Source of the DNA: Bacillota bacterium
Lineage (GTDB): Bacteria; Bacillota; Clostridia; Clostridiales; Clostridiaceae
Length of the DNA stretch: 64,000 nucleotides
Reading direction: 5' to 3'
Assembly (NCBI GenBank): GCA_021781745.1
Contig: JAJXWH010000002.1
Location: 71,974-135,973 of the forward strand
The notes beneath the pieces are model-generated. The model worked only from the letters and a program-made list of their open reading frames with translations. It was not told the origin of the DNA and made no database searches. Of the stretch, positions 1 through 64,000 are shown piece after piece. Made by a program: the position numbers and the translations under genes. Numbering within the stretch: the stretch's first letter is position 1; every line of letters begins with the position of its first letter.

Positions 1-1216
1 TTGGTGCACTTCCATCTGTTGTGTAATATATTGTTGCTCCATCTGTACCGCTGCTTAATGTTACTGTTGTTCCACTTGCTACTGCTCCGCCTGCTATGCT
101 GGCTGTCGGTGCTGCTACAGTTTCCATATATGTGAATTGATCCGCACTACTTGTAGCGCTTGTTCCTCCTGCTGTTACTACTGTTATATCAGCTACTCCT
201 GCACTTCCAGCTGGGGCTGTTGCTGTTATTTGTGTATCACTATCTACATTATACGTTGCATTAGCAATTCCAAACTTAACTGCGGTTGCTCCGCTAAAGT
301 TTACTCCAGTTATTGTTACTGTTGTTCCTCCTGCTATTGAACCTAAACTTGGAGTTATTCCTGTTACTGTTGGTGCAGGAATACTATATGTGAATTGATC
401 TGCACTTCCTGTAGCACTTGTTCCTCCACTTGTTACTACCGTTATATCAGCTACTCCTGGACTTCCAGCTGGGGCTGTTGCTGTTATTTGTGTATCACTA
501 TTTACAGTATATGCTGCATCAGTGCTTCCAAACTTAACTGCTGTTGCTCCGGTAAAACCTGTTCCGGTTATTGTTACTGTTGTTCCTCCTGTTGTTGGAC
601 CTGAGCTTGGACTTATTCCTGTCACTGTTGGCGGAGTAACAGGATTAGATACATTAATATCATCCATAACAACTCCAATGTCTGCAGTTCCATCAGGTTT
701 AACAATTCTAAATTCATCAATATTCCCCCAAGCTGCACCTGAAAGGGTAACTGTTCCAGGAGAATACCAAGAATAACTGAATGTTTGTGTTGCACCCGAA
801 ACAGGACTTCCCGAAAGATATCCTACAACTTTATAGTCATCTGTATTAGAATTAATATTGGCAACTTTAAATGAATTAAGTTTAAAGGCTCCAGCATTTG
901 ATTTAATTTGTGCTGAATAATCATCTCCATATACACCTAAAAATGATATTACCTTTGAGGTATTGCCTATCATATAATTGCTATCAATTGGTATTCCAGC
1001 ACTACTATCATTTTGTCCTGATGCATTTAATACACTGAAAGTCCAATTTCCAACTACTTGCGGACTAGGTAGCGCATCATTTACAACACTGGCTTCAAAA
1101 TTTTCACTACCTGGTCCCGTTGCATAAACTTTTGTTACACTAACAATAACAGAAAAGAATATTACAATAAAACAAAGGCTAACTATCGATAAACAAGTTT
1201 TACGAATTCTTCTCAT
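1..1216 (-). CDS. Secreted TIG-repeat surface protein, 3' end outside window
   Basis: The reading frame opens at an ATG preceded by AGGAGGATTT and runs off the left edge, so about 405 N-terminal residues are visible. Residues 1-26 form a signal peptide (basic MRRIRK, hydrophobic core, cleavage probably after VYA). A unique region of about 165 residues follows, then two consecutive IPT/TIG immunoglobulin-like repeats (about residues 194-278 and 279-365), each with the pattern PxVTGIxPSxG, GGTTVTITG, ATAVKFG, SDTQITATAPAGS and SADQFTY. The visible part ends in a chitobiase C-terminal-like motif (GTTVTLSSGTDGATIYYTTD). Families of this kind are extracellular carbohydrate-binding or adhesive proteins; the role here is inferred. 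A catalytic domain could lie outside the window. Confidence 0.85.
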   Translation of the reverse strand, partial: MRRIRKTCLSIVSLCFIVIFFSVIVSVTKVYATGPGSENFEASVVNDALPSPQVVGNWTFSVLNASGQNDSSAGIPIDSNYMIGNTSKVISFLGVYGDDYSAQIKSNAGAFKLNSFKVANINSNTDDYKVVGYLSGSPVSGATQTFSYSWYSPGTVTLSGAAWGNIDEFRIVKPDGTADIGVVMDDINVSNPVTPPTVTGISPSSGPTTGGTTVTITGTGFTGATAVKFGSTDAAYTVNSDTQITATAPAGSPGVADITVVTSGGTSATGSADQFTYSIPAPTVTGITPSLGSIAGGTTVTITGVNFSGATAVKFGIANATYNVDSDTQITATAPAGSAGVADITVVTAGGTSATSSADQFTYMETVAAPTASIAGGAVASGTTVTLSSGTDGATIYYTTDGSAP

Positions 1217-1384
1217 ATAAAAATCCTCCTTTAATTTTTTATTATAAAACCCTAGATACAGAATAAAAGCATGTCCTTTATTTATAAAAATGCAGAACAT
1301 GCATCTATCACTTTTCAACAATTTCCATAAAATTCATTTAAAGTTACTCAAATATTTAATTTAACAATTGTTAGATAATGATAC

Positions 1385-1933
1385 CTAATTCGGATTAGCT
1401 GGAAACATTCCATTTACACAAATAATAAAATTAACAACTCCAAAAGGTTGCATTACAGATACTGGTGCTGGTGCTTGTGACTGGTTACCTCCTATGGAAG
1501 CAGAATTCATAGCCGTTAATGTTGTTGATGTCACAGTACTAGTATATACATTTGCTGGCTTTTTTGAAGAGTCTGTTGCAACACTGAGTAACGAATTGTT
1601 TGATGGAATGTTTGTACCTTGAACAGCACCATTGGTGTTTGCGTATAATGGATGATTATGATTTGGAATGTTTGTACTAGTAAGCATAGTAGATTCACTG
1701 CCACCTACTTGACCATTAGGATGTGTTGTACCATTTGCTCCTACCATTACTCTTCCTCTCAAATCTGGTAAATTAAAATAACCTTGTGCTGGATCTCCTC
1801 CATATTTAACTCCTATTAATGCATATAATGCTTGATTCTGATTTATTGACATTCTACTTCCATCACACATCCTCCAATCCTGTGGTGCATACGACACCGC
1901 CCATGGTAAAATAGTCCCAATATAAAAATCCAT
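1385..1933 (-). CDS. Phage tail-collar domain protein (microcystin-dependent protein type)
   Basis: A 182-residue protein whose first 65 residues carry the tail-collar signature: YIGTILPWA, then WRMCDGS, NQALYALIGVKYGG, FNLPDLRGRVMVG. The C-terminal half is Ser/Thr/Asn-rich and ends in PFGVVNFIICVNGMFP, the typical end of MdpB-like proteins. The family includes short tail-fibre proteins of phages and related proteins encoded in bacterial genomes, often in tandem sets; binding of a cell-surface or carbohydrate ligand is inferred. The ATG follows GAAAGGGG. It is transcribed with the same polarity as the TIG protein and lies near a holin and endolysin, which fits a prophage remnant or tail-derived cassette. 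Confidence 0.85.
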   Translation of the reverse strand: MDFYIGTILPWAVSYAPQDWRMCDGSRMSINQNQALYALIGVKYGGDPAQGYFNLPDLRGRVMVGANGTTHPNGQVGGSESTMLTSTNIPNHNHPLYANTNGAVQGTNIPSNNSLLSVATDSSKKPANVYTSTVTSTTLTAMNSASIGGNQSQAPAPVSVMQPFGVVNFIICVNGMFPANPN

Positions 1934-2001
1934 TTATAAAACCCCTTTCATTTTTAATTATTTATAATCTAAGGTATAGTAATCTACACCTGATTAAGCT
2001 A

Positions 2002-2496
2002 TTAATTATCAATTCTATATTCCATTTCAAAAAAAACTTCTTTATTTTCAATAACTTGAAATCCAAGTTTTTTATAAAGACCATATGCATTTTGATTAAA
2101 CCAAGCTACTTGAAGTCTTACATTTTTTCCTGCTTTTTTTGCATTTTTTATAACTATTTCAATAAGTTCTTTGCCAATGCCTCTTCCTCTGTATTCCTCT
2201 AACAAAGCTATCTCTATAATGCGATCTGCAGTTTTGCCATAATTTATATAAAGCTTTCCTATAGGCTCTTCGTTTAACATTACTATATTGAATTCTGCAT
2301 TAGGATATATCTGCATTAATTGCTTAGTTTCAATCGTAAATTGTTGAAGTAGAATAACTCTTTTTTCTTCTTCTCCTAACCCGCATATATATAGCAGTTC
2401 TGGATTACTCTCCTTAAATATTTTTAATAAAAATTCACTTTCCTCTAATTTCACTTTCTGTAGTGAAATAATTTCCTCTAAAATTTGTTTTCTCAA
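2002..2496 (-). CDS. GNAT family N-acetyltransferase
   Basis: A 164-residue protein. The acetyl-CoA pyrophosphate-binding loop is visible as EEYRGRGIGKELIEI (about residues 98-112), followed by the GNAT beta-5 and helix-4 pattern NAYGLYKKLGFQVIENK. The N-terminal 60 residues are less conserved. The start is taken as TTG because the codon two places upstream is a stop and AAAGGATGG lies about 14 bases ahead; this is a weak start. The substrate cannot be deduced; protein, antibiotic or small-molecule amine acetylation are all possible. It stands alone between phage-like genes. Confidence 0.8.
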   Translation of the reverse strand: MRKQILEEIISLQKVKLEESEFLLKIFKESNPELLYICGLGEEEKRVILLQQFTIETKQLMQIYPNAEFNIVMLNEEPIGKLYINYGKTADRIIEIALLEEYRGRGIGKELIEIVIKNAKKAGKNVRLQVAWFNQNAYGLYKKLGFQVIENKEVFFEMEYRIDN

Positions 2497-2892
2497 AAAT
2501 CAATCACCATCCTTTTGTAAAAACTTTTTAATCTTCAAGTTCAAAATTTATGTCGAAACCCATGACTTTCATTTATAAAATACTAAAATATGATATATTT
2601 TCCTTTCACTGTTTATATTGCAACGCAAAAATATACTAACTTTTTAGAATATTTTATCATATTATTCTATAAACTTGAAGTATTAGAAATATTAATTAAT
2701 ATTATTATAGAATGTGTCTCTTACAAAACTCTTACAAAAAAGATGAAATATTAAAAATAAGTGGTTAATTTTACATTAAAATCGATAAAAATTAGTTGAA
2801 CTTGAAGGATAACATTTCCATACTGTAAAATATTTACATAAACTATACATAAATTTTGATATAGAATATAACAGTAAAAGGTGAAATGTAAA
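2497..2892. other. Gene-free spacer between acetyltransferase and holin
   Basis: About 395 bases of A+T-rich DNA between divergent genes. It must hold promoters in both directions. A plausible + strand promoter is TTTACA near 2833 with an AT-rich -10 region near 2852-2862, but the hexamers are too degenerate in this base composition to be firm. I see no RNA gene or repeat here. Confidence 0.3.
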
Positions 2893-3537
2893 ATGAAGGA
2901 ATTATTAATCAGTCAAATTACCCCAATTATAACTACTGCAATAGTATCAGTATTAGTATTCATAATAAAAAAAATTGGAGATGCAGTAATAGAATTATTA
3001 GTTACCAAGAAAAAGGAGGTTGAATTAAGAATAATATCTAGCGGGCATGAAAAAGAACTAAATACCGCTAAAGAAGTGTGGAATATAATTGAAGAGAAAT
3101 TTAGAATTACGGAAAATTGTACCTCCGTATTAGGATCTAAGGTCAATGAATTTGACAAGTTATTACTTAGTAAAATACCCGGATTAACACAAGATGATTT
3201 AGATTATTTAAGACAAGCAGTAGCGGGTGAAGTAAATAAATATAAAAATATTGAATCAACACAATCGGTAGCATTTATAAATAATACAGACAGTTCAGAA
3301 ACAACCTCTATAGCAACTCAATGTGCAACAAGTGATTCTAATATAAATGCCAATAGCACTAACTTAACTACTTCCCTTAACACAAAAACAAATAATACTA
3401 ACATAGCTGCTATCCCAAATGTAAACTTAAATAGCAAAGATATAACTGCCAGTTCTAATGTAAAAGTAGATAATCCTGATAACAAACAATTACTTGGTGC
3501 TCCTGTAAATGCAATAAGTGCGGCTGCTCCGCACTAG
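2893..3537 (+). CDS. Phage holin, LLH family, with long polar C-terminal tail
   Basis: About 214 residues from the preferred ATG. An in-frame GTG 12 bases upstream overlaps the AAAGGTG ribosome site, so the ATG is the better start. Residues 5-28 form one hydrophobic segment (QITPIITTAIVSVLVFIIKK), followed by a charged amphipathic helix and LTQDDLDYLRQAV, the layout of superfamily-6 (LLH) holins. Holins accumulate in the membrane and open the way for the endolysin encoded 15 bases downstream. The last ~90 residues are unusual: rich in Asn, Ser and Thr with no visible domain, and roughly doubling the length expected for this family. Holin identity rests on topology, motif and neighbour. Confidence 0.8.
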   Translation: MKELLISQITPIITTAIVSVLVFIIKKIGDAVIELLVTKKKEVELRIISSGHEKELNTAKEVWNIIEEKFRITENCTSVLGSKVNEFDKLLLSKIPGLTQDDLDYLRQAVAGEVNKYKNIESTQSVAFINNTDSSETTSIATQCATSDSNINANSTNLTTSLNTKTNNTNIAAIPNVNLNSKDITASSNVKVDNPDNKQLLGAPVNAISAAAPH

Positions 3538-3552
3538 AAAGAGGTGATATAA

Positions 3553-4351
3553 ATGGCTAAATGGCAATGGTGTTTGGTTGGAGATGATGATGTTTTATTA
3601 ACTGGTTGGCAAGCAAGTGGGGGATTTTTGGTATTATTTAAACTACAATGGTGCAATGGCTACAGGTTGGCTTCAAAATGACAACAAATGGTTCTACTTG
3701 AATAAAAATGGACAAATGCTAACTGGCTGGTATCAAGATAGCAATAATAATAAATGGTATTACCTATATGAGACAACAGATTCAAGCAAGGCACAATACA
3801 AAGGCGCTATGGCTTCTGATTGTACTATAATAATAAACAATAAAAGTTATACTTTTAAAACAGATGGTTCTATGATTGATGATTCCTTAGTTTCAAATGC
3901 TGGCATCGATTTTATTAAATCCTGGGAAGGCTTTTACCCTGAACCATATATTGATTGTGTCGGAGTCTTAACTCTTGGCTACGGAATGACTGGTGATGAA
4001 ATTAAGGGATTAACAAGCGTAACAGAAGTTCAGGCAAGTGAAATGTTAAAAGATTTAGTAAATACCAAATATGAAGATATTATAAAATCTGACTTAGATG
4101 ATAAGGATGTAACACTATTGCAAAATGAATTTGATGCACTTGCAAGTTTTTCATATAATTGTGGAACAGATGCTTTACTAGGTTCAACCTTATATAAAAA
4201 TATAGTTGCTGGTATACGGGATGCTTCTATAATTACTGCTGATTTTCAAGCTTGGAGTAATGGTGGAGGTCACAGAATAGAAGGACTTTATAGAAGAAGG
4301 ACAAAAAAAGCTGCAATGTTCTTATATGCAGATTATACTGGAAATGTATAA
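3553..4351 (+). CDS. Endolysin: cell-wall-binding repeats plus GH24 lysozyme, frameshifted near start
   Basis: The expected ATG at 3553 follows GAAAGAGGTGATATAA and reads MAKWQWCLVG through GWQASG. The frame is then lost at a run of five Gs (3619-3623); removing one G restores GDFWYYLNYNGAMATGW and an intact 265-residue protein. As printed, the open frame from GTG 3617 gives 244 residues. The N-terminal ~75 residues hold choline-binding-type repeats (GWxQxxNKWFYLNxNGxMxTGW). The C-terminal part is a T4-type muramidase with catalytic Glu, Asp and Thr spaced as in T4 lysozyme E11/D20/T26 (WEGFYPEPYIDCVGVLTLGYG). It would cleave peptidoglycan after release by the adjacent holin. The frameshift may be real or a homopolymer sequencing error. 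Confidence 0.85.
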
Positions 4352-4358
4352 GTAATTT

Positions 4359-4394
4359 AAAGAGTATAGATGTAGTACTTCTATGCTCTTTTTA
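4359..4394 (+). terminator. Intrinsic terminator of the lysis cassette
   Basis: The arms AAAGAGTATAGA (4359-4370) and TCTATGCTCTTT (4380-4391) pair around a nine-base loop and run into T residues, eight bases after the endolysin stop. Confidence 0.8.
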
Positions 4395-4401
4395 CGTATA
4401 A

Positions 4402-4438
4402 AAAAGAAGGACACGTTATTCAATGCTGTCCTCCTTTT
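4402..4438 (-). terminator. Intrinsic terminator downstream of patatin region
   Basis: On the minus strand AAAAGGAGGACA pairs with TGTCCTTCTTTT and is followed by a T-rich tract. It lies just beyond the second in-frame stop at 4451, which suggests that the patatin transcription unit originally extended to there. Confidence 0.75.
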
Positions 4439-4450
4439 AAGTAATAACTT

Positions 4451-4633
4451 TTACATTATGTGTCCATTTTCATCTGTATTAAAGGATTGAGATTTGAACG
4501 AAAAAAAAATAACAGTCAATTTATTTTTAACAGGGTAATGAATAAAGAAAACACCCTCTTCACTTTCATATTGTATTTCATTTCCTTGATTCACATGAAT
4601 ATCATGTACATCATAGTTTTCACCTTCATCATT
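4451..4633 (-). pseudogene. In-frame remnant tail of the patatin gene
   Basis: Directly after the patatin stop codon, in the same frame, 60 further sense codons run to a TAA at 4451-4453, starting NDEGENYDVHDIHVNQGNEI and ending NTDENGHIM. The composition is acidic and protein-like, and the intrinsic terminator follows. The simplest reading is that a sense codon (for example GAA) became TAA and removed a C-terminal tail. The opposite strand is also open over most of this stretch (4460-4687) but has no ribosome site or recognisable product. Confidence 0.5.
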
Positions 4634-5602
4634 TTATGTAATATCTTCAAAATAATCCATAGTAGCCTTATAACCATTATCTTTTAAAGAGTTCTTTTGC
4701 TCATCTGTTAATTTAAAATCTAATGTTCCTATTCCTGCCGGATCAATAAAAACTGTTCTATGATGATTTTCCATTCTAAAACAATATTCATATGAAACAT
4801 TCATAATTGCATCATAAATACAACCTAGATGCGAGAGTATTCCATTATCTTCTTTTCTTTTAGGATTAAGCACACTTGAGTGACTTGATAATATAAATCC
4901 TAGAGTTTTTTGTGGTGAAATCTCTTCATCAAATACTTCAATGGGATAATTATACATTGTACCGCCATCTACATAAGTATTGTTATTCCAAATCAACGGT
5001 TCAAACACAAATGGAATAGACATTGAACCTCTTACAGCAGTTACAATAGGCATATCGGCTGTTTCGTCACTTTTGTGCCATGCAAGCACTGTTTTACTAC
5101 AATTTGCATAGCAAAGCACTATTACAAGTTCATTTCCTGTCTTTTCATATAACTGAGCAAAGGTGGTAGTTTCGTCAAAGCCTTTAAGTTTAAACATTGA
5201 GGTAAGCCATTGTACAAATACACTACCATCACAAAGTCCCCTCTTAGTTGCTTCCTCAATTATAACTTCAGGTGCTTTTAAGCAAAACTCTAAAGGTTTA
5301 TCTACTAAAGCCTCTATATTTACCTTCGATTTTTGTAAAAATGTAGCAAAGTCCACGCTACTCATCTGCTCGTCCAATTCGTCAGCACTCATTCCTATTG
5401 CCAACAGAGCTGCTGTGATTGCTCCTGCACTTGCACCGGCAAATCTTTTAACCTTTTGAAATAGCTGCTTTTCTTCCAAGGCTTTTAATGCTCCTACATA
5501 AGCAAGTCCCTTAATTCCACCTCCACTAAAAACTAAGGCTTCTGGGGTTTTTATTTTATCTTCGGCATTTGTTTCAGTAATTTTAGGGTTATATAAACTC
5601 AT
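4634..5602 (-). CDS. Patatin-like phospholipase / acyl hydrolase
   Basis: About 322 residues. The oxyanion loop is SGGGIKGLAY, the nucleophile elbow is GASAG (Ser) and the dyad Asp is in YVDGGTMYN; together these are the full Ser-Asp catalytic set of patatin-family lipid acyl hydrolases. No signal peptide or membrane segment is seen, so a cytosolic or membrane-peripheral location is likely. I prefer the ATG at 5602 because GGGAGAG lies about six bases before it; an in-frame ATG at 5617 lacks a ribosome site. The protein appears shortened at its C-terminus (see the in-frame tail downstream), but all catalytic motifs precede the stop. No operon partner is visible. Confidence 0.88.
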   Translation of the reverse strand: MSLYNPKITETNAEDKIKTPEALVFSGGGIKGLAYVGALKALEEKQLFQKVKRFAGASAGAITAALLAIGMSADELDEQMSSVDFATFLQKSKVNIEALVDKPLEFCLKAPEVIIEEATKRGLCDGSVFVQWLTSMFKLKGFDETTTFAQLYEKTGNELVIVLCYANCSKTVLAWHKSDETADMPIVTAVRGSMSIPFVFEPLIWNNNTYVDGGTMYNYPIEVFDEEISPQKTLGFILSSHSSVLNPKRKEDNGILSHLGCIYDAIMNVSYEYCFRMENHHRTVFIDPAGIGTLDFKLTDEQKNSLKDNGYKATMDYFEDIT

Positions 5603-5720
5603 GTTACTCTCTCCCATCTCAATAAATTAAGTTTTTCTTTATTTCAAGGACTCTTTGTATATTACTGTAATTAAATAAATCCAGACTACCAGAAGTTGAT
5701 AGGTATTCTTACTAAAATAA

Positions 5721-5762
5721 GAGCTATTACACAAGTAGTTTTTTAAATTGTGCAATAGCCCC
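5721..5762 (-). terminator. Hairpin after the first AAA/PD-(D/E)XK gene
   Basis: On the minus strand GGGGCTATTGCACA pairs with TGTGTAATAGCTC and leads into TTATTTTAG, seven bases past the gene end. The U-tract is imperfect. Confidence 0.6.
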
Positions 5763-5768
5763 TATAAT

Positions 5769-7445
5769 TTAAGCTTTTTCTTTGATATATATTTCTTTTC
5801 CTTTAAATACTATAGCAATTTCTTTTATCTTAGTTATTCCTCTACTTTCTAGTTCAGTAGTATACTTTTTATCTGAAATTTGCTTTAAAGCTTCATCTGC
5901 TGTTTCTTCTAATGTTTCCTCATCATCAGGATCTAGCTTTTTAAATTCTATAACAATACCAAGCTTTAAAATATCCTTTGGTATTATCATTACATCATAT
6001 CTGCCATATCCACTCTCTCTATTTGATAAGACTTCATGAGTATCACTTAATGATATTAACATTCCTAGTACAAATGCATGATAAACCTTTTCTCCTTCAT
6101 ATCCACCTACATCAAAGTAACTTATGCTTTTTAAAACAAATTGTTTTAGGAGCTTGCCAAATATTTTAATGTCTCCAGTTATTAGACTGTTTATCATAAG
6201 CTCATAATTTTCTTTAGTTATTGTATCTTCAAACCACTTTTCAATTAAATCATAGTAAAGTGTTGTAACTTCTAAATTAGGAATTGAAAGAGTGTAATAA
6301 TCTTTTAATCCCTTTCTTTTCTTAGAATTAACTTTTAAGTAACCTGTAAATAATAGAAAACTCCATAAATTATCGCTAGATTTTTCTATGTCTCCCATTA
6401 CTATGTTTTCATCTATTATTTTTTCTATATTATTACCATTAACTAAATCCTCAAGGTTTTTCTTAACTTCTTTAGATCCTCTAGATAAAAGAATCCCAAC
6501 TAAGTCATTTGAGCTAGTATTTACCCAATAAGGCTTTAATCCTGCTTTAGGACTTGATAAGTAATTCAATATTGACCACGGATTATAAATTGTGTTTTCA
6601 CCAAAATAATAACCATTGTACCATTCTTTTATATTGCTAAGCTCTTCTTTTATATTATAATCAGAAACTAATTTTTCAATTTCTGAATCAGTAAATCCAA
6701 ATTTATCTGAAAGATTATCACTTAATATGCTTTCTACCTTGAGGTTGTTAAGTCCTGAAAAAATAGATTCTCTTGCAACTCTAAGTATTCCCGTAATCAT
6801 TGCCTTTTGCAGAAAATTATTATCCTTAAATGCTCCACTAAGGAAGTTTCTCATAAATTCTATAGCTTCATTATAATAGTTATTTACATATGCAGCTTGA
6901 ATTGGTACATCATATTCATCTATTAAAATTATTGCCTTTTTGTCAAAATAGTTATAAATATATTCAGATAACTTCTTCAAAGCATTGCCTAATTCTATTA
7001 CTGTAGCTTTCTTATTAATAACTAAATTGTAGTATTCAATATCTATTTTATGAAGCTTAGGGTTATTTAAACAATAATTATGTTCAATGAAGAGTTTACT
7101 AAGTAAGTTACTTAAGCCTTCTTTAAGATATTCAAAAGAACTATGCTTTTCATCCTTAAAACTCAAATAAATAACTGGATACTTGCCTTGAAGTGCCATA
7201 ATTTCTTTATGTTTTTCTATATTAAGACCTTGAAAAAGATATCTATTATCCTCACCACTATTTTCAAAAAAATATTTTAACATACTCATATTAAGAGTTT
7301 TACCAAACCTTCTTGGCCTTGGCACTAATATAGTTTCTCCATCACTCTCCCAAAATTCTTTTATTAGCAAAGATTTATCAACAAAAAGATAATTCTCATC
7401 TTTTAATTTCTTAAAATCACTTATTCCTATTGGGATTTTTTTCAC
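5769..7445 (-). CDS. AAA-ATPase-like protein with C-terminal PD-(D/E)XK nuclease domain
   Basis: 558 residues starting at GTG behind AGGTGAAATAA. Residues 1-210 are an AAA-ATPase-like domain: Walker A-type RPRRFGKTLNMSML and Walker B-type ILIDEYDVPIQ. The C-terminus has a PD-(D/E)XK core, YDVMIIP followed by GIVIEFKKL, as in the PDDEXK_9 family. Proteins with this layout form large paralogous families in anaerobes and are usually of unknown function; a role in DNA transactions or mobile-element biology is only suspected. A second, broken copy lies directly upstream, so this is a tandem duplication. Confidence 0.85.
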   Translation of the reverse strand: MKKIPIGISDFKKLKDENYLFVDKSLLIKEFWESDGETILVPRPRRFGKTLNMSMLKYFFENSGEDNRYLFQGLNIEKHKEIMALQGKYPVIYLSFKDEKHSSFEYLKEGLSNLLSKLFIEHNYCLNNPKLHKIDIEYYNLVINKKATVIELGNALKKLSEYIYNYFDKKAIILIDEYDVPIQAAYVNNYYNEAIEFMRNFLSGAFKDNNFLQKAMITGILRVARESIFSGLNNLKVESILSDNLSDKFGFTDSEIEKLVSDYNIKEELSNIKEWYNGYYFGENTIYNPWSILNYLSSPKAGLKPYWVNTSSNDLVGILLSRGSKEVKKNLEDLVNGNNIEKIIDENIVMGDIEKSSDNLWSFLLFTGYLKVNSKKRKGLKDYYTLSIPNLEVTTLYYDLIEKWFEDTITKENYELMINSLITGDIKIFGKLLKQFVLKSISYFDVGGYEGEKVYHAFVLGMLISLSDTHEVLSNRESGYGRYDVMIIPKDILKLGIVIEFKKLDPDDEETLEETADEALKQISDKKYTTELESRGITKIKEIAIVFKGKEIYIKEKA

Positions 7446-7653
7446 TTATTTCACCTACTTTATTTATTTGATTGTTCCTTAAGACGCCTCATTATATACA
7501 TTTTATTATACCCAATTGATATAAGTTAAACAACATAACGATCATTTCAAAGACAAGCTTTCCAAGATAAATTTAGAGTGTTTCTAATATATTGTACGGA
7601 ATGTGAGATTAATCTAACTTTACACTGATTGCCTATACTCTAATATTAAAATA

Positions 7654-9340
7654 TTATTCTACTCCTTTTTCTTTAATATATATTTCTTTTCCTTTAAATA
7701 CTATAGCAATTTCTTTTATCTTAGTTATTCCTCTACTTTCTAGTTCAGTAGTATATTTCTTGTCAAAAATTTGCTTTAAAGCTTCATCTGCGGTTTCTTC
7801 CAATGTCTCATCATCATCAGGATCAAGCTTTTTAAATTCTATTACAATACCAAGCATTGAAAAATCCTTTTTTGGTATCACCATTACATCATATCTGCCG
7901 TATCCACTCTCTCTATTTGATAAAACCTCATGGGTATCATTTAAAGATATTAACATTCCTAGTACAAATGAATGATAAACCTTTTCTCCTTCGTATCCAC
8001 CTACATCAAAATAGCTTATACTTTTCAAAACAAATTGACGTAAAAGCTTACCAAAAATTTTAATATCTCCAGTTATAAGGCTCTTTACCATCATATCATA
8101 ATTATTTTTTGTAATTGTATCCTTAAACCAATTTTCTATTATAGTTTTATAAAGACTTTTAACTTCTCTATTGGGAATACTTAAATTATAGAAGATATAT
8201 TCCTCTTTTCTATAAGCTTCTTTTGCCTTAAGATATCCCGTAAATAATAAGAAACTCCATAAATTATCACTAGATTTTTCTATATCCCCCATAACTATAT
8301 TTTCATCTAATACTTTAGTTATAGTGTTACCACTTATCAAAGCTTCGAGATCTTTTTTCACTTCCTCTGAACCTTTAGCTAGTAGAATATTAACTAAGTC
8401 ATTAGAACTGCTATTTACCCAATAAGGCTTTAACCCTGCTTTAGGACTTGACACGTAATTTAATATCGACCACGGATTATAAATTGTAGTTTCGCCAAAA
8501 TAATAACCATTGTACCAATCTTTTATATTATTGAGTTCTTCCTCTACATCATAATCAGAAACTAATTTTTCTATTTCTGAATCTGTAAAACCAAATTTAT
8601 CTGAAAGATTGTAACTTAATATGCTTTCCACCTTAAGATTGTTAAGACCTGAGAAAATCGATTCTCTTGCAACTCTAAGTATTCCTGTAATCATTGCCTT
8701 TTGAAGCGAATTATTATCCTTAAAAACTCCACTTAGTAAATTTCTCATAAATTCTATGGCTTCTGTATAATAATTATTTACATATGCTGCTTGAATTGGA
8801 ACATCATATTCATCCATTAAGATTATTACCTTTTCATCAAAATACTTATACATATATTCAGATAATTTTTTCAAAGCATTAGACAAATCAATTATATCTG
8901 CTTCTTTGATTAATAACAGAATTATAATATTCTTTATCTATTTTATGAAGGTTAGGATTATTTAAACAATACTCATGCTCAATGAAAAGCTCACTAAACA
9001 AATTATTTAAACTTTCTTTTAAATATTCAAAAGAACTATGCTTTTCATCCTTAAAGCTTAAATATATAACTGGATACTTACCCTGAAGTTCCATAATTTC
9101 CTTATGCTTTTCTATATTAAGTCCTTTAAAAAGATCCCTATTGTCTTCATTACTATTTTCAAAGAAATATCTTAACATACTCATGTTAAGAGTTTTTCCA
9201 AATCTTCTTGGTCTTGGTACCAAGATGGTCTGCCCATTACTTTCCCAAAATTCTTTTATTAGTAAAGACTTATCAACAAAGAGATAATCTTCTTCTATCA
9301 ACATTTTAAAATCACTTATTTCTATTGGTATCTTTTTCAC
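7654..9340 (-). pseudogene. Second AAA/PD-(D/E)XK paralogue, broken by a one-base frameshift
   Basis: The N-terminal part runs from GTG 9340 (behind AGGTGAG, aligning with the start of the downstream paralogue) to a stop at 8888. The remainder, beginning NALKKLSEYMYKYF, is open to 7654 in another frame. Comparison with the intact copy (VINKKATVIELGNALKK) places a net +1 shift near 8898-8908, within CAAAGAAGCAGAT. Walker A (RPRRFGKT), Walker B (ILMDEYDVPIQ) and the nuclease core (IVIEFKKL) are all retained, and the two copies are very similar over most of their length, so decay looks recent. An in-frame GTG at 9349 is also possible but its ribosome site would touch it. Confidence 0.8.
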
Positions 9341-9558
9341 ATATATCACTCACCTTATTTATGTATAAGAATTTATATAGACTTTAGACTCATTAAAAAA
9401 TAATATATCTATAATGCAATTCACGTACAATCCATAATATATGTTTTATTATATCCATTTAAAATAAGTTAAACAACATATTTTGTTATACTGAATTATA
9501 GGCTATAATTTAATATAATAAGATATATTCCAAGTCTTTAGATAAAGGAGAGAAACTA

Positions 9559-9786
9559 ATGTGCAAATTAAATCCCAAAGTTGACTTTGCATTTAAGAAG
9601 CTGTTTGGAAGTGAAGAAAATAAAAGCATATTAATAGCATTTATAAATTCAGTAGTATCTGAAGAAAATAGAGTAATTAATATAGAATTAAAAAATCCAT
9701 ATAATATTTCTAATTACCGAAAAGGCAAAATGACAATAGAGTCTTACTCAACTTATTTGTTTGAGCAAGACTCTAAAATTATATAG
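9559..9786 (+). pseudogene. Truncated Rpn/PD-(D/E)XK transposase-like gene
   Basis: 75 codons with a good ribosome site (AAAGGAGAG). The first ~55 residues (LNPKVDFAFKKLFGSEENK, then LKNPYN and YRKGKM) match the N-terminus of the PD-(D/E)XK family of recombination-promoting nucleases / putative transposases, normally about 270-330 residues long. The catalytic core is absent. The last 17 codons coincide with a perfect-looking inverted repeat (AGAGTCTT...AAGACTCT, about 9737-9777), as if the gene body had been replaced by a hairpin element or terminator. It is probably non-functional. A divergent promoter region separates it from the AAA paralogue. Confidence 0.65.
9737..9777. repeat. Inverted repeat at the truncation point / aminopeptidase end
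   Basis: AGAGTCTTACTCAA pairs with TTGAGCAAGACTCT with one mismatch around a 9-10-base loop. It lies 18 bases beyond the aminopeptidase stop on the minus strand and so could terminate that gene, although neither side has a clean T-tract. Confidence 0.55.
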
Positions 9787-9794
9787 AGTTTCTA

Positions 9795-11084
9795 TTATAA
9801 GCTAAAGAATTCAGTAAATGCCTTTATAGTATATTCATTATCAACTACAGCAGCCAATTCCCTTACTGAATGCATACTTAATAATGGTGCTCCCATATCA
9901 ATTACAGGAATATTTAGCTTTGATGCACTGATTGGCCCTATTGTTGTTCCTCCTCTTAAATCAGATCTGTTTACAAACACCTGACATGGAACTTTTGCTT
10001 TTTCACATATGCCTTTAAATACTCCACTAGTATAGCTGTCTGTTGAATAACTTCCACCGGCTGCAATTTTAAGCACCGGACCTTTCCCTAGCATTGGTTT
10101 ACTTGTTGGATCACATTTTTCTGTATAGTTCGGATGTATTGCATGAGCTAAATCTGCAGAAATCATTATAGAATTACTTAATGCTCTCTTGAAATCTTCT
10201 CTTTCTTTTTTTAGACCTAATGATATTCTTTCTAAAATAGTTTCTAAAATTGCAGAATTTGCACCCTGAGATGTTAAGCTCCCTATTTCTTCATTATCTA
10301 GTGCTACTAAAACTTTAGTAGCTTTAATCTTACTACTATTTATTAGAGCCTTTAACCCCACAAATACCATCCAAAGATCATCTAATCTTCCACATGAAAT
10401 AAATTCATTATCAAGACCCATTATTACACCTTCTGCATATTCGTATAAGAATAGATCAAAATCTAATATATCTTCCGGTTTCACGCTTAAACTTTCTGAA
10501 ATTAATTTAATTAAAAATTCACCCTTTTCAAGTTTATCTTCTATTATTGCCACTAATGGCAAAGTATCTTTCTGTCTATTGAATTTATACCCTTCATTTA
10601 TATCTCTATTCATATGTATTGCTAAATTAGGTATAATCAAAACTGGCTTGTTAGCATCAAACAGCCTGACTTCAGGCTTAAATACATCTTCAGCTTTTAA
10701 CATAACTCTCCCAGCTATACTTAAAGGTCTATCAAACCATGTGCTAAGTATTGGTCCCCCATACACCTCAGTATTTAATTTTAGATAATGATCCTCTACG
10801 AGCATTTCAGGATTTGGTTTTATTCTAAATCCTGGTGAATCAGTATGAGCTCCAATTAATCTAAATCCATCTTCTTCAATATCTCCAGTTCCAATTTCAA
10901 ATGCAATTAACGCAGAATTATTTTTCATAATATAATATTTTTCACCTTTCTTTAAATCCCATTTATCCTCTTCTTTAATTTCAACATATCCCTCTCTATC
11001 TAGAATTCTTTTAACTTCATAAGTACTTTGGAAAGCACTTTTACTTTTATTTATAAAATCTAATAGTTCTTGTGTATTATTCAT
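9795..11084 (-). CDS. M18 family zinc aminopeptidase
   Basis: 429 residues, the normal length for M18 (aspartyl aminopeptidase family). Metal-site motifs are visible in order: GAHTDSPGFRIKP (first His/Asp), the acidic pair in VALDNEEIGS, and SADLAHAIHPNY; the GGTTIGPI motif is near the C-terminus. It removes N-terminal, often acidic, residues from peptides in the cytoplasm as a large oligomer with two metal ions. The start ATG follows AGAGGTAG. The gene stands alone, with a hairpin after its stop. Confidence 0.9.
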   Translation of the reverse strand: MNNTQELLDFINKSKSAFQSTYEVKRILDREGYVEIKEEDKWDLKKGEKYYIMKNNSALIAFEIGTGDIEEDGFRLIGAHTDSPGFRIKPNPEMLVEDHYLKLNTEVYGGPILSTWFDRPLSIAGRVMLKAEDVFKPEVRLFDANKPVLIIPNLAIHMNRDINEGYKFNRQKDTLPLVAIIEDKLEKGEFLIKLISESLSVKPEDILDFDLFLYEYAEGVIMGLDNEFISCGRLDDLWMVFVGLKALINSSKIKATKVLVALDNEEIGSLTSQGANSAILETILERISLGLKKEREDFKRALSNSIMISADLAHAIHPNYTEKCDPTSKPMLGKGPVLKIAAGGSYSTDSYTSGVFKGICEKAKVPCQVFVNRSDLRGGTTIGPISASKLNIPVIDMGAPLLSMHSVRELAAVVDNEYTIKAFTEFFSL

Positions 11085-11390
11085 GCCTTTACTACCTCTT
11101 TCTCTATAATTATCAAAATATATCTATAATATATTATACATTTTTATAATATATACTATAAATATTTCTTTGTTTACTCGATAGCCTCAAATGTGGAATA
11201 GTAAATTATTAGAAATGTATACTGTAAATTATACATATTTGAAATTATCATTGGCAATACTAAATAAGTTTTATAAAATCCTCTTATATGTATTAAAAGA
11301 ATGTTGTCAATTGATTACTGATTGAAAATCATGGATATTATTATAAATAAATATTACAAATAAGAAATTGGAATAGCTAATGGAGGTTCT
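11085..11390. other. Spacer between aminopeptidase and IS remnant
   Basis: About 305 bases of A+T-rich sequence. It contains the aminopeptidase promoter region on the minus strand and possibly the left flank of the decayed insertion sequence. I find no clear terminal inverted repeat and no other feature. Confidence 0.3.
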
Positions 11391-12272
11391 TTGGGTAGAA
11401 GAAGATGTTTACTAAAAAAATTAGAATTGCATACAAATGAAGTCTTAAAGAAGAATATTTATAAGAATTTAAATATACGATGCTGCCCAATCTGTGGTTC
11501 AGAAATTTATATTAAGTATGGTTCATATAAAGGCATACAAAGATATAAGTGTAAAAAATGTAATAAAACTTTTTCAAATACAACTAATTCATTATGGAGT
11601 TATTCAAAAAAAAATCCAAAATTATGGATAGAGTTTCTTGAATTAATGATTGAAAAAAATCACTAAGATTTTGCGCTGAAAAACTAAACATTAATTTAGT
11701 AACAGCATTTTACTGGAGGCATAAAGTGCTTCATGCGCCTCCACCCCTGACTTATTAAGAGGCATTATTTATATTAGAAAAGTGATAATAAAGGAAAACT
11801 TTAAAGGCTGCAGAAATATTGAAGTAAGTGCCAAAACAAATAGACGAAAAAACATATGGATCCTGGCAGCGAAAGGACAAGAAGATTCTATGTTTGTAGA
11901 GCCTATTTTCAAAGATTTTTGGGATTGGAAAATTTTTTATGAAAAAGTTTATAGTAGAATAGAAAAAAATTCTCATATAATTTCATATGGAGATAGATCC
12001 TATCTTTGGTTTCGCAAAAACATAACAAAAAGTCATCTGCAAAGATAGAAGATGATAATCCAATAAAATATTTTTTATTAGGATTTGAAAACTGGTTTGC
12101 AGGTTTTCGTGGAGTAGCTTCGAAATATTTGCAAAGGTATCTTAGCTTTTTCATATTATTTAACCTAGATAAAGTTGTTGATTATATGGATATAATGTAT
12201 AATATTTTATTCTTGGGAAATAAATTTATGAAAACTGCCAGAATAAGAAGTATTCGCAATTATATTTATTAA
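11391..12272 (+). pseudogene. Decayed IS1595-type transposase
   Basis: A TTG start behind GGAGG opens a zinc-ribbon N-terminus: CCPICGSEIYIKYGSYKG, then YKCKKCNKTFSNTTNSLW. The protein continues in a second frame from 11667 (SLRFCAEKLNINLVTAFYWR), in a third from 11782 (KENFKGCRNIEVS, RRKNIWILAAKGQEDSM) and in a fourth from about 12006 (FLLGFENWFAGFRGVASKYL). This order is typical of IS1595-family DDE transposases. At least three frameshifts and one in-frame stop make it inactive. I could not identify terminal inverted repeats or target duplications by eye. Confidence 0.75.
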
Positions 12273-12423
12273 AAACAACTGTTTACTTGATAGAAATTCT
12301 ATTAATAAAATATATTTAATAAATAATTGGCTTTAATAAATCAAGATTTATGAAATATATACAATATTAACAACATTATTTTCATACACTTATTATACTT
12401 TTATTTAGATACAGGTGATATAT

Positions 12424-12528
12424 ATGCAACATAATATCTTAACCAAACTTATACTAGGTTCAAAAAGCTTGGATAATGTTCATCTTCAAAAAAATTACAT
12501 CGCAAAATTACTTTTAAGTGGATTTTAA
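12424..12528 (+). CDS. Possible 34-codon small ORF or gene fragment
   Basis: ATG preceded by CAGGTG at a suitable distance, encoding MQHNILTKLILGSKSLDNVH and ending LLLSGF. I do not recognise it. It lies in a 436-base spacer between the IS remnant and dapA and may be a leftover N-terminus of a lost gene. Low confidence that it is expressed. Confidence 0.2.
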   Translation: MQHNILTKLILGSKSLDNVHLQKNYIAKLLLSGF

Positions 12529-12565
12529 AAATCAATTCCTAAATTAAAATTGTTGCAGCTAAAGA

Positions 12566-12679
12566 ATAAAAAAATATATATTTATGCAGAGCATACTAAA
12601 AGTTTTATTCAAAATCCTATTGCTTGAAGCTTGAGATTTTGAATAAAACTTCTATAGTTCTGCAAAAATATATATTTGC
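12566..12679. repeat. Near-perfect ~110-bp palindrome downstream of dapA
   Basis: The left arm AAATATATATTTATGCAGA...AAGTTTTATTCAAAATC pairs with the right arm GATTTTGAATAAAACTT...CTGCAAAAATATATATTT around a loop of about 20 bases. The stem of about 40 bp is far longer than a usual terminator. It may still terminate dapA, whose stop is 30 bases away, but its size and symmetry fit a miniature palindromic element. Confidence 0.7.
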
Positions 12680-12708
12680 CCTCAAAAATTTATTAATAAA
12701 TTTTATAT

Positions 12709-13593
12709 TCAAATAAGATTATTTTTAGAAAGTTCTGCACGTAGTTTCTCTAAATTTTTATCCTCCATAGGGAATAATGGCATTCTAAGCGGTCCAACAT
12801 TATATCCCATAAGCCCCAATGCTGTTTTTACTGGAATTGGATTAACTTCTATAAATAATGCGTTAATAAGATCTAAATATTTTGTTTGAAGATCACAACT
12901 TTCTTTTACTTTACCTTCAAAATAAAGATTACAAATATCGTGAGCCTCTTTTGGCATTATATTTGAAAAAACGGAAATAACACCTTTTCCACCAAGAGAT
13001 AAGATAGGAACTATTTGATCATCATTTCCAGAATAAACATTAAGTTCATCTTTGCAGAGAGCTTTTATCTTCGCAATAGCTGAAAGATCTCCGCTAGCTT
13101 CTTTAGTAGCAACTATACGTGGATGTTTAGCTAATTCAACGTATGTTTCAGGTGTTATATTAACGCCAGTTCTTGATGGTACATTATATAAAATAATAGG
13201 TATATTAACTCTATCGGCAATATAATTATAGTGTTTTATTAGTCCACTTTGAGTAGTTTTGTTATAGTATGGTGTAACTAATAAAAGTGCATCAGCACCA
13301 ACACTTTCCGCATATCTTGAAAGTTCCACTGCGTACGCAGTATCATTAGAACCTGTTCCCGCAATAACAGGTACTCTTTTATTAACATACTCAACTGTAA
13401 ATCTAATAACTTCTTTATGCTCTTCATCAGTCATAGTAGAAGACTCACCTGTAGTTCCTGCTATTACAATAGCATCGCTTCCATTCTCTATATTAAAATC
13501 AATTAGTTTTTTCAATTCAGAGAAGTTGATTCCGTCTTCTGTGAAAGGTGTAACAATTGCAACTGCCGCACCAGTAAATATAATATCCTTCAT
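12709..13593 (-). CDS. dapA: 4-hydroxy-tetrahydrodipicolinate synthase
   Basis: 294 residues, the standard length. It condenses pyruvate with aspartate semialdehyde, the first committed step to diaminopimelate and lysine. Visible family motifs: GTTGES near residue 47, the catalytic Tyr in LLVTPYYNKTTQ, the Schiff-base Lys in VATKEASGD, and YSGNDDQIVPILSLGGKGVIS. The start ATG follows AAGGGGGC. It stands alone here, about 10 kb from lysA, the last enzyme of the same pathway; no lysine riboswitch is visible ahead of this gene, unlike lysA. Confidence 0.95.
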   Translation of the reverse strand: MKDIIFTGAAVAIVTPFTEDGINFSELKKLIDFNIENGSDAIVIAGTTGESSTMTDEEHKEVIRFTVEYVNKRVPVIAGTGSNDTAYAVELSRYAESVGADALLLVTPYYNKTTQSGLIKHYNYIADRVNIPIILYNVPSRTGVNITPETYVELAKHPRIVATKEASGDLSAIAKIKALCKDELNVYSGNDDQIVPILSLGGKGVISVFSNIMPKEAHDICNLYFEGKVKESCDLQTKYLDLINALFIEVNPIPVKTALGLMGYNVGPLRMPLFPMEDKNLEKLRAELSKNNLI

Positions 13594-13689
13594 AAAAATT
13601 GCCCCCTTGAATAGTTTCTATCTAAATTATAACACAGTAGAGTTATACTATAAACTTAGAATCTATTTAAAATATAATAAATTTCTATA

Positions 13690-13830
13690 CTGAACTTAAA
13701 AAGTATATGAACTTGACTCAGGAGCATGCAGAAATGGGTGCAGCTTCTAATGTTAGAAAACCTCAGTTAGATTCTCTTAGTAACCGAAACAACAGAATAC
13801 CCTTCCTTTCGGTTGATTATACTATAATAA
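13690..13830. repeat. Mosaic hairpin element between dapA and ABC operon
   Basis: The spacer holds a stem AACCGAAA...TTTCGGTT (about 13781-13816) that may end the ABC transporter operon. One half (GCAGAAATGGGTGCAGC) resembles a segment of the large palindrome near 41.19 kb. The other half, read on the minus strand (CTGTTGTTTCGGTTACTAAG), resembles the terminator-like element at 61.36 kb. It looks like a mosaic of two repeat modules. Confidence 0.5.
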
Positions 13831-13847
13831 TAATTTTACCTTTATAT

Positions 13848-14570
13848 CTATAACACTTTAGACAAAAAGTCTATTGTACGTGGATTTTTAGGGTTTTTAA
13901 ATACTTCTTCTGGTGTACCCGATTCTACTATTTTTCCACCGTCCATAAATATTATTCTATCCCCAACTTCTCTTGCAAATCCCATTTCGTGCGTTACTAC
14001 CACCATGGTCATCCCTTCTTTTGCAAGGTCTTTCATAACAGTCAAAACTTCGCCAACCATTTCAGGATCTAATGCTGATGTTGGCTCATCAAATAACATA
14101 ACATCTGGCTGCATAGCTAATGCTCTAGCTATTGCAATTCTTTGCTTTTGCCCGCCTGATAAAGAAGCTGGATATGCATCTATTTTATCTATCAGACCTA
14201 CTTTTTCAAGTAAAGATACTGCTATTTTTTTAGCTTCATCTTTTGACATTCCTTTTACTTTTATTGGAGCTAAGCATATATTTTCACATACAGTCTTATG
14301 AGGGAACAAGTTAAACTGTTGGAATACCATTCCCATCTTTTCTCTCATTTTATCTATATTTGTTGCTTTTGATGTTATATCTTTACCTTCAAAAGTTATT
14401 TGTCCAGAAGTAGGCATTTCTAATAAGTTTAAGCATCTTAGAAACGTGCTTTTTCCTGAACCTGATGGTCCAATTACAACCACAACTTCACCTTTGCTAA
14501 TATGCTCGTCTATCCCTTTTAAAACTTCATTTTTGCCAAAACTTTTATGTAAATCTTTAACGTATATCAC
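13848..14570 (-). CDS. Polar amino-acid ABC transporter, ATP-binding protein (GlnQ type)
   Basis: 240 residues with all ABC ATPase motifs: Walker [10 protein letters not shown], the Q-loop region [14 protein letters not shown], signature [16 protein letters not shown], Walker [15 protein letters not shown] and the switch His in [11 protein letters not shown]. The pattern is that of GlnQ/HisP-type amino-acid importers. It starts at GTG, overlapping the permease stop by 14 bases, with GGAGG inside the permease end, so the two are translationally coupled. It energises import of the amino acid bound by the lipoprotein encoded at 15.5-16.3 kb. The exact substrate cannot be read from sequence. Confidence 0.93.
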
Positions 14571-15309
14571 TTGCTTTCAGCCTCCTTTCAACAATTCCTA
14601 AAATTCTTGTTAAAGTGAATGTGATAGCAAAATAAATTACTGCAGCAACTATTACTGGCTCTAATCCTAGTGCAATGCTTCCTCTTACAGTATTCGCATT
14701 ATACATTAACTCTGCCACACCAATTACTGATACCATTGATGAATCCTTAATTATAGCAATAAATTCATTTCCTAGTGCTGGTAATATATTTTTGAAAGCC
14801 TGTGGAATTATAATATACAACATAGCTAGTCTTCCATTCATTCCAAGACTCCTTGCAGCCTCCATTTGACCTTTATCTACTGCTTCAATTCCTGCTCTTA
14901 TTATTTCTGCTACATATGCCGCTGAATTTAAAAATAGAGCAATTGCTGCTACTATCATGTCTGGAATATCTATTCCCAATAGCGCAGGAACACCTATATA
15001 AATTATATATATTTGAACTAAAAGAGGGGTTCCTCTAACAAACTCTATGTAGGCACTAGTAATAAATCTTATTGGGTTACCATCTATTATTTTAATTAAA
15101 AATTTTGTAAATAAATTACTACCTTCTTTACAGTCAATCTTTAATAAGTCCAATAAAAATCTTAATGGTTTAATATTTGTACGTTTTAATAATGTTAACA
15201 AAAGTCCTAATACTGTTCCAATAACTACCGCAAAAAATGATAATATTATTGTAACTACAGCACCTCTGAGAAAATATTCATAATAATTTCCTACAAACGA
15301 AAAATTCAA
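14557..15309 (-). CDS. Polar amino-acid ABC transporter permease
   Basis: 250 residues with about five hydrophobic segments. The HisM/GlnP-family EAA loop is visible as [22 protein letters not shown], and [15 protein letters not shown] is the typical upstream motif. It starts at TTG behind GGAGGTAATATA; no ATG alternative fits. It contains an extra hydrophilic stretch (about residues 45-75, [16 protein letters not shown]) between the first two membrane segments, as in some clostridial members. It is the middle gene of the three-gene importer, separated from the binding-protein gene by a spacer with a hairpin and coupled to the ATPase gene. Confidence 0.9.
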
Positions 15310-15358
15310 TATATTACCTCCTATCTCCTTTTCTCTTTAATTGTTTTTACTTAACAAG

Positions 15359-15405
15359 TGCCAATATAGTAACTATATAATTTTATTAATAATTACTAAT
15401 TGGCA
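15359..15405 (-). promoter_or_regulatory. Intercistronic hairpin between binding protein and permease
   Basis: TGCCAATATAGTAA pairs with TTACTAATTGGCA around an A+T-rich loop in the 167-base gap inside the transporter operon. No strong T-tract follows on the minus strand. Such hairpins commonly stabilise the upstream binding-protein message or partly terminate transcription, raising binding protein over membrane components; that role is inferred. Confidence 0.5.
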
Positions 15406-15476
15406 TCTCATAATCTTTATACTTAACTATAAAATATATTCAAAAAATATAAGTCAATATGTTAATGTAATTCCAC

Positions 15477-16292
15477 TTATTCAATTAAACTCGCTGCATT
15501 TGCTGCAAATTCATCAATTTTCTTTTCATCCTTTAATCTTTGTATAGTTTTATTTACATTGCTTACTAATTCAGGAGAATTCTTTGGCATAGCAATAGCA
15601 TAACCGCCTTCTTCATCTTTAAATCTTATAGGAGATACAGCTAAGTCATCATTTTTCTTTGCATTAAACTCTGCTATTGGAAGTTCCAATAAAACTGCAT
15701 CCACTTTATTATTCTTTAAATCTAATATTAAATCAGTTACCTTTGTTAATGATTTAATATTTGCTGCATCAAACTTACTTTTTGCTAAATCTTCTTGTAC
15801 TGAACTCTTTTGAACTCCAATTCTTAATTTCTTTAAGTCATCTTCAGATTTAATTTTATCAGCATCAGCTTTTCTTGTAATATATGTTTGAGTCACTTCA
15901 TAATAAATATCAGAAAAATCAGCATTTTCTTTTCTTTCTGGTTTTGGTGTCATTCCTGAAAATACCATATCTACTTTATTTGATTGAAGAGCTACAAGCA
16001 ATCCATCAAAATCCATATCTTTTACTTCAAGTTGTACTCCTAAATCTTTTGCAACTTCTTTAGCTATATCAATATCAATTCCCACTATCTCATCTTTTCC
16101 ATCCTTATTTGTGTGAAATTCATAGGGTGGGAAATCCGCGCTTGTTCCAATTACTAACTTTCCTTTTGCCTTTATTGCATCTAATGCTGTTTGCTTTTTG
16201 GCAGTACTACTACTTCCACAGCCCACCATACTTATAGTGATAACTGATATTGTTGTAAGTGCCAATATTTTTTTTACTATTCCACTTTTCAT
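15477..16292 (-). CDS. Polar amino-acid ABC transporter substrate-binding lipoprotein
   Basis: 271 residues. The N-terminus is a lipoprotein signal (MKSGIVKKILALTTISVI) with lipobox SMVGCGSS, so the mature protein is anchored outside the membrane by Cys26. The rest is a family-3 solute-binding fold: GTSADFPPYEFH, IVGIDIDIAKEVAKDLG, DFDGLLVALQSNKVDMVFSG and the hinge motif LRIGVQKSSVQE. The Asp and Arg contacts typical for amino-acid ligands are present, but the specificity is not evident. It is the promoter-proximal gene of the importer, with the start behind GGGAGGTATAG. Confidence 0.92.
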   Translation of the reverse strand: MKSGIVKKILALTTISVITISMVGCGSSSTAKKQTALDAIKAKGKLVIGTSADFPPYEFHTNKDGKDEIVGIDIDIAKEVAKDLGVQLEVKDMDFDGLLVALQSNKVDMVFSGMTPKPERKENADFSDIYYEVTQTYITRKADADKIKSEDDLKKLRIGVQKSSVQEDLAKSKFDAANIKSLTKVTDLILDLKNNKVDAVLLELPIAEFNAKKNDDLAVSPIRFKDEEGGYAIAMPKNSPELVSNVNKTIQRLKDEKKIDEFAANAASLIE

Positions 16293-16552
16293 TTATCTAT
16301 ACCTCCCAAATCTTTTCCTTATAAAATTATCTGCTTTTACGTCAATAGCATAATTATACACACTATTTTATACATACTCAATAGAAATGTGGCGTTTTTT
16401 TAAATATTTATGTATTAAAATTAAATATTCTACAATATTATTTTATATATTTATATGTTTTTTATGTACTATTTATAACTTTGCTTATAGATAATATGAC
16501 TTAGTAAACCTATTCAATATAGGCTTTTATGATACTTTGTAATTAAAACAAT

Positions 16553-16589
16553 AAAAAATGATTAGAATGAGCAAATTCTAATCATTTTT
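16553..16589. terminator. Strong bidirectional terminator
   Basis: AAAAATGATTAGAAT and ATTCTAATCATTTTT form a perfect 15-bp stem around GAGCAA, with A and T runs on both sides. It follows helD on the minus strand, in the 380-base spacer 16293-16672; that spacer also holds the transporter promoter region and shows nothing else. Confidence 0.85.
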
Positions 16590-16672
16590 GATAATATATT
16601 TATTGTTACTATTTTTTTCATTATGCATAATTACATGATAAATTATTCACATTTATAAATTGTGCCTTATCA

Positions 16673-18847
16673 TTAATTTAAGTATTTAATTATGGATAAC
16701 CTGTGTAGAGCTCTAGTACACATTATATATTTAACTAAAGGCTGAATTTCCCCACTTTCTACTATTATCACGCCATCAAATTCTAATCCCTTTGCTAAAT
16801 AAGCTGGTATGAGCACTCTTCCACCTTTATATAAAACATCTTCATTATCTAAGCTTTGTATACTAGTCTTTTCCTTAATTATATGAGCAAATTTATTTAA
16901 TTCTTTCTTTCCTTTAAAGATAACTGCGATATTTTCATATCCTTCTTCTTCATAATCTTCAAGTATTGAACTTATTGTATCTACAAATTCCCCATCATTT
17001 GAAACCTCATCTTCAATAACAGGTTCACCCTTTCTAACTAATGGAACAATCCTTTCCTTTTGTAAAAACTTATTACTATATTCCATTATTTCTTGAGTAG
17101 ATCTATAGCTTTTATTTAATTCATATTTAGTAATTTCAACATTAAAATTCTTAAACACTTCATCTAGATGAAGCATTGCTGGTTCTTCATTATTTGTAAT
17201 TAACCTTTGGTTTGAATCTCCCACTATAGTGTAGCTTCTGCAACCTGTAATTTCTTTTATTATCTCAAACTGTATGAAGCTATAATCTTGAGCCTCATCA
17301 ATTACAATATGTTTTACATCATCATTAACCTTTAAGCCAGTTAATTTAATCATTAAATAAAGAATTCCTGCCAAATCCATATATCCAAGATTTTCTTCGT
17401 AGTTCACATAAACTCCGCTTTCTAAGTTATCTATATTTTCATTTTCTTTTTTATCTGAATATAAATTAGTAATTTTTTTATAAATATCTATTACTGGCTC
17501 GGTTTTTATCCATGAATCCAATTCGTTACGGGAATTTATAACTTCTCTTATTATCTCTCTTATTTTCATTTTTCTCAGATATTCTAAATGAGTTTTTTCT
17601 ACTTCTAATTCTTCCTTAGATAGATTATTTATCTTTTCTTTAAATTCAGCATTTACTTTATAAAATTCTTCATCTCTTTTATCTTTAATCTTAGATGTTA
17701 ATATTCTTTTTATTTTTTCACTTCTTCTAAATAAAGGCATATCTTTATAATAACTATCAAATAATTCTTTTATCTCTTCAACTGAGACAATTTCTTTATT
17801 GTTAAATTTAACTGATTGTATTTTAAAGTATTCATTGTTCAAAGTTTGAATATTTAAATCTAGTAAATTTACAAATTCTTTGGAACTTTTGTATTTGTAT
17901 TCTTCTAAAGCAGCTTCATTTCCATTCATCGCGTCTTCAATATAACTTCCAAAGCTTTTAAAATTCTCGTATCTTAATCCAATTTGCTTTATTGCAAAAT
18001 TCTCAAAAGTAGTTTGCTTTATATTACTTTCCCCTAAAGAAGGAAGTACTTGAGCTATATAGTCCATAAAAATATCATTTGGTCCGAATATCAATACTTT
18101 ATTTCCAAATTGTTTTCTAAAATTATAGAGTAAGTAAGAAATTCTATGAAGTGCAATTGTTGTTTTTCCCGAACCTGCAACTCCATTTACAACAACTATT
18201 TTGTTTCTATCTTCTCTTATTATTTCATCCTGTTCTTTCTGGATAGTCATAACTATATCTTTTAACTTATCAGATGAATTTTCAGTTAAGACCATTTGAA
18301 GTATTTCATCCTTTACATCTATAGCTGAATCAAATACACCTTTTAGCTGACCTTTTTTAATTATAAGCTGTTTTCTTGACAAGATATCAACATCTATTTC
18401 TCCAGATGGTGGGTTATAGTTTGATTTCCCTAGAGTGCCTTTATAAAAAAGTGCTGCAATTGGTGCTCTCCAATCAACAATTAATGGCTCAAAACTTTCT
18501 TCTAAGGTTAACCCATATCTACCAACATAAATTTCTTCAGGAAGATCTTCATCTTCTTTAAATATAACTTTCCCAAAGTAAGGTATTTCTTTAAGCTTAG
18601 TAAATTCCATAAGTCTCTTATCGATTGTCCTATAAGCCTCTTCTTTAACATAATTCTCATGATCAAAATAATCTATAATTTGATCCTCATCATCTTTATA
18701 CTCTTCAACATATTTTTTTCTAGCATCAAGAATATAATTTGTAACATTTTTTCTCTTTTCTAAATACTTTAAAATTTCCTTATTTAATATATCTAGAATT
18801 TCCTTTAATTTATCCTCTTCTCTTAAAAACTCTAATTCTTTGCTCAA
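16673..18847 (-). CDS. helD: RNA polymerase recycling motor / UvrD-like helicase HelD
   Basis: 724 residues. The N-terminal ~200 residues are coiled-coil-rich with the HelD signature YVGRYGL...LIVDWRAPIAALFY. The superfamily-1 motor follows: Walker A NGVAGSGKTTIALHR, Walker B HIVIDEAQDYS, motif IV IVGDSNQRL and the C-terminal KGLEFDGVII. HelD proteins bind RNA polymerase and use ATP to pull it off nucleic acid. The start is TTG behind GGGGGC, as no ATG is available. A 14-bp direct repeat lies just upstream of the start. No operon partners are seen. Confidence 0.88.
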   Translation of the reverse strand: MSKELEFLREEDKLKEILDILNKEILKYLEKRKNVTNYILDARKKYVEEYKDDEDQIIDYFDHENYVKEEAYRTIDKRLMEFTKLKEIPYFGKVIFKEDEDLPEEIYVGRYGLTLEESFEPLIVDWRAPIAALFYKGTLGKSNYNPPSGEIDVDILSRKQLIIKKGQLKGVFDSAIDVKDEILQMVLTENSSDKLKDIVMTIQKEQDEIIREDRNKIVVVNGVAGSGKTTIALHRISYLLYNFRKQFGNKVLIFGPNDIFMDYIAQVLPSLGESNIKQTTFENFAIKQIGLRYENFKSFGSYIEDAMNGNEAALEEYKYKSSKEFVNLLDLNIQTLNNEYFKIQSVKFNNKEIVSVEEIKELFDSYYKDMPLFRRSEKIKRILTSKIKDKRDEEFYKVNAEFKEKINNLSKEELEVEKTHLEYLRKMKIREIIREVINSRNELDSWIKTEPVIDIYKKITNLYSDKKENENIDNLESGVYVNYEENLGYMDLAGILYLMIKLTGLKVNDDVKHIVIDEAQDYSFIQFEIIKEITGCRSYTIVGDSNQRLITNNEEPAMLHLDEVFKNFNVEITKYELNKSYRSTQEIMEYSNKFLQKERIVPLVRKGEPVIEDEVSNDGEFVDTISSILEDYEEEGYENIAVIFKGKKELNKFAHIIKEKTSIQSLDNEDVLYKGGRVLIPAYLAKGLEFDGVIIVESGEIQPLVKYIMCTRALHRLSIIKYLN

Positions 18848-18867
18848 GATTAACCACGCCCCCTTAA

Positions 18868-18905
18868 GAACAGTTTACAGTTAACAGTTTACAGTTAACA
18901 GTTGA
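18868..18905. repeat. 14-bp tandem direct repeat upstream of helD
   Basis: The unit ACAGTTTACAGTTA occurs twice and is followed by a partial third copy ACAGTTGA. Its A+T-rich period resembles the arms of the modular spacer elements at 22.1 and 46.3 kb. Confidence 0.6.
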
Positions 18906-18937
18906 TTGATTGTATTGTTAATTATACATATTAATTG

Positions 18938-18979
18938 CAAAATGCACAATGTATGGCTATATCCTCATTGCGCATTTTA
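18938..18979 (-). terminator. Hairpin downstream of ftsH
   Basis: On the minus strand AAAATGCGCAATGA pairs with CATTGTGCATTTT, with TTTTTTTAT before the stem and only a weak T-tract after it. It lies about 50 bases past the ftsH stop and is a plausible terminator. Confidence 0.5.
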
Positions 18980-19030
18980 TAAAAAAATATTTAACTTTAT
19001 ATACTAAATATATTAATTGTACTTAATATT

Positions 19031-21121
19031 TTAGAATTCATCGTAAGGATTGTTGTTTGTTTCATTAGATTCTTCTGTAATAATATTATCAGTTTGCCCA
19101 TAAGATATACTTTTATTCTGAGCCTCTGTCTCATCATTCTTTTCTGAAGACGAATATTTTTTTTCAGGCTTATCATCTATTACAACATCTAAAGCATGCT
19201 TTTTAGCTCTTCTTTCTGCTAATTCTTTTACTTTCTTTTCATTTTCAGATTTTTCTTTTTCCTTCTCTTCTTTCATTTCTGGATATTTTTCATATACTAA
19301 ATCAAAGAATTCTTCTCCAAAAATCGTTTCTTTTTCTAAAAGCACTTCTGAAATCTTATCTAATAAATCTCTATTTTCTCTTAAGATTCTTCTAGCATTT
19401 TGATGTGCAGTTCTTATTATTTTTAGTGTTTCCTCATCTAAAATAGTTGAAGTTTCTTCACTGCAATTTCTAACTGCTCTACCATCTAAATATCTATTTT
19501 GTACTGATTCTAATGCCATCATATCAAATCTTTCACTCATACCATAAATAGAAACCATACTTCTAGCTTGTTGTGTAGCTCTCTCTATATCATTTGAAGC
19601 TCCTGTAGAAACCAAATCAAAGACTTCCTCTTCTGCTGACCTACCGCCTAGCATAACTGTTATTTGATTAATTAATTCTTCCCTAGATGTTAGATACTTT
19701 TCTTCTTCTGGTAATTGCATAGTATAACCTAAGGCTCCCATAGTTCTAGGTACTATTGTTATTTTATGTACAGGATCTGCACCTTTAAGCATAGCTGCAA
19801 CAAGTGCATGCCCTACTTCATGGAAAGCAACAACCTCTCTTTCCTTAGGTGATAAAATTCTATCTTTCTTTTCTTTACCTGCAATTATAACTTCAACGGC
19901 TTCTCTTAAGTCTTCTTGAAGGACGGTTTTTCTTCTTCTTCTTACGGCTCTTAATGCACCTTCATTTATAATATTGGCAAGATCAGCTCCTACAGCTCCT
20001 GGAGTACTTTTAGCTATTTCAGCTAAGTCTACATCAGGCCCTAAAATTACATTCTTTGCATGAACGTGAAGAATAGCTTCTCTTCCTTTAAAATCAGGCC
20101 TATCAACTATAACTCTTCTGTCAAATCTACCTGGTCTTAGAAGTGCCTTATCAAGAATTTCTGGTCTATTTGTAGCTCCAAGAATAACTATACCTTTAGA
20201 TGAATCAAATCCATCCATTTCAGAAAGTAATTGATTTAAAGTTTGTTCTCTTTCATCGTTACTTTGCATTTGATTATCTCTACTTTTACCTATTGCATCA
20301 ATTTCATCTATAAATATTATGCATGGTGATTTTGCAACTGCATCCTTAAATAGTTCTCTAACTCTTGAAGCTCCAACACCAACAAACATTTCAACAAAAC
20401 TTGAACCTGAAAGTGAGAAAAATGGTACTTTAGCTTCTCCTGCTACAGCCTTTGCAATAAGTGTTTTACCCGTTCCTGGAGGACCCACAAGTAATACACC
20501 CTTTGGTAATTTAGCTCCAATTTCAGTATATTTAGCTGGACCATTTAAGAAATCTATTACTTCTTTTAAGGATTCCTTGGCTTCTTCCTGTCCTGCCACA
20601 TCATCAAAGGTTACTTTAATTTCACTTTCCATATAAACTTTGGCGTTATTTTTACCGATGCCCATGACACCGCCTCCGCCGCCTCCCATTTTAGAGAACA
20701 AGAATCTCCACATAAAGAAAATGAGAACCATAGGAAGTATCCATGTAAGTAAGAAATTCATAATAGGCGTTTCTTTAGGATTTTTACCTGTAAAGTCAAC
20801 ACCTGCTGCATTTAACTTAGGTATAAGGGTTTCATCATTTATATTTACTGTATATAAAGTTTTGCCTTTATACTCAGCATTATTTTCACTTGGTGTTATT
20901 ATTAAATTTTCACTAGTTATAACAACTTTTGAAATTTGTTTGTCATCCAACAATTTTATGAAGTCATTATAATTAATTTCCTTAGTCGTTGCTGTATCTT
21001 TTGCATAATTGAATGCCATTAAAAACGCAAAAGCTATTAAAAAATAAGTAATCGCCATAGTAATGGAATTCTTATTTTTATTATTCCTTTTATTATTTTT
21101 ACCGCCATTATTGTTCTGCAT
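19031..21121 (-). CDS. ftsH: ATP-dependent zinc metalloprotease FtsH
   Basis: 696 residues. There are two N-terminal membrane segments (about residues 21-40 and 125-143), the second followed by the Gly-rich [15 protein letters not shown]. The AAA+ domain has Walker A GPPGTGKT, Walker [12 protein letters not shown] and the second region of homology [20 protein letters not shown]. The protease zinc site is HEVGH (within the HExxH rule; many FtsH have HEAGH), with the distal Asp region in [14 protein letters not shown] long charged C-terminal tail of about 90 residues follows. It degrades misassembled membrane and regulatory proteins. Start ATG behind AAGGTGATTAG; the DUF3006 gene lies 59 bases upstream in the same direction. 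Confidence 0.96.
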
Positions 21122-21180
21122 CTAATCACCTTCCTTAATATTCTTTTAATCTTTTTATCTTGCAATGTTTATCGATTAGA

Positions 21181-21402
21181 TCATTCTTCCCACATATCTT
21201 TCACAATTTTATCTATCTCTCTTTTTCGATATACTGTGAGACTTTCATCTATTTCAAAATATTCATCCTTATTAATTAAAATATCTCCTTCTTTAAAATC
21301 ACCTTGAATGCTGTCTAAAGATATTCTATCCATCTCTCCATTTTCCTTTTCGACAATAACATAACTACTCTCTACTCTATCTATTATATACTTTTCATGC
21401 AT
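21181..21402 (-). CDS. DUF3006 family small protein
   Basis: 73 residues. The pattern IIDRVESSYVIVEKENG...DSIQGDFKEGDIL matches DUF3006, a small beta-rich family common in clostridia, often encoded near secreted hydrolases or signal peptidases. The charged C-terminus (YRKREIDKIVKDMWEE) is a short helix. No catalytic residues or membrane segments are seen. It sits between ftsH and lepB with the same polarity and is probably co-transcribed. Function unknown. Confidence 0.75.
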   Translation of the reverse strand: MHEKYIIDRVESSYVIVEKENGEMDRISLDSIQGDFKEGDILINKDEYFEIDESLTVYRKREIDKIVKDMWEE

Positions 21403-21449
21403 CTAACATCCTCTTTTCATAATATAATTAATTATAAGATTAGTATGCT

Positions 21450-22106
21450 TTATTTTAAACTGCCAAAATCTTTAAATGGATAATATTTAAATCTTGCTAT
21501 CCCTTGTATATTAGAAGCATCTATATATGGATTTATCCACTTTCTAGCATCATTTGAACGTGCTCTATTGTCTCCTAAGAAAAAGAATTTATTTTTAGGT
21601 ACATCAAAAACGCCATCAAATTTTTCATTATTTTTTACATAGTCTTCTTTTATATCCTCCCCGTTTATATTAACAATACCATCATGTATTACAATATGAT
21701 CTCCTGGAAGCCCTATTGCCCTTTTAATTAATAGTTCATCAAGTTCTTCAGAAAAAAATACAACTATATCTCCTCTTTTAATTTTGCTAGTATCATATAC
21801 TCTAGTCACCATTAGCTTATCGCCCACATTTAAAGTTGGCACCATTGATTCACTTGGAATATAAACATTATAAACTAAAAACTTGTTTATTAAAATTGCT
21901 ATTCCTATCGCAGCTATAATAGGAATAATCCACTCTCTAAAAAAACCGCTCTTTGCTGTAAATAGCGCTAAAAATCCTTTATTTGATAAGTTTTCTTTAT
22001 TCTCTAAGCTACTGCTTCCTTCTGAATAATGAACATTATCTATATTAGTAATACCATCCTTGTTACTTATATCTTTGGATTTTATTATATCATCATCTTC
22101 TCTCAT
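21450..22106 (-). CDS. lepB: Signal peptidase I (upstream-extended copy)
   Basis: 218 residues. One membrane anchor (about residues 58-80, WIIPIIAAIGIAILINKFLV) follows a ~50-residue polar, acidic N-terminal extension that the neighbouring copy lacks. The catalytic Ser is in YIPSESMVPTL, the Lys general base in LLIKRAIGLPGD, and the box E motif is FFLGDNRARSNDAR. It cleaves signal peptides from exported preproteins on the outer face of the membrane. Start ATG behind GGGAGAAC. It lies in a row with a second signal peptidase gene; the spacer between them contains a multi-hairpin element. Confidence 0.92.
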   Translation of the reverse strand: MREDDDIIKSKDISNKDGITNIDNVHYSEGSSSLENKENLSNKGFLALFTAKSGFFREWIIPIIAAIGIAILINKFLVYNVYIPSESMVPTLNVGDKLMVTRVYDTSKIKRGDIVVFFSEELDELLIKRAIGLPGDHIVIHDGIVNINGEDIKEDYVKNNEKFDGVFDVPKNKFFFLGDNRARSNDARKWINPYIDASNIQGIARFKYYPFKDFGSLK

Positions 22107-22122
22107 TAATGTTCTCCCTTTT

Positions 22123-22256
22123 TATAATTAATAGTTAATAATTAATGATTAATGAGGAAATTACTTCGTAATTTCTTAAATAGTATGTTTAATAGAAATT
22201 TCCGAAGGAAATTTATTCCTTAATTATTCGTCATTCATCATGCATTATTCATCATT
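22123..22256. repeat. Modular multi-hairpin spacer element between the two lepB genes
   Basis: A+T-rich short repeats (AATTAATAGTTAATAATTAA) form one outer arm and AATGATGAATAATGCATGAT (minus strand) the other. Between them are two compact hairpins: GAAATTACTTCGTAATTTC and AAATTTCCGAAGGAAATTT. The layout is the same as in the element at 46263-46384 although the arm sequences differ. Confidence 0.65.
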
Positions 22257-22806
22257 TAAGTACTTTAAAGTGATTAAATGGATAATATATTATTCTAGCC
22301 TTTCCTTCAATATATGATTCATCAACATAAGGATTTTTCCAATATCGTGAATCATCAGAATTAGCTCTATTATCACCTAGAAAAAAGTATTTATGTGGCG
22401 GTACCTCATATGAACCATTCTTTATTTCATTATTTTTTACATAATCCTCATTAAGCTTTTGTCCATTTCTGAATACAACTCCATCTTTAATGTCTATTTT
22501 ATCACCTGGGAGTCCTATTAACCTTTTTATTAATATTTCACCTTTGAATTCATCATTCTTAAATAGTACAATGTCTCCTTCTTTTAAATCATTTGGATTA
22601 TGAACTCTTGTTACAATCAATCTATCCTTTACTTCTAATGTTGGAATCATAGATCCACTAGTAATCCAAACCCCATATCCGACAAAATACCATATAAAAG
22701 CTGCTATACAAGCAACAACAGCAATATCAATTACCCATTCCCATATTACTGATTTTTTCTTTAACTTTTGGGTCTCTAAAGCTCGATTCTCATTATTTTC
22801 TGCCAT
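22252..22806 (-). CDS. lepB: Signal peptidase I
   Basis: 184 residues. A single N-terminal membrane segment (about residues 20-45) precedes the catalytic domain. Ser is in WITSGSMIPTL, Lys in ILIKRLIGLPGD, and the C-terminal motif is FFLGDNRANSDDSR. Start ATG behind GGAGGAAATTCT. The duplicate gene downstream differs chiefly by a longer acidic N-terminus. Two adjacent type I peptidases suggest overlapping or specialised preprotein sets; that is inference. Confidence 0.92.
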   Translation of the reverse strand: MAENNENRALETQKLKKKSVIWEWVIDIAVVACIAAFIWYFVGYGVWITSGSMIPTLEVKDRLIVTRVHNPNDLKEGDIVLFKNDEFKGEILIKRLIGLPGDKIDIKDGVVFRNGQKLNEDYVKNNEIKNGSYEVPPHKYFFLGDNRANSDDSRYWKNPYVDESYIEGKARIIYYPFNHFKVLK

Positions 22807-23162
22807 AGAATTTCCTCCATATCACATAATCAAAATAATTATATATTTTATAGTATATTGAATATTCTATCTTATATAATTATTCTTATTCTTTACTTTC
22901 TTTTTTCATACTATCTTAGTATACCATAATTTGTTCTATAAAATATTTATAAGTTGTTAACTTTTAGACAATTTAATTGTCTTTATTATGAATTCAACAT
23001 TTTTACATTATATTCAAAATATTTATATATAAACTCTTTGCAGATTCTTTAGAACAAAAATATGCACTAATCCTAAAAATTAGTGCATATCCCTGTTATA
23101 TAATCTTGGGAAAATAGCAGAAACTTGACTCTATCCTTCACTGAATAACTAATTTACATGCC
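22807..23162. other. Spacer between lepB and lysA
   Basis: 356 bases. The right part is the promoter region of the lepB operon (minus strand). The left part contains the lysA terminator described separately. I see nothing else. Confidence 0.3.
23054..23090 (-). terminator. lysA terminator
   Basis: On the minus strand ATATGCACTAAT pairs with ATTAGTGCATAT around TTTTAGG and runs into TTTTTGTT. It is a textbook intrinsic terminator 73 bases past the lysA stop. Confidence 0.85.
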
Positions 23163-24458
23163 TTACTCAATATCATTTTTTAACAAATCATCATAGGATT
23201 CTCTTCTACAAATTAATCTTGCTGCATTATCTTTAACCATAACCACTGCCGGTTTTGGTATTTTATTATAATTACTCGACATAGAATAACCATATGCCCC
23301 TGTTGTCATTATTGCCAAAATATCTCCACTCTTAACTTCAGGAAGTTTAACATTTTCTAATAATATATCTCCAGATTCACAGCATTTTCCTGATATAGTT
23401 ACAGTTTCTTCTGAAACATCTTCAATTCTATTAGCAACAATGCATTCGTACTCCGCATTATATAGAGCTGGTCTTATATTATCAGTCATTCCACCATCTA
23501 CTGAAACATATTTTCTGACACTTGGAATTTCTTTTACTGAACCAACAGTATATAGAGTGATCCCTGCATTAGCTACAATGCTTCTTCCTGGCTCTATTGT
23601 AAGGATTGGTCTTTCTTGGCCTGTTCTTGCACAAACTTCATCAACCTTATTAATTATTGTACTACAATATTCTTCTGTACTTTTAGGCTCATCTTCCTTG
23701 GTATAGTATATACCAAACCCACCACCAAAATCTACTTCTTTTATTAAGTAACCAAGGTTTTCTTTAGTAGTTCTTACAAGTCCTAGCATTATTTCTACTG
23801 CATCTTCATACGGCTCTAATTCAAAGATTTGCGATCCTATATGACAATGTATCCCTGCAAGATTTATATTCTTTAAACTAATAGCCTTTTTGATTGCATC
23901 CTCTATAACAGTTCCAACTGGTGAAAAACCAAATTTAGAATCTATTTGTCCTGTCTTAATATAATCGTGTGTATGTGCTTCAATTCCTGGTGTTATTCTC
24001 AAATAAATATTTTGTACCTTATTATATTCCTTAGCTATGTCATTTAACGCTTCCATTTCGTAATAGTTATCTACTACAAAATTACCAACACCTAACCTAA
24101 CACCTAACTCAATTTCATCTAGTGTCTTATTATTTCCATGGAACATAACTCTTTCAAGAGGGAAATTTGCTTTATATGCAGTATATAATTCCCCACCAGA
24201 AACAACATCTAAATGCATCTCTTCTTCAATTAATAGTTTGCACATTTGAATAGTCAAAAATGCTTTTCCAGCAAAAGCAACTCTATTATCATTTTCATCG
24301 CATTTAAAATACTTTCTATAATCTCTACAATATTCCCTTATTAATGTTTCATCGAATGCATATAACGGACTTCCGTATTCTTTAACTAAATCTTTAGCAC
24401 TAACTCCTCCGATCATTAATTGATTATCTTCTGCCTTCATTGTTCCAAACAATTTCAT
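23163..24458 (-). CDS. lysA: Diaminopimelate decarboxylase
   Basis: 431 residues. It decarboxylates meso-diaminopimelate to L-lysine with PLP. Visible motifs of the fold-III decarboxylases: the PLP Lys in FAGKAFLTIQM, HCHIGSQIFELEPY, DFGGGFGIYY, the phosphate-binding EPGRSIVANAG, and the substrate-contacting GKCCESGDIL with GAYGYSMSSNYN. The ATG at 24458 follows GGGGG and is preferred over an in-frame TTG at 24473. The long leader contains a lysine riboswitch, so expression should fall when lysine is plentiful. It is the last enzyme of the pathway begun by DapA at 12.7-13.6 kb. Confidence 0.95.
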   Translation of the reverse strand: MKLFGTMKAEDNQLMIGGVSAKDLVKEYGSPLYAFDETLIREYCRDYRKYFKCDENDNRVAFAGKAFLTIQMCKLLIEEEMHLDVVSGGELYTAYKANFPLERVMFHGNNKTLDEIELGVRLGVGNFVVDNYYEMEALNDIAKEYNKVQNIYLRITPGIEAHTHDYIKTGQIDSKFGFSPVGTVIEDAIKKAISLKNINLAGIHCHIGSQIFELEPYEDAVEIMLGLVRTTKENLGYLIKEVDFGGGFGIYYTKEDEPKSTEEYCSTIINKVDEVCARTGQERPILTIEPGRSIVANAGITLYTVGSVKEIPSVRKYVSVDGGMTDNIRPALYNAEYECIVANRIEDVSEETVTISGKCCESGDILLENVKLPEVKSGDILAIMTTGAYGYSMSSNYNKIPKPAVVMVKDNAARLICRRESYDDLLKNDIE

Positions 24459-24544
24459 TTTTCTAACCCCCAAAATTTAAATCTTATTAACCTTACCATG
24501 AAGAATTTCTTTTCATATTTGGCTTTATTATGCTTGTCTTGCAC

Positions 24545-24577
24545 TAAAAAACAAAAGCCACAGAGTATATCTGTGAC
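24545..24577 (-). terminator. Leader terminator-like hairpin between riboswitch and lysA
   Basis: On the minus strand CACAGATATACTCTGTG is followed by GCTTTTGTTTTTT. It lies between the lysine aptamer and the lysA start, so it is the natural candidate for the expression platform, though about 135 bases separate it from the aptamer end. Confidence 0.7.
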
Positions 24578-24712
24578 GAGTGGTAAATTACATCAAATGC
24601 CTATGCACAAAATTTTTACTAATTATCAATTTATTAAGAAAATATACCCAAATAAAGTCATCATTTATTTCTTTTTAAATTGCTAATTGTTAACATATAA
24701 TTGCTAACTGAA

Positions 24713-24884
24713 AAATCACCTTGTAGCTCAACACTTTCGTGACAGTTATTCACATATTCTATGAATCCCCAGAAATAAACCACCGCATAATAATTTATTT
24801 CTTCGGCTGTAATACCTTTTAGTATAAATCATCGTCTGCAAACTCCTTATACCTACTATTTATTACAGCACCTCTACCCCAGGC
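24713..24884 (-). promoter_or_regulatory. Lysine riboswitch (L box) upstream of lysA
   Basis: Read on the minus strand, the conserved L-box pieces appear in order: GGTAGAGGTGC, AGTAG, AAAAGG, GCCGAAG, TTTCTGGGG, TGTCAC and GAGCTAC. The helices are visible: P1 GTAG/CTAC, P2 GCTGTAAT/ATTACAGC, P3 GTATAA/TTATAC, P4 GAAATAAA/TTTATTTC and P5 with GTCACGAAAGTG. The aptamer binds L-lysine. The 599-base spacer 24459-25057 otherwise holds the terminator-like hairpin and the promoter region upstream of 24884. Confidence 0.92.
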
Positions 24885-25057
24885 CAAATAATATTTTAAT
24901 AATAAATATTTTATTTATTACTTTATGTTATACTAATCTCATAATTACTTAAGAGATTATAATATCATATTATTAAACTGTTACAAATATGATACCATAA
25001 ATTCAACTTAAATCAATATTTTTTTATTTCATAAGTAGTTAATGAAAAATTGTAACT

Positions 25058-25732
25058 TTATTCTTTTCTATACTCGTCCATAAGATTGCACATAATACTA
25101 GCTGAAGATGGCGGTGTAAAGGTTATAGCATTTGCTCCTGCTTGAATTGTTTCACTAATTGATTCATCAGTTGGCCCGCCAGTTGCTATTATCGGAAATT
25201 CAGGATATCTGCTTCTAATATTCTTTACTATTTTAGCCGTCTTTTTTCCACCAGAAACATTTAATATAGTAGCGCCAGCCTCAATCCTTTTAGCAATATC
25301 TTCATCCTCGGAAATAACAGTTACTATAACGGGTATATCTATGGTTGCTCTAATTTTCCTGACGATTTCATTGCTTGTTGGCGCATTTACTACTACACCC
25401 ATAGCTCCTTTAAACTCCGCATCCATAGCTAAATTTATAACCCTTTTTCCTTGTGTTATTCCTCCACCAACACCACAAAAAACCGGAACATCTGCTGCCA
25501 TTACAAGAGCTTGCGTTATTACTGGCTGAGGTGTAAATGGATAAACAGCAATTATTGCATCTGCATTACTATTTCTTATTAATGCGACATCAGTGCTAAA
25601 TAGTAAAGACTTTATTCTTTTACCGAAAATTTTGATTCCACCACAGTTTCTTATTACTGTAGGAACTTCAATTACATGATTTCTAAGAGTGCCTTTTATT
25701 TGAGGAATAAACTTAACCTCTTTATTTCCCAT
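25058..25732 (-). CDS. Conserved TIM-barrel protein (IMPDH/nitronate-monooxygenase-like fold)
   Basis: 224 residues from the ATG that follows GGAGGGGAAAGATT; an ATG 18 bases upstream sits before the ribosome site and is unlikely. The sequence shows alternating beta/alpha units with GVGGGITQGKRV, AMGVVVNAP, IPVIVTVISEDED, AGATILNVSGGKK and a phosphate-binding-type end IIATGGPTDESI and AGANAITFTPPS. This is the layout of phosphate-binding TIM barrels. In clostridial genomes close homologues are usually named only hydrolase or hypothetical. I do not know its substrate. It is the gene bordering the DnaA-box-rich spacer. Confidence 0.6.
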   Translation of the reverse strand: MGNKEVKFIPQIKGTLRNHVIEVPTVIRNCGGIKIFGKRIKSLLFSTDVALIRNSNADAIIAVYPFTPQPVITQALVMAADVPVFCGVGGGITQGKRVINLAMDAEFKGAMGVVVNAPTSNEIVRKIRATIDIPVIVTVISEDEDIAKRIEAGATILNVSGGKKTAKIVKNIRSRYPEFPIIATGGPTDESISETIQAGANAITFTPPSSASIMCNLMDEYRKE

Positions 25733-26607
25733 AATCTTTCCCCTCCCCATTAACTATTTATCAATTCACTATATAAAAATTCTTTTCAATTGTGCACACT
25801 TTTATAACTTTTAGACTGTGTATTTCTCTATGCAGCTTTGCTGTTGAACCCATACCATTGTATTTTTATTATACTCTTTTATACTATTCTTTAAAGTTAA
25901 ATTTTATATTCTTATATTTATTCACATTATCCACAGTTTTTATCCACAAAATTGTGCATATTGTTTATAAGTATATATTATATATTCTTTTACTGTAAAT
26001 TTTCCAGCAAAAATATCTTGCAAATTTCTATCATCCTGGCTAAATATCCTTATTATTTATGGATTCTAAATAAAAATTTGGTGCATTCAATATAAAATTA
26101 GCCTTATAATGCAGAACTTGGCATCAAAATACTTGTACAACTATTTACTTTAATTGCTCAAATGCCTTGAAATGCTATAGTAAATAAAGAAGTTTTCAGA
26201 ATAATAACTTAAGCTTCATTTCACATGATTCACCTAAGTTATCCACAGATACCATATAGTTATTCACAAAGGCCAATCCTTGTATCTAACTAGCTTCATG
26301 ATACTTTCATATAAAAAAATGTACACTTTGTCCACAACATTATACACAATGATATTATTGTGTGTGTATTTTATGCTTTCCTCAGTCCTTAATAATTTCT
26401 TAATAGTTTATTAACAATCATTAAACCTTATGCGCATGTATTGTAGTATATAAATTCCTATCATATACTTTTAATCAGAAAATAAATTTAAACAAATTTT
26501 CCTTATCTAAAATAGAGCTATTTTCAATGACATTCTATCAACTTGATTACAAATGTTTAACAGATTTATTTAAAATTATTTTTGAATTATTAAGGAGGCT
26601 TGTTTTA
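25733..26607. other. Gene-free spacer with a DnaA-box cluster
   Basis: 875 bases of A+T-rich DNA without a credible gene. Matches to the DnaA box TTATNCACA on the + strand occur at 25918-25926 (TTATTCACA), 25927-25935 and 25940-25948 (both TTATCCACA), 26239-26247 (TTATCCACA), 26260-26268 (TTATTCACA) and 26340-26348 (TTATACACA). A one-mismatch copy, TTGTCCACA, is at 26328-26336. The first three are in near-continuous tandem and the fourth and fifth are 21 bases apart, two helical turns. This is consistent with a DnaA-binding cluster away from dnaA. Promoters of the flanking genes must also lie here. Confidence 0.65.
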
Positions 26608-27576
26608 ATGACACAAAATGATTTTTTTAATATACTCATGGATGGTCTAAAAGATTTCCCAGAAATAAAATTGCAGGATATTATTTCTTACTACGAGCAC
26701 AATTTTACCCTTGGATTAGCTGCTGGAAAAACAGAAGACGAAATCATAAATGAATTAGGAGAACCTAATTCTATAGTTGCTAAATGCAGAAATGAATATT
26801 TTAATATTTTTAGCGATTCAAAACTATCAACTGGCAATGCTTATGCTCCTAGTAGTAGCCATACTAACTTTAACGAAAGTCCAAATACTAATGTACATGA
26901 AGATCTAAGCAACACAAATAATACTATTAATGATACTTTCAACATTAATTCCAATGGGAATGATTTGAAGAATGCCAATGAATTAAATGAAGAAAATGCT
27001 AAACTAAACGATAGTTCTTATGAGCTTCATAATTCTAATATAGCATCTGATGATAAAGAAAGCAATTCCCAAAATAATACCAGGAAAATATCAAATGAAA
27101 ATCTTAGTACTAACAATCTTAATAGAAATAATTTAAATTACAATTCTGATAATAGTGGACAGAATTCAAGCACATTTTCAAATAATTTTACTAGGAAAAA
27201 TTCTAACAATAGTTCTTCACAGATTAGCGTCAACACTATCTTAAGGATTTGCATAGTTGTTTTAACATTGATAATATTTTTCCCAGTTATAACAGGTATT
27301 ATCGGCTTTTTCATTGGGCTTTTTGGTGTAGCACTAAGTATTTTTGTTGCTAGTATTGGTGTATTAATAGGAGGAACCTTTACCAGCATTATTGGTCTCC
27401 CTAATGTACCTGCATTTGTTGCTAATTTTCCATATCCAGTAATAGTATTATTCTCATTAGGATCTATTTCATTATCAATACTTTTAATACTTCTATTTTA
27501 TTATTTTTGCAAGTTTTTTATACGAGTATTCATAAAATTTTATAATTCACTAAAAAACAAAGGAGGTGCATTCTAA
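26608..27576 (+). CDS. DUF1700 / HAAS-domain membrane protein
   Basis: 322 residues from the ATG behind AAGGAGG; an upstream in-frame ATG at 26527 has no ribosome site. Residues 1-75 match the DUF1700 (HAAS) helical domain: FFNILMDGLKDFP, DIISYYEHNF, AAGKTEDEIINELGEP. A long Asn/Ser-rich low-complexity linker (about residues 85-205) follows, then three hydrophobic segments (about 210-235, 240-265 and 275-305). Such proteins usually pair with a PadR-type regulator and a DUF4097 protein in envelope-stress operons. The DUF4097 partner is present; no PadR gene is adjacent. Its stop overlaps the next start (TAATG). Confidence 0.75.
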   Translation: MTQNDFFNILMDGLKDFPEIKLQDIISYYEHNFTLGLAAGKTEDEIINELGEPNSIVAKCRNEYFNIFSDSKLSTGNAYAPSSSHTNFNESPNTNVHEDLSNTNNTINDTFNINSNGNDLKNANELNEENAKLNDSSYELHNSNIASDDKESNSQNNTRKISNENLSTNNLNRNNLNYNSDNSGQNSSTFSNNFTRKNSNNSSSQISVNTILRICIVVLTLIIFFPVITGIIGFFIGLFGVALSIFVASIGVLIGGTFTSIIGLPNVPAFVANFPYPVIVLFSLGSISLSILLILLFYYFCKFFIRVFIKFYNSLKNKGGAF

Positions 27577-28502
27577 TGCAAAAAAAGTTAATTTCCACTC
27601 ATATGAAAATACTTATGCTTATATTATTGCTTTTATCTATTACTTTTTATGTTTCTGGATGCATTACCTTGGTTCAAAGCGGATATAAGCTTTCTGACTA
27701 CGCTGATGAACTGCCATTAAATTTTAATTCTCTTAAATACGATTTAAATTTTAATGGGTTTAACTTTGATTTTAACACCTCTTCTATATCAAAAGATTAC
27801 ATTATCGGCGATAATATTAATGAAGTTGACTTTAATTTAAATTCTCAAGATGTTAATATAACTAACTATGATGGCGAAAGTTTAAAGGTTCAAATAAAAA
27901 GTCACAGTACCATATCTAGCGATTTATCTGAGTCTGAAAGCGGTAATAAATTAATTTTAAGTACTAGATACGACACTCCTGGCAATGCCACTATTTCAGT
28001 AAACATTCCAAACAAGCTCAGAGATAAAGGGATTCTAAAAATAATTACAAGCAGCGGCAGTATAAATGCCACTAATATATCTGTTGATACTTTAAACATT
28101 TCAACAGCTAGTGGTGATATAAATACTATTAATTCAAATTTAAATTATTTGAATTTAGGTAACTCTAGCGGAGATATTCACTTTAAAAATGTAACAGCTT
28201 CTACAGAAACTAAATTCAGTTCATCTTCTGGCGATATTATTGGAGATGGTACTTTGGGAACTGTAACTGGCAACACTACTTCCGGAGATATTGATTTACA
28301 ATTAATAAACTCACTGAATAATGTAGCATTAAGCACTAAATCCGGCTCTGTAACCTTACTCCTTCCTAAAAATAAAGGGTATAAAATCAATTATGAAACA
28401 GTTTCTGGAAATTTAAATTCACCTAAGAATCAGCTTTCCTATGGTGATGAAAGTTCCCTCATCGATATTAATACAGTGAGTGGAGATCTAAATGTTAGGT
28501 AA
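27576..28502 (+). CDS. DUF4097 beta-helix lipoprotein-like protein
   Basis: 308 residues. The N-terminus has a hydrophobic segment with a lipobox-like SGCI (MLILLLLSITFYVSGCITL), so lipid anchoring is possible. The body has repeated short beta-strand units ending in SGDI/SGSI (ITSSGSINATNIS, STASGDINTI, NSSGDIHFKN, SSSGDIIGDG, TTSGDIDLQL, TVSGNLNS, TVSGDLNVR), typical of the DUF4097 parallel beta-helix. It starts at TAATG with GGAGG in the end of the preceding gene, so translation is coupled. Probably extracytoplasmic; function of the family is uncertain. Confidence 0.78.
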   Translation: MQKKLISTHMKILMLILLLLSITFYVSGCITLVQSGYKLSDYADELPLNFNSLKYDLNFNGFNFDFNTSSISKDYIIGDNINEVDFNLNSQDVNITNYDGESLKVQIKSHSTISSDLSESESGNKLILSTRYDTPGNATISVNIPNKLRDKGILKIITSSGSINATNISVDTLNISTASGDINTINSNLNYLNLGNSSGDIHFKNVTASTETKFSSSSGDIIGDGTLGTVTGNTTSGDIDLQLINSLNNVALSTKSGSVTLLLPKNKGYKINYETVSGNLNSPKNQLSYGDESSLIDINTVSGDLNVR

Positions 28503-28538
28503 GTCTTTAATATAAATTGTCAAAGATATAAAAAATAA

Positions 28539-28602
28539 TCACCAAATTATGTAGATAAGGAGATACGTTAGTAATCTCATTCCATAATCTGGTGACTTTT
28601 TT
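28539..28602 (+). terminator. Terminator of the DUF1700/DUF4097 operon
   Basis: TCACCAAATTATG pairs with CATAATCTGGTGA (one mismatch), with an inner GGAGA/TCTC hairpin, and is followed by TTTTTT. Confidence 0.75.
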
Positions 28603-28614
28603 AATTGTGCCTTA

Positions 28615-29877
28615 TTACAATTTGAACTTTGAAATAATACTACTTAACTCTTCAGCTTTAATTGCTTCCTTCGAAATTGTTTCTGCTACTTGCTTCATAG
28701 CTGACGATGTATCGCTTATTCCTTGTTGTATATTATGAGTGCTGCTCGAAACTGCTTCTGAATTTTTAGCTGTATTTGATATAGCTGCACTTACTTGTTC
28801 AATAGATGCATTTACATGCTCAGACATTTCAGCTATCTGCTTAGACATCTCACTTATAAATTCTCCATCTTCATTATATTGCATTGCAATACTTCCGTAT
28901 CCCTCTAAATCGGCTCTTACATTAGTTTTAATAAAACCAAGCATATCCTTACTATTTTCTGAAAGGTTGGTAAATGCTTTTTCAACTCTTTCTATTGTAT
29001 TTTGAATTGTAACAACTGATGAAGATGACTCTTCTGCAAGTTTCCTTACCTCTTCTGCAACTACTGCAAAACCCTTACCTGACTCTCCTGCTCTTGCTGC
29101 TTCAATTGCTGCATTTAGTGCTAAAAGATTTGTTTGTTCTGCAATACTTGCTATTGAATCCGCCATTATCTTTATTTCTTCAACTACTTTTGATTCCTCA
29201 ATAGCTTTCTTTATGTACTCCTCTTTTTCCTGATATACGGTTCTTGTATTTTCAATAGCATTCTTACTATCTTTTTCTACATTTATAGCTCTTTCTTTTA
29301 TGTTGACTGAATTCTCATTTCCAGTTTCGGCTTTTGCTGCTAATTCTTCCATGTTTGCGGTTACTTGTTGTATTGATGCGTAGATCTCTTCAACATTACT
29401 ACTATTCTCTTGTGTGCTTGAATCAATTTTTTCAAATTCTACATTTACATTTTCTAAGCTTGCTGATAATTCTTGAACTGTAGCAGATGCTTCTTCACTT
29501 AATGAAGATACATTTTCAGCATTTTCTGCACAAATTTTTATCATTTGTCTTAAATTATCCTGAGCCTTGTTTAAAGCTCGTCCTATATAAGCAAATTCAT
29601 CTTTTCTAGTAATTGCAATATTAGTTGAAATATCAAATTCACTCATTCTCTCAGCTAATTGTCTTATCTTATGAAGTGGTGTTATTATATATCCTATTGT
29701 TGTAAAAATTAATGTTCCTCCTATTATAACAGCTATTCCTAAAGACATCATCATTAGTGTTGAACTTGTTTTTATTCCTACTCCAATTCCAATTCCCATT
29801 AATATCATTATAATATAAACTGAAAAAATTCTTGTTGCTGTCGAATGTAAAAAACTTATTTTTTTGTTTTCCTCCAT
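28615..29877 (-). CDS. Methyl-accepting chemotaxis protein lacking an external sensor domain
   Basis: 420 residues. Two adjacent hydrophobic helices (about residues 12-33 and 38-62) are joined by only a few residues, so there is essentially no extracellular ligand domain. A HAMP domain (about 63-117, [18 protein letters not shown]) and a long coiled-coil signalling domain follow, with the hairpin tip [34 protein letters not shown]. It should dock to CheA/CheW and be adjusted by CheR/CheB encoded at 50-61 kb. It is a single gene; the input is probably membrane state or an unknown partner. Confidence 0.9.
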
Positions 29878-30484
29878 AATTTATACTCCTTTTCTTAAAT
29901 TTAATTTACACAAAATGTTTTCTCTTGTAATATGATTAACAATTCAAAAGACAATTTAATACAGTTTATATGAGACAGATAACTAACTTAGCCACTAATC
30001 CGTAGTTATTTAATACTTTGAAATTAATTAAGAAAAGATTTAAAGAAATGTTGTTTGTGTTACTACAAATATTACTTATCTGACATAATATAAAAAAAAT
30101 GTATTTGTATCTACAATAAAATATTACAAAATACATTTTTATCAGTATTCTTTACTAGAATATCATGTGCATTTTACTTTTTCAACCATATTAATAAAAA
30201 TTTAAATTTATATCCTTTTCATAAACCCTAGATAAATCAACCCTTTGACGATTCTGCTATTATTTATAATGTGATTTGTTAATTCTCACAATAAATTGAT
30301 GAAATCGAAGATTCTTTCACAAAAGTTCAGTATCATATTATTATTAAATTGAATAGATATAATACAAATTATCATGTATTAGTCTTGGTTTATGAATAAA
30401 TTATGGTAAACTATATATATTAACAAAATATAAGTATAATTTATATTTAAAAGACTAATATTATACAAATTGGGGGCTTAAGAA
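29878..30484. other. Spacer between MCP and aminotransferase
   Basis: 607 bases, very A+T-rich, holding promoters for the two divergent genes. One hairpin is visible at 30092-30141, AAAAATGTATTTGTA opposite TACAAAATACATTTTT, with no gene ending nearby; it could be the terminator of a lost gene. A TATAAT at 30436-30441 is a plausible -10 box for the aminotransferase. No ORF with a ribosome site was seen. Confidence 0.35.
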
Positions 30485-31675
30485 ATGATATCAAATAAGA
30501 TGAAATCCCTTGTTTCAAACAGTTCAACCATAAGAGCCATGTTTGAAGAAGGAAAAAGATTATCAGAAATTTATGGAGACGAAAATGTTTTTGATTACAG
30601 TATTGGTAATCCGAATGTTGAACCTCCAGAAAAAGTTAAGGAAGTTATATTTGAAATTTTAAATGAAGAAACTCCAAATTTAGTTCATGGTTACATGAGT
30701 AATTCTGGATATGAAGATGTTAGAGATGCAATAAGTAATTTCCTAAATAAAAAATATGATTTATCCCTTTCGAGAAACAATATTGTTATGACATGCGGGG
30801 CAGCAGGCGGGTTAAATATAATTTTGAAATCCATTCTGAATCCTAATGACGAAGTTATTACCTTTTCCCCATACTTTGGTGAATACGGTAATTACGTTCA
30901 AAATTTTGATGGCAAGCTCGTAATTTCTCCTACTAATAATGAAACTTTTGAACCAGATTTAGATGTATTAAGGGAAGTGATTACTGCTAAAACTAAAGCT
31001 TTAATAATAAATAACCCTAATAATCCGACTGGAGTTGTTTATTCCGAAAAAGTACTACAAGATTTAGCATTTTTACTTAATGAAAAACAAAAAGAATTTA
31101 ATACCACTATATACTTAATATCTGATGAACCATATAGGGAAATAGTTTATGATAGTATCAACGTGCCTTGTCTCTTGAAGTATTATGATAATACTTTCAT
31201 AGGCTATTCTTATAGCAAATCATTATCTTTGCCTGGGGAACGTATTGGATATGTAGTTGCAAACCCATCCCTCAGCAATCTTGATGAAATGATGTCCGCG
31301 CTTAATATTGCTAATAGAATTTTAGGTTTTGTAAATGCTCCATCATTATTTCAAAGAGTAATTGCAAAATCTTTAGATTCAGAAGTTGATGTAAGTATTT
31401 ATGAAAGAAACCGTGATCTTTTATATAACCACTTAATATCACTTGGATTTACTTGTGTTAAGCCACAAGGTGCATTTTATCTATTCCCTAAATCACCAAT
31501 CGAAGACGATAAAAAATTCTGTGAAGATGCAAAACAATTTAACTTATTACTTGTACCTGGTTCTGCTTTTGGCTGCCCTGGTCATGTAAGATTGGCTTAT
31601 TGCATTTCATATGAAAAAATTAAAAATTCATTGCAGGCTTTCGATAAACTGGCTGCATTATATAACTTAAAGTAA
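30485..31675 (+). CDS. PLP-dependent class I/II aminotransferase (aspartate-aminotransferase-like)
   Basis: 396 residues, normal fold-type I length. Visible motifs: FDYSIGNPNVEPP, the cofactor-stacking TCGAAGGLNIILK, INNPNNPTGVVYS, the PLP-contacting ISDEPYREIVYD, the Schiff-base Lys in YSYSKSLSLPGERIGYV and the substrate-carboxylate Arg in HVRLAYCIS. It transfers amino groups between amino acids and 2-oxoacids; specificity is not resolvable. Start ATG follows GGGGG at nine bases. It is monocistronic with a hairpin after the stop. Confidence 0.9.
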   Translation: MISNKMKSLVSNSSTIRAMFEEGKRLSEIYGDENVFDYSIGNPNVEPPEKVKEVIFEILNEETPNLVHGYMSNSGYEDVRDAISNFLNKKYDLSLSRNNIVMTCGAAGGLNIILKSILNPNDEVITFSPYFGEYGNYVQNFDGKLVISPTNNETFEPDLDVLREVITAKTKALIINNPNNPTGVVYSEKVLQDLAFLLNEKQKEFNTTIYLISDEPYREIVYDSINVPCLLKYYDNTFIGYSYSKSLSLPGERIGYVVANPSLSNLDEMMSALNIANRILGFVNAPSLFQRVIAKSLDSEVDVSIYERNRDLLYNHLISLGFTCVKPQGAFYLFPKSPIEDDKKFCEDAKQFNLLLVPGSAFGCPGHVRLAYCISYEKIKNSLQAFDKLAALYNLK

Positions 31676-31721
31676 AAAATAAAATTTATAGTTAAGCTTA
31701 TACCATTTAAAACACAAAATA

Positions 31722-31799
31722 AAAGGGTATTCTGACTGCTCAGCTGCTGAAAAGGATAATTGTTGAACTTCTGTAGTTCATAGCGAAAGAATACCCTTA
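31722..31799. terminator. Bidirectional terminator-like element
   Basis: The outer arms AAAGGGTATTCT and AGAATACCCTTA enclose inner hairpins (CAGCTGCTG; TGAACTTCTGTAGTTCA). It lies between convergent genes. Its left part is related to the elements at 61.36 kb and, inverted, at 13.8 kb. Confidence 0.65.
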
Positions 31800-31811
31800 A
31801 ATAATGAGCAC

Positions 31812-32336
31812 CTACTTTACTGCTTTAAGCTTCTCATATTCCAATTTCTTCAATGTTAGATAAAAATCCACTGCAAATTCAATAGCACCGGCTATTGCTA
31901 ACAAATTAAAAAGCACTTGATTTTGTATGTATACTCTGTGTAAAATGGATTGAAAAAAATAAATCCCCAAAAAACTAAGTAACATCCAATATAAAGAAAA
32001 CCTTAAAGTGACATATCCATGAATATTATATTTAAAATTTGAATAATCCCAGTAAACTTTGTTAAATTCATGTTTAAGAATATATCCACTTATATACTCA
32101 ACGGTTGTTGGAATTAAAAAACATAAGATAATTAATGGAATCCCATCAATGTTCAGCACTTCATTGCATACAATTAGAAGAGTAACAGCTATTCCATACA
32201 TTGGCTTAAATGGCCCAAATAAAAAGCCTTCTTCTTGGAATTTCTTTGTAACAATATAACTATATGCTTCTTCTATTATCCAACCTATAAAAGAGTAAAA
32301 TATTAAATTGAACACCACATATAATAATAATCTCAC
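31812..32336 (-). CDS. CmpB-type putative ABC-transporter membrane protein (PF06541 family)
   Basis: 174 residues with about five hydrophobic segments. The family signature is clear at the N-terminus: FYSFIGWIIEEAYS, then EEGFLFGPFKPMYGIAVTLL. It starts at GTG behind AGGTGATT. The family is widespread in Firmicutes and is named for a putative type IV ABC permease, but experimental function is unclear. No ATPase partner is nearby. The C-terminus is a short basic helix (LKKLEYEKLKAVK). Confidence 0.8.
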   Translation of the reverse strand: MRLLLYVVFNLIFYSFIGWIIEEAYSYIVTKKFQEEGFLFGPFKPMYGIAVTLLIVCNEVLNIDGIPLIILCFLIPTTVEYISGYILKHEFNKVYWDYSNFKYNIHGYVTLRFSLYWMLLSFLGIYFFQSILHRVYIQNQVLFNLLAIAGAIEFAVDFYLTLKKLEYEKLKAVK

Positions 32337-32515
32337 TTTTAATCACCTCATTCTACAAAATAATTAATGCTAGTATCTGTAGAAGATTAATCTTTTATCC
32401 ACATTAAAGTTCTTTCTGATATAATAATATTATTAAGTTATTCTCAGACTCAGATTAAGTAAGTACTAATTACTGAGCCTTTGAAATAAGTATGTCTAAG
32501 GAGGCTAGTTTACAT

Positions 32516-33718
32516 ATGGAAAAAATTTATTATGATAACCAATACCTTAAGGAGTTTACTGCTGAAATTGTTGATATAAGAGAAATAGATAATAAATTTC
32601 ATGTTATATTAGATAAAACAGCATTTTTCCCAGGCGGCGGTGGTCAAAGCTGTGATCTTGGATTTTTAGATGATCAACAAATTATTGATGTTTATGAAAA
32701 AGATGATATTGTTCATCATGTTGTAGAGAAGAAACCAATTAAAATTCATAAGGTCAAATGTTCAATTAATTGGGATAGAAGACGTGATGGTATGCATCAG
32801 CACTTGGGCCAACATGTTTTATCAGGTGCTTTCTTTAATCTTTTTAATGCCAATACATTTGCCATACATTTAGGCTCTGACATAAGTACAGTTGATATTT
32901 ATGGAGTTTTAACTGAAGAACAAGTTAGAGAAGCTGAAAGACTTGCAAATAAAATAATAGGTGATGCCTTAACTGTAGAATCGTTCATTCCAACCAAGGC
33001 TGAACTAAAAAAATTAACTCTGAGACGTGCTCTTCCAAATACTGAAGAGGATATTAGGGTTGTTAAAGTTGGTGATTTTGATATAAATGCCTGCTGTGGC
33101 CTTCATCCTTCATCAACTCTTGATTTGAGACTAATAAAAATAAAGAGGTTTCAAAAACATAAAGAAGGAACAAGGATAGAGTTCTTAGCTGGTGATCGTG
33201 CTGTTTCAGATTCTTTTGAAAAAGATGAATTTCAAAACTCCATATGCAGGTATTTAAATTGTAATGAAAATGAAGCTATAAATGGTATAAAAAATCTAAA
33301 TGAAAGTCTTCGTGAGGCCAATGAAACAAATAAGAGCCTTAATATTTTATTAGCTAAATATCAAGTTAAAGAAATTCTTGAAAGCGCGGCCAACATAAAT
33401 AACACTAAAGTCATAAAGAAAATATTTGATAGTGAAAATTTAAAATATGTAAGTAATCTTACCTCTAAGTTAATTGAAAATGAAAAGACAATTGCTTTAA
33501 TGGCTGTAAAATCTGAAGAAAAAGCTAATCTTATCTTTGCCTGCTCTAAGGATGTTAAAGATGTGAAAATGAATGATTTATTAAAGGATGCTATAACTCT
33601 TATTGATGGTAAGGGAGGCGGAAGTCCATCCCAAGCCCAAGGTGCTGGAAAAAATAACGCAAACCTTGAAAGTGCGTTAGATTACGCATTTAATAAAATA
33701 TCACAAATGCTAAATTAA
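32516..33718 (+). CDS. Alanyl-tRNA editing protein (AlaX-L type) with DHHA1 domain
   Basis: About 400 residues. The N-terminal part resembles the AlaRS editing region: FFPGGGGQSCDLG, the zinc-binding HxxxH in MHQHLGQHVLSGAFF, and the Cys-His pair in NACCGLHPSSTLDL. The C-terminal ~130 residues are a DHHA1-type domain ending in the Gly-rich DGKGGGSPSQAQGAG. It should hydrolyse mischarged Ser- or Gly-tRNA(Ala) in trans. The ATG at 32516 follows AAGGAGG by 11 bases; an ATG at 32492 precedes the ribosome site and is unlikely. Monocistronic, with a strong terminator. Confidence 0.88.
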   Translation: MEKIYYDNQYLKEFTAEIVDIREIDNKFHVILDKTAFFPGGGGQSCDLGFLDDQQIIDVYEKDDIVHHVVEKKPIKIHKVKCSINWDRRRDGMHQHLGQHVLSGAFFNLFNANTFAIHLGSDISTVDIYGVLTEEQVREAERLANKIIGDALTVESFIPTKAELKKLTLRRALPNTEEDIRVVKVGDFDINACCGLHPSSTLDLRLIKIKRFQKHKEGTRIEFLAGDRAVSDSFEKDEFQNSICRYLNCNENEAINGIKNLNESLREANETNKSLNILLAKYQVKEILESAANINNTKVIKKIFDSENLKYVSNLTSKLIENEKTIALMAVKSEEKANLIFACSKDVKDVKMNDLLKDAITLIDGKGGGSPSQAQGAGKNNANLESALDYAFNKISQMLN

Positions 33719-33749
33719 AAATTATTAGTTTGGAAGAGACTTAAAAACA

Positions 33750-33792
33750 TAATAAGGCATGAAATTGAACTAATTAATTTCATGCCTTATTT
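33750..33792. terminator. Bidirectional terminator between convergent genes
   Basis: AATAAGGCATGAAATT and AATTTCATGCCTTATT form a perfect 16-bp stem around GAACTAATT, flanked by A and T residues on the two sides. Confidence 0.85.
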
Positions 33793-33835
33793 ACAATACA
33801 ATTATGTACTTTCTAATTCATAACAATCAATGAAC

Positions 33836-35608
33836 TTATTGTCTTACTTCTTCTAGATAATTCACAAATACTTTTACTATATCAGGATCAAATTGTTTTC
33901 CTGCGCATCTATTTAATTCATGAATCGCTTGTTCCTTGGTTAAAGGCTTCTTATAAATGCCATTATTTCTCATAGCATCATATGAATCGGCAACGCAGAC
34001 AATTCTTGATATTAATGGTATCCCATTTTCCTTCAATTTAAGCGGATATCCCCTGCCATCCCACCTTTCATGGTGTGCCAAGACCCCTTTCGCTACATTA
34101 TCCAGCTGATTAGATGCCTTAATTATCCTATATCCCTTTTCTGAATGGGTTTTAACTATTTCAAATTCATCTTCCGTTAATCTTCCTGCCTTAAGTAGAA
34201 TTTCCTCACTTATTCCTATTTTCCCTATATCATGTAGTTTCGCTACTATAGTCAATTCATCCATTACATCCATCGGTAGTGATAACCTTTGTCCAATTAT
34301 CAAGGAATGCTGTAATACTCTTTCAGTATGTTCTTCCGTTTCCAAGCTTTTAGCTTGAAGTCCCATTTGCAGAGAATGCATCATTGAGCTGTTAAGGCTA
34401 TTTTTCTGTAACAACTTTTGACGATATACCTTATCGTCAGCTTCCTTTAATGCATCATATATACTTTTATTTAAACTATTAGTTATAGATGCACCTAATG
34501 CTATACTAACATCGATTAAATCATGTTTATAAGCTTTACATTGTTTAAATATTTTTCTTATAATAGATTCGCATTCATAATCAGTGGTATTGGGAACTAA
34601 AATAACAAATTCATCTCCACCAGTTCTAAAGATAAATTGTTTTTCATTACATACATCTTTAAGAACATTAGCAATTAATTTTAACAACTCATCTCCTTGA
34701 TTATGACCTAATGTATCATTTACTAGCTTCAATCCATTCGCATCTCCCATAATCACGCCAACTGGGAGGTATTTTTCACAAAAAAATTCATGAGCTTTTT
34801 CTTCAAAATAAGCTCTGTTATATAAGCCCGTTAAAATATCAGTAAAACTCAAACGTTTCAACTTTTCTTCTGCTTCTTTTTTCTCAGTAATATCTAAAAT
34901 TAATCCTACTACCCCAACTACATCATCATTTTTATCCATTACAGGAACCTTTATAGCCTCTGTATATATTTCTTTACCCTCATCAGTGTTTAGTATCGTT
35001 TGTGCACATATACTTTGTTTATTTTTTATAACATAATTATCTTCTCTTGTATATTTTTCCGCCAACTCTTCTGTGGGGTGTATATCAAAATTAGTTTTTC
35101 CAACAAGCTCTTCTATGCCATTCCCATTGTAAAACTTCTCAAATTCCTTATTTGCATAAACATATTTTCCATTCCGATCTTTATAAAATACCATTCCTGG
35201 CAAGGTTTCCATAACAACTTTTAGTATATTTTCCTGCTCTTCTATAACCTTTTCCTTCTGCTTTATGGCATTTATATTGGAATACATCCCTGCTATAGCT
35301 ATTGCTTTACCATTTTTATCGATTAAAGGAATCAAATTACGTCTAATATTAACTCCATTAATGCTATATTCCTCTGATAATGGCTTTAATGTACTAATCA
35401 CTAAACTACATTGGCTTTGATCTTCTTCTTTTACATCTTCATCAAATATTTCTTCATATCTTCGCCCAATAAATTCTTTGTCTTTTCCATTGCATAAACC
35501 TATATACTCTTTATTTACATATATAAATCTTAAGTCGAGATCTTTTATCCATATAGGATATGGAATATTATCAACAAACAATTTAAATAGTTCAGATTCC
35601 ATTATCAT
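33836..35608 (-). CDS. PAS-PAS-GGDEF-HD-GYP cyclic-di-GMP signalling protein
   Basis: 590 residues. Two PAS domains come first (about residues 1-120, FVDNIPYPIWIKDLDLRFIY, and 125-245, METLPGMVFYKDRNGKYVYA), then a GGDEF domain (about 248-405) with intact catalytic motif RTGGDEFVIL. An HD-GYP domain ends the protein, with HDIGKIGI and HHERWDGRGYP. It could therefore both make and degrade cyclic di-GMP. The inhibitory RxxD site expected five residues before GGDEF reads NEKQ, so product inhibition is probably absent. No membrane segment is seen; it is cytosolic, with PAS ligand or redox input unknown. Start ATG behind GGAGGGGAAAATA. Confidence 0.9.
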   Translation of the reverse strand: MIMESELFKLFVDNIPYPIWIKDLDLRFIYVNKEYIGLCNGKDKEFIGRRYEEIFDEDVKEEDQSQCSLVISTLKPLSEEYSINGVNIRRNLIPLIDKNGKAIAIAGMYSNINAIKQKEKVIEEQENILKVVMETLPGMVFYKDRNGKYVYANKEFEKFYNGNGIEELVGKTNFDIHPTEELAEKYTREDNYVIKNKQSICAQTILNTDEGKEIYTEAIKVPVMDKNDDVVGVVGLILDITEKKEAEEKLKRLSFTDILTGLYNRAYFEEKAHEFFCEKYLPVGVIMGDANGLKLVNDTLGHNQGDELLKLIANVLKDVCNEKQFIFRTGGDEFVILVPNTTDYECESIIRKIFKQCKAYKHDLIDVSIALGASITNSLNKSIYDALKEADDKVYRQKLLQKNSLNSSMMHSLQMGLQAKSLETEEHTERVLQHSLIIGQRLSLPMDVMDELTIVAKLHDIGKIGISEEILLKAGRLTEDEFEIVKTHSEKGYRIIKASNQLDNVAKGVLAHHERWDGRGYPLKLKENGIPLISRIVCVADSYDAMRNNGIYKKPLTKEQAIHELNRCAGKQFDPDIVKVFVNYLEEVRQ

Positions 35609-35692
35609 TATTTTCCCCTCCCTAAATTCATTTAGTTACTCCACCGAACTCTTAATCTTCTTGTAAGAAATTTATATATTGATTATTAAATC

Positions 35693-36856
35693 CTAATTAT
35701 TAAAATTAATTTTAATATCAACAATTTCACTTTTAGTTCCGATTCTTATTGGTGGCCCCCATGTTCCATAACCAGAACTTACAATCAAGTTAAAATTACC
35801 CTTATTTAAATATCCATAGTCTTTCTCATATATATGTCTTGTAATGAGATTCCCAGGAAAGATTTGCCCATTATGTGTATGACCTGAAAGTTGCAAATCA
35901 ACACCATCTGCCTCCGCTTCTTCTAAATCTTCTGGCCTATGATTTAAAACTATAATTGGAAGTGATCTATCCACGTCCTTTAAAATATCGTTAAGGGCTT
36001 TTCTCCCACCTGTTAACCTTGTTCCTGCCGGATCATTTCTTCCGATTATAACAAAGCTATCTGCTACTTTAACTGATTCATCTTGTAAGAATTTAATATT
36101 AGCATCTTTAAAATATGAGATAGTTTTAGATAAATCGCCAGCATTATACTCATGATTTCCAGTAATGTCATAAACCCCATATCTTGTCTTTATATTCTTA
36201 AAAGCATTTTGAGAATATTCTTTTAGACTTGTTGGAGTATTCTCATCGAATATATCTCCACAAAATAAAACCATATCTGGATGTAATTGATTTATGGAAT
36301 CCACCATTTTATCAACTCCATTTTCTTTTAACGCTATTCCCATATGAACATCAGAAATCATAACAACATTTAATGAAGAGATGTTCCCAGCTTTTTTATT
36401 TATATTTACTTCATAATTAGTTATAACTTTATTTTGAGCATTAAAAAAGCCATAACCAAGTAACATAAATATTGCTAAAAATACAGATAACCCATTGAAG
36501 TATACCTTTTTTAGTTTTTCTTTTATTAAAGGACTTAAATTAATTTTCTTTACTATAATCTTTAAAATATCTATGATTAAAAAAATTAGTATTGAATAAA
36601 ATAGTATTCCAATAAAAATTACACCAACTAATGTAGTATCAGATATAAACCAATTGTCTACAGTAAGTAATCCTCTAAGTATGTAACTAAAAATAAAGGA
36701 TAAAGCTAAGCCCCAATATATTAACCAATATACTAAAGGACATATTTTATGTTTAAATCCTATACAAAAGTGTGAGACTATTTTCTTCCCTTTTGCTCCA
36801 ATATAATAGCAAAGAATTATGTATAATCCCAATATTATAAAAATTGGCGCCATCAT
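35693..36856 (-). CDS. Membrane-anchored metallophosphoesterase
   Basis: 387 residues. About four hydrophobic segments occupy residues 1-140. The catalytic domain has the calcineurin-like metal motifs in order: MISDVHMG, LFCGDIFDE, TGNHEYNAGD, VLNHRPED and LSGHTHNGQ, as in YkuE/YaeI-type enzymes, some of which act on lipid or UDP-sugar substrates. The phosphoesterase domain probably faces outside. The ATG has only a weak ribosome site of its own. A four-codon ORF at 36867 (ATG AAT TTA GGA TGA) with a strong AAAAGGAG site ends overlapping this start, so translation may be by re-initiation. Confidence 0.85.
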   Translation of the reverse strand: MMAPIFIILGLYIILCYYIGAKGKKIVSHFCIGFKHKICPLVYWLIYWGLALSFIFSYILRGLLTVDNWFISDTTLVGVIFIGILFYSILIFLIIDILKIIVKKINLSPLIKEKLKKVYFNGLSVFLAIFMLLGYGFFNAQNKVITNYEVNINKKAGNISSLNVVMISDVHMGIALKENGVDKMVDSINQLHPDMVLFCGDIFDENTPTSLKEYSQNAFKNIKTRYGVYDITGNHEYNAGDLSKTISYFKDANIKFLQDESVKVADSFVIIGRNDPAGTRLTGGRKALNDILKDVDRSLPIIVLNHRPEDLEEAEADGVDLQLSGHTHNGQIFPGNLITRHIYEKDYGYLNKGNFNLIVSSGYGTWGPPIRIGTKSEIVDIKINFNN

Positions 36857-36956
36857 CCTAAATTCATTTTACTCCTTTTCCAGAAAAAAGTCTAAACCAT
36901 AAACTTATCTTCTAAAATTACAATCTGTCAATATTTTTTGCTGCTTGTTATTTATT

Positions 36957-38144
36957 TTATACTATCTTGTGTTTATAATTTTTGTCTATTATTTCCTTTA
37001 ACCCACCTTCTGCTAAAAGAGCAAAATACTTTGAACAATTTAAAATCGCCCTTTCATCTACTTGATATTGTGGGTGGTGATGTGCATAAGATTTACCTGT
37101 TCCTACAATAATAAATGCACCAGGTACTTTCTTTTGATAGTACGCAAAATCTTCTCCTTCTAACCCCATAGAAATCTGTTTAACATTATATCCGACTCTT
37201 TCTCCAAGGTTAGTGGAAAAATTCACCCAGTCTTCAGTGTTGTTTGTTGCTGGCGAGCTCGGATGCCAAATTAATTCTGCACTTCCACCAAATGATTGAG
37301 CTACTCCAGTTACTATTTCATTCATTCTCTTAGCAATTAAATTACGAATATCTTCATCTAGCGTTCTAACGGTTCCTTCCAAATAAGCTGACTCAGGAAT
37401 TACATTCCAAGTATTCCCTCCTTCTATGTGAGTTATACTTAAAAGTGCTTTTTCTGTTGGCCCAATATTACGACTAATAATAGTTTGCAGCGATGTAACT
37501 ATATTACTTGCAATTATAATAGGATCTATACTTTTTTCAGGTTTAGCCGCATGACTACCAACTCCAGTTATTTTAATTTCAAATCTATCAACTGCAGCTG
37601 TCATTGCTCCAGTTTTTATTCCCATAATACCAACTTCCGCATCTGAAATATTGTGTACTCCAAAAATTGCATCTACATCATCTAATGCACCTGTTGATAT
37701 AATTTTCTTAGCTCCATCTGCACTTTCTTCCCCTGGTTGGAAAATAAACTTTACTGTGCCTAATAGCGAAGCTTGATGTCTTTTTACCAGATAAGCTGCA
37801 CCTAAAATTACTGCCATGTGAAAATCATGTCCACATGCATGCATCATGCCATCAACTTTAGATTTATAGCACAAACTTGTCTCTTCTTGGATTGGAAGTG
37901 CGTCTATATCACATCTTATTGCAACAACTGGACCATTTGGATTTCCTTTTACTTGAGCTATAAGACCTGTTTCCAATGGCAAATCAAGAATTTCTATATC
38001 TACTTTATTTAATAGTTTTTTTATTAACTTTGTAGTTTCAAATTCTTCATTAGGCAATTCAGGATGTTCATGCAATTTATGATATATTTTTACAAGTTCC
38101 TCATTTAAATTCTCTATTATCGATAATAATACTTTATTCGCCAT
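36957..38144 (-). CDS. M20 family amidohydrolase (N-acyl-amino-acid hydrolase type)
   Basis: 395 residues from the ATG behind AAAGGGGGGATTAAT; an in-frame start at 38195 has no ribosome site. Metal-binding motifs of the M20D group: DIDALPIQEET, HACGHDFHMA, FQPGEESADGA (catalytic Glu), FGVHN and the C-terminal GEDFAYYQ, with AHHHPQY before the end. A dimerisation lid domain lies in the middle (GSHAAKPEKSIDPIIIA). It hydrolyses N-acyl or amino-acid amide bonds in the cytoplasm; the precise substrate is unknown. Monocistronic. Confidence 0.9.
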   Translation of the reverse strand: MANKVLLSIIENLNEELVKIYHKLHEHPELPNEEFETTKLIKKLLNKVDIEILDLPLETGLIAQVKGNPNGPVVAIRCDIDALPIQEETSLCYKSKVDGMMHACGHDFHMAVILGAAYLVKRHQASLLGTVKFIFQPGEESADGAKKIISTGALDDVDAIFGVHNISDAEVGIMGIKTGAMTAAVDRFEIKITGVGSHAAKPEKSIDPIIIASNIVTSLQTIISRNIGPTEKALLSITHIEGGNTWNVIPESAYLEGTVRTLDEDIRNLIAKRMNEIVTGVAQSFGGSAELIWHPSSPATNNTEDWVNFSTNLGERVGYNVKQISMGLEGEDFAYYQKKVPGAFIIVGTGKSYAHHHPQYQVDERAILNCSKYFALLAEGGLKEIIDKNYKHKIV

Positions 38145-38403
38145 ATTAATCCCCCCTTTATTGATGCTTAAATTATAGGCATCCATTTTTACCATGTCAA
38201 TACATGTAGAAAATTTAACATTATTTCAAAGTAGCAGTTCCACCCTTTGCCGATAAATAACTCATTTTCTCTTATATTTTGAAGTTTCTCAAATTGCTTT
38301 AATTAATAGAAATAGGATAAACTTTAATTTAGCTTATCCTAACTTTAATTAGCTCTATATTCTATTTTTATTATTTTCGAATTTAAATGTGCCTAATTAC
38401 TTT

Positions 38404-39423
38404 CTAGCTAATCTTCATTATATTGGTTAATACCATAGTTGCAATGATAAATATAACGTAGAAAATTACATATGCTAATGCCCATTTTCCACTAAAGGAA
38501 TATTTAACTTTTTCATAAGTCATTAACAACATATTATCTTCCTTTATTATCCCAATAAAGTCATAAATATAATAATGAATAAATAATGCAAACACTATAG
38601 CCCCAAATAAAATATATACAAATACAACTACATTATAAATTAAAGGTAATTTTAATAATGATATTGCTGCCATTAAAAATGTTATTGTATTATTAAAAAT
38701 ATGAGCTATTATTGAAGGGATTATAGATTCCGATTTAATAGCTATGAATGCTAGGACTATTCCCATTAATACAGGGTTAATAAATTGAACAAGATTCAAA
38801 TGAAACATTGAAAATAAAATCGATGTTACAATAATAGCTGTTAGGTTACCATATCTTCTCATACTTTTAAGTATAAATCCTCTAAATATTATCTCCTCTA
38901 AAATAGGCCCTAAAAGGCAAACATAAATTAAAAATAAAACTAAATATACACTTTGTTTTGGAAAACTAAAATCTGGCTGTGGAATTGTTATTCCAATGCT
39001 TTTAAGAATTGCTGAATATATCATATATAGTAAACTTGAAATTGTTCCTGTTCCTATACAAGACACTGTCCCTAAAAATACAAACTTCTTAGTACTTTTA
39101 ATTTTAGTAAATATATCTTTTTTAAAGCTTATCTTTGTAGCTTTAATTGCCAAAATAATTGCTATTATATCACCAATTATGCACGGAAAATATCCCGTAA
39201 AAAAGCCATATGTATCTTTAGAAAGTTTAATGGTATTATTACTGCCAATTAATCCAGAGATGATATTCATAATTTTTATTCCAAATACAATTCCGAATCC
39301 TATTGCATATGTTGATATTGCTAATATAAGAAGAATTCTAGTACAGTTTCCCCCAGTTATTTTTATTTCTTGCTTTAATGCTAACCTTCTATTATCAATC
39401 TCTTGTTGTAAATCATCCACCAT
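38404..39423 (-). CDS. CPBP family intramembrane glutamic protease
   Basis: 339 residues with about eight hydrophobic segments. The CPBP (Abi/Rce1-like) catalytic motifs are present: GPILEEIIFRGFILKSMRR (EExxxR, about residues 166-184) and LFSMFHLNLVQF (FxxxH), followed by the third motif region PVLMGIVLAFIAIKSESIIPSIIAHIFNN, containing the second His. Such proteases cleave membrane peptides and in some bacteria process or confer immunity to peptides. No bacteriocin or prenyl-protein gene is visible nearby. Start ATG behind GGTAGGTAATAA. Confidence 0.88.
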   Translation of the reverse strand: MVDDLQQEIDNRRLALKQEIKITGGNCTRILLILAISTYAIGFGIVFGIKIMNIISGLIGSNNTIKLSKDTYGFFTGYFPCIIGDIIAIILAIKATKISFKKDIFTKIKSTKKFVFLGTVSCIGTGTISSLLYMIYSAILKSIGITIPQPDFSFPKQSVYLVLFLIYVCLLGPILEEIIFRGFILKSMRRYGNLTAIIVTSILFSMFHLNLVQFINPVLMGIVLAFIAIKSESIIPSIIAHIFNNTITFLMAAISLLKLPLIYNVVVFVYILFGAIVFALFIHYYIYDFIGIIKEDNMLLMTYEKVKYSFSGKWALAYVIFYVIFIIATMVLTNIMKIS

Positions 39424-39531
39424 TTATTACCTACCATTCTACTACTTAATAAAAACTTATTATGATATTATATCATAATAACATCTTATTTTTATAATGT
39501 TAGTATTCATGTATTTTAATATAGTTTTAGT

Positions 39532-40311
39532 TTATTTATTCAAAGTAATATATAATCCCTCTCGTCTATCTTTCTTTATATCAAATTTGTTTTTAATTTC
39601 TGTAATACTATTAATCTCTATATTACTTACAATTAAGGTTTCTTTTGAACTAATTTCATTTAATATTTCTCCATACGGATTTACAAAGATAGATGCTCCA
39701 CCATAATGTAAATTATCTCCTTCCCCCACTCTATTTATTCCGATAATATAGCATTGATTTTCTATGGCTCTTGCTTTTAATAGTGTTATCCAGTGTTCTT
39801 CTCTATCTTCTGGCCAACTTGCTGCTACAGTTATTATTTGAGCAGCTTTAGATGCTGCTTGAAATATCTCGGGAAATCTTAAATCATAACAAATAAAAGG
39901 AGTTATTTTAAATTCGCCTATTGTAAATGTGCATATCTTATTTCCACAATAATATTTTTTATCCTCCCCGCCATAAGAAAATGGATGTATTTTAATATAT
40001 TGGGCTAGAATATTTCCTTCTTTAGAAATAACAACATATTTATTCTCACCTTTATCGTCAACCTTTACTGCAAATCCTAGACCGATGTTTACATTATTAT
40101 TTACCGCAACTTTCTTAAACCAATTTACTATTTCATCTTCTGATAATAAAAGCTTTTGAATATTCATAGTGAACCCTGTTAATGTCATCTCAGGAAATAA
40201 AATTAATTCTACATTACTTTTCGAAGCTGTTTGAGCAAATTCTTCAACCTTTTTCATGTTCTCACTAGGATTTTCCCACGCTATATTAATTTGAGCAATT
40301 CCTATAATCAA
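39532..40311 (-). CDS. Carbon-nitrogen hydrolase (nitrilase superfamily, omega-amidase type)
   Basis: About 259 residues. The Glu-Lys-Cys triad is visible: LFPEMTLTGF, YIKIHPFSYGGE and PFICYDLRFPEIF. These motifs fit the YafV / omega-amidase branch, which removes amide groups from 2-oxoacid amides such as 2-oxoglutaramate. I choose the TTG at 40311 because GGAGG lies eight bases before it and the protein then begins LIIGIAQINI, as family members do; the ATG at 40365 would overlap the upstream gene. It follows the MIF-like gene by 26 bases, so the two form an operon. Confidence 0.87.
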   Translation of the reverse strand: MIIGIAQINIAWENPSENMKKVEEFAQTASKSNVELILFPEMTLTGFTMNIQKLLLSEDEIVNWFKKVAVNNNVNIGLGFAVKVDDKGENKYVVISKEGNILAQYIKIHPFSYGGEDKKYYCGNKICTFTIGEFKITPFICYDLRFPEIFQAASKAAQIITVAASWPEDREEHWITLLKARAIENQCYIIGINRVGEGDNLHYGGASIFVNPYGEILNEISSKETLIVSNIEINSITEIKNKFDIKKDRREGLYITLNK

Positions 40312-40337
40312 TTTAAAATCCTCCACTTTACTCAAGC

Positions 40338-40682
40338 CTAAAAATTTCTTCCGTTCCAGCCCCATTCTTGAACTTCTTCATATTTTACATATATTTTATT
40401 TTGAGGTATACCTAACTCTTCCTCATATATATTACAAATTGCAGCTGTTAATTTTGCATAAGCATCTTTGCTAGCCTTCCCAAATATTTTAACTTCTATA
40501 AATGCTCCCTTATCTAATCTTTCTCCAGCAAAAAATAACGAATACTCATCTTCGAATCCAACCATTAAAAAGGTTTCACTCTTTCCTGGAATTAGTTGTA
40601 TTGCTTCTCCCAATTTTCTCTTAATTATTTCCTCTTTTTCTTTTGATATTTTCACACTAACTTTTGATCCTATAAATGGCAT
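40338..40682 (-). CDS. MIF-like phenylpyruvate tautomerase
   Basis: 114 residues, the family length. The start must be the ATG of MPFIGSKVSV because Pro2 becomes the catalytic N-terminal proline after Met removal; AAAGGGGATTT precedes it. Later signatures are FLMVGFEDEYSLFFAGE, FIEVKIFG and KIYVKYEEVQEWGWNG. The family keto-enol tautomerises phenylpyruvate-type acids. Together with the omega-amidase-like gene directly downstream this suggests handling of 2-oxoacids, for example keto/enol forms that the amidase uses; that link is inference. Confidence 0.88.
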   Translation of the reverse strand: MPFIGSKVSVKISKEKEEIIKRKLGEAIQLIPGKSETFLMVGFEDEYSLFFAGERLDKGAFIEVKIFGKASKDAYAKLTAAICNIYEEELGIPQNKIYVKYEEVQEWGWNGRNF

Positions 40683-40811
40683 TTTGAAATCCCCTTTCAA
40701 TAATAATATTACTTATCCCTATGGATAATTATTCAATAAATACTTTATTTTATTATAACATATGCAGTTCCTAGTTTATGCCTTCATTCCTTATTTCTTT
40801 AAATTTTATTT

Positions 40812-40974
40812 TAGGCACAATCAAAAAAATAACAAGTCCATTTGCCAGCCTATTTTCCATCATGCTGCGTCAGCAAATTGACCTAATAGGCCCGCTATGA
40901 GGGCAACTTGCCTCCTTGCCTGATGAAAAATATCCATGGCAACTTTGGACTTGGTATTTATTTTCATGTGCCTT
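40812..40974. repeat. ~163-bp palindromic repeat, copy A
   Basis: The ends are TAGGCACAATCAAAAAAATA and, inverted, TAAGGCACATGAAAATAAAT. Internally AACAAGTCCA...TGCCA...TATTTTCCATCA on the left faces TGATGAAAAATA...TGGCA...TGGACTTG on the right, with a central part around CCTAATAGGCC. A second copy lies in the opposite orientation at 55179-55343. It sits between the MIF operon and the WYL regulator gene in a 604-base spacer. Confidence 0.85.
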
Positions 40975-41051
40975 AGGGCTATATTATGTAGATAAATAAT
41001 TTGTATACTTTATGATTTATAGTAGTCGGAAATATATATACACTATTAATT

Positions 41052-41287
41052 AAGCTTAGGTGTGTATCAAAACCGAGAAATTAGGTACATATGTGTAAAA
41101 TAGGCATTTGAAAATAAACTGCTGAATGTTCTTAATAGGTGGTTGTTCCATTTTTACTTGTCTAATTAACAATTTGAGCAAGTAGAAATGGGTGCAACCA
41201 CCTATTTAGAACATTCCAGTGAAATTTTCATAGTCCTATGGAACACATATGTACCTAATTTCGGTTGATACACTCCTAAACTTAGTT
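41052..41287. repeat. ~235-bp nested palindrome
   Basis: The outer arms read GTGTATCAAAACCGAGAAAT then TAGGTACATATGTGT, and on the opposite side CACATATGTACCTA then ATTTCGGTTGATACAC. The inner arms are GAATGTTCTTAATAGGTGGT and ACCACCTATTTAGAACATTC, then CCATTTTTACTTG and CAAGTAGAAATGG around a ~17-base loop. Nearly the whole element can fold back on itself. Its right end abuts the stop codon of the WYL regulator. Confidence 0.85.
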
Positions 41288-42192
41288 TACAGGTATTTTT
41301 TTAATCCTTCTTCAAATTTTCTTTTTATGGCTTTTCTAATGCTTTCTGGCTTTATAACTTCTGCATACTCACCGTAGGACATCACATATCCAAAAATCCA
41401 ATCTCCCTCAGGAAAAGTGGTAGTTACGGTAAAGCTTCCATCTTCATTTTTTATAATATTCTCCTGGCTAAATTCATCATAAATCCTATATGCCATTTTC
41501 TCATGAATTTTTAAAACTAAATTGATCTTCTTATCTTCAAAAGATTCATCTGGTTCCCCAAAAATATTGACTGGAATTTCTCTTTTAAAGGTTTCATCTA
41601 ATAAGAATAAATTATCAATTCTTCTGATCTTAAACATTCTAAATTCATTTTTAGTTCTACAAAAGCTATATAAATACCATGCTTGCCCCTTAAAAAAAAG
41701 TTTTAATGGTTCAACAGTCCGCAAACTTTTTTCTCCATAGGAGCTAAAGTAACCAAAGCTCAAAAGCCTATTACTAAGAATAGCGGTCTTTATAATGTTA
41801 AACTTTTCTTTTTCAGTATCATCACTGCCCCACTGTGAAAAATCAACATCAATCCAACTCGTTCCTTCTTTTTTAAATACTGTGCTGAGCTTTTTTAGAA
41901 CAGGTTCTACCTCAAGAAATTTCATAACATTTAAACTTTGCAGGCTCATTAATATTTCATTTTGTTCTTTCTCAGACAATACAGATTTATTAAGAACAAA
42001 ATTTTCAATAATGCTAATACCTCCACCCTTCCCTTTACTAGTGTAAATCGGTATTCCTGCGCCTGATAAAATATCAATATCTCGATAAATTGTTCTAATT
42101 GATACTTCAAAGCGTTCTGAAAGTTCCTTTGCTGTTACTGTCTTTTTATCTAGTAAAATATATACTATTTCAAACAATCGGTTAATCTGCAT
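41287..42192 (-). CDS. HTH/WYL-domain transcriptional regulator (YafY type)
   Basis: About 301 residues from the ATG behind TTTAGGTGAT; an in-frame GTG nine bases upstream overlaps that site. The N-terminal winged helix is MQINRLFEIVYILL...TAKELSERFEVSIRTIYRDI. The WYL domain has the hallmark AWYLYSFCRTKNEFRMFKI (about residues 170-190), followed by a C-terminal WCX-type extension. WYL domains sense ligands, often nucleotides or nucleic acid. Targets are unknown; the downstream palindrome and the neighbouring radical SAM/GyrI genes on the same strand give no firm hint. Confidence 0.87.
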   Translation of the reverse strand: MQINRLFEIVYILLDKKTVTAKELSERFEVSIRTIYRDIDILSGAGIPIYTSKGKGGGISIIENFVLNKSVLSEKEQNEILMSLQSLNVMKFLEVEPVLKKLSTVFKKEGTSWIDVDFSQWGSDDTEKEKFNIIKTAILSNRLLSFGYFSSYGEKSLRTVEPLKLFFKGQAWYLYSFCRTKNEFRMFKIRRIDNLFLLDETFKREIPVNIFGEPDESFEDKKINLVLKIHEKMAYRIYDEFSQENIIKNEDGSFTVTTTFPEGDWIFGYVMSYGEYAEVIKPESIRKAIKRKFEEGLKKYL

Positions 42193-42222
42193 TTTTATCA
42201 CCTAAATTTATTATATATGTTT

Positions 42223-43107
42223 CTAAAATAATGACAATTGATCGTGGTCATATCCATTTTTATATGCCTCAATAATATCCTTCATTTTATACAATATTCC
42301 ATATCTAGTACATTCCTTTTTTAAAAGCTCCCATAACAATTTTGCCTTTGGAGAATAACATTCATAATTATTTCCAAACTCTTTTATATATTTTTGTTTA
42401 ATTCCTGGAAACTTCTCATCAAGCTTTTTGTAATACCAATCTCTTTGATTTTGCCTTAAAGTAACCCCAAAGGCTGGGTATATAAACTTAGCTCCATTTT
42501 CATAAGCTAATTTAACTATACCCTCTATATTCTCTTCATTATCTTCTAAAAATGGAAGGACTGGCATAAGTAAAACTCCAGCAAAAATTCCATTTTTAGA
42601 GAGTTCGCTTATTGCAGCAAATCTTTTCGAAGAAACCGCAACATTGGGTTCAATTTTCCTACAAAGCTCATCATTGCAAGTTGTTATTGTTACTTTTATA
42701 AGAACTGGTGAATGACTTGATATTTTCTTTATTATATCAATGTCTCTTGTAATTAAATCGCTTTTGGTAATCATAGAAATTCCAAAACCATAAGTATTAA
42801 TTAACTCCAATGCACCTCTTGTAAGTTTATATTCTTTCTCAAATGGATTATAAGGATCGCTCATTGCTCCAGTTCCTATTACACCAGTTCTCTTTTTAGA
42901 TCTAAGCTCTTTATTAATTAATGCAAGGGCATATTTCTTTGCCCTAACTGTATCAAAGTTGTCTATTCTATAGCATTCACTGCGACTATCACAATATATG
43001 CAGCCATGGCAGCAACCCTTATAAATATTCATATTATAATTATTTCCGAACCAAGTACTACTCTCAGAATACCCTGATACAATAGTTTTTGCATCTATAA
43101 AATTCAC
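42223..43107 (-). CDS. Radical SAM protein of the SPL (SplB-like) group
   Basis: About 294 residues. The [4Fe-4S] motif CxxxCxxC is in YKGCCHGCIYCDSRSE. The pattern GTGAMSDPYNPFEKEYKLTR is typical of SPL-family radical SAM proteins found across clostridia, often annotated as DNA-repair or photolyase-like without proof. I prefer the GTG at 43107 (VNFIDAK), which has GGAGG eight bases before it; the ATG at 43122 contains that site within its own codons. The GyrI-like gene ends 22 bases upstream, so the two are likely co-transcribed. Confidence 0.82.
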   Translation of the reverse strand: MNFIDAKTIVSGYSESSTWFGNNYNMNIYKGCCHGCIYCDSRSECYRIDNFDTVRAKKYALALINKELRSKKRTGVIGTGAMSDPYNPFEKEYKLTRGALELINTYGFGISMITKSDLITRDIDIIKKISSHSPVLIKVTITTCNDELCRKIEPNVAVSSKRFAAISELSKNGIFAGVLLMPVLPFLEDNEENIEGIVKLAYENGAKFIYPAFGVTLRQNQRDWYYKKLDEKFPGIKQKYIKEFGNNYECYSPKAKLLWELLKKECTRYGILYKMKDIIEAYKNGYDHDQLSLF

Positions 43108-43129
43108 TAGCTTATCCTCCATTAAAATT

Positions 43130-43588
43130 TTAATCTATTGAAATATAAATATCTATTTCTGCATTCTCCATTTCGTATCCACCTTTATATTCTTCAAAAT
43201 CAAAACTAAACTTTCTGTTTAAATCCATCTTCCAAATATTATTCCAAAACTCTCCTACTACTTCCATAGCATTACCTTTGATTTGAAACTTTGCATACTT
43301 ACCTTCCGGAATTCTTATTATTTCAATTTCATTAGATAAACTATCTTCATTAAAAATTTCACAACAGGCCATCATATCATATTTTCCATTAAGTTTATTT
43401 TCGTAATTTGTATACAATCCAATAGTGTTGTGATTTTTTTTATTTAAAATTGATTGGTAGAACCCCTCCATAAAAAATTTCTGCCATGTTTCGCTTATAA
43501 CCTTTTGCATATTAGGATCACAATTGCTCGTCTTAATTATAATTCCAGCTACTGTTTTTTCTTTTAGCTTTACGATCTCATAATTCAT
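43130..43588 (-). CDS. GyrI-like / effector-binding domain protein
   Basis: 152 residues. MNYEIVKLKEKTVAGI at the start, IGLYTNYENK in the middle and FEEYKGGYEMENAEIDIYISI at the end match the GyrI-like small-molecule-binding fold (also the effector domain of AraC/BmrR regulators) standing alone without a DNA-binding part. Such proteins bind or occasionally hydrolyse xenobiotics. Start ATG follows GAGGGATATTC. Likely first gene of a two-gene unit with the radical SAM gene. Confidence 0.8.
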   Translation of the reverse strand: MNYEIVKLKEKTVAGIIIKTSNCDPNMQKVISETWQKFFMEGFYQSILNKKNHNTIGLYTNYENKLNGKYDMMACCEIFNEDSLSNEIEIIRIPEGKYAKFQIKGNAMEVVGEFWNNIWKMDLNRKFSFDFEEYKGGYEMENAEIDIYISID

Positions 43589-43839
43589 GAATATCCCTCT
43601 TTCTAACTTTCTAAAAATATTTTAAATTTGTTATCTTTACTATATCAATTATAAGCTGACAACTGCATGTCATATTTCCTCTTTATGCTGTAAATTATTT
43701 TATAAGAAAAACTTAGCATTTAGTTAAATTTTTTCTTGTAATATGATATATTAATATTAGATTGATAATGATTTTTTTGTAAATATTAGGGTGTTGTTAT
43801 GGTTTTATTGGAGAATTGTGAGAGGGGGAATTTAAACTT

Positions 43840-44220
43840 ATGGTCAAGAACAAACTTATGTCGAAAATTTTAATTGTTGATGATAATGTAGCTAATGTTT
43901 TACTTCTTGAAAAAATGCTAAAGTTATATGGTTACAATAATATAAAAACATTAACAGATCCTAGGCAAGTATTAGATTTATATCCAATATATGAACCTGA
44001 TTTATTGCTACTGGATTTTAGAATGCCTTTTATAGATGGACTTCAAATTATAGATTCGCTAAGCTTTTCAGATAACTACAAAAAATCGCCAATAATAATG
44101 CTTTCAGCTGAAAATGAAAAGGAATACTTCAAAAAAGCATTAGATAAAGGTGCTGTAGATTTTATCACAAAACCTTTTAATATCAGTGATATAATTTCAA
44201 AAATAAAAAATGTATTATGA
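43840..44220 (+). CDS. Stand-alone response-regulator receiver
   Basis: 126 residues, receiver domain only. Acidic pocket in ILIVDDN, phosphoacceptor Asp in LLLLDFRMPFIDG, the conserved Thr replaced by Ser (MLSAEN) and Lys in FITKPF. No output domain follows, so it must act by protein contact or as a phosphate relay. It is first in a + strand group with a hybrid histidine kinase (37 bases downstream) and an HPt protein, giving the parts of a phosphorelay. AGAGGGGG lies 11 bases before the ATG. Confidence 0.88.
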   Translation: MVKNKLMSKILIVDDNVANVLLLEKMLKLYGYNNIKTLTDPRQVLDLYPIYEPDLLLLDFRMPFIDGLQIIDSLSFSDNYKKSPIIMLSAENEKEYFKKALDKGAVDFITKPFNISDIISKIKNVL

Positions 44221-44257
44221 ATACAACCTTGCTAAAGCAAAATTATGAGGTGCTATT

Positions 44258-46261
44258 ATGAAAAGAATAAAGAAACGCGAAGACATCTCACTTTATAAAT
44301 GGATTTGGCATTCTTATATTAGTACTGCCTTAATACCATTAATAATTGTTGAATTAATTTTTATTTCCATATACTTCATTTCAAATTACTGGTCTCAGAA
44401 AGAAACAGTTTCTTACTTTAAAGAGCAAGTACAAAATAACCTTGGTCAGATTTCAGAACCTTTCTTTATTATTTCTGGACTAATTATTTCCTACGTAATA
44501 TTTTTTATAATTATTTCTAGAAAATCTAAGAAAATGAGCTATACTGTTGCTAATTCATTATTAGAGATTAATGACATCGTACAAAGAATTAGTGGTGGGA
44601 ATTATACTCCAGAAGCCCCAATACTTAATATTAAAGAATTAAAGGATATATCCACGCAAATTCTTAAAATGGGAAAACACTTAGGAGAAACAAACAGGAA
44701 TTTATTAACTGCTCAGTCTGAACTTAAGAAGAAAGAGACAGATTTAAAAGCTTTGATTAACTCTATTAAAGATATAATTTTAGAAGTAGATGTTAACGGA
44801 TACATAACTAACCTATGGTCAAGAGCCCATAATGATCTGTATAAGGTGTATGAACAAGGTTTTTTCAATTCCATTTCTGACCTTTTAGACAAAGAAACTT
44901 CTGAAATGGCAATAAATAAAATCCATCATGTGATTCAGTCAAAAGAAACTGATAGTATGGAATTTAACTTAGAATCAAATTCCGGTTTAATATGGCTTCA
45001 AGCTTTTATATCTCCGCGTTTAAATGACTCAAATAAGGTTGTAATTTCAGCTAGGGATGTCACTAATCAAAAGAAATTGGCTCGCTCTCTTATTTTAGCT
45101 AAAGAAGAAGCAGAAAAAGCAAGTAAAGCAAAGTCTGAGTTTTTATCTAGCATGAGCCATGAACTTAGAACGCCGCTTAATGCAATTTTAGGTTTCTCGC
45201 AAATTTTAGAATTAGATTCCGAATCACCACTTACTGATTCTCAAAATCAAAGTGTTAAGGAAATCTTAAAAGCCGGAAATCACTTACTAGAATTAATAAA
45301 TGAAGTATTAGATTTGGCTAAAATCGAGTCCGGAAAATTAAGTATATCAATCGAGTCAGTACCTATAAAACCGGTAATGGAAGAAACTCTCGCTATAATA
45401 AAACCTTTTGCTGATCAATATGGAATAGAAATTATAGCCTATCCGATATTAACTTCAAATGATTTTGTCTATGCAGATCATACTCGTTTAAAGCAAATAT
45501 TGCTCAATTTATTGTCTAATGCGATTAAATATAATAAACAAAACGGTCAAGTTACTTATTATTATGATCGAGTTAATGACAAATATAGATTCCACGTTAT
45601 TGATACAGGTATTGGTTTATCTGATTCTGATTTAGAACTTATATTCAAACCATTCCAACGTTTAAACAAAATTAATAATTCTATAGAAGGTACTGGCATT
45701 GGACTTGCTGTTGCAAAACAATTAGCAGAGCTTATGAATGGTGAGATATATGTTATTAGTGAAAAAGATATGGGCAGTCATTTTTGGGTAGAACTTCCTT
45801 ATGTTGAATCTCCTGTTTTACCTGATTCTGAAAATGTAATATCGTCAGAAAAACCAAATTCTATTTCCAATGATAATACTTATAAAGTATTATATGTAGA
45901 AGATAATCCTGCTAATTTAAGACTCGTAGAGCGAATTCTAAGCCAAATAGTAAATATAAAAATGCTTTCTGCAACTTCTGGAGAGTTATGTTTGGATTTA
46001 GCTCTAGCTCATAAACCAGATCTTATATTGCTAGATATAAATCTACCAGGGATCGATGGTTTTGAAGTCTTTAAAAAACTTAAAATGTTTAAAGATACCT
46101 GTGATATACCTATTATTGCTATTAGTGCTCATGCAATGCCTAAAGATATAGAAAAAGGACTTAAACTTGGTTTTACAGATTACATTACTAAACCAATTAA
46201 TATTCAACACTTTATCGATACTATTTCAAACATATTAATAACTAAGAACAACACACAATGA
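44258..46261 (+). CDS. Membrane hybrid histidine kinase with C-terminal receiver
   Basis: 667 residues. There are two membrane helices (about residues 18-40 and 70-88) with a short external loop, a PAS-like region (about 165-275, EVDVNGYITNLWSRAHNDLY), a HisKA domain with the phospho-His in SSMSHELRTPLNAILGF (about 297), an HATPase with N box LLSNAIKYNK and G boxes DTGIGLS and GTGIGLAVAK, and a receiver (about 541-660) with Asp in LLDINLPGIDG. The chain His-Asp needs an HPt step, which the next gene supplies. Start ATG behind GAGGTGCTATT. The signal is unknown. Confidence 0.92.
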   Translation: MKRIKKREDISLYKWIWHSYISTALIPLIIVELIFISIYFISNYWSQKETVSYFKEQVQNNLGQISEPFFIISGLIISYVIFFIIISRKSKKMSYTVANSLLEINDIVQRISGGNYTPEAPILNIKELKDISTQILKMGKHLGETNRNLLTAQSELKKKETDLKALINSIKDIILEVDVNGYITNLWSRAHNDLYKVYEQGFFNSISDLLDKETSEMAINKIHHVIQSKETDSMEFNLESNSGLIWLQAFISPRLNDSNKVVISARDVTNQKKLARSLILAKEEAEKASKAKSEFLSSMSHELRTPLNAILGFSQILELDSESPLTDSQNQSVKEILKAGNHLLELINEVLDLAKIESGKLSISIESVPIKPVMEETLAIIKPFADQYGIEIIAYPILTSNDFVYADHTRLKQILLNLLSNAIKYNKQNGQVTYYYDRVNDKYRFHVIDTGIGLSDSDLELIFKPFQRLNKINNSIEGTGIGLAVAKQLAELMNGEIYVISEKDMGSHFWVELPYVESPVLPDSENVISSEKPNSISNDNTYKVLYVEDNPANLRLVERILSQIVNIKMLSATSGELCLDLALAHKPDLILLDINLPGIDGFEVFKKLKMFKDTCDIPIIAISAHAMPKDIEKGLKLGFTDYITKPINIQHFIDTISNILITKNNTQ

Positions 46262-46262
46262 A

Positions 46263-46384
46263 AATTATAAGTTATAAATTATAAGTTATGAGTCATGGAT
46301 GATATTTCTTCGAAATATCCTTAGAAAAGCCGCAGGCTTTTCACCCTATTAACTTATCACTTGTAACTTATAACTTATCACCAA
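46263..46384. repeat. Modular multi-hairpin spacer between hybrid kinase and HPt genes
   Basis: The left arm ATAAGTTATAAATTATAAGT and the right arm (minus strand) TGATAAGTTATAAGTTACAA are built of the same ~11-base repeats. They enclose GATATTTCTTCGAAATATC and AAAAGCCGCAGGCTTTT hairpins. The layout is shared with 22123-22256. Confidence 0.65.
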
Positions 46385-46400
46385 TATATAGAGGGGGTAT

Positions 46401-46787
46401 ATGCTTTTGGATTATAATACGAAGTATGATATAACTGGCTTTACTATTGAGTTAGGTCTCAGCCTAGAAGAAGTATATGTTTTATATGCTGAATTGATTT
46501 CTGAAATTAATTCAGCAATTTCAGAGATAAAATTTCTCATAGATAAGAAAGATATTACGAAAATAAAAAAGATAATTCATAATCTAAAAGGAGTTTCTGG
46601 AAATTATCGAATTACAGATGTTTATGTGGAAACTAGTAGAATTAATGACATGTTAAAATTCGAAAATTACAATAATCTTGAACTTGATTTGAATAATTTA
46701 TTTAATATTTGTGATATGGCAATAAAACAAATTAAAAATTACTTTAATCAAAAATCTATCTATATAGATACCCGAAATGTAAACTAG
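46401..46787 (+). CDS. Histidine phosphotransfer (HPt) domain protein
   Basis: 128 residues, all helical. The phosphorylatable His is in KKIIHNLKGVSGNYRI (about residue 57), matching the HPt consensus HxLKGxxxxxG. The start ATG follows GAGGGGGTAT. It should shuttle phosphate from the hybrid kinase receiver to a response regulator, such as the receiver at 43.8 kb, the one at 47.0 kb or the LuxR-type regulator at 54.5 kb. The multi-hairpin element separates it from the kinase gene, which may lower its co-expression. Confidence 0.85.
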   Translation: MLLDYNTKYDITGFTIELGLSLEEVYVLYAELISEINSAISEIKFLIDKKDITKIKKIIHNLKGVSGNYRITDVYVETSRINDMLKFENYNNLELDLNNLFNICDMAIKQIKNYFNQKSIYIDTRNVN

Positions 46788-46882
46788 ACTTAGAGTAAAT
46801 TGAAATAAAAGAAACACTGTTCCTCAAACCTATGGAAATATTGCTTAAAACACCTGAGAAAGGAAAAGTAGTTATAATAGAT

Positions 46883-46938
46883 GAAAAGCCATAGGCTTTT
46901 CTAAAAAGATACTTTTTAGAAAAGTCTGTGGCTTTTTA
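46883..46938. terminator. Bidirectional terminator between convergent signalling operons
   Basis: AAAAGCCATAGGCTTTTCTA and, opposite, TAGAAAAGTCTGTGGCTTTT with CTAAAAAG/CTTTTTAG at the apex form a ~25-bp stem. It separates the + strand phosphorelay genes from the minus-strand chemosensory operon. Confidence 0.8.
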
Positions 46939-46985
46939 TCCTTTATTTTCAATTGAATCGAGAATTAATTTATAAATGCAAAATC

Positions 46986-47387
46986 TTAATTAGCTGAATC
47001 TAATTTTAATTTTTGCATTACTTCAACAAGCTTTTCTGTATTAATTGGCTTAGTTACATATACTTCGCAGCCAAGTTCAAAAGCCTCTTGAACATCCTTT
47101 GCGTTATCCAAGGCAGTAATTACAAATTTTTTAGAAATCTCTTCATCAATAATCTCTTTTTCTTTTTCAATAGAAGTAATCATTTTTAAAGCTTTTAACC
47201 CATCCAGCTTTGGCATCATTATATCAAGGCATATGAGCCCATATAAATCATTCTCTTCCAATGAAAACATAAATGCCTTAACTGCTTCTTCACCATTAAC
47301 TACCATATCACAATCACCATACTGTGAAAAAAATTTATATAAAAATCTTCTATTAACATAATCATCTTCTGCAATAAGAATTCTCAT
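46986..47387 (-). CDS. Stand-alone response-regulator receiver, last gene of chemosensory operon 1
   Basis: 133 residues, receiver only. Acidic pair in ILIAEDD, phosphoacceptor Asp in LICLDIMMPKLDG, Thr in FVITALDN and Lys in YVTKPIN. It has a slightly longer loop (EKEKEIIDEEISKK) than CheY. It follows the REC-kinase gene by 36 bases on the same strand and is the likely partner of that kinase. Start ATG behind GAGGGGTTGATA. No DNA-binding output. Confidence 0.87.
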   Translation of the reverse strand: MRILIAEDDYVNRRFLYKFFSQYGDCDMVVNGEEAVKAFMFSLEENDLYGLICLDIMMPKLDGLKALKMITSIEKEKEIIDEEISKKFVITALDNAKDVQEAFELGCEVYVTKPINTEKLVEVMQKLKLDSAN

Positions 47388-47423
47388 TAATTATCAACCC
47401 CTCTAATCTAATTATTCTATGTT

Positions 47424-48893
47424 TTACATCAATCTCATTACATCTCTTTCTAACTGTTCAAATACATTTTTCACTTTATCTGCGTTGTTTCTTCTCGCAT
47501 TTGCCTTTAGTTTAAATCCCATCATCACTAAATCGTCAAATTTAGAAAGGAGCAAAGAGTCGTTTATAAAATCAGCTAATTTCTCAATTTTTTTCATATC
47601 ATCTCTTGCATCCTGCATTTTTTGAAGAAGTTTTTGCAGCTCATTATTTAATGCCATATTATTATTTCTGTTACCTACTTCCTCTATATCATTTGCTTTT
47701 TTCAGTTCTCTATAATATTTACTTGTATCATCTATTTTTGCTAATTTAAAAGTAGCTGTAAAACTAAAAATACTTCCAGCTGGTTCTTGATTTTCAACCC
47801 AAATCTCTCCATTTAGCATTTCAACTAATTGCTTTGACAATGCAAGTCCTAGCCCTGTGCCTCCATATTCGCGTGAATATGAATTATTTAATTGGCTAAA
47901 ACTCTTAAAAAGCAAATTTTTATCCGTTTCACTTATGCCTATACCCGTATCCTTAACAGAAAATTTTAGGGCGATAATATCTTCATATATGTTCTGTTTT
48001 TCTACTGCTAACAAAACCCTTCCTTCATGAGTAAACTTAATCGCATTACTGATTAAATTGTTTAGTATCTGCTGAAGCTTTCCACAATCTCCATACAACA
48101 AGTCAGGAACTTCATAAAAATTATTATGCTCCAAAGTAATTCCTTTTACTTTTGCATTATAGCCATAAATTTTGATCACTTTATATATTAGACTCTTGAG
48201 ACTAAAGTTATTTTGTTTTAATTCCATCTTACCTGCTTCTGATTTTGAATAATCTAAAATTTCATTAACAATATTAATTAATGAATAGGCACTATTTTTA
48301 GCAATCAAAAGATTTTCTCTTTGTTCCTTATCCAAAGTTTCAGCCATTAGTGTTAATTCAATCATTCCAATAATACCATTAAGTGGTGTACGTATCTCAT
48401 GACTCATATTAGCAATAAAATTACTTTTTGCTTTATTTGCCGCCTCAGCCTCCTCTTTTGCTCTTATAAGAAGATTTTTCATTTCTTCTTCAATTTTTTT
48501 TCTTTTAATTCTTTCATTCAATTCGCTAAGCTCGCGTTTTACAACAGGACCAAGTCGTGCTAATTTGTCTTTCATTATATAGTCCCTACAGCCAGCACGC
48601 ATAGCCTCTACTGCCACCTCTTCCCCGATTTCTCCTGATACTATAATAAAAGGTATATCTAATCCCGTTTCATTTAGTATTTGCAGCGCTTCAACAGAGC
48701 TAAAATTTGGCATTACATGATCAGATAAAATAACGTCCCAATAACAACTATCACTTAATGCACTTCTTAACTCATTCGCACTTTCTACTTGCTTATATTC
48801 TACATTAAATCCACTTGATCTAAGCTGCGCTACTTCATAATTCAAAGAAGCCTTTGAATCCTCTATTATGAGAACCTTAATATCTTTTGTCAT
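47424..48893 (-). CDS. Soluble receiver-histidine kinase
   Basis: About 489 residues from the ATG behind GAGGTGATACTT. The order is reversed relative to ordinary hybrids: an N-terminal receiver (1-125, [10 protein letters not shown] and phosphoacceptor Asp in [10 protein letters not shown]), a coiled coil, HisKA with phospho-His in [15 protein letters not shown] (about 164), then HATPase with [20 protein letters not shown] and [12 protein letters not shown] helical C-terminal extension of ~90 residues follows. No membrane segment. Being in the chemosensory operon, the receiver could take phosphate from CheA and thereby link MCP signals to a second kinase; this is inference. Confidence 0.9.
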
Positions 48894-48944
48894 AAGTATC
48901 ACCTCGTGGAAAAGATTTGAATTGATTTTCTAGGTTTCCATCCT

Positions 48945-50552
48945 TTATAAGTACTGGGGTACATTATCTAAATCAATATCATTATATTTTGCAGGCCTAT
49001 TGCTGCTTTTTAAATTGAATTGATTAACCTGCTCTTTAAGCAGCTCAGCTTGAGAAGCTAATTCTTCGCTAGCAGCTGCACTTTCTTCTGCAGTAGCTGA
49101 ATTAGTTTGTACAACATTTGATACTTGCATGATCCCTTGATTTAGCTGGGCAATTCCTTCTGCTTGTTCATTTGAAGCTACTGCTATTTGGCTTATAAAA
49201 TCAGCAACTTTTACAGTATCCTCAACAATTTTATTTAAAGCATCTGCAGTTTGATCTGCTATCTTTGTCCCTGCTTCTGCTTTTTTAATGGAACCTTCAA
49301 TCATATCTGCTGTTTCTTTAGCTGCCTTAGCAGATCTTGCGGCTAAATTCCTTACCTCCTCTGCTACAACTGCAAAACCTTTACCATGCTGCCCTGCTCT
49401 TGCAGCTTCAACTGCTGCATTTAATGCTAGAATATTTGTTTGGAATGCAATTTCATCAATAACCTTTATAATCTTATATATACTTGTTGATGCATTGTTT
49501 ATTTCATTAACTGCTCTTTGCATTTCCTTCATCTGCTCATAGCCCTCTTCTGCATTGACTTTTGCACTTACTGCCATATCATTTGCATTTGTAGCATTTT
49601 CTGCATTCATTTTTGTTTGAGCTGATATTTCTTCAATAGATGCAGTTAATTCTTCAATTGAGCTCGCTTGTTCCATAGCACCTTGAGAAAGAGCCACACT
49701 TGAGTCAGATACCTGCTTTGAACCTGCTGAAACTTGTTCAGCTGCTGAATTAATGTGAGTCATAGTACTATTTAATTTATCAGTCATCTTTCTAAAACAT
49801 GCTGCTAATAAACCAATTTCATCTTTGCCATGAATATTAATATTTATATCAAAATCTCCATCAGCTACTTTATCAGCTATTTTTATTATTTTGCAAACAG
49901 GTTTGCTTATTGATGAAGAAATAAATAATCCTATTAATACTGCTATTACTATTCCTGCTACTAAAATTACTATTGTCATTGTCACTGTACTTTTTGTTGT
50001 TTGGTCATTATTATCAGATGCTTCTTTAGCAAGACTCAATTTCATACTAGTATAGCTTTTAACAGCTTTATCTAAGGAATTTACAGCATTTGTACCTTCA
50101 TTATAGAAATAATTTGTTGCTTCCTCTTCTTTATTTTCATTTTTTAATTGAATTACTTTGTCCAAAACATTCATATAATCTAATTTTGATACTTTTAAAT
50201 TGTCTATAACTGTCTTTCCATCATTAGTGAGTGTAGTTTGAGTTAATTTAGTAAGACTCTCATCAAAAGCATTGCTAGCTTCTTTAATATTGTTGCTATA
50301 TTCCTGTATTTTAGACGAATCTTTTGCTATTATTATATCTCTGCCATTTATCCTCAGACTACTAAAAGAATTAGAAAGTTCAATAACATCTGACAATGGT
50401 GCTGTCATTTTCTCATACAGTTGAGTATCAAGGTCATTAATTTTATTAATGTTTGAAATTCCTTGTATTCCTATAACTCCTGCAATGACAGCTACAACAA
50501 AAAATCCTAAAAGTATTTTTACACTTATTCTTAAATTATAAAACCATCCCAT
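48945..50552 (-). CDS. Methyl-accepting chemotaxis protein with four-helix-bundle sensor
   Basis: 535 residues. Membrane helix 1 about residues 10-30, an external helical domain of ~160 residues (4HB_MCP type, with [20 protein letters not shown] at its start), membrane helix 2 about 190-212 and HAMP (213-266). The signalling coiled coil has the tip [20 protein letters not shown] followed by [19 protein letters not shown]. It belongs to operon 1 with CheW directly upstream (26-base gap). Start ATG behind GGGAGGGGTATTA. The ligand is unknown. Confidence 0.92.
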
Positions 50553-50578
50553 ATTAATACCCCTCCCAACTTTTCGTC

Positions 50579-51073
50579 TTATTCAATATTGCTTAAAATG
50601 TCAGCATCATCATCATTAATTAACTTATCGCAGTCTAAGATTAATTTAACTTCATTATCTATTTTTCCTATACCTCGTATATATTTGTTACTAATTTTAT
50701 TTAAATTTGGTGGTGGTATAATATCTTGATCCGGTATGTTTAATACTTCTGAAACACTATCAACAATTAGGCCAATTGATAGCTCATTTATATCTATTAC
50801 TATTATGCAGGTTCTATCATTATATTCTCTAAATGCCTTTTTAAATCTTAACCTAACATCCATTACAGGGATTATCTTTCCCCTTAAATTAATAATCCCT
50901 CTAATATAGTCTGGAAGTTCTGGAATTAAAGTTATTGGCTGTATTCCAATAATTTCTGTAATATTATTTATACCTATCCCATAAGATTCATTATCGAGGA
51001 CAAAAGTAAGATATTTTCCCTTTTGAGTATCTTCATCTGTTTCTACAATATCTATCATTAAATTTTCGTTCAT
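50579..51073 (-). CDS. cheW: Chemotaxis coupling protein
   Basis: 164 residues, CheW fold: [20 protein letters not shown] at the start of the domain, [23 protein letters not shown] in the middle and [17 protein letters not shown] later. It joins receptors to the CheA kinase encoded at 59-61 kb. The N-terminal ~15 residues and the acidic C-terminus ([12 protein letters not shown]) are extra to the core. It lies between two MCP genes in operon 1; start ATG behind GAGAGGGAG. It is the only cheW in the window. Confidence 0.93.
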
Positions 51074-51183
51074 ACTAACACTCCCTCTCTTTTTGCAAAA
51101 GCTAATGATCTTGCTGAATTAATTTATCCGTCATGGCTATGTTTCGAAATTTAAAGTTTTTAATTTTTTATTATCTTAACACA

Positions 51184-53796
51184 CTAATATTTCCCAAACT
51201 CTGTATCATCTAAATTTATTTTAATTTTTTTACCTGTATTAAACGATTTGCTGTTATCATTAATATTTTCTAAATTAAATATCTCCTTTTCACCTATATT
51301 ATCTAAAAATATTCTATTGGAATTTGCTTTCTTCAATTTGAATTGCGCTACTCTTTCTTTTAATGTTTCTGCTTGACTAGACATTTCTTCACTAGAAGAT
51401 GCAGTTTCCTCTGATGTAGCAGAATTCATTTGAGTAACTCTTGATATTTGTTGTATAGCATCATTTATTTGTATTATAGCAGAAGCCTGTTCACTACTAG
51501 ATGCTGCTATTCTATTAACTATTTCAGAAGTACTGCTAATATCATTAACAATAGCATTTAGTGATTCTGCTGTATTATTTGCTATTATAGTCCCTGCATT
51601 CGCCTTCTTTATTGATCCCTCTATTAATGCTGTGGTTTCTTTAGCTGCATTGGCACTTCTGCCTGCGAGATTTCTTACCTCTTCAGCAACTACGGCAAAA
51701 CCTTTTCCATGCTGCCCAGCCCTTGCCGCTTCTACTGCCGCATTAAGTGCTAGTATATTTGTTTGGAAAGCTATTTCATCTATAACCTTTATTATCTTCG
51801 AAATATTCTCAGAGGCTTCATTTATTTCATTCATAGCCTTTAACATATTATTCATTTCTGTGTTTCCATTTATCGCATTTGTAGTAGCCTTTGTAGCTAA
51901 TTCATTAGCAGTGTTAGCACTCTTCGCATTCATCTTTGTTTGTTCACCAATTTCTGAAAGTGAAGCAGTTATCTCTTCTACAGCACTTGCTTGTTCCGCA
52001 GATGCCTGTGATAAACTTTGACTTGCATTCGAAACTTGAATTGATGCTGACGCCACTTCATTTGCTGATATATTAATATCAGTTAATACCTGATTAATTG
52101 CTTCTATTGATGAATTTAATCCGCTTATTATACTTGAATAATCACCTTTATAAGAATTCTCAATGTGTATATCCAAGTTTCCTTTTGACATTTCCATTAA
52201 TGCATTATTTATTTCTCTTATTGGTTTAGAAAAGGCATCTACAGCTTTATTTATTATACTTATAAGTTCTTTAAAGCTTCCCGTAAACTTCTCACTTTCA
52301 CCTCTAACTTGCAAATTTCCTTCTGCTGCAGCTGTAAGCACTTGAACTTGTTCATCCACAACCTTAAGAATATTATTTCTTAATCCATTTAAGCTTTCAT
52401 TTGCAATACCATACCTTCCTGGCAGCTTTTCAAGTTCAACTGTAAAATCACCTTCTGAATAGGACTTTAATACAGCAAATATTTTTATTAGTATATCTAC
52501 AGATATCCACATTCCATCATTTACGCTTTGCGCCATTTGCCTGTATACTCCCTCAAATTTTGAAACATCTATTGTATCTCTTGTATTTCCTAGCTTAAAT
52601 GTATCCTTCATCCAGTTAACTTCTTTTACAAACATGTTTAAGGTATTAATTAATATGTTCAAACTGTTTTTTGTTTTATTAAATTCTCCTTGGAATTCAT
52701 TTTCAATCTTTTCTGGTACATCACCATTACTTATTCTATTTATATAATCAGATGTTAAATTTATTGGTTCGACAAATGACTCTATTATATTATTAATTCC
52801 TTCAACCATTTCAGCCCATGAGCCATTAAAATGTGATGGGTCTATTCTTCTTGATAAGTTTCCTAACTTAATTTCATTAGCTATACCAATTTGTTCTTTA
52901 GATATATTAAGTAAATTGTTTCTTAGATTTTCTATATTTTCATTTACTAAACCATATCTACCAGGGAATTTTTCAAGCTCAACTGAAAAATCTCCTTCTG
53001 AATATGATTTAAGTACTGCAAATAACTTAATAAAGACTTCTATAGAAATCCATGTTGTATCATTCATGCATTCAGCCATTTCCTTGTAGAATCCCTTAAA
53101 TTTTAATGCATCTATCTTATCCCTTGTATTTCCTAACTTAAAAGTTTCTTTAAGCCAATATACGTCTTTCTTAAATGTCTCTAAAACATCTATAAGTTGA
53201 ATAATACTATTTTTAGTATTGTTGAATTCTCCAAATTCTTCTTCACTAGGTTTAGCACAAGCTTCACCCTTGCTTAATCTATTTATGTAATTTGAAGTTG
53301 CTTTAATATTTTTTATAAGAATGTTTATAGTTTCTAAATTATTTTCACTTATATTTTTCCATGTTCCTCTATATTTTGACTTATCCAATTTTATATTAAA
53401 GTTACCTTTTTCCACATGTTCCTTAATACTATTGGAATCGTTAACTAAACTGCTGAAATTCCTTTGTATTACTTTTAATTCACTAGCAAGTTCACCATAT
53501 TCATCTTCATTTATTATATTAATATCTCCATTAAACTCTCCATTTGCTATATTCCTAGTAAACTCGTTAATCTTTTTTATCGGTTTATATATTAACTCCA
53601 TTAATATGTATCCTAAAATTACTGTAACAACTATCGAAATTGCCCCCAAAATTATTATATTTGTTTGCACGTCCTCAGATACTTCTGCTTTCTTATAAGC
53701 TAAACCAAATAAAATTATTTGCAAAATAACTATAATCATAAAAATTAAACTGATTTTGTTTTTAATTTTTGAACCACCCAAATTAAACATATTCAT
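51184..53796 (-). CDS. Large MCP with duplicated HAMP-like modules
   Basis: 870 residues. There are two hydrophobic helices (about 15-32 and 43-65) with almost no external loop, then a classic HAMP (66-118). A ~170-residue module follows that occurs twice in tandem (about 170-340 and 341-510), each with YINR(L/I)[21 protein letters not shown] and ELEKxPGRYG. A further HAMP-like segment ([12 protein letters not shown]) leads to the signalling domain with [20 protein letters not shown]. The sensory input is therefore cytoplasmic or transmembrane. It follows cheY by 69 bases. An in-frame ATG six bases later (53790) has slightly better spacing from AGGGTGG. Confidence 0.9.
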
Positions 53797-53865
53797 CCAC
53801 CCTAACTATAATTTTAATTTTCTTAACTACACCTTATACCCGTTCATACCTATCGTTAAGCTTCT

Positions 53866-54237
53866 CTATTTACTAATGGTTTCACTAATATTCATCAATT
53901 GTTTAGTTACAATTTCTTCTTTAAATGGTTTCACTATAAATGATACTGCGCCTGCCATTATAGCTTCTTTAACTTGTATTTCATGTCCCATAGAAGAAAT
54001 AACTATGATTCTTGCATTTTTATCAATAGTTTTTATAATCTTTATTGCTTCAACTCCACCAAGCTCTGGCATTGTCAAATCCATAGTCACAATGTCTGGT
54101 TTTAATACCTTATATTGTTGTACGGCCTTTATTCCAGTATCCGCTTCACCTACAACTTCAAACCCACACTTTTCTAAAATTGTTTTCAAAGCCATTCTCA
54201 TAAAAGCCGCATCATCTACAACTAATACTCTTTTCAC
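53866..54237 (-). CDS. cheY: Chemotaxis response regulator CheY
   Basis: 123 residues, single receiver. VLVVDDAAFMR gives the acidic pocket, VTMDLTMPELGG the phosphoacceptor Asp, VISSMG the Ser position and FIVKPF the Lys; the CheY-like pattern VGEADTGIKAVQQY is also present. Phosphorylated by CheA, it would act on the flagellar switch or on another target. It is the first gene of operon 1; GTG start behind GGGAGGTAAAAATT. Upstream is the conserved chemosensory promoter region shared with the cheA operon. Confidence 0.9.
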   Translation of the reverse strand: MKRVLVVDDAAFMRMALKTILEKCGFEVVGEADTGIKAVQQYKVLKPDIVTMDLTMPELGGVEAIKIIKTIDKNARIIVISSMGHEIQVKEAIMAGAVSFIVKPFKEEIVTKQLMNISETISK

Positions 54238-54290
54238 AATTTTTACCTCCCTAGCACATTATTCTTCAATCTTCTGTCTTTTTTCTTAAT

Positions 54291-54390
54291 AATTATATTT
54301 TAAATGCTTTTAATGTATCTTTGTAGTACCACAAGTCATGTAGTAATATGCAAATTGCACAACAAATTGGACTCTAAATGCAAATAGCAT
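54291..54390 (-). promoter_or_regulatory. Conserved promoter region of chemosensory operon 1
   Basis: Read on the minus strand: two sites, ATGCTATTTGCAT (54390-54378) and GTGCAATTTGCAT (54360-54348), exactly 30 bases apart; then ATGACTTGTGGTACT (54339-54325); then a -10 box TATAAT (54297-54292). The -35 position reads AGATAC, which is poor, so an activator is expected. By hand count about 73 of 100 bases match 61201-61300 without gaps. Confidence 0.75.
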
Positions 54391-54524
54391 TGTTCTATTA
54401 CAGACAAAATGTTATAATTTATAATAATATAAATTATTTTTTACTAAAATAGGGGTTTTTAGGTATTTATTTTTACGCAAAAATTTAATATATGTTATTA
54501 CGTTTGAGTAAAGAGGGGTTTTAT

Positions 54525-55181
54525 ATGACAAGGGTTATTATTGCTGAAGATCAACGACTTTTGAGAGAAAGCTTTAAGAATATAATTGAGAATAATAGTG
54601 ATATCCAAGTTATAGCTTGTGCTTCTAATGGGGAAGAGGCCTATAACTTATGTAAAGAACACGAGCCTGATGTCGTATTAATGGATTTATCCATGCCAAT
54701 ATGTAATGGCACTGAGGCTACTAAATTGATTAAATCAAATTTTCCATCAGTTAAAGTATTAATACTTACCGCCTCAAATGATAAAATGGATGTTACAGAT
54801 GCTATAAGCAATGGGGCCGATGGTTATATTTTAAAAGATATCAGTACGGAAGAATTAATATTATCGATAAAGAGTGCTTCCTTAGGACTGGGTATAATAA
54901 CTAAAGATATATTGAGTCCTATAGTATCAAATCTTCGCAAAGAAAATAAAAAAACTAAAAAGAAAGCCTTAAATATTGAAGGTATAAACATTTTTTTAAC
55001 AGAAAGAGAGATAAAGATAGTATCTATGATTGTAGATGGAAAAGATAATAAGGAAATAGGTGCTTCTTTATTTATTGCTGAGGGAACAGTTAAAAATATA
55101 ATTACAGAGATTATTTCGAAATTACAATTAAAAGATCGTACGCAATTGGCAGTATATGCCGTCAAAAATGGACTAGCTTAA
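54525..55181 (+). CDS. LuxR/NarL-type response regulator between the two chemosensory operons
   Basis: 218 residues from the ATG behind AAAGAGGGG; an in-frame ATG at 54492 lacks a ribosome site. The receiver (1-120) has IIAEDQRLLRE, phosphoacceptor Asp in VVLMDLSMPICNG, Thr in ILTASND and Lys in YILKDIS. The C-terminal HTH of the LuxR type is FLTEREIKIVSMIVDGKDNK, then IAEGTVKNIITEIISKL. It is transcribed away from cheY across the conserved promoter region, and no kinase gene is paired with it. I infer that it activates both chemosensory operons. Its stop codon is embedded in the palindromic repeat copy B. Confidence 0.88.
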   Translation: MTRVIIAEDQRLLRESFKNIIENNSDIQVIACASNGEEAYNLCKEHEPDVVLMDLSMPICNGTEATKLIKSNFPSVKVLILTASNDKMDVTDAISNGADGYILKDISTEELILSIKSASLGLGIITKDILSPIVSNLRKENKKTKKKALNIEGINIFLTEREIKIVSMIVDGKDNKEIGASLFIAEGTVKNIITEIISKLQLKDRTQLAVYAVKNGLA

Positions 55182-55343
55182 GGCACATGAAAGAAAATAA
55201 CAAGTCCAAAATGCCATGATTATTTTTCATCAGACAAGGAAGTAGATTGGCCTCATAGCAGGCCTATTAGGGCAATCTGCTGACACAGTATGATGGAAAA
55301 TAGGCTTGGCAGATTGACTTGTTATTTTTTTGATTGTGCCTAA
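55179..55343. repeat. ~163-bp palindromic repeat, copy B
   Basis: Inverted copy of 40812-40974, roughly 80 percent identical by eye. It begins on the stop codon of the LuxR-type gene (TAAGGCACATG) and ends 13 bases before the cheB stop (TTTGATTGTGCCTAA). Here it lies between convergent genes and could terminate both. Confidence 0.85.
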
Positions 55344-55355
55344 TAGTCCATTTCT

Positions 55356-56387
55356 TTATTTTAGCATATCACATAAAATACTTGGAATTTTTGATATAGG
55401 AATTTGTTTTTCAACTGCTCCTATATCAAAAGCTACCTTTGGCATACCATATACAACTGAAGATTGTTCATCTTGTCCAATAGTTCTTGCACCTGCTCTT
55501 TTCATAGACATGAGTCCAACGGCACCATCATGCCCCATACCAGTTAATATTATACCTACTGCATTTCTTGCCACAACTTTTGCAACAGATTCAAAAAGTA
55601 CATCTACTGATGGGCAATGTCCATTAACTTTACTTCCTTGAGAAACATCAACTATATACTTATCAACCGCTTTCTTTACTTTCATGTGTTTATCACCTGG
55701 AGCTATTAAAACTTTTCCGGGTGCTATTACATCCCCACTTTGTGCTTCTTTAACTTCAAAATGTGTTTGTAAATTAAGCCTATCAGCAAACATTTTAGAA
55801 AATACTGGCGGTATATGCTGTACTATTACTATTCCAGGCATTGCTTTAGGCAGCATTTTTAACAAATTATATATTGCTTCCGTGCCTCCAGTTGAAGCTC
55901 CTATTGCAATTATTTTATTATTTGATACAGTGATACTATTTTTTTGTGCCGCACTATATATATTATTTTTTGATAGCTTATCTAAACTTGTTGATAAGTT
56001 TGCATTTACTGCCCCCTTAATTTTTAGAATCAGTTCATTTACAAAGTTTTCAAATGCATTTGGAATTCTTGCATCAGGTTTACTTAAAAAATCTACTGCT
56101 CCTGCATCCATAGCGTCGAATACAATATCACTTACTGAACTTACAACAACTATAGGAATTTTATATTGCGGAAGAAGCCTTCTTATGAACTCCACTCCAT
56201 TTAATTTAGGCATCTGTACATCACAGGTCATTACATCAGGATTTAGTTCGAGAAGTTTATCTCTTGCATCGTATGGATCTGTAGCCTTTCCAACTACTTC
56301 TATACCTGGATCCCTAGATAATCCCCTCGATATTGCTTCCCTAAATACCAAACTGTCATCAACTACTAAAACTCTAATTTTTCTCAT
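55356..56387 (-). CDS. cheB: Chemotaxis protein-glutamate methylesterase CheB
   Basis: 343 residues. N-terminal receiver with VLVVDDS and phosphoacceptor Asp in VMTCDVQMPKLNG, a linker, then the esterase with catalytic Ser in AIGASTGGTEAI, His in IVQHIPPVFSKMF and Asp in LTGMGHDGAVGL. It removes methyl groups from (and may deamidate) MCP glutamates. The ATG at 56387 follows AAGGTGAAAGTT; a GTG nine bases upstream is in the ribosome site. It is the last gene of operon 2, 42 bases after cheR. Confidence 0.94.
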   Translation of the reverse strand: MRKIRVLVVDDSLVFREAISRGLSRDPGIEVVGKATDPYDARDKLLELNPDVMTCDVQMPKLNGVEFIRRLLPQYKIPIVVVSSVSDIVFDAMDAGAVDFLSKPDARIPNAFENFVNELILKIKGAVNANLSTSLDKLSKNNIYSAAQKNSITVSNNKIIAIGASTGGTEAIYNLLKMLPKAMPGIVIVQHIPPVFSKMFADRLNLQTHFEVKEAQSGDVIAPGKVLIAPGDKHMKVKKAVDKYIVDVSQGSKVNGHCPSVDVLFESVAKVVARNAVGIILTGMGHDGAVGLMSMKRAGARTIGQDEQSSVVYGMPKVAFDIGAVEKQIPISKIPSILCDMLK

Positions 56388-56429
56388 AACTTTCACCTTC
56401 TAAATCTAATTATATTACTACAAATAAAC

Positions 56430-57245
56430 TTATCCCTTTCTATATACAGATGGCATTACATAATTAAACCCCATAGTTTCACCATTTAAAGATTCTGAGT
56501 GACCTATAAAAAGATATCCTCCATGCTCCATACTATTATAAAATTTTCGTATTAATTCATTCTTCGTGTTATTGTCAAAATAAATCATTACATTTCTACA
56601 AAAAATAACATGGAATTTCTTTTTAAACGGAAACACATTATCCATTAAATTAAACTTTCTATATATAATTTCATTTTTTATCATCTCTGAAAACATAAAA
56701 TTTTCCTCATCATATTTTTTTAAATAATCCCTCTTCCAGTCTTCCGGTAATGGAGAAATTTGTTCCCTATGATATATACCACTTTTTGCGATATTTAAAA
56801 CTTTTTCTGATATATCTGTTGCTAGCAATTTTTTATCCCACCATAATTTTTCTTCCTTAAAAAATTCATCTAATATCATAGCAATTGTATATGCTTCCTC
56901 ACCTGATGAACAACCTGCAGACCATATTCTTAAATCTCTATCCTTCTCTGAACTCACCAAATATGGAAGAACTTTTTCTCTTAAGAAATTAAAATGATTC
57001 TTTTCACGCATAAAATATGTATGATTAGTAGTTATTTTATTAATTAATGTACTAACTGCTTTTCCAGTCTTATCTGCTATTATATAATCATAATACTGAG
57101 AAAAACTCTCAAAATTAAGTTCCGCCAATACATTATGCAATCTCCCAATCACTAGCATCTTTTTTTCTTCTTTAAGATTAATGCCATAATTCTCTTTTAT
57201 ATATTTTGATAATTTAATAAATTCATTTTCTGTAATTGTAACCAT
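56430..57245 (-). CDS. cheR: Chemotaxis protein methyltransferase CheR
   Basis: 271 residues. Helical N-terminal domain (1-80), then the methyltransferase with HTYFMREKNHF, the SAM-binding loop RIWSAGCSSGEEAYTIAM, LLATDISEKVL, HVIFCRNVMIYFD and the end GGYLFIGHSESL. It methylates MCP glutamates using SAM. Between an MCP (17 bases) and cheB in operon 2. Start ATG behind AAGGTGTGG. Confidence 0.94.
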   Translation of the reverse strand: MVTITENEFIKLSKYIKENYGINLKEEKKMLVIGRLHNVLAELNFESFSQYYDYIIADKTGKAVSTLINKITTNHTYFMREKNHFNFLREKVLPYLVSSEKDRDLRIWSAGCSSGEEAYTIAMILDEFFKEEKLWWDKKLLATDISEKVLNIAKSGIYHREQISPLPEDWKRDYLKKYDEENFMFSEMIKNEIIYRKFNLMDNVFPFKKKFHVIFCRNVMIYFDNNTKNELIRKFYNSMEHGGYLFIGHSESLNGETMGFNYVMPSVYRKG

Positions 57246-57262
57246 AATACCACACCTTATCT

Positions 57263-58984
57263 TTAATACTTTCCAAATTCATTATCACTAAGTAATATTT
57301 TCTTTGAATAATTTTCTTTTTTATTTCTAGATGCTTCATTGCTTATCAATTTTTTATTATTTAAATACATATCTTCAACAACACTATCAACATGCAAATG
57401 ATCTTCTTCCGAATAAGGTGGTGTAATCTTATTAGATTTAATATTGAACATTTGAACTTGCTCCATTAAAACTTCTGCTTGACCTGCTAATTCTTCACTT
57501 GAAGCAGCACTTTCCTCCGCAGTCGCTGAATTACTTTGTACAACTTGCGAAATTTGTATTACCCCTTGAGAAATTTGTGAAATTCCAGTAGCCTGTTCAT
57601 CACACGCTTCTGTTATTCCGTTAACTATTCCAGCAACCTTTTCTATATCATTCACGATATTTTCAAGGGCATTAGCAGTTTGATTGGCTATATCTGTTCC
57701 ATCTTGAATTTTAATAAGGGACTCTTCTATTATGTTTGTAGTTTCTTTAGCTGCATTAGCAGACCTTGCAGCTAAATTTCTAACTTCTTCTGCTACAACT
57801 GTGAACCCCTTACCATATTGTCCAGCTCTAGCTGCTTCTACAGCAGCATTTAAAGCAAGTATGTTAGTTTGAAATGCAATTTCATCAATTACCTTTATGA
57901 TTTTTGATACATTAGTAGAGGAATTATTAATTTCATCCATTGCACTGAGCATTAGCTTCATTTCACTATTTCTTTTCACGGCACTAATCTTTGTACTATT
58001 TGCAATGCTATTAGCTTCCTTTGCATTTTCAGCATTTACCTTTATTTGAGCGGAAATCTCTTCAATAGATGCAGTTAATTCCTCGACAGCACTAGCCTGT
58101 TCAGTGGCTCCTTGTGATAACGCTATTGTGGAATCTGAAATTTGTCTTGAGCCAACCGTAACTTGTTCTGCTGCAAAGCTAATATGTTCAATTACTTCAT
58201 TTAATTTATATTGCATTTTCTTCATGGATTTAGATAATATTCCGATTTCATCCTTTGAATTATTAGTGATTTTTACATCTAAATTTCCTTTACTTATTGC
58301 ATTTGTTACATTCATAAGTTCGGATATAGGCTTGCTTATTAATCTAGAAATGATTATTCCAAAAAATATTGCAATAATCATAGCTATAGTAATTGTAATG
58401 ACCATAGTTAGTACTGCGTAGTTTACTTCTGTTGTATACTCTTTGGATTTTCCCATGCCACCAGATGTTTTTAATTTAAAAAGATTATCTGCTGAAGCAT
58501 TAATTTCATCAGATACTGCTTGTGTTTCATCTGAGACCATCAATTTAAGTGCTTCATCCTTCTTGCCTGAAGCAGCTAATTCCATAATATTATCTTTTAT
58601 AGATACATATTTATCTAATAACATTTCAAGATTAGATAGTTCCTTTTTACCCTCATCTGTTTGAATAGATTTTTCTACTAGTAGCAAACTTGATTTCATT
58701 TGTTTTTGATAATCATTTATTTTATTTGTATAACTTATTGTTTTATTTGCATCATTATATAAAATAACATTATTTAAGTTAATCTTAAGCCTCTGGTATG
58801 AAATAGATACATCAGCAATATCGCCTATAGCTGCACCATAGTTTGTGTATAAATCAGAATAGTTCTTATCAGTTTCCTTAATTTTAATAATTCCAACCAT
58901 TCCAACTATTCCGGCTATAAGTGCAACTATTATAAAACCAACTAATATTTTTACTCTTATTTTTATATCATTAAACCATCTCAT
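57263..58984 (-). CDS. Methyl-accepting chemotaxis protein with four-helix-bundle sensor
   Basis: 573 residues from the ATG behind GGGGGAGTTGT; an upstream in-frame ATG lacks a site. Helix 1 about residues 10-30, an external helical domain of ~160 residues, helix 2 about 190-215 and HAMP (216-268). The signalling tip is [20 protein letters not shown] with [18 protein letters not shown]-terminal tail ending [13 protein letters not shown] resembles the last residues of the 870-residue MCP (LDDTEFGKY), a shared end that may be functional. The gene follows cheA by 55 bases in operon 2. Confidence 0.92.
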
Positions 58985-59039
58985 ACAACTCCCCCATTTA
59001 CCATCAAATTGAATCAATATCTAATCTTATCTCATTCAC

Positions 59040-61100
59040 TCATATTCTTGCCATTAATCCTGCCATATCAATTATCAAACTTATATTGCCATCCCCAAGA
59101 AGTGTACATCCTGCTAAATCCTTTATATTTCTAATGTTTTTTATGTAACTTGGCAGAGCTTTTACAACAACTTGTTGTTGTCCTAACAGTTCATCGACTA
59201 AAATACACATCCACTTTTCATCTTGCTCCACCATAATTAGAATTCCATCAGAAAAATTATTTGCATTAGTATCTACACCAAAATGTTCATTAAGTCTAAC
59301 TATCGGATAACACTCACCTCTAACCATAATCATTTCATTATTGTCTGGGTCTTTTATAATATCACTTTCTCTAGGCCTAAAAAACTCTTTTATGGAACTT
59401 GTAGGCAGAGTATACCTTGAAATACCAACTCTTACGTTCATACCATCTATAATTGCAAGAGTTAATGGTATTTTAATCGTCATACTCGTCCCAAAATCTT
59501 CAACACTGTCTACACTAACTGATCCACCTATCTTTTCGATATTTTTCATAACCACATCCATACCTACACCTCTGCCGCTATATTCAGATACAGTCTCCTT
59601 TGTAGAAAATCCAGGTAGGAATATTAAATTAAATATCTCTTTCTTTGTCATTTCGTTTTCATTCTTATCTATTAATCCATTTTCTCTTGCTTTTTCTAAT
59701 ATTTTTTTCTCATTAAGACCTTTCCCATCGTCTCTAACTATAACAAGTACATCGCTGCCTGCATTTTTAGCTTCTAAAATTAAATTACCAGTTGATTCTT
59801 TACCTTTATCTATTCGCTCTTCACCGGTTTCTATACCATGGTCAATGGAATTTCTAACCAAATGCATTAATGGATCTGATATATGTTCAATTATGTTTTT
59901 ATCAACTTCTGTTTCCTCACCAATAATCGTTAATTTAACTTCCTTATTCATTTTTTTGCTCATATCTCGAACAATTCTGTTCATTTTTTGGAAGGTTGCA
60001 GAAAGTGGTACCATTCTTATTGACATTACAGTATCTTGCATTTCTGATATTATCTTACGAAGCTGCCTTGCTGATTTTTGAAAGTTGTCTAATTCCAATC
60101 CTGCCAAATCAGGATTTTGCGTAACCATGGATTCTGCGATAACTAGCTCCCCAATAAGATCCATAAGTCTATCCGCCTTTGATACACTTAAACTTATAAT
60201 TCCTTGATGAGAAGAAGCTTTTTCATTTCTCTTTTCTTCAGTAATAGTTTTCTTTTCTGCTTCCTTTACTTTATGTTCTTTTTCTAATGCCACTTCCTCA
60301 ATTATGTCTTTATTGATGATTGAATTTCCTTCACTATTTAATTCGCTAATATCTAGCTTATCTAAAAATACTGTTTCATTTACTATTGATTTAATTGTAT
60401 TAATATCTAAGTCCGAAGAAATACATATCTCAAATCCATTTTTCCTAATTTCTTCACTGGCCTTTTCATCATCATCAATAACATTCTCTGGTTTGCTGCT
60501 GGTTACTTCTGCCACCTCTGATAATTTATGAAGAACACCAAAACATCTTATATTCTCCATTCCACATCCTTCAACAAATGATAAATTAACCTTGAATTTA
60601 TTTTTTAATTCTTCACTCTTACCTTTACCGCTGGTTACGAAAAACTTTTGTGGCTCTGAATTTATATTTTCTGCTACTTCAACATTTCCGCTTCCCTTTT
60701 TAAGATTATTTAAAAACTCCTTTATTTCGCTTATTTTATCAGAAGCATCACCATCTGCTGTTTTTCCATCTTGAATCTTTGACACCTCAATCTTAATAAA
60801 ATCTATAGCATTTAAAACAATATCACTTAAAATATTATTATCTACTTCCTTAGGCTTATTCTCTCTAAGGTAATAAAATAAGTCCTCCACAGAATGTGAA
60901 AGTTCTGCAATATTATTAAAAAGCATCATTGCTGATGATCCTTTAACTGTATGCATGATTCTAAATATTTCATTTATGGAATTAGTAAATCCGTCTTCCT
61001 TTTCTCCATTGATTACTAACTGTTCCAATTGCTCTATAAGCTGAGTGGTTTCAAAAATGTACATATCTAGCATGGATTCATTTATAATATTATCTGACAT
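59040..61100 (-). CDS. cheA: Chemotaxis histidine kinase CheA
   Basis: 686 residues from the ATG behind GGGAGGTAATTGAA. P1 (HPt) has the phospho-His in IMHTVKGSSAMM (about residue 48). A P2-like region lies about 140-260. P3 dimerisation begins LMDLIGELVIAESMV (about 315). The P4 kinase has HLVRNSIDHGIE, VRDDGKGLN and SGRGVGMDVV. P5 is CheW-like, IDGMNVRVGISRYTLPTSSI to LIIDMAGLMARI. It phosphorylates CheY and CheB in response to MCPs. First gene of operon 2. Its coupling protein CheW is encoded in operon 1, so the two operons must work together or with other clusters. Confidence 0.95.
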   Translation of the reverse strand: MSDNIINESMLDMYIFETTQLIEQLEQLVINGEKEDGFTNSINEIFRIMHTVKGSSAMMLFNNIAELSHSVEDLFYYLRENKPKEVDNNILSDIVLNAIDFIKIEVSKIQDGKTADGDASDKISEIKEFLNNLKKGSGNVEVAENINSEPQKFFVTSGKGKSEELKNKFKVNLSFVEGCGMENIRCFGVLHKLSEVAEVTSSKPENVIDDDEKASEEIRKNGFEICISSDLDINTIKSIVNETVFLDKLDISELNSEGNSIINKDIIEEVALEKEHKVKEAEKKTITEEKRNEKASSHQGIISLSVSKADRLMDLIGELVIAESMVTQNPDLAGLELDNFQKSARQLRKIISEMQDTVMSIRMVPLSATFQKMNRIVRDMSKKMNKEVKLTIIGEETEVDKNIIEHISDPLMHLVRNSIDHGIETGEERIDKGKESTGNLILEAKNAGSDVLVIVRDDGKGLNEKKILEKARENGLIDKNENEMTKKEIFNLIFLPGFSTKETVSEYSGRGVGMDVVMKNIEKIGGSVSVDSVEDFGTSMTIKIPLTLAIIDGMNVRVGISRYTLPTSSIKEFFRPRESDIIKDPDNNEMIMVRGECYPIVRLNEHFGVDTNANNFSDGILIMVEQDEKWMCILVDELLGQQQVVVKALPSYIKNIRNIKDLAGCTLLGDGNISLIIDMAGLMARI

Positions 61101-61200
61101 TTCAATTACCTCCCTTTTTTGTATTTTCATCTAAAAATACAAAATAAATATTTCAATATAAAAATTTATACATTAGCTAAATTTAATCAATCTCCCTCGT

Positions 61201-61300
61201 AATTATATATTAATTTCTTTACGAACATCTTTTAAGTACCACAGGTCATTGATTTAAATGCAAATTGCACTACTATATGAAGCATAAATGCAAATCGCAC
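61201..61300 (-). promoter_or_regulatory. Conserved promoter region of chemosensory operon 2
   Basis: Read on the minus strand: sites GTGCGATTTGCAT (61300-61288) and GTGCAATTTGCAT (61270-61258), 30 bases apart; ATGACCTGTGGTACT (61249-61235); -10 box TATAAT (61207-61202). The -35 position reads AGATGT. Every element has the same spacing as in front of cheY. The 388-base spacer 61101-61488 otherwise contains the motAB terminator. Confidence 0.75.
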
Positions 61301-61351
61301 ATATGGATAAACAAACTTTAAGCTGATTAGATTTATGAATATAACCAATCG

Positions 61352-61434
61352 AAAAAAAGACTAACTCTGTTGCTCGGTTACTAAAGAAAAGATTTTAGCT
61401 TTCTCCATGCAACACTTCGCAAAATAGTTAGTCC
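61352..61434 (-). terminator. motAB terminator with three-way structure
   Basis: On the minus strand GGACTAACT pairs with AGTTAGTC, followed by TTTTTTT; inside, GTTGC/GCAAC and GCTAAAATC...TTTAG add further pairing. The + strand core CTGTTGCTCGGTTACTAAAG is shared with the elements at 31.7 kb and (inverted) 13.8 kb. Confidence 0.75.
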
Positions 61435-61488
61435 TTCTTCCTGGTATTTTATATAATTCAATTTTATAATTGTTTGATGTATTAGCTA

Positions 61489-62241
61489 TTAGTTTGACTT
61501 TCCATCTGTAGCCACTGGGAAATTACGAACCACGTAAATTTCTACTCTTCTATTTTGTGCCCTTCCTTCTTCTGTGCTGTTAGTAGTTTTAGGTTTGTAC
61601 TCACCGTAAGCTTGGATTGAAACATTATCTTGCTTAATCCCACCTGAAGAAACCATAAAATTCATAACATTAATAGCACGCATTGCGCTTAAATCCCAGT
61701 TAGAACGGAATTTATTATTGCTTATTGGAACATTATCAGTATATCCAGCAACTCTAATCTGATTATTTAAGCTCTTAAGCATATCAGAAATTTTTAATAG
61801 CAGTGGTGATACTTCTTTTAATACATCTGCTTCTCCTGAATTAAAGAGAACAACATCTTGTATTGCAATTTCAAGTCCCTCACCATTAAGATCAACTTTT
61901 ATTTTATCTGAATAACCTTCTTCCTTAATCTCTTTATCCAACATGTTTTTAATTTGATTCATCTTGTCTTCTTCAATCTGACTATCTGTTGCTCCTACAG
62001 AATCAGATGTACCTGTTTCCTCCATGGGAATAGCTGCATTCCCATCCTTACTCATCTGCCCAGGACCACCAGCAAAAATCACATTAAATTCTTTAGCCAT
62101 TGCCGCAAGCTTGGCCTTATCTGTTTGACCCATTGCAAACATAACAATAAATAGTGCCAATAGGAGTGTTAACATATCTGAATATGGAAGGAGCCATGCT
62201 TCATCAACATGCTCTTCATGATGCTGTTTTTTTCTACTCAT
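61489..62241 (-). CDS. motB: Flagellar motor stator protein MotB
   Basis: 250 residues. The single membrane helix with the proton-binding Asp is LPYSDMLTLLLALFIVMFAM (Asp about residue 22). A plug/linker of about 70 residues follows, then the OmpA-like peptidoglycan-binding domain with VAGYTDNVPISNNKFRSNWD, LSAMRAINVM and RAQNRRVEIYV. It anchors the stator to the wall. The gene follows motA with a 17-base gap and GGAGAATAGTC before the ATG. The motor genes lie immediately upstream of the cheA operon on the same strand but are separated from it by a terminator. Confidence 0.94.
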   Translation of the reverse strand: MSRKKQHHEEHVDEAWLLPYSDMLTLLLALFIVMFAMGQTDKAKLAAMAKEFNVIFAGGPGQMSKDGNAAIPMEETGTSDSVGATDSQIEEDKMNQIKNMLDKEIKEEGYSDKIKVDLNGEGLEIAIQDVVLFNSGEADVLKEVSPLLLKISDMLKSLNNQIRVAGYTDNVPISNNKFRSNWDLSAMRAINVMNFMVSSGGIKQDNVSIQAYGEYKPKTTNSTEEGRAQNRRVEIYVVRNFPVATDGKSN

Positions 62242-62258
62242 GACTATTCTCCTTTACA

Positions 62259-63041
62259 CTATTTATCATTATTTTCTTCAAATCTAATTCTTTGTTTTGG
62301 TTCTAACATACCTACTAGCTTTCTTTCAATACTCTTTGGATTATTCCCAGCTTGAATAGCTAAGATTCCTTCAAGCATAATGTTCATATTTCTTATTTCT
62401 TCTTGAGATTTTCTTTTTAATCTATTTGCAAATGGATGATAAAGCACATATCCAGTAAAAATACCATAAACAGTTGCAACGAAGGCTGAAGATATACTTT
62501 CTCCAAGTTTTGCAATATCATCAAGATTTCCAAGTGCACCAATTAGTCCAATAACCGCTCCTAAAACTCCTAGAGTTGGTGCTGTACTACCTGCTGTTGT
62601 AAACACTGTAGCACCCAAACGATGTCTCTCTTCCATACTATCAATTTCTATTTCTAAAACTTCCTTTATAAGGTCAGGTTCCAAACCGTCAACTACCATT
62701 TCCAACCCTTTTTTCATAAACTTATTTTCTAAGCCTTGAATCGTACTTTCAAGAGATAGTAATCCATCTCTTCTAGTTGTTTGAGACATTTCTACAAGCT
62801 GCACTATAATTTCAGCAGGATCTTGTTTATTCTTTTCACTAAAAAGAACACCAAAAATTTTAGGAATCTTAAGAAACTCTCCTCTTGGAAAAGAATTCAT
62901 TACCGCAAGTATCGTACCAACAACTATTACCATTATTGCTTCTCCACTTAGCAGTATTGTTACACTTGCTCCTTTTAGAAGTAACCCTGTAATTACGACT
63001 ATAAAACCTCCAATAATACCAATAAGCAAAAATATATCCAT
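62259..63041 (-). CDS. motA: Flagellar motor stator protein MotA
   Basis: 260 residues from the ATG behind AAAAAGGGGGACAAAA; earlier in-frame codons lack a site. Four membrane segments (about 3-20, 28-47, 150-172 and 180-202). The typical MotA features are the cytoplasmic loop with charged residues (LVEMSQTTRRDGLLSLE), and LGVLGAVIGLIGALG and SISSAFVATVYGIFTGYVL in the C-terminal membrane pair with the conserved Pro region PTLG. It forms the ion channel with MotB that drives flagellar rotation. First gene of the motAB operon. Confidence 0.94.
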   Translation of the reverse strand: MDIFLLIGIIGGFIVVITGLLLKGASVTILLSGEAIMVIVVGTILAVMNSFPRGEFLKIPKIFGVLFSEKNKQDPAEIIVQLVEMSQTTRRDGLLSLESTIQGLENKFMKKGLEMVVDGLEPDLIKEVLEIEIDSMEERHRLGATVFTTAGSTAPTLGVLGAVIGLIGALGNLDDIAKLGESISSAFVATVYGIFTGYVLYHPFANRLKRKSQEEIRNMNIMLEGILAIQAGNNPKSIERKLVGMLEPKQRIRFEENNDK

Positions 63042-63337
63042 TTTTGTCCCCCTTTTTGTAACTCTGCATATATACAACAAATTTTTAAATTATGTTTCTA
63101 AATATAATTCTACGATTTTCTTCTTAATATCTTTTTATTTTTTTACTTAATACTACAAAAATATCTCACCAATAATATAATACCATAATATTAAATATTG
63201 GAAAACTATATTTTGACATATTATCCTATATAAATTTTACTTCTTTTTACAAATACTTGCTCATTAATTTTTAAGTAAAAAATAAACACTTGTGTGCGAA
63301 ACAGCAAGTGTTTATCTATTTTTAGTATGAAATTTTT
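63042..63337. other. Spacer between beta-glucosidase and motA
   Basis: 296 bases. The right part is the motA leader and promoter region on the minus strand. The left part is the beta-glucosidase terminator. A sigma-D-like arrangement (TAAG, then GATATT 14 bases on) is visible at about 63130 but is too weak to call. Confidence 0.3.
63280..63322 (-). terminator. Beta-glucosidase terminator
   Basis: On the minus strand ATAAACACTTG pairs with CAAGTGTTTAT around CTGTTTCGCACA and is followed by TTTTT. It is 16 bases past the gene stop. Confidence 0.85.
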
Positions 63338-64000
63338 TTATAATTCTTCACCATTAGTTTTTATAACATTTTGATACCAATAGTAACTATCCTTTTTATA
63401 ACGATTCATTGAAGCTCCTTCTTCTTCTTCACGGTCTACGTAAATGAAACCATAACGCTTTTGATATCCATTTAACCAGCTTAATAAATCTGTTATTGAC
63501 CATGTGCAGTATGCAAGGACTTCACAGCCTTCATTAACAGCTTCCTTTAATTCTTCCACGTGAGCCTTTAAATATGCTATACGATAATCATCATGAATTT
63601 TGTTGTCTTCAGTCTTCTTATCAAATGCACCTAATCCATTTTCAGAAATAACTATTGGTAAATCGTATCTGCTTGTAATAATTCTGCAGCACATTCTTAT
63701 ACCCATAGGATCTATTGTCCAATCCCAATCTGTAGTTTTTAGGAATGGATTTGGTGGGTTTTTATATAATCCTGGAGTACCACTAACTTGTGATGTTCCC
63801 TTTTTACCTGTAGTATTCATTTCAGCCATACCCACACCATCTATTGAGTTATATTCAACAACTGCAGTTTGGTAGTAGTTTACGCCCATGAAGTCCACTT
63901 GCGCTGCTGCTTTCATAAGTTCTTCATCACCTTCTTCAAAGGTAGGTGCAACTCCTTGGCTTTGTAAATATTTAAGTGCAGGTTTTGGATATCTTCCAAA
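63338..64000 (-). CDS. GH1 beta-glucosidase / 6-phospho-beta-glucosidase, 5' part outside window
   Basis: 220 C-terminal residues are visible and the frame is open through the right edge (FGRYPKPALKYLQSQGVAPT at the cut), so the true start lies outside. GH1 features: DFMGVNYYQT, the catalytic nucleophile Glu in PIVISENGLGAFD, and the C-terminal CTWSITDLLSWLNGYQKRYG with FIYVDRE and RYKKDSYYWYQNVI. The Ser/Lys/Tyr signature of phospho-glycosidases seems present in the last part (SMNRYKKDSYYWY), suggesting a phosphorylated disaccharide from a PTS. It would cleave cellobiose- or aryl-glucoside phosphate in the cytoplasm. Confidence 0.9.
   Translation of the reverse strand, partial: FGRYPKPALKYLQSQGVAPTFEEGDEELMKAAAQVDFMGVNYYQTAVVEYNSIDGVGMAEMNTTGKKGTSQVSGTPGLYKNPPNPFLKTTDWDWTIDPMGIRMCCRIITSRYDLPIVISENGLGAFDKKTEDNKIHDDYRIAYLKAHVEELKEAVNEGCEVLAYCTWSITDLLSWLNGYQKRYGFIYVDREEEEGASMNRYKKDSYYWYQNVIKTNGEEL

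Follow-up and report, generated by a model that had tools for sequence, protein, structure and literature searches.

Two operons of one chemosensory cluster, predicted to begin with cheY and cheA, are preceded by similar sequences 7 kb apart, and the locus raises the question of whether the two are controlled together and, if so, by which protein. The window (the whole stretch of 64,000 nucleotides analysed here) contains the genes and features given below. Counts out of 11 refer to the Clostridium genomes of the C. beijerinckii group that have the local regulator, the window's own genome and 10 besides, and the cheY operon is predicted from strand and short gaps.

41287..42201: gene for a WYL-type regulator, 12 kb away
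47424..48902, minus strand: receiver-HisKA-HATPase kinase, distal end of the predicted cheY operon, present in 8 of 11 genomes
53866..54237, minus strand: cheY, first gene of the predicted operon cheY-MCP-cheW-MCP-receiver/kinase
54525..55181, plus strand: NarL/FixJ-type response regulator (receiver and GerE domain), best candidate for a shared activator
59040..61100, minus strand: cheA, first gene of the predicted operon cheA-MCP-cheR-cheB
61344..61445, minus strand: long hairpin ending in a T run, after motB (z-score -6.15; not listed by a short-loop consensus scan), a possible terminator separating motAB from the cheA promoter

We consider it somewhat probable, from the sequence and its comparison among relatives, that the cheY and cheA operons are run from two copies of one activator-dependent promoter under one dedicated regulator, likely the VraR-like protein.

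Layout of the two promoters

Aligned without gaps in the register of an earlier note on this DNA, which had put the likeness at about 73% over 100 bases, the stretches upstream of cheY and cheA are identical at 73 of 100 bases, against 52 for the next-best match in the window and a maximum of 56 among 300 random sequences. The offsets of 30 and 23 bases claimed there are found in both promoters, measured from low coordinate to low coordinate. On the minus strand each promoter consists of two 11-bp dyads of the form TGC-N5-GCA about 30 bp apart, then a block of the form ATGAC-N4-G-N2-ACT, and then a -10 box.

54378..54389, minus strand: cheY promoter, distal dyad TGCTATTTGCAT, centre near -94; a dyad lies here in 11 of 11 genomes
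54348..54359, minus strand: cheY promoter, proximal dyad TGCAATTTGCAT, centre near -64
54325..54339, minus strand: cheY promoter, block ATGACTTGTGGTACT, centre near -42
54320..54325, minus strand: cheY promoter, conserved weak -35 region TACAAA (TACAAA in 10 of 11, TACTAA in 1 of 11)
54297..54302, minus strand: cheY promoter, conserved -10 TAAAAT (the previously chosen TATAAT is at 54292-54297)
61288..61299, minus strand: cheA promoter, distal dyad TGCGATTTGCAT
61258..61269, minus strand: cheA promoter, proximal dyad TGCAATTTGCAT
61235..61249, minus strand: cheA promoter, block ATGACCTGTGGTACT
61230..61235, minus strand: cheA promoter, conserved weak -35 region TTAAAA (TTAAAA in 10 of 11, TTATAA in 1 of 11)
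61207..61212, minus strand: cheA promoter, conserved -10 TAATAT (the previously chosen TATAAT is at 61202-61207)

The poor -35 described earlier agrees with a consensus scan of 53800-61700, which lists 31 sigma-70-like sites but no minus-strand one at the two promoters. The choice of TATAAT as the -10 box fares less well: that hexamer is kept in only 3 of 11 cheY and 2 of 11 cheA promoters, although the other promoters still match it at 5/6 to 3/6 positions (TAAAAT stands in this register in 3 cheY promoters). Five bp upstream of it, the cheY promoters have TAAAAT (10 of 11) or TACAAT (1 of 11) and the cheA promoters TAATAT (11 of 11); the pattern used to locate the promoters contained TTAAWAT, and an alignment built without it (11 cheY, 10 cheA) shows the same conservation. 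The -10 assignment therefore probably moves 5 bp upstream, to TAAAAT/TAATAT, which would put the block where class II activators bind, near -42; its centre is at about -42 counted from the conserved -10 and about -47 from the earlier one, both from predicted starts. The positions -94, -64 and -42 assume a start 7 bases past the conserved -10, and the centres of the three conserved elements are 30 and 22 bp apart.

Rarity and conservation of the architecture

Taken singly, the elements are unremarkable in the window, where 17 of the 12-mers are found against 15.95 expected (at most 2 mismatches) and the block is found twice, exactly both times, against 1.96 expected (at most 3 mismatches). Each of two half-architectures has 2 matches in the entire own genome (at most 3 mismatches), and the block-to-minus-10 pattern matches only the cheY and cheA promoters in these 5.7 Mb (at most 2 mismatches). 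It is the arrangement, not the single elements, that sets the two promoters apart. In the search of genome and relatives for the two-site pattern, proposed in the earlier note, the pair pattern has 16 matches in 8 of 206 family genomes, 14 of them at the two che promoters and the other 2 a single sequence within an open frame in G002 and G013. Of 47 exact 12-mers in the 11 genomes, 23 fall at the two promoters and 24 at other places; at up to 1 mismatch the 12-mers occur 89 times in the own genome. A wider regulon built on the exact 12-mers was rejected, as an open frame longer than 120 codons covers each of the 14 of 24 stray sites examined; none has a che gene within 1.5 kb, and one has a weak kinase match. 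A structured RNA was likewise rejected, with no Rfam match at gathering scores in 46200-64000 and with the conserved elements lying upstream of the conserved -10.

Both promoters are present in 11 of 11 genomes, and TGC-N5-GCA is kept by all 44 dyads (each picked as the best match). One fixed block-to-minus-10 spacing recovers 22 of 22 promoters, the dyad-to-block spacing is 20 bp in 21 of 22, and the dyad-to-dyad spacing is 30 bp in 17 of 22 and within 28-31 bp in all 22; the genomes form one clade in which G000 and G031, and also G002, G003 and G013, are near-identical at the promoters, so that the independent evidence amounts to fewer than 22 promoters. Allowing up to 3 mismatches, the block-to-minus-10 pattern, run on these 11 of 68 genus genomes, has 26 matches, 22 of which are the two che promoters (cheA of G023 at 3 mismatches); the remaining 4 all have 3 mismatches, with neither a TGC-N5-GCA within 130 bases nor any che-like gene in the examined locus. 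The full architecture was found nowhere else in the 11 genomes.

Mean pairwise identity within each promoter (ungapped comparison, 11 genomes) is 0.80-0.97 for the elements, 0.58-0.79 for the gaps and 0.35-0.48 for the flanks, in keeping with the earlier suggestion of selection on the blocks. That the gaps differ freely, as had also been said, holds between the cheY and cheA promoters of one genome (elements 0.76-0.90, gaps 0.37-0.47, flanks unrelated at 0.32-0.39), but within each promoter the gaps are intermediate. The promoters can outlast their first genes, that of cheA being retained after cheA loss in G029 and G023 and that of cheY after cheY loss in G023. Uniqueness in the genome, elements far above flanks in 11 genomes and this persistence together support the earlier proposal of co-regulation, and the shared, conserved, genome-unique architecture is the part that comparison demonstrates.

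The candidate regulator and competing explanations

By its sequence and place, the VraR-like regulator is the most plausible candidate for the role of shared activator: it is encoded divergently from cheY, inside the chemosensory cluster between the two operons. It has domains PF00072 and PF00196, and its closest solved relative is a chain labelled VraR (E 2e-33, full-length sequence match); no LiaS/VraS-type kinase gene adjoins it, its window neighbours being cheB and cheY, and we therefore file it as NarL/FixJ rather than as LiaR or VraR. The receiver is of a phosphorylatable kind (E8, D9, D54 and K104 invariant in 11 of 11, T82 in 10 of 11 with S in one), and the predicted recognition-helix stretch FIAEGTVKNIITEIISKL is invariant in 11 of 11. 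An ortholog (at least 78% identity) occurs in 11 of 68 genus genomes, the next best relatives reaching 45% in the genus and 49% in the family. In 9 of the 11 its gene is flanked by cheB and cheY; in G031 it adjoins cheY on one side and the contig end on the other, and G023 has lost cheY. A DNA-binding regulator stands within the che cluster in the window and in the other 10 genomes. The regulator is retained where cheA, cheY or the receiver-kinase has been lost, and 2 of the 11, which are without the cluster's cheA, still have regulator and promoters. A tie between the receiver-kinase and the promoters was rejected, the kinase not being found in 3 of 11 genomes.

The 8 of 68 genus genomes with the pair pattern all fall among the 11 that bear the regulator; since the genomes were selected by its presence, co-occurrence of promoters and regulator is no independent test, and it cannot tell the regulator apart from cheB, cheR or cheW. 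Around 26 more distant relatives (19 in the genus, 7 in other genera), TGC-N5-GCA occurs at 5 loci, 6 times in total, never paired and never within 600 bases of the gene, and none of the 26 lies beside recognisable che genes, barring one partial MCP match. The regulator may have a promoter of its own.

54390..54418, plus strand: tentative promoter of the regulator (TTGTTC, 17 bp, TATAAT), found by eye, its upstream edge abutting the distal cheY dyad

Similar elements appear in some of the aligned genomes, and the consensus scan omits this promoter, preferring ATTACA-17-TATAAT 7 bases on. A conserved autoregulatory site was rejected, the dyad adjoining the visible promoter only in G000 and G031.

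Under the mechanism that we propose, the dedicated regulator would bind the two dyads near -94 and -64 and probably also occupy the block near -42, beside the weak -35, with the three sites on roughly one DNA face; so bound, it would help RNA polymerase start at the conserved TAAAAT/TAATAT, which would probably bring the levels of receptor, kinase and CheY in this chemosensory system under common control. We infer activation from the poor -35 together with the constant block-to-minus-10 distance, and the filling of all three sites by one protein, the VraR-like regulator, is likewise inferred; the block shares just part of the dyad sequence, so that two proteins are possible. A further and rather unlikely extension is that the array controls its own abundance, with CheA or the cheY-operon receiver-kinase phosphorylating a regulator that activates exactly both array operons; if true, receptor signalling would feed back on array synthesis, and cells could switch between chemotactic and non-chemotactic states.

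Several other explanations must be weighed against this one. Somewhat unlikely is that both promoters respond to an activator whose gene lies elsewhere, or to a pair of proteins, one for the dyads and one for the block, while the local regulator does something else. Dyad and block do differ in sequence, the regulator's own promoter has no conserved dyad beside it, other helix-turn-helix families could also recognise TGC-N5-GCA, and the WYL-type regulator 12 kb off offers a candidate, although its gene is beside the cluster in just 1 of 10 other genomes (in the stretches examined). One would expect more targets for a distant regulator, whereas the search patterns applied here place the complete architecture only at the two operons on either side of the local regulator, which persists through the gene losses described above. 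That the sites are repression operators, with a dimer near -42 blocking polymerase over the -35 and the upstream dyads adding cooperativity or looping, is improbable: the block touches the -35 region and spacings near whole helical turns suit cooperative binding, but promoters without a recognisable -35 need help rather than blocking, and fixed upstream geometry is typical of activators.

Control by an alternative sigma factor such as sigma-54, the conserved block being its -35 or -24 element, is highly improbable. Neither intergenic region contains GG-N10-GC on either strand, the -10 is A/T-rich and sigma-A-like, and two upstream dyads would be left unexplained; PMC5276810, on the transcriptome of C. 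beijerinckii DG-8052, does give che genes as up 2- to 82-fold under control credited mainly to sigma-54, but these may be other che genes. Scarcely credible is that the likeness is a functionless relic of a recent regional duplication. Similar sequences 7 kb apart might suggest one, but cheY and cheA are not paralogs, the promoter flanks are unrelated, and a footprint in which elements stayed alike while gaps diverged contradicts it.

Meaning and relation to known systems

A dedicated activator of the two promoters would give a chemosensory system of solvent-producing clostridia a candidate operator (TGC-N5-GCA pairs and a block near -42) and a candidate regulator, both testable. In a degenerated C. 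beijerinckii strain chemotaxis genes change strongly, according to PMC5276810. The predicted picture is of a DNA-binding regulator inside a chemosensory cluster that is itself the regulon, and such a local two-operon regulon would open to study whether a chemosensory pathway adjusts its own expression. Titles and abstracts from searches of open-licence papers showed no study of this regulator or operator. The system appears separate from the flagellar che operon: the clostridial operon CA_C2225-2215 and Cbei_4312-4302, likewise described as flagellar/chemotaxis genes in PMC3271303, is taken to be a locus apart from this cluster.

The promoters resemble class II activator-dependent sigma-70 promoters in having a predicted site near -42 beside a poor -35 and further sites upstream, but differ in having three conserved elements with their own spacing, the start position being predicted from sequence. 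With the LiaR/VraR branch the regulator shares a receiver and GerE domain and, as its predicted operator upstream of the -35, an 11-bp dyad with 3-bp arms and a 5-bp spacer; PMC7191749 gives a putative LiaR site containing GAC-N5-GTC, with binding upstream of -35, and also a motif T(X)4C(X)4G(X)4A. The dyads here keep that geometry with other letters, TGC-N5-GCA in 44 of 44, and the block has GAC followed five bases on by GTA, GGA or others; the arms TGC/GCA, the want of an adjoining LiaS/VraS-kind kinase gene and the predicted che targets set the present case apart. Che3-CrdA of Myxococcus likewise links a chemosensory system to a phosphorylation-controlled transcription factor, but CrdA, as PMC3510030 describes it, is an NtrC-type sigma-54 activator of developmental genes, whereas here a NarL-type regulator is predicted to act on the che operons themselves.

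Matching promoters upstream of cheY and cheA

The two predicted chemotaxis operons are headed by promoters of one architecture, in which a distal and a proximal dyad (TGC-N5-GCA, 11 bp) are followed by a block (ATGAC-N4-G-N2-ACT) and a -10.

54291-54390, minus strand, promoter of the cheY operon
61201-61300, minus strand, promoter of the cheA operon
54525-55181, plus strand, NarL/FixJ-type response regulator (receiver and GerE domains), divergent from cheY

An earlier note had aligned the two 100-base stretches by hand at about 73 percent, and in its register 73 positions are indeed identical. Elsewhere in the window the cheY stretch is matched at no more than 51 positions on its own strand and 52 on the opposite one, and 300 random sequences of 64 kb with intergenic composition yield at most 56. 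The dyads and block were found at both promoters where that note had placed them. The source genome (5.73 Mb, 129 contigs, C. beijerinckii group, with Clostridium sp. LS the closest named relative by CheA, at 98%) has two matches to the two-dyad pattern at up to three mismatches, both of them the che promoters, as expected of the shared architecture that the note had proposed; the dyad-plus-block pattern gives the same two at the same threshold.

Searched at up to two mismatches among related clostridia, the pair pattern has 16 matches in 8 of the 68 genus genomes, and the family-wide search returns the identical 16 (8 of 206 genomes); 14 lie at cheY or cheA promoters and two within an open frame. 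The block-to-minus-10 pattern, searched only in the 11 genomes carrying an ortholog of the regulator, gives 26 matches, 22 of which are both promoters of every genome; the other four, all at three mismatches, have no TGC-N5-GCA within 130 bases and no che-like gene at their loci. Isolated dyads are not unusual: the 11 genomes contain 47 exact 12-mers, of which 24 fall outside the two promoters, and the 14 of these strays that were inspected all lie under long open frames.

Conservation, spacing and gene loss

The regulator ortholog is present in 11 of the 68 genus genomes and, bearing out the expectation of conservation in close relatives, all 11 have both promoters, a count that overstates independence because these genomes form a narrow clade in which several barely differ from one another. 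The block-to-minus-10 spacing is constant in all 22 promoters, the dyad-to-block distance is 20 bp in 21, and the dyads are 30 bp apart in 17 (otherwise 28 bp once, 29 and 31 bp twice each). TGC-N5-GCA occurs in 44 of 44 dyads, each being the best match that a fixed window offered, a procedure that favours the consensus. In ungapped comparison the mean pairwise identity is 0.85-0.96 for the dyads, 0.80-0.91 for the block and 0.97 for the -10, against 0.58-0.79 for the gaps between elements and 0.35-0.48 for the flanks. Comparison within each promoter thus finds the gaps partly conserved, and comparison of the cheY with the cheA promoter from the same genome finds them unconserved (0.37-0.47).

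The TATAAT previously taken as the -10 holds only in part, being present in just 3 of 11 cheY and 2 of 11 cheA promoters, with some genomes keeping five of six bases there. Five bases upstream of that register all 11 cheY promoters carry TAAAAT (10) or TACAAT (1) and all 11 cheA promoters TAATAT, and the same conservation appears in an alignment built without that motif. Assuming a start 7 bases past the conserved -10, the block would be centred at about -42 and the dyads at about -64 and -94; neighbouring centres are 22 and 30 bp apart, or approximately two and three helical turns.

In two genomes (G029 and G023) cheA is gone from an otherwise similar cluster, in G023 together with cheY. Receptors and promoters are kept, the latter now upstream of the operon's next gene, a chemoreceptor, at these loci:

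L084, about 9880-10130
L085, about 4740-5170 and about 9550-9850

Since the promoters outlast these losses, the elements belong to the operons and not to the leaders of cheA or cheY. Downstream of motB lies a strong hairpin followed by a T run (z-score -6.15), at which transcripts of motAB may stop ahead of the cheA promoter; a scan against the short-terminator consensus does not list it. Two other proteins in the window look phage or phage-derived:

1385-1933, Tail-collar domain protein
3617-4351, phage-type lysozyme with choline-binding repeats

The candidate regulator and its sites

Among six cluster proteins scanned with Pfam (the remaining ones were named from sequence), the receiver-GerE protein has the only DNA-binding domain. 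Its closest solved relative carries the label VraR, and its predicted recognition-helix stretch, E8, D9, D54 and K104 are invariant in the 11 genomes. For LiaR, of the same branch, excerpts of PMC7191749 give a putative site, GAC-N5-GTC, equal to the che dyads in geometry but different in letters. The block has, in most copies, GAC and after five bases GTA or GGA, and one protein could occupy all three sites, which we take as a lead and not as proof. In three genomes (G002, G003 and G013; loci L077, L078 and L079) the cheA block can be read as two almost perfectly repeated 9-bp units in the same orientation, TGACTTAAG TGACTTAAA, a hint that the block is perhaps two direct half-sites instead of a dyad. 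In the source genome (54378-54418) and in G031 the distal cheY dyad directly adjoins a -35 tentatively assigned to the divergent regulator gene, and it lies at a larger distance in relatives where the regulator promoter is visible; given these differing distances, control of the regulator may vary among genomes.

Mechanism and comparison with known systems

The sequence comparisons establish the architecture, its uniqueness and its conservation; activation, the protein's identity and the signal are what we infer. Most likely, phosphorylated regulator would bind cooperatively along one DNA face and, once bound, would recruit polymerase to promoters without a usable -35. Three neighbouring genes deserve mention:

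47424-48902, receiver-HisKA-HATPase kinase, whose gene closes the predicted cheY operon
44258-46261, opposite strand, hybrid kinase (HisKA-HATPase-receiver) beyond the cheY operon, a neighbour of the cluster in 10 of the 11 genomes
41287-42201, transcription regulator with a WYL domain, 12 kb away from the cheY promoter

The first of these, which 8 of the 11 clusters contain and which G008 and both cheA-less clusters lack, might donate the phosphoryl group to the local regulator. Control of both promoters might rest instead with a distant or second regulator; the WYL protein adjoins the cluster in only 1 of 10 other genomes, within the fetched stretches. The sites might also serve repression, or an alternative sigma factor might drive both promoters, and for sigma-54 no matching element was found.

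Literature searches limited to open-licence papers brought up, judged by titles and abstracts, no work on either the regulator or its operator. A bolder reading of activation by the local regulator is that the chemosensory array might control itself. Activator-dependent promoters with several sites are known, as are chemosensory systems with a transcription factor, such as Myxococcus Che3, which excerpts of PMC3510030 tie to CrdA.
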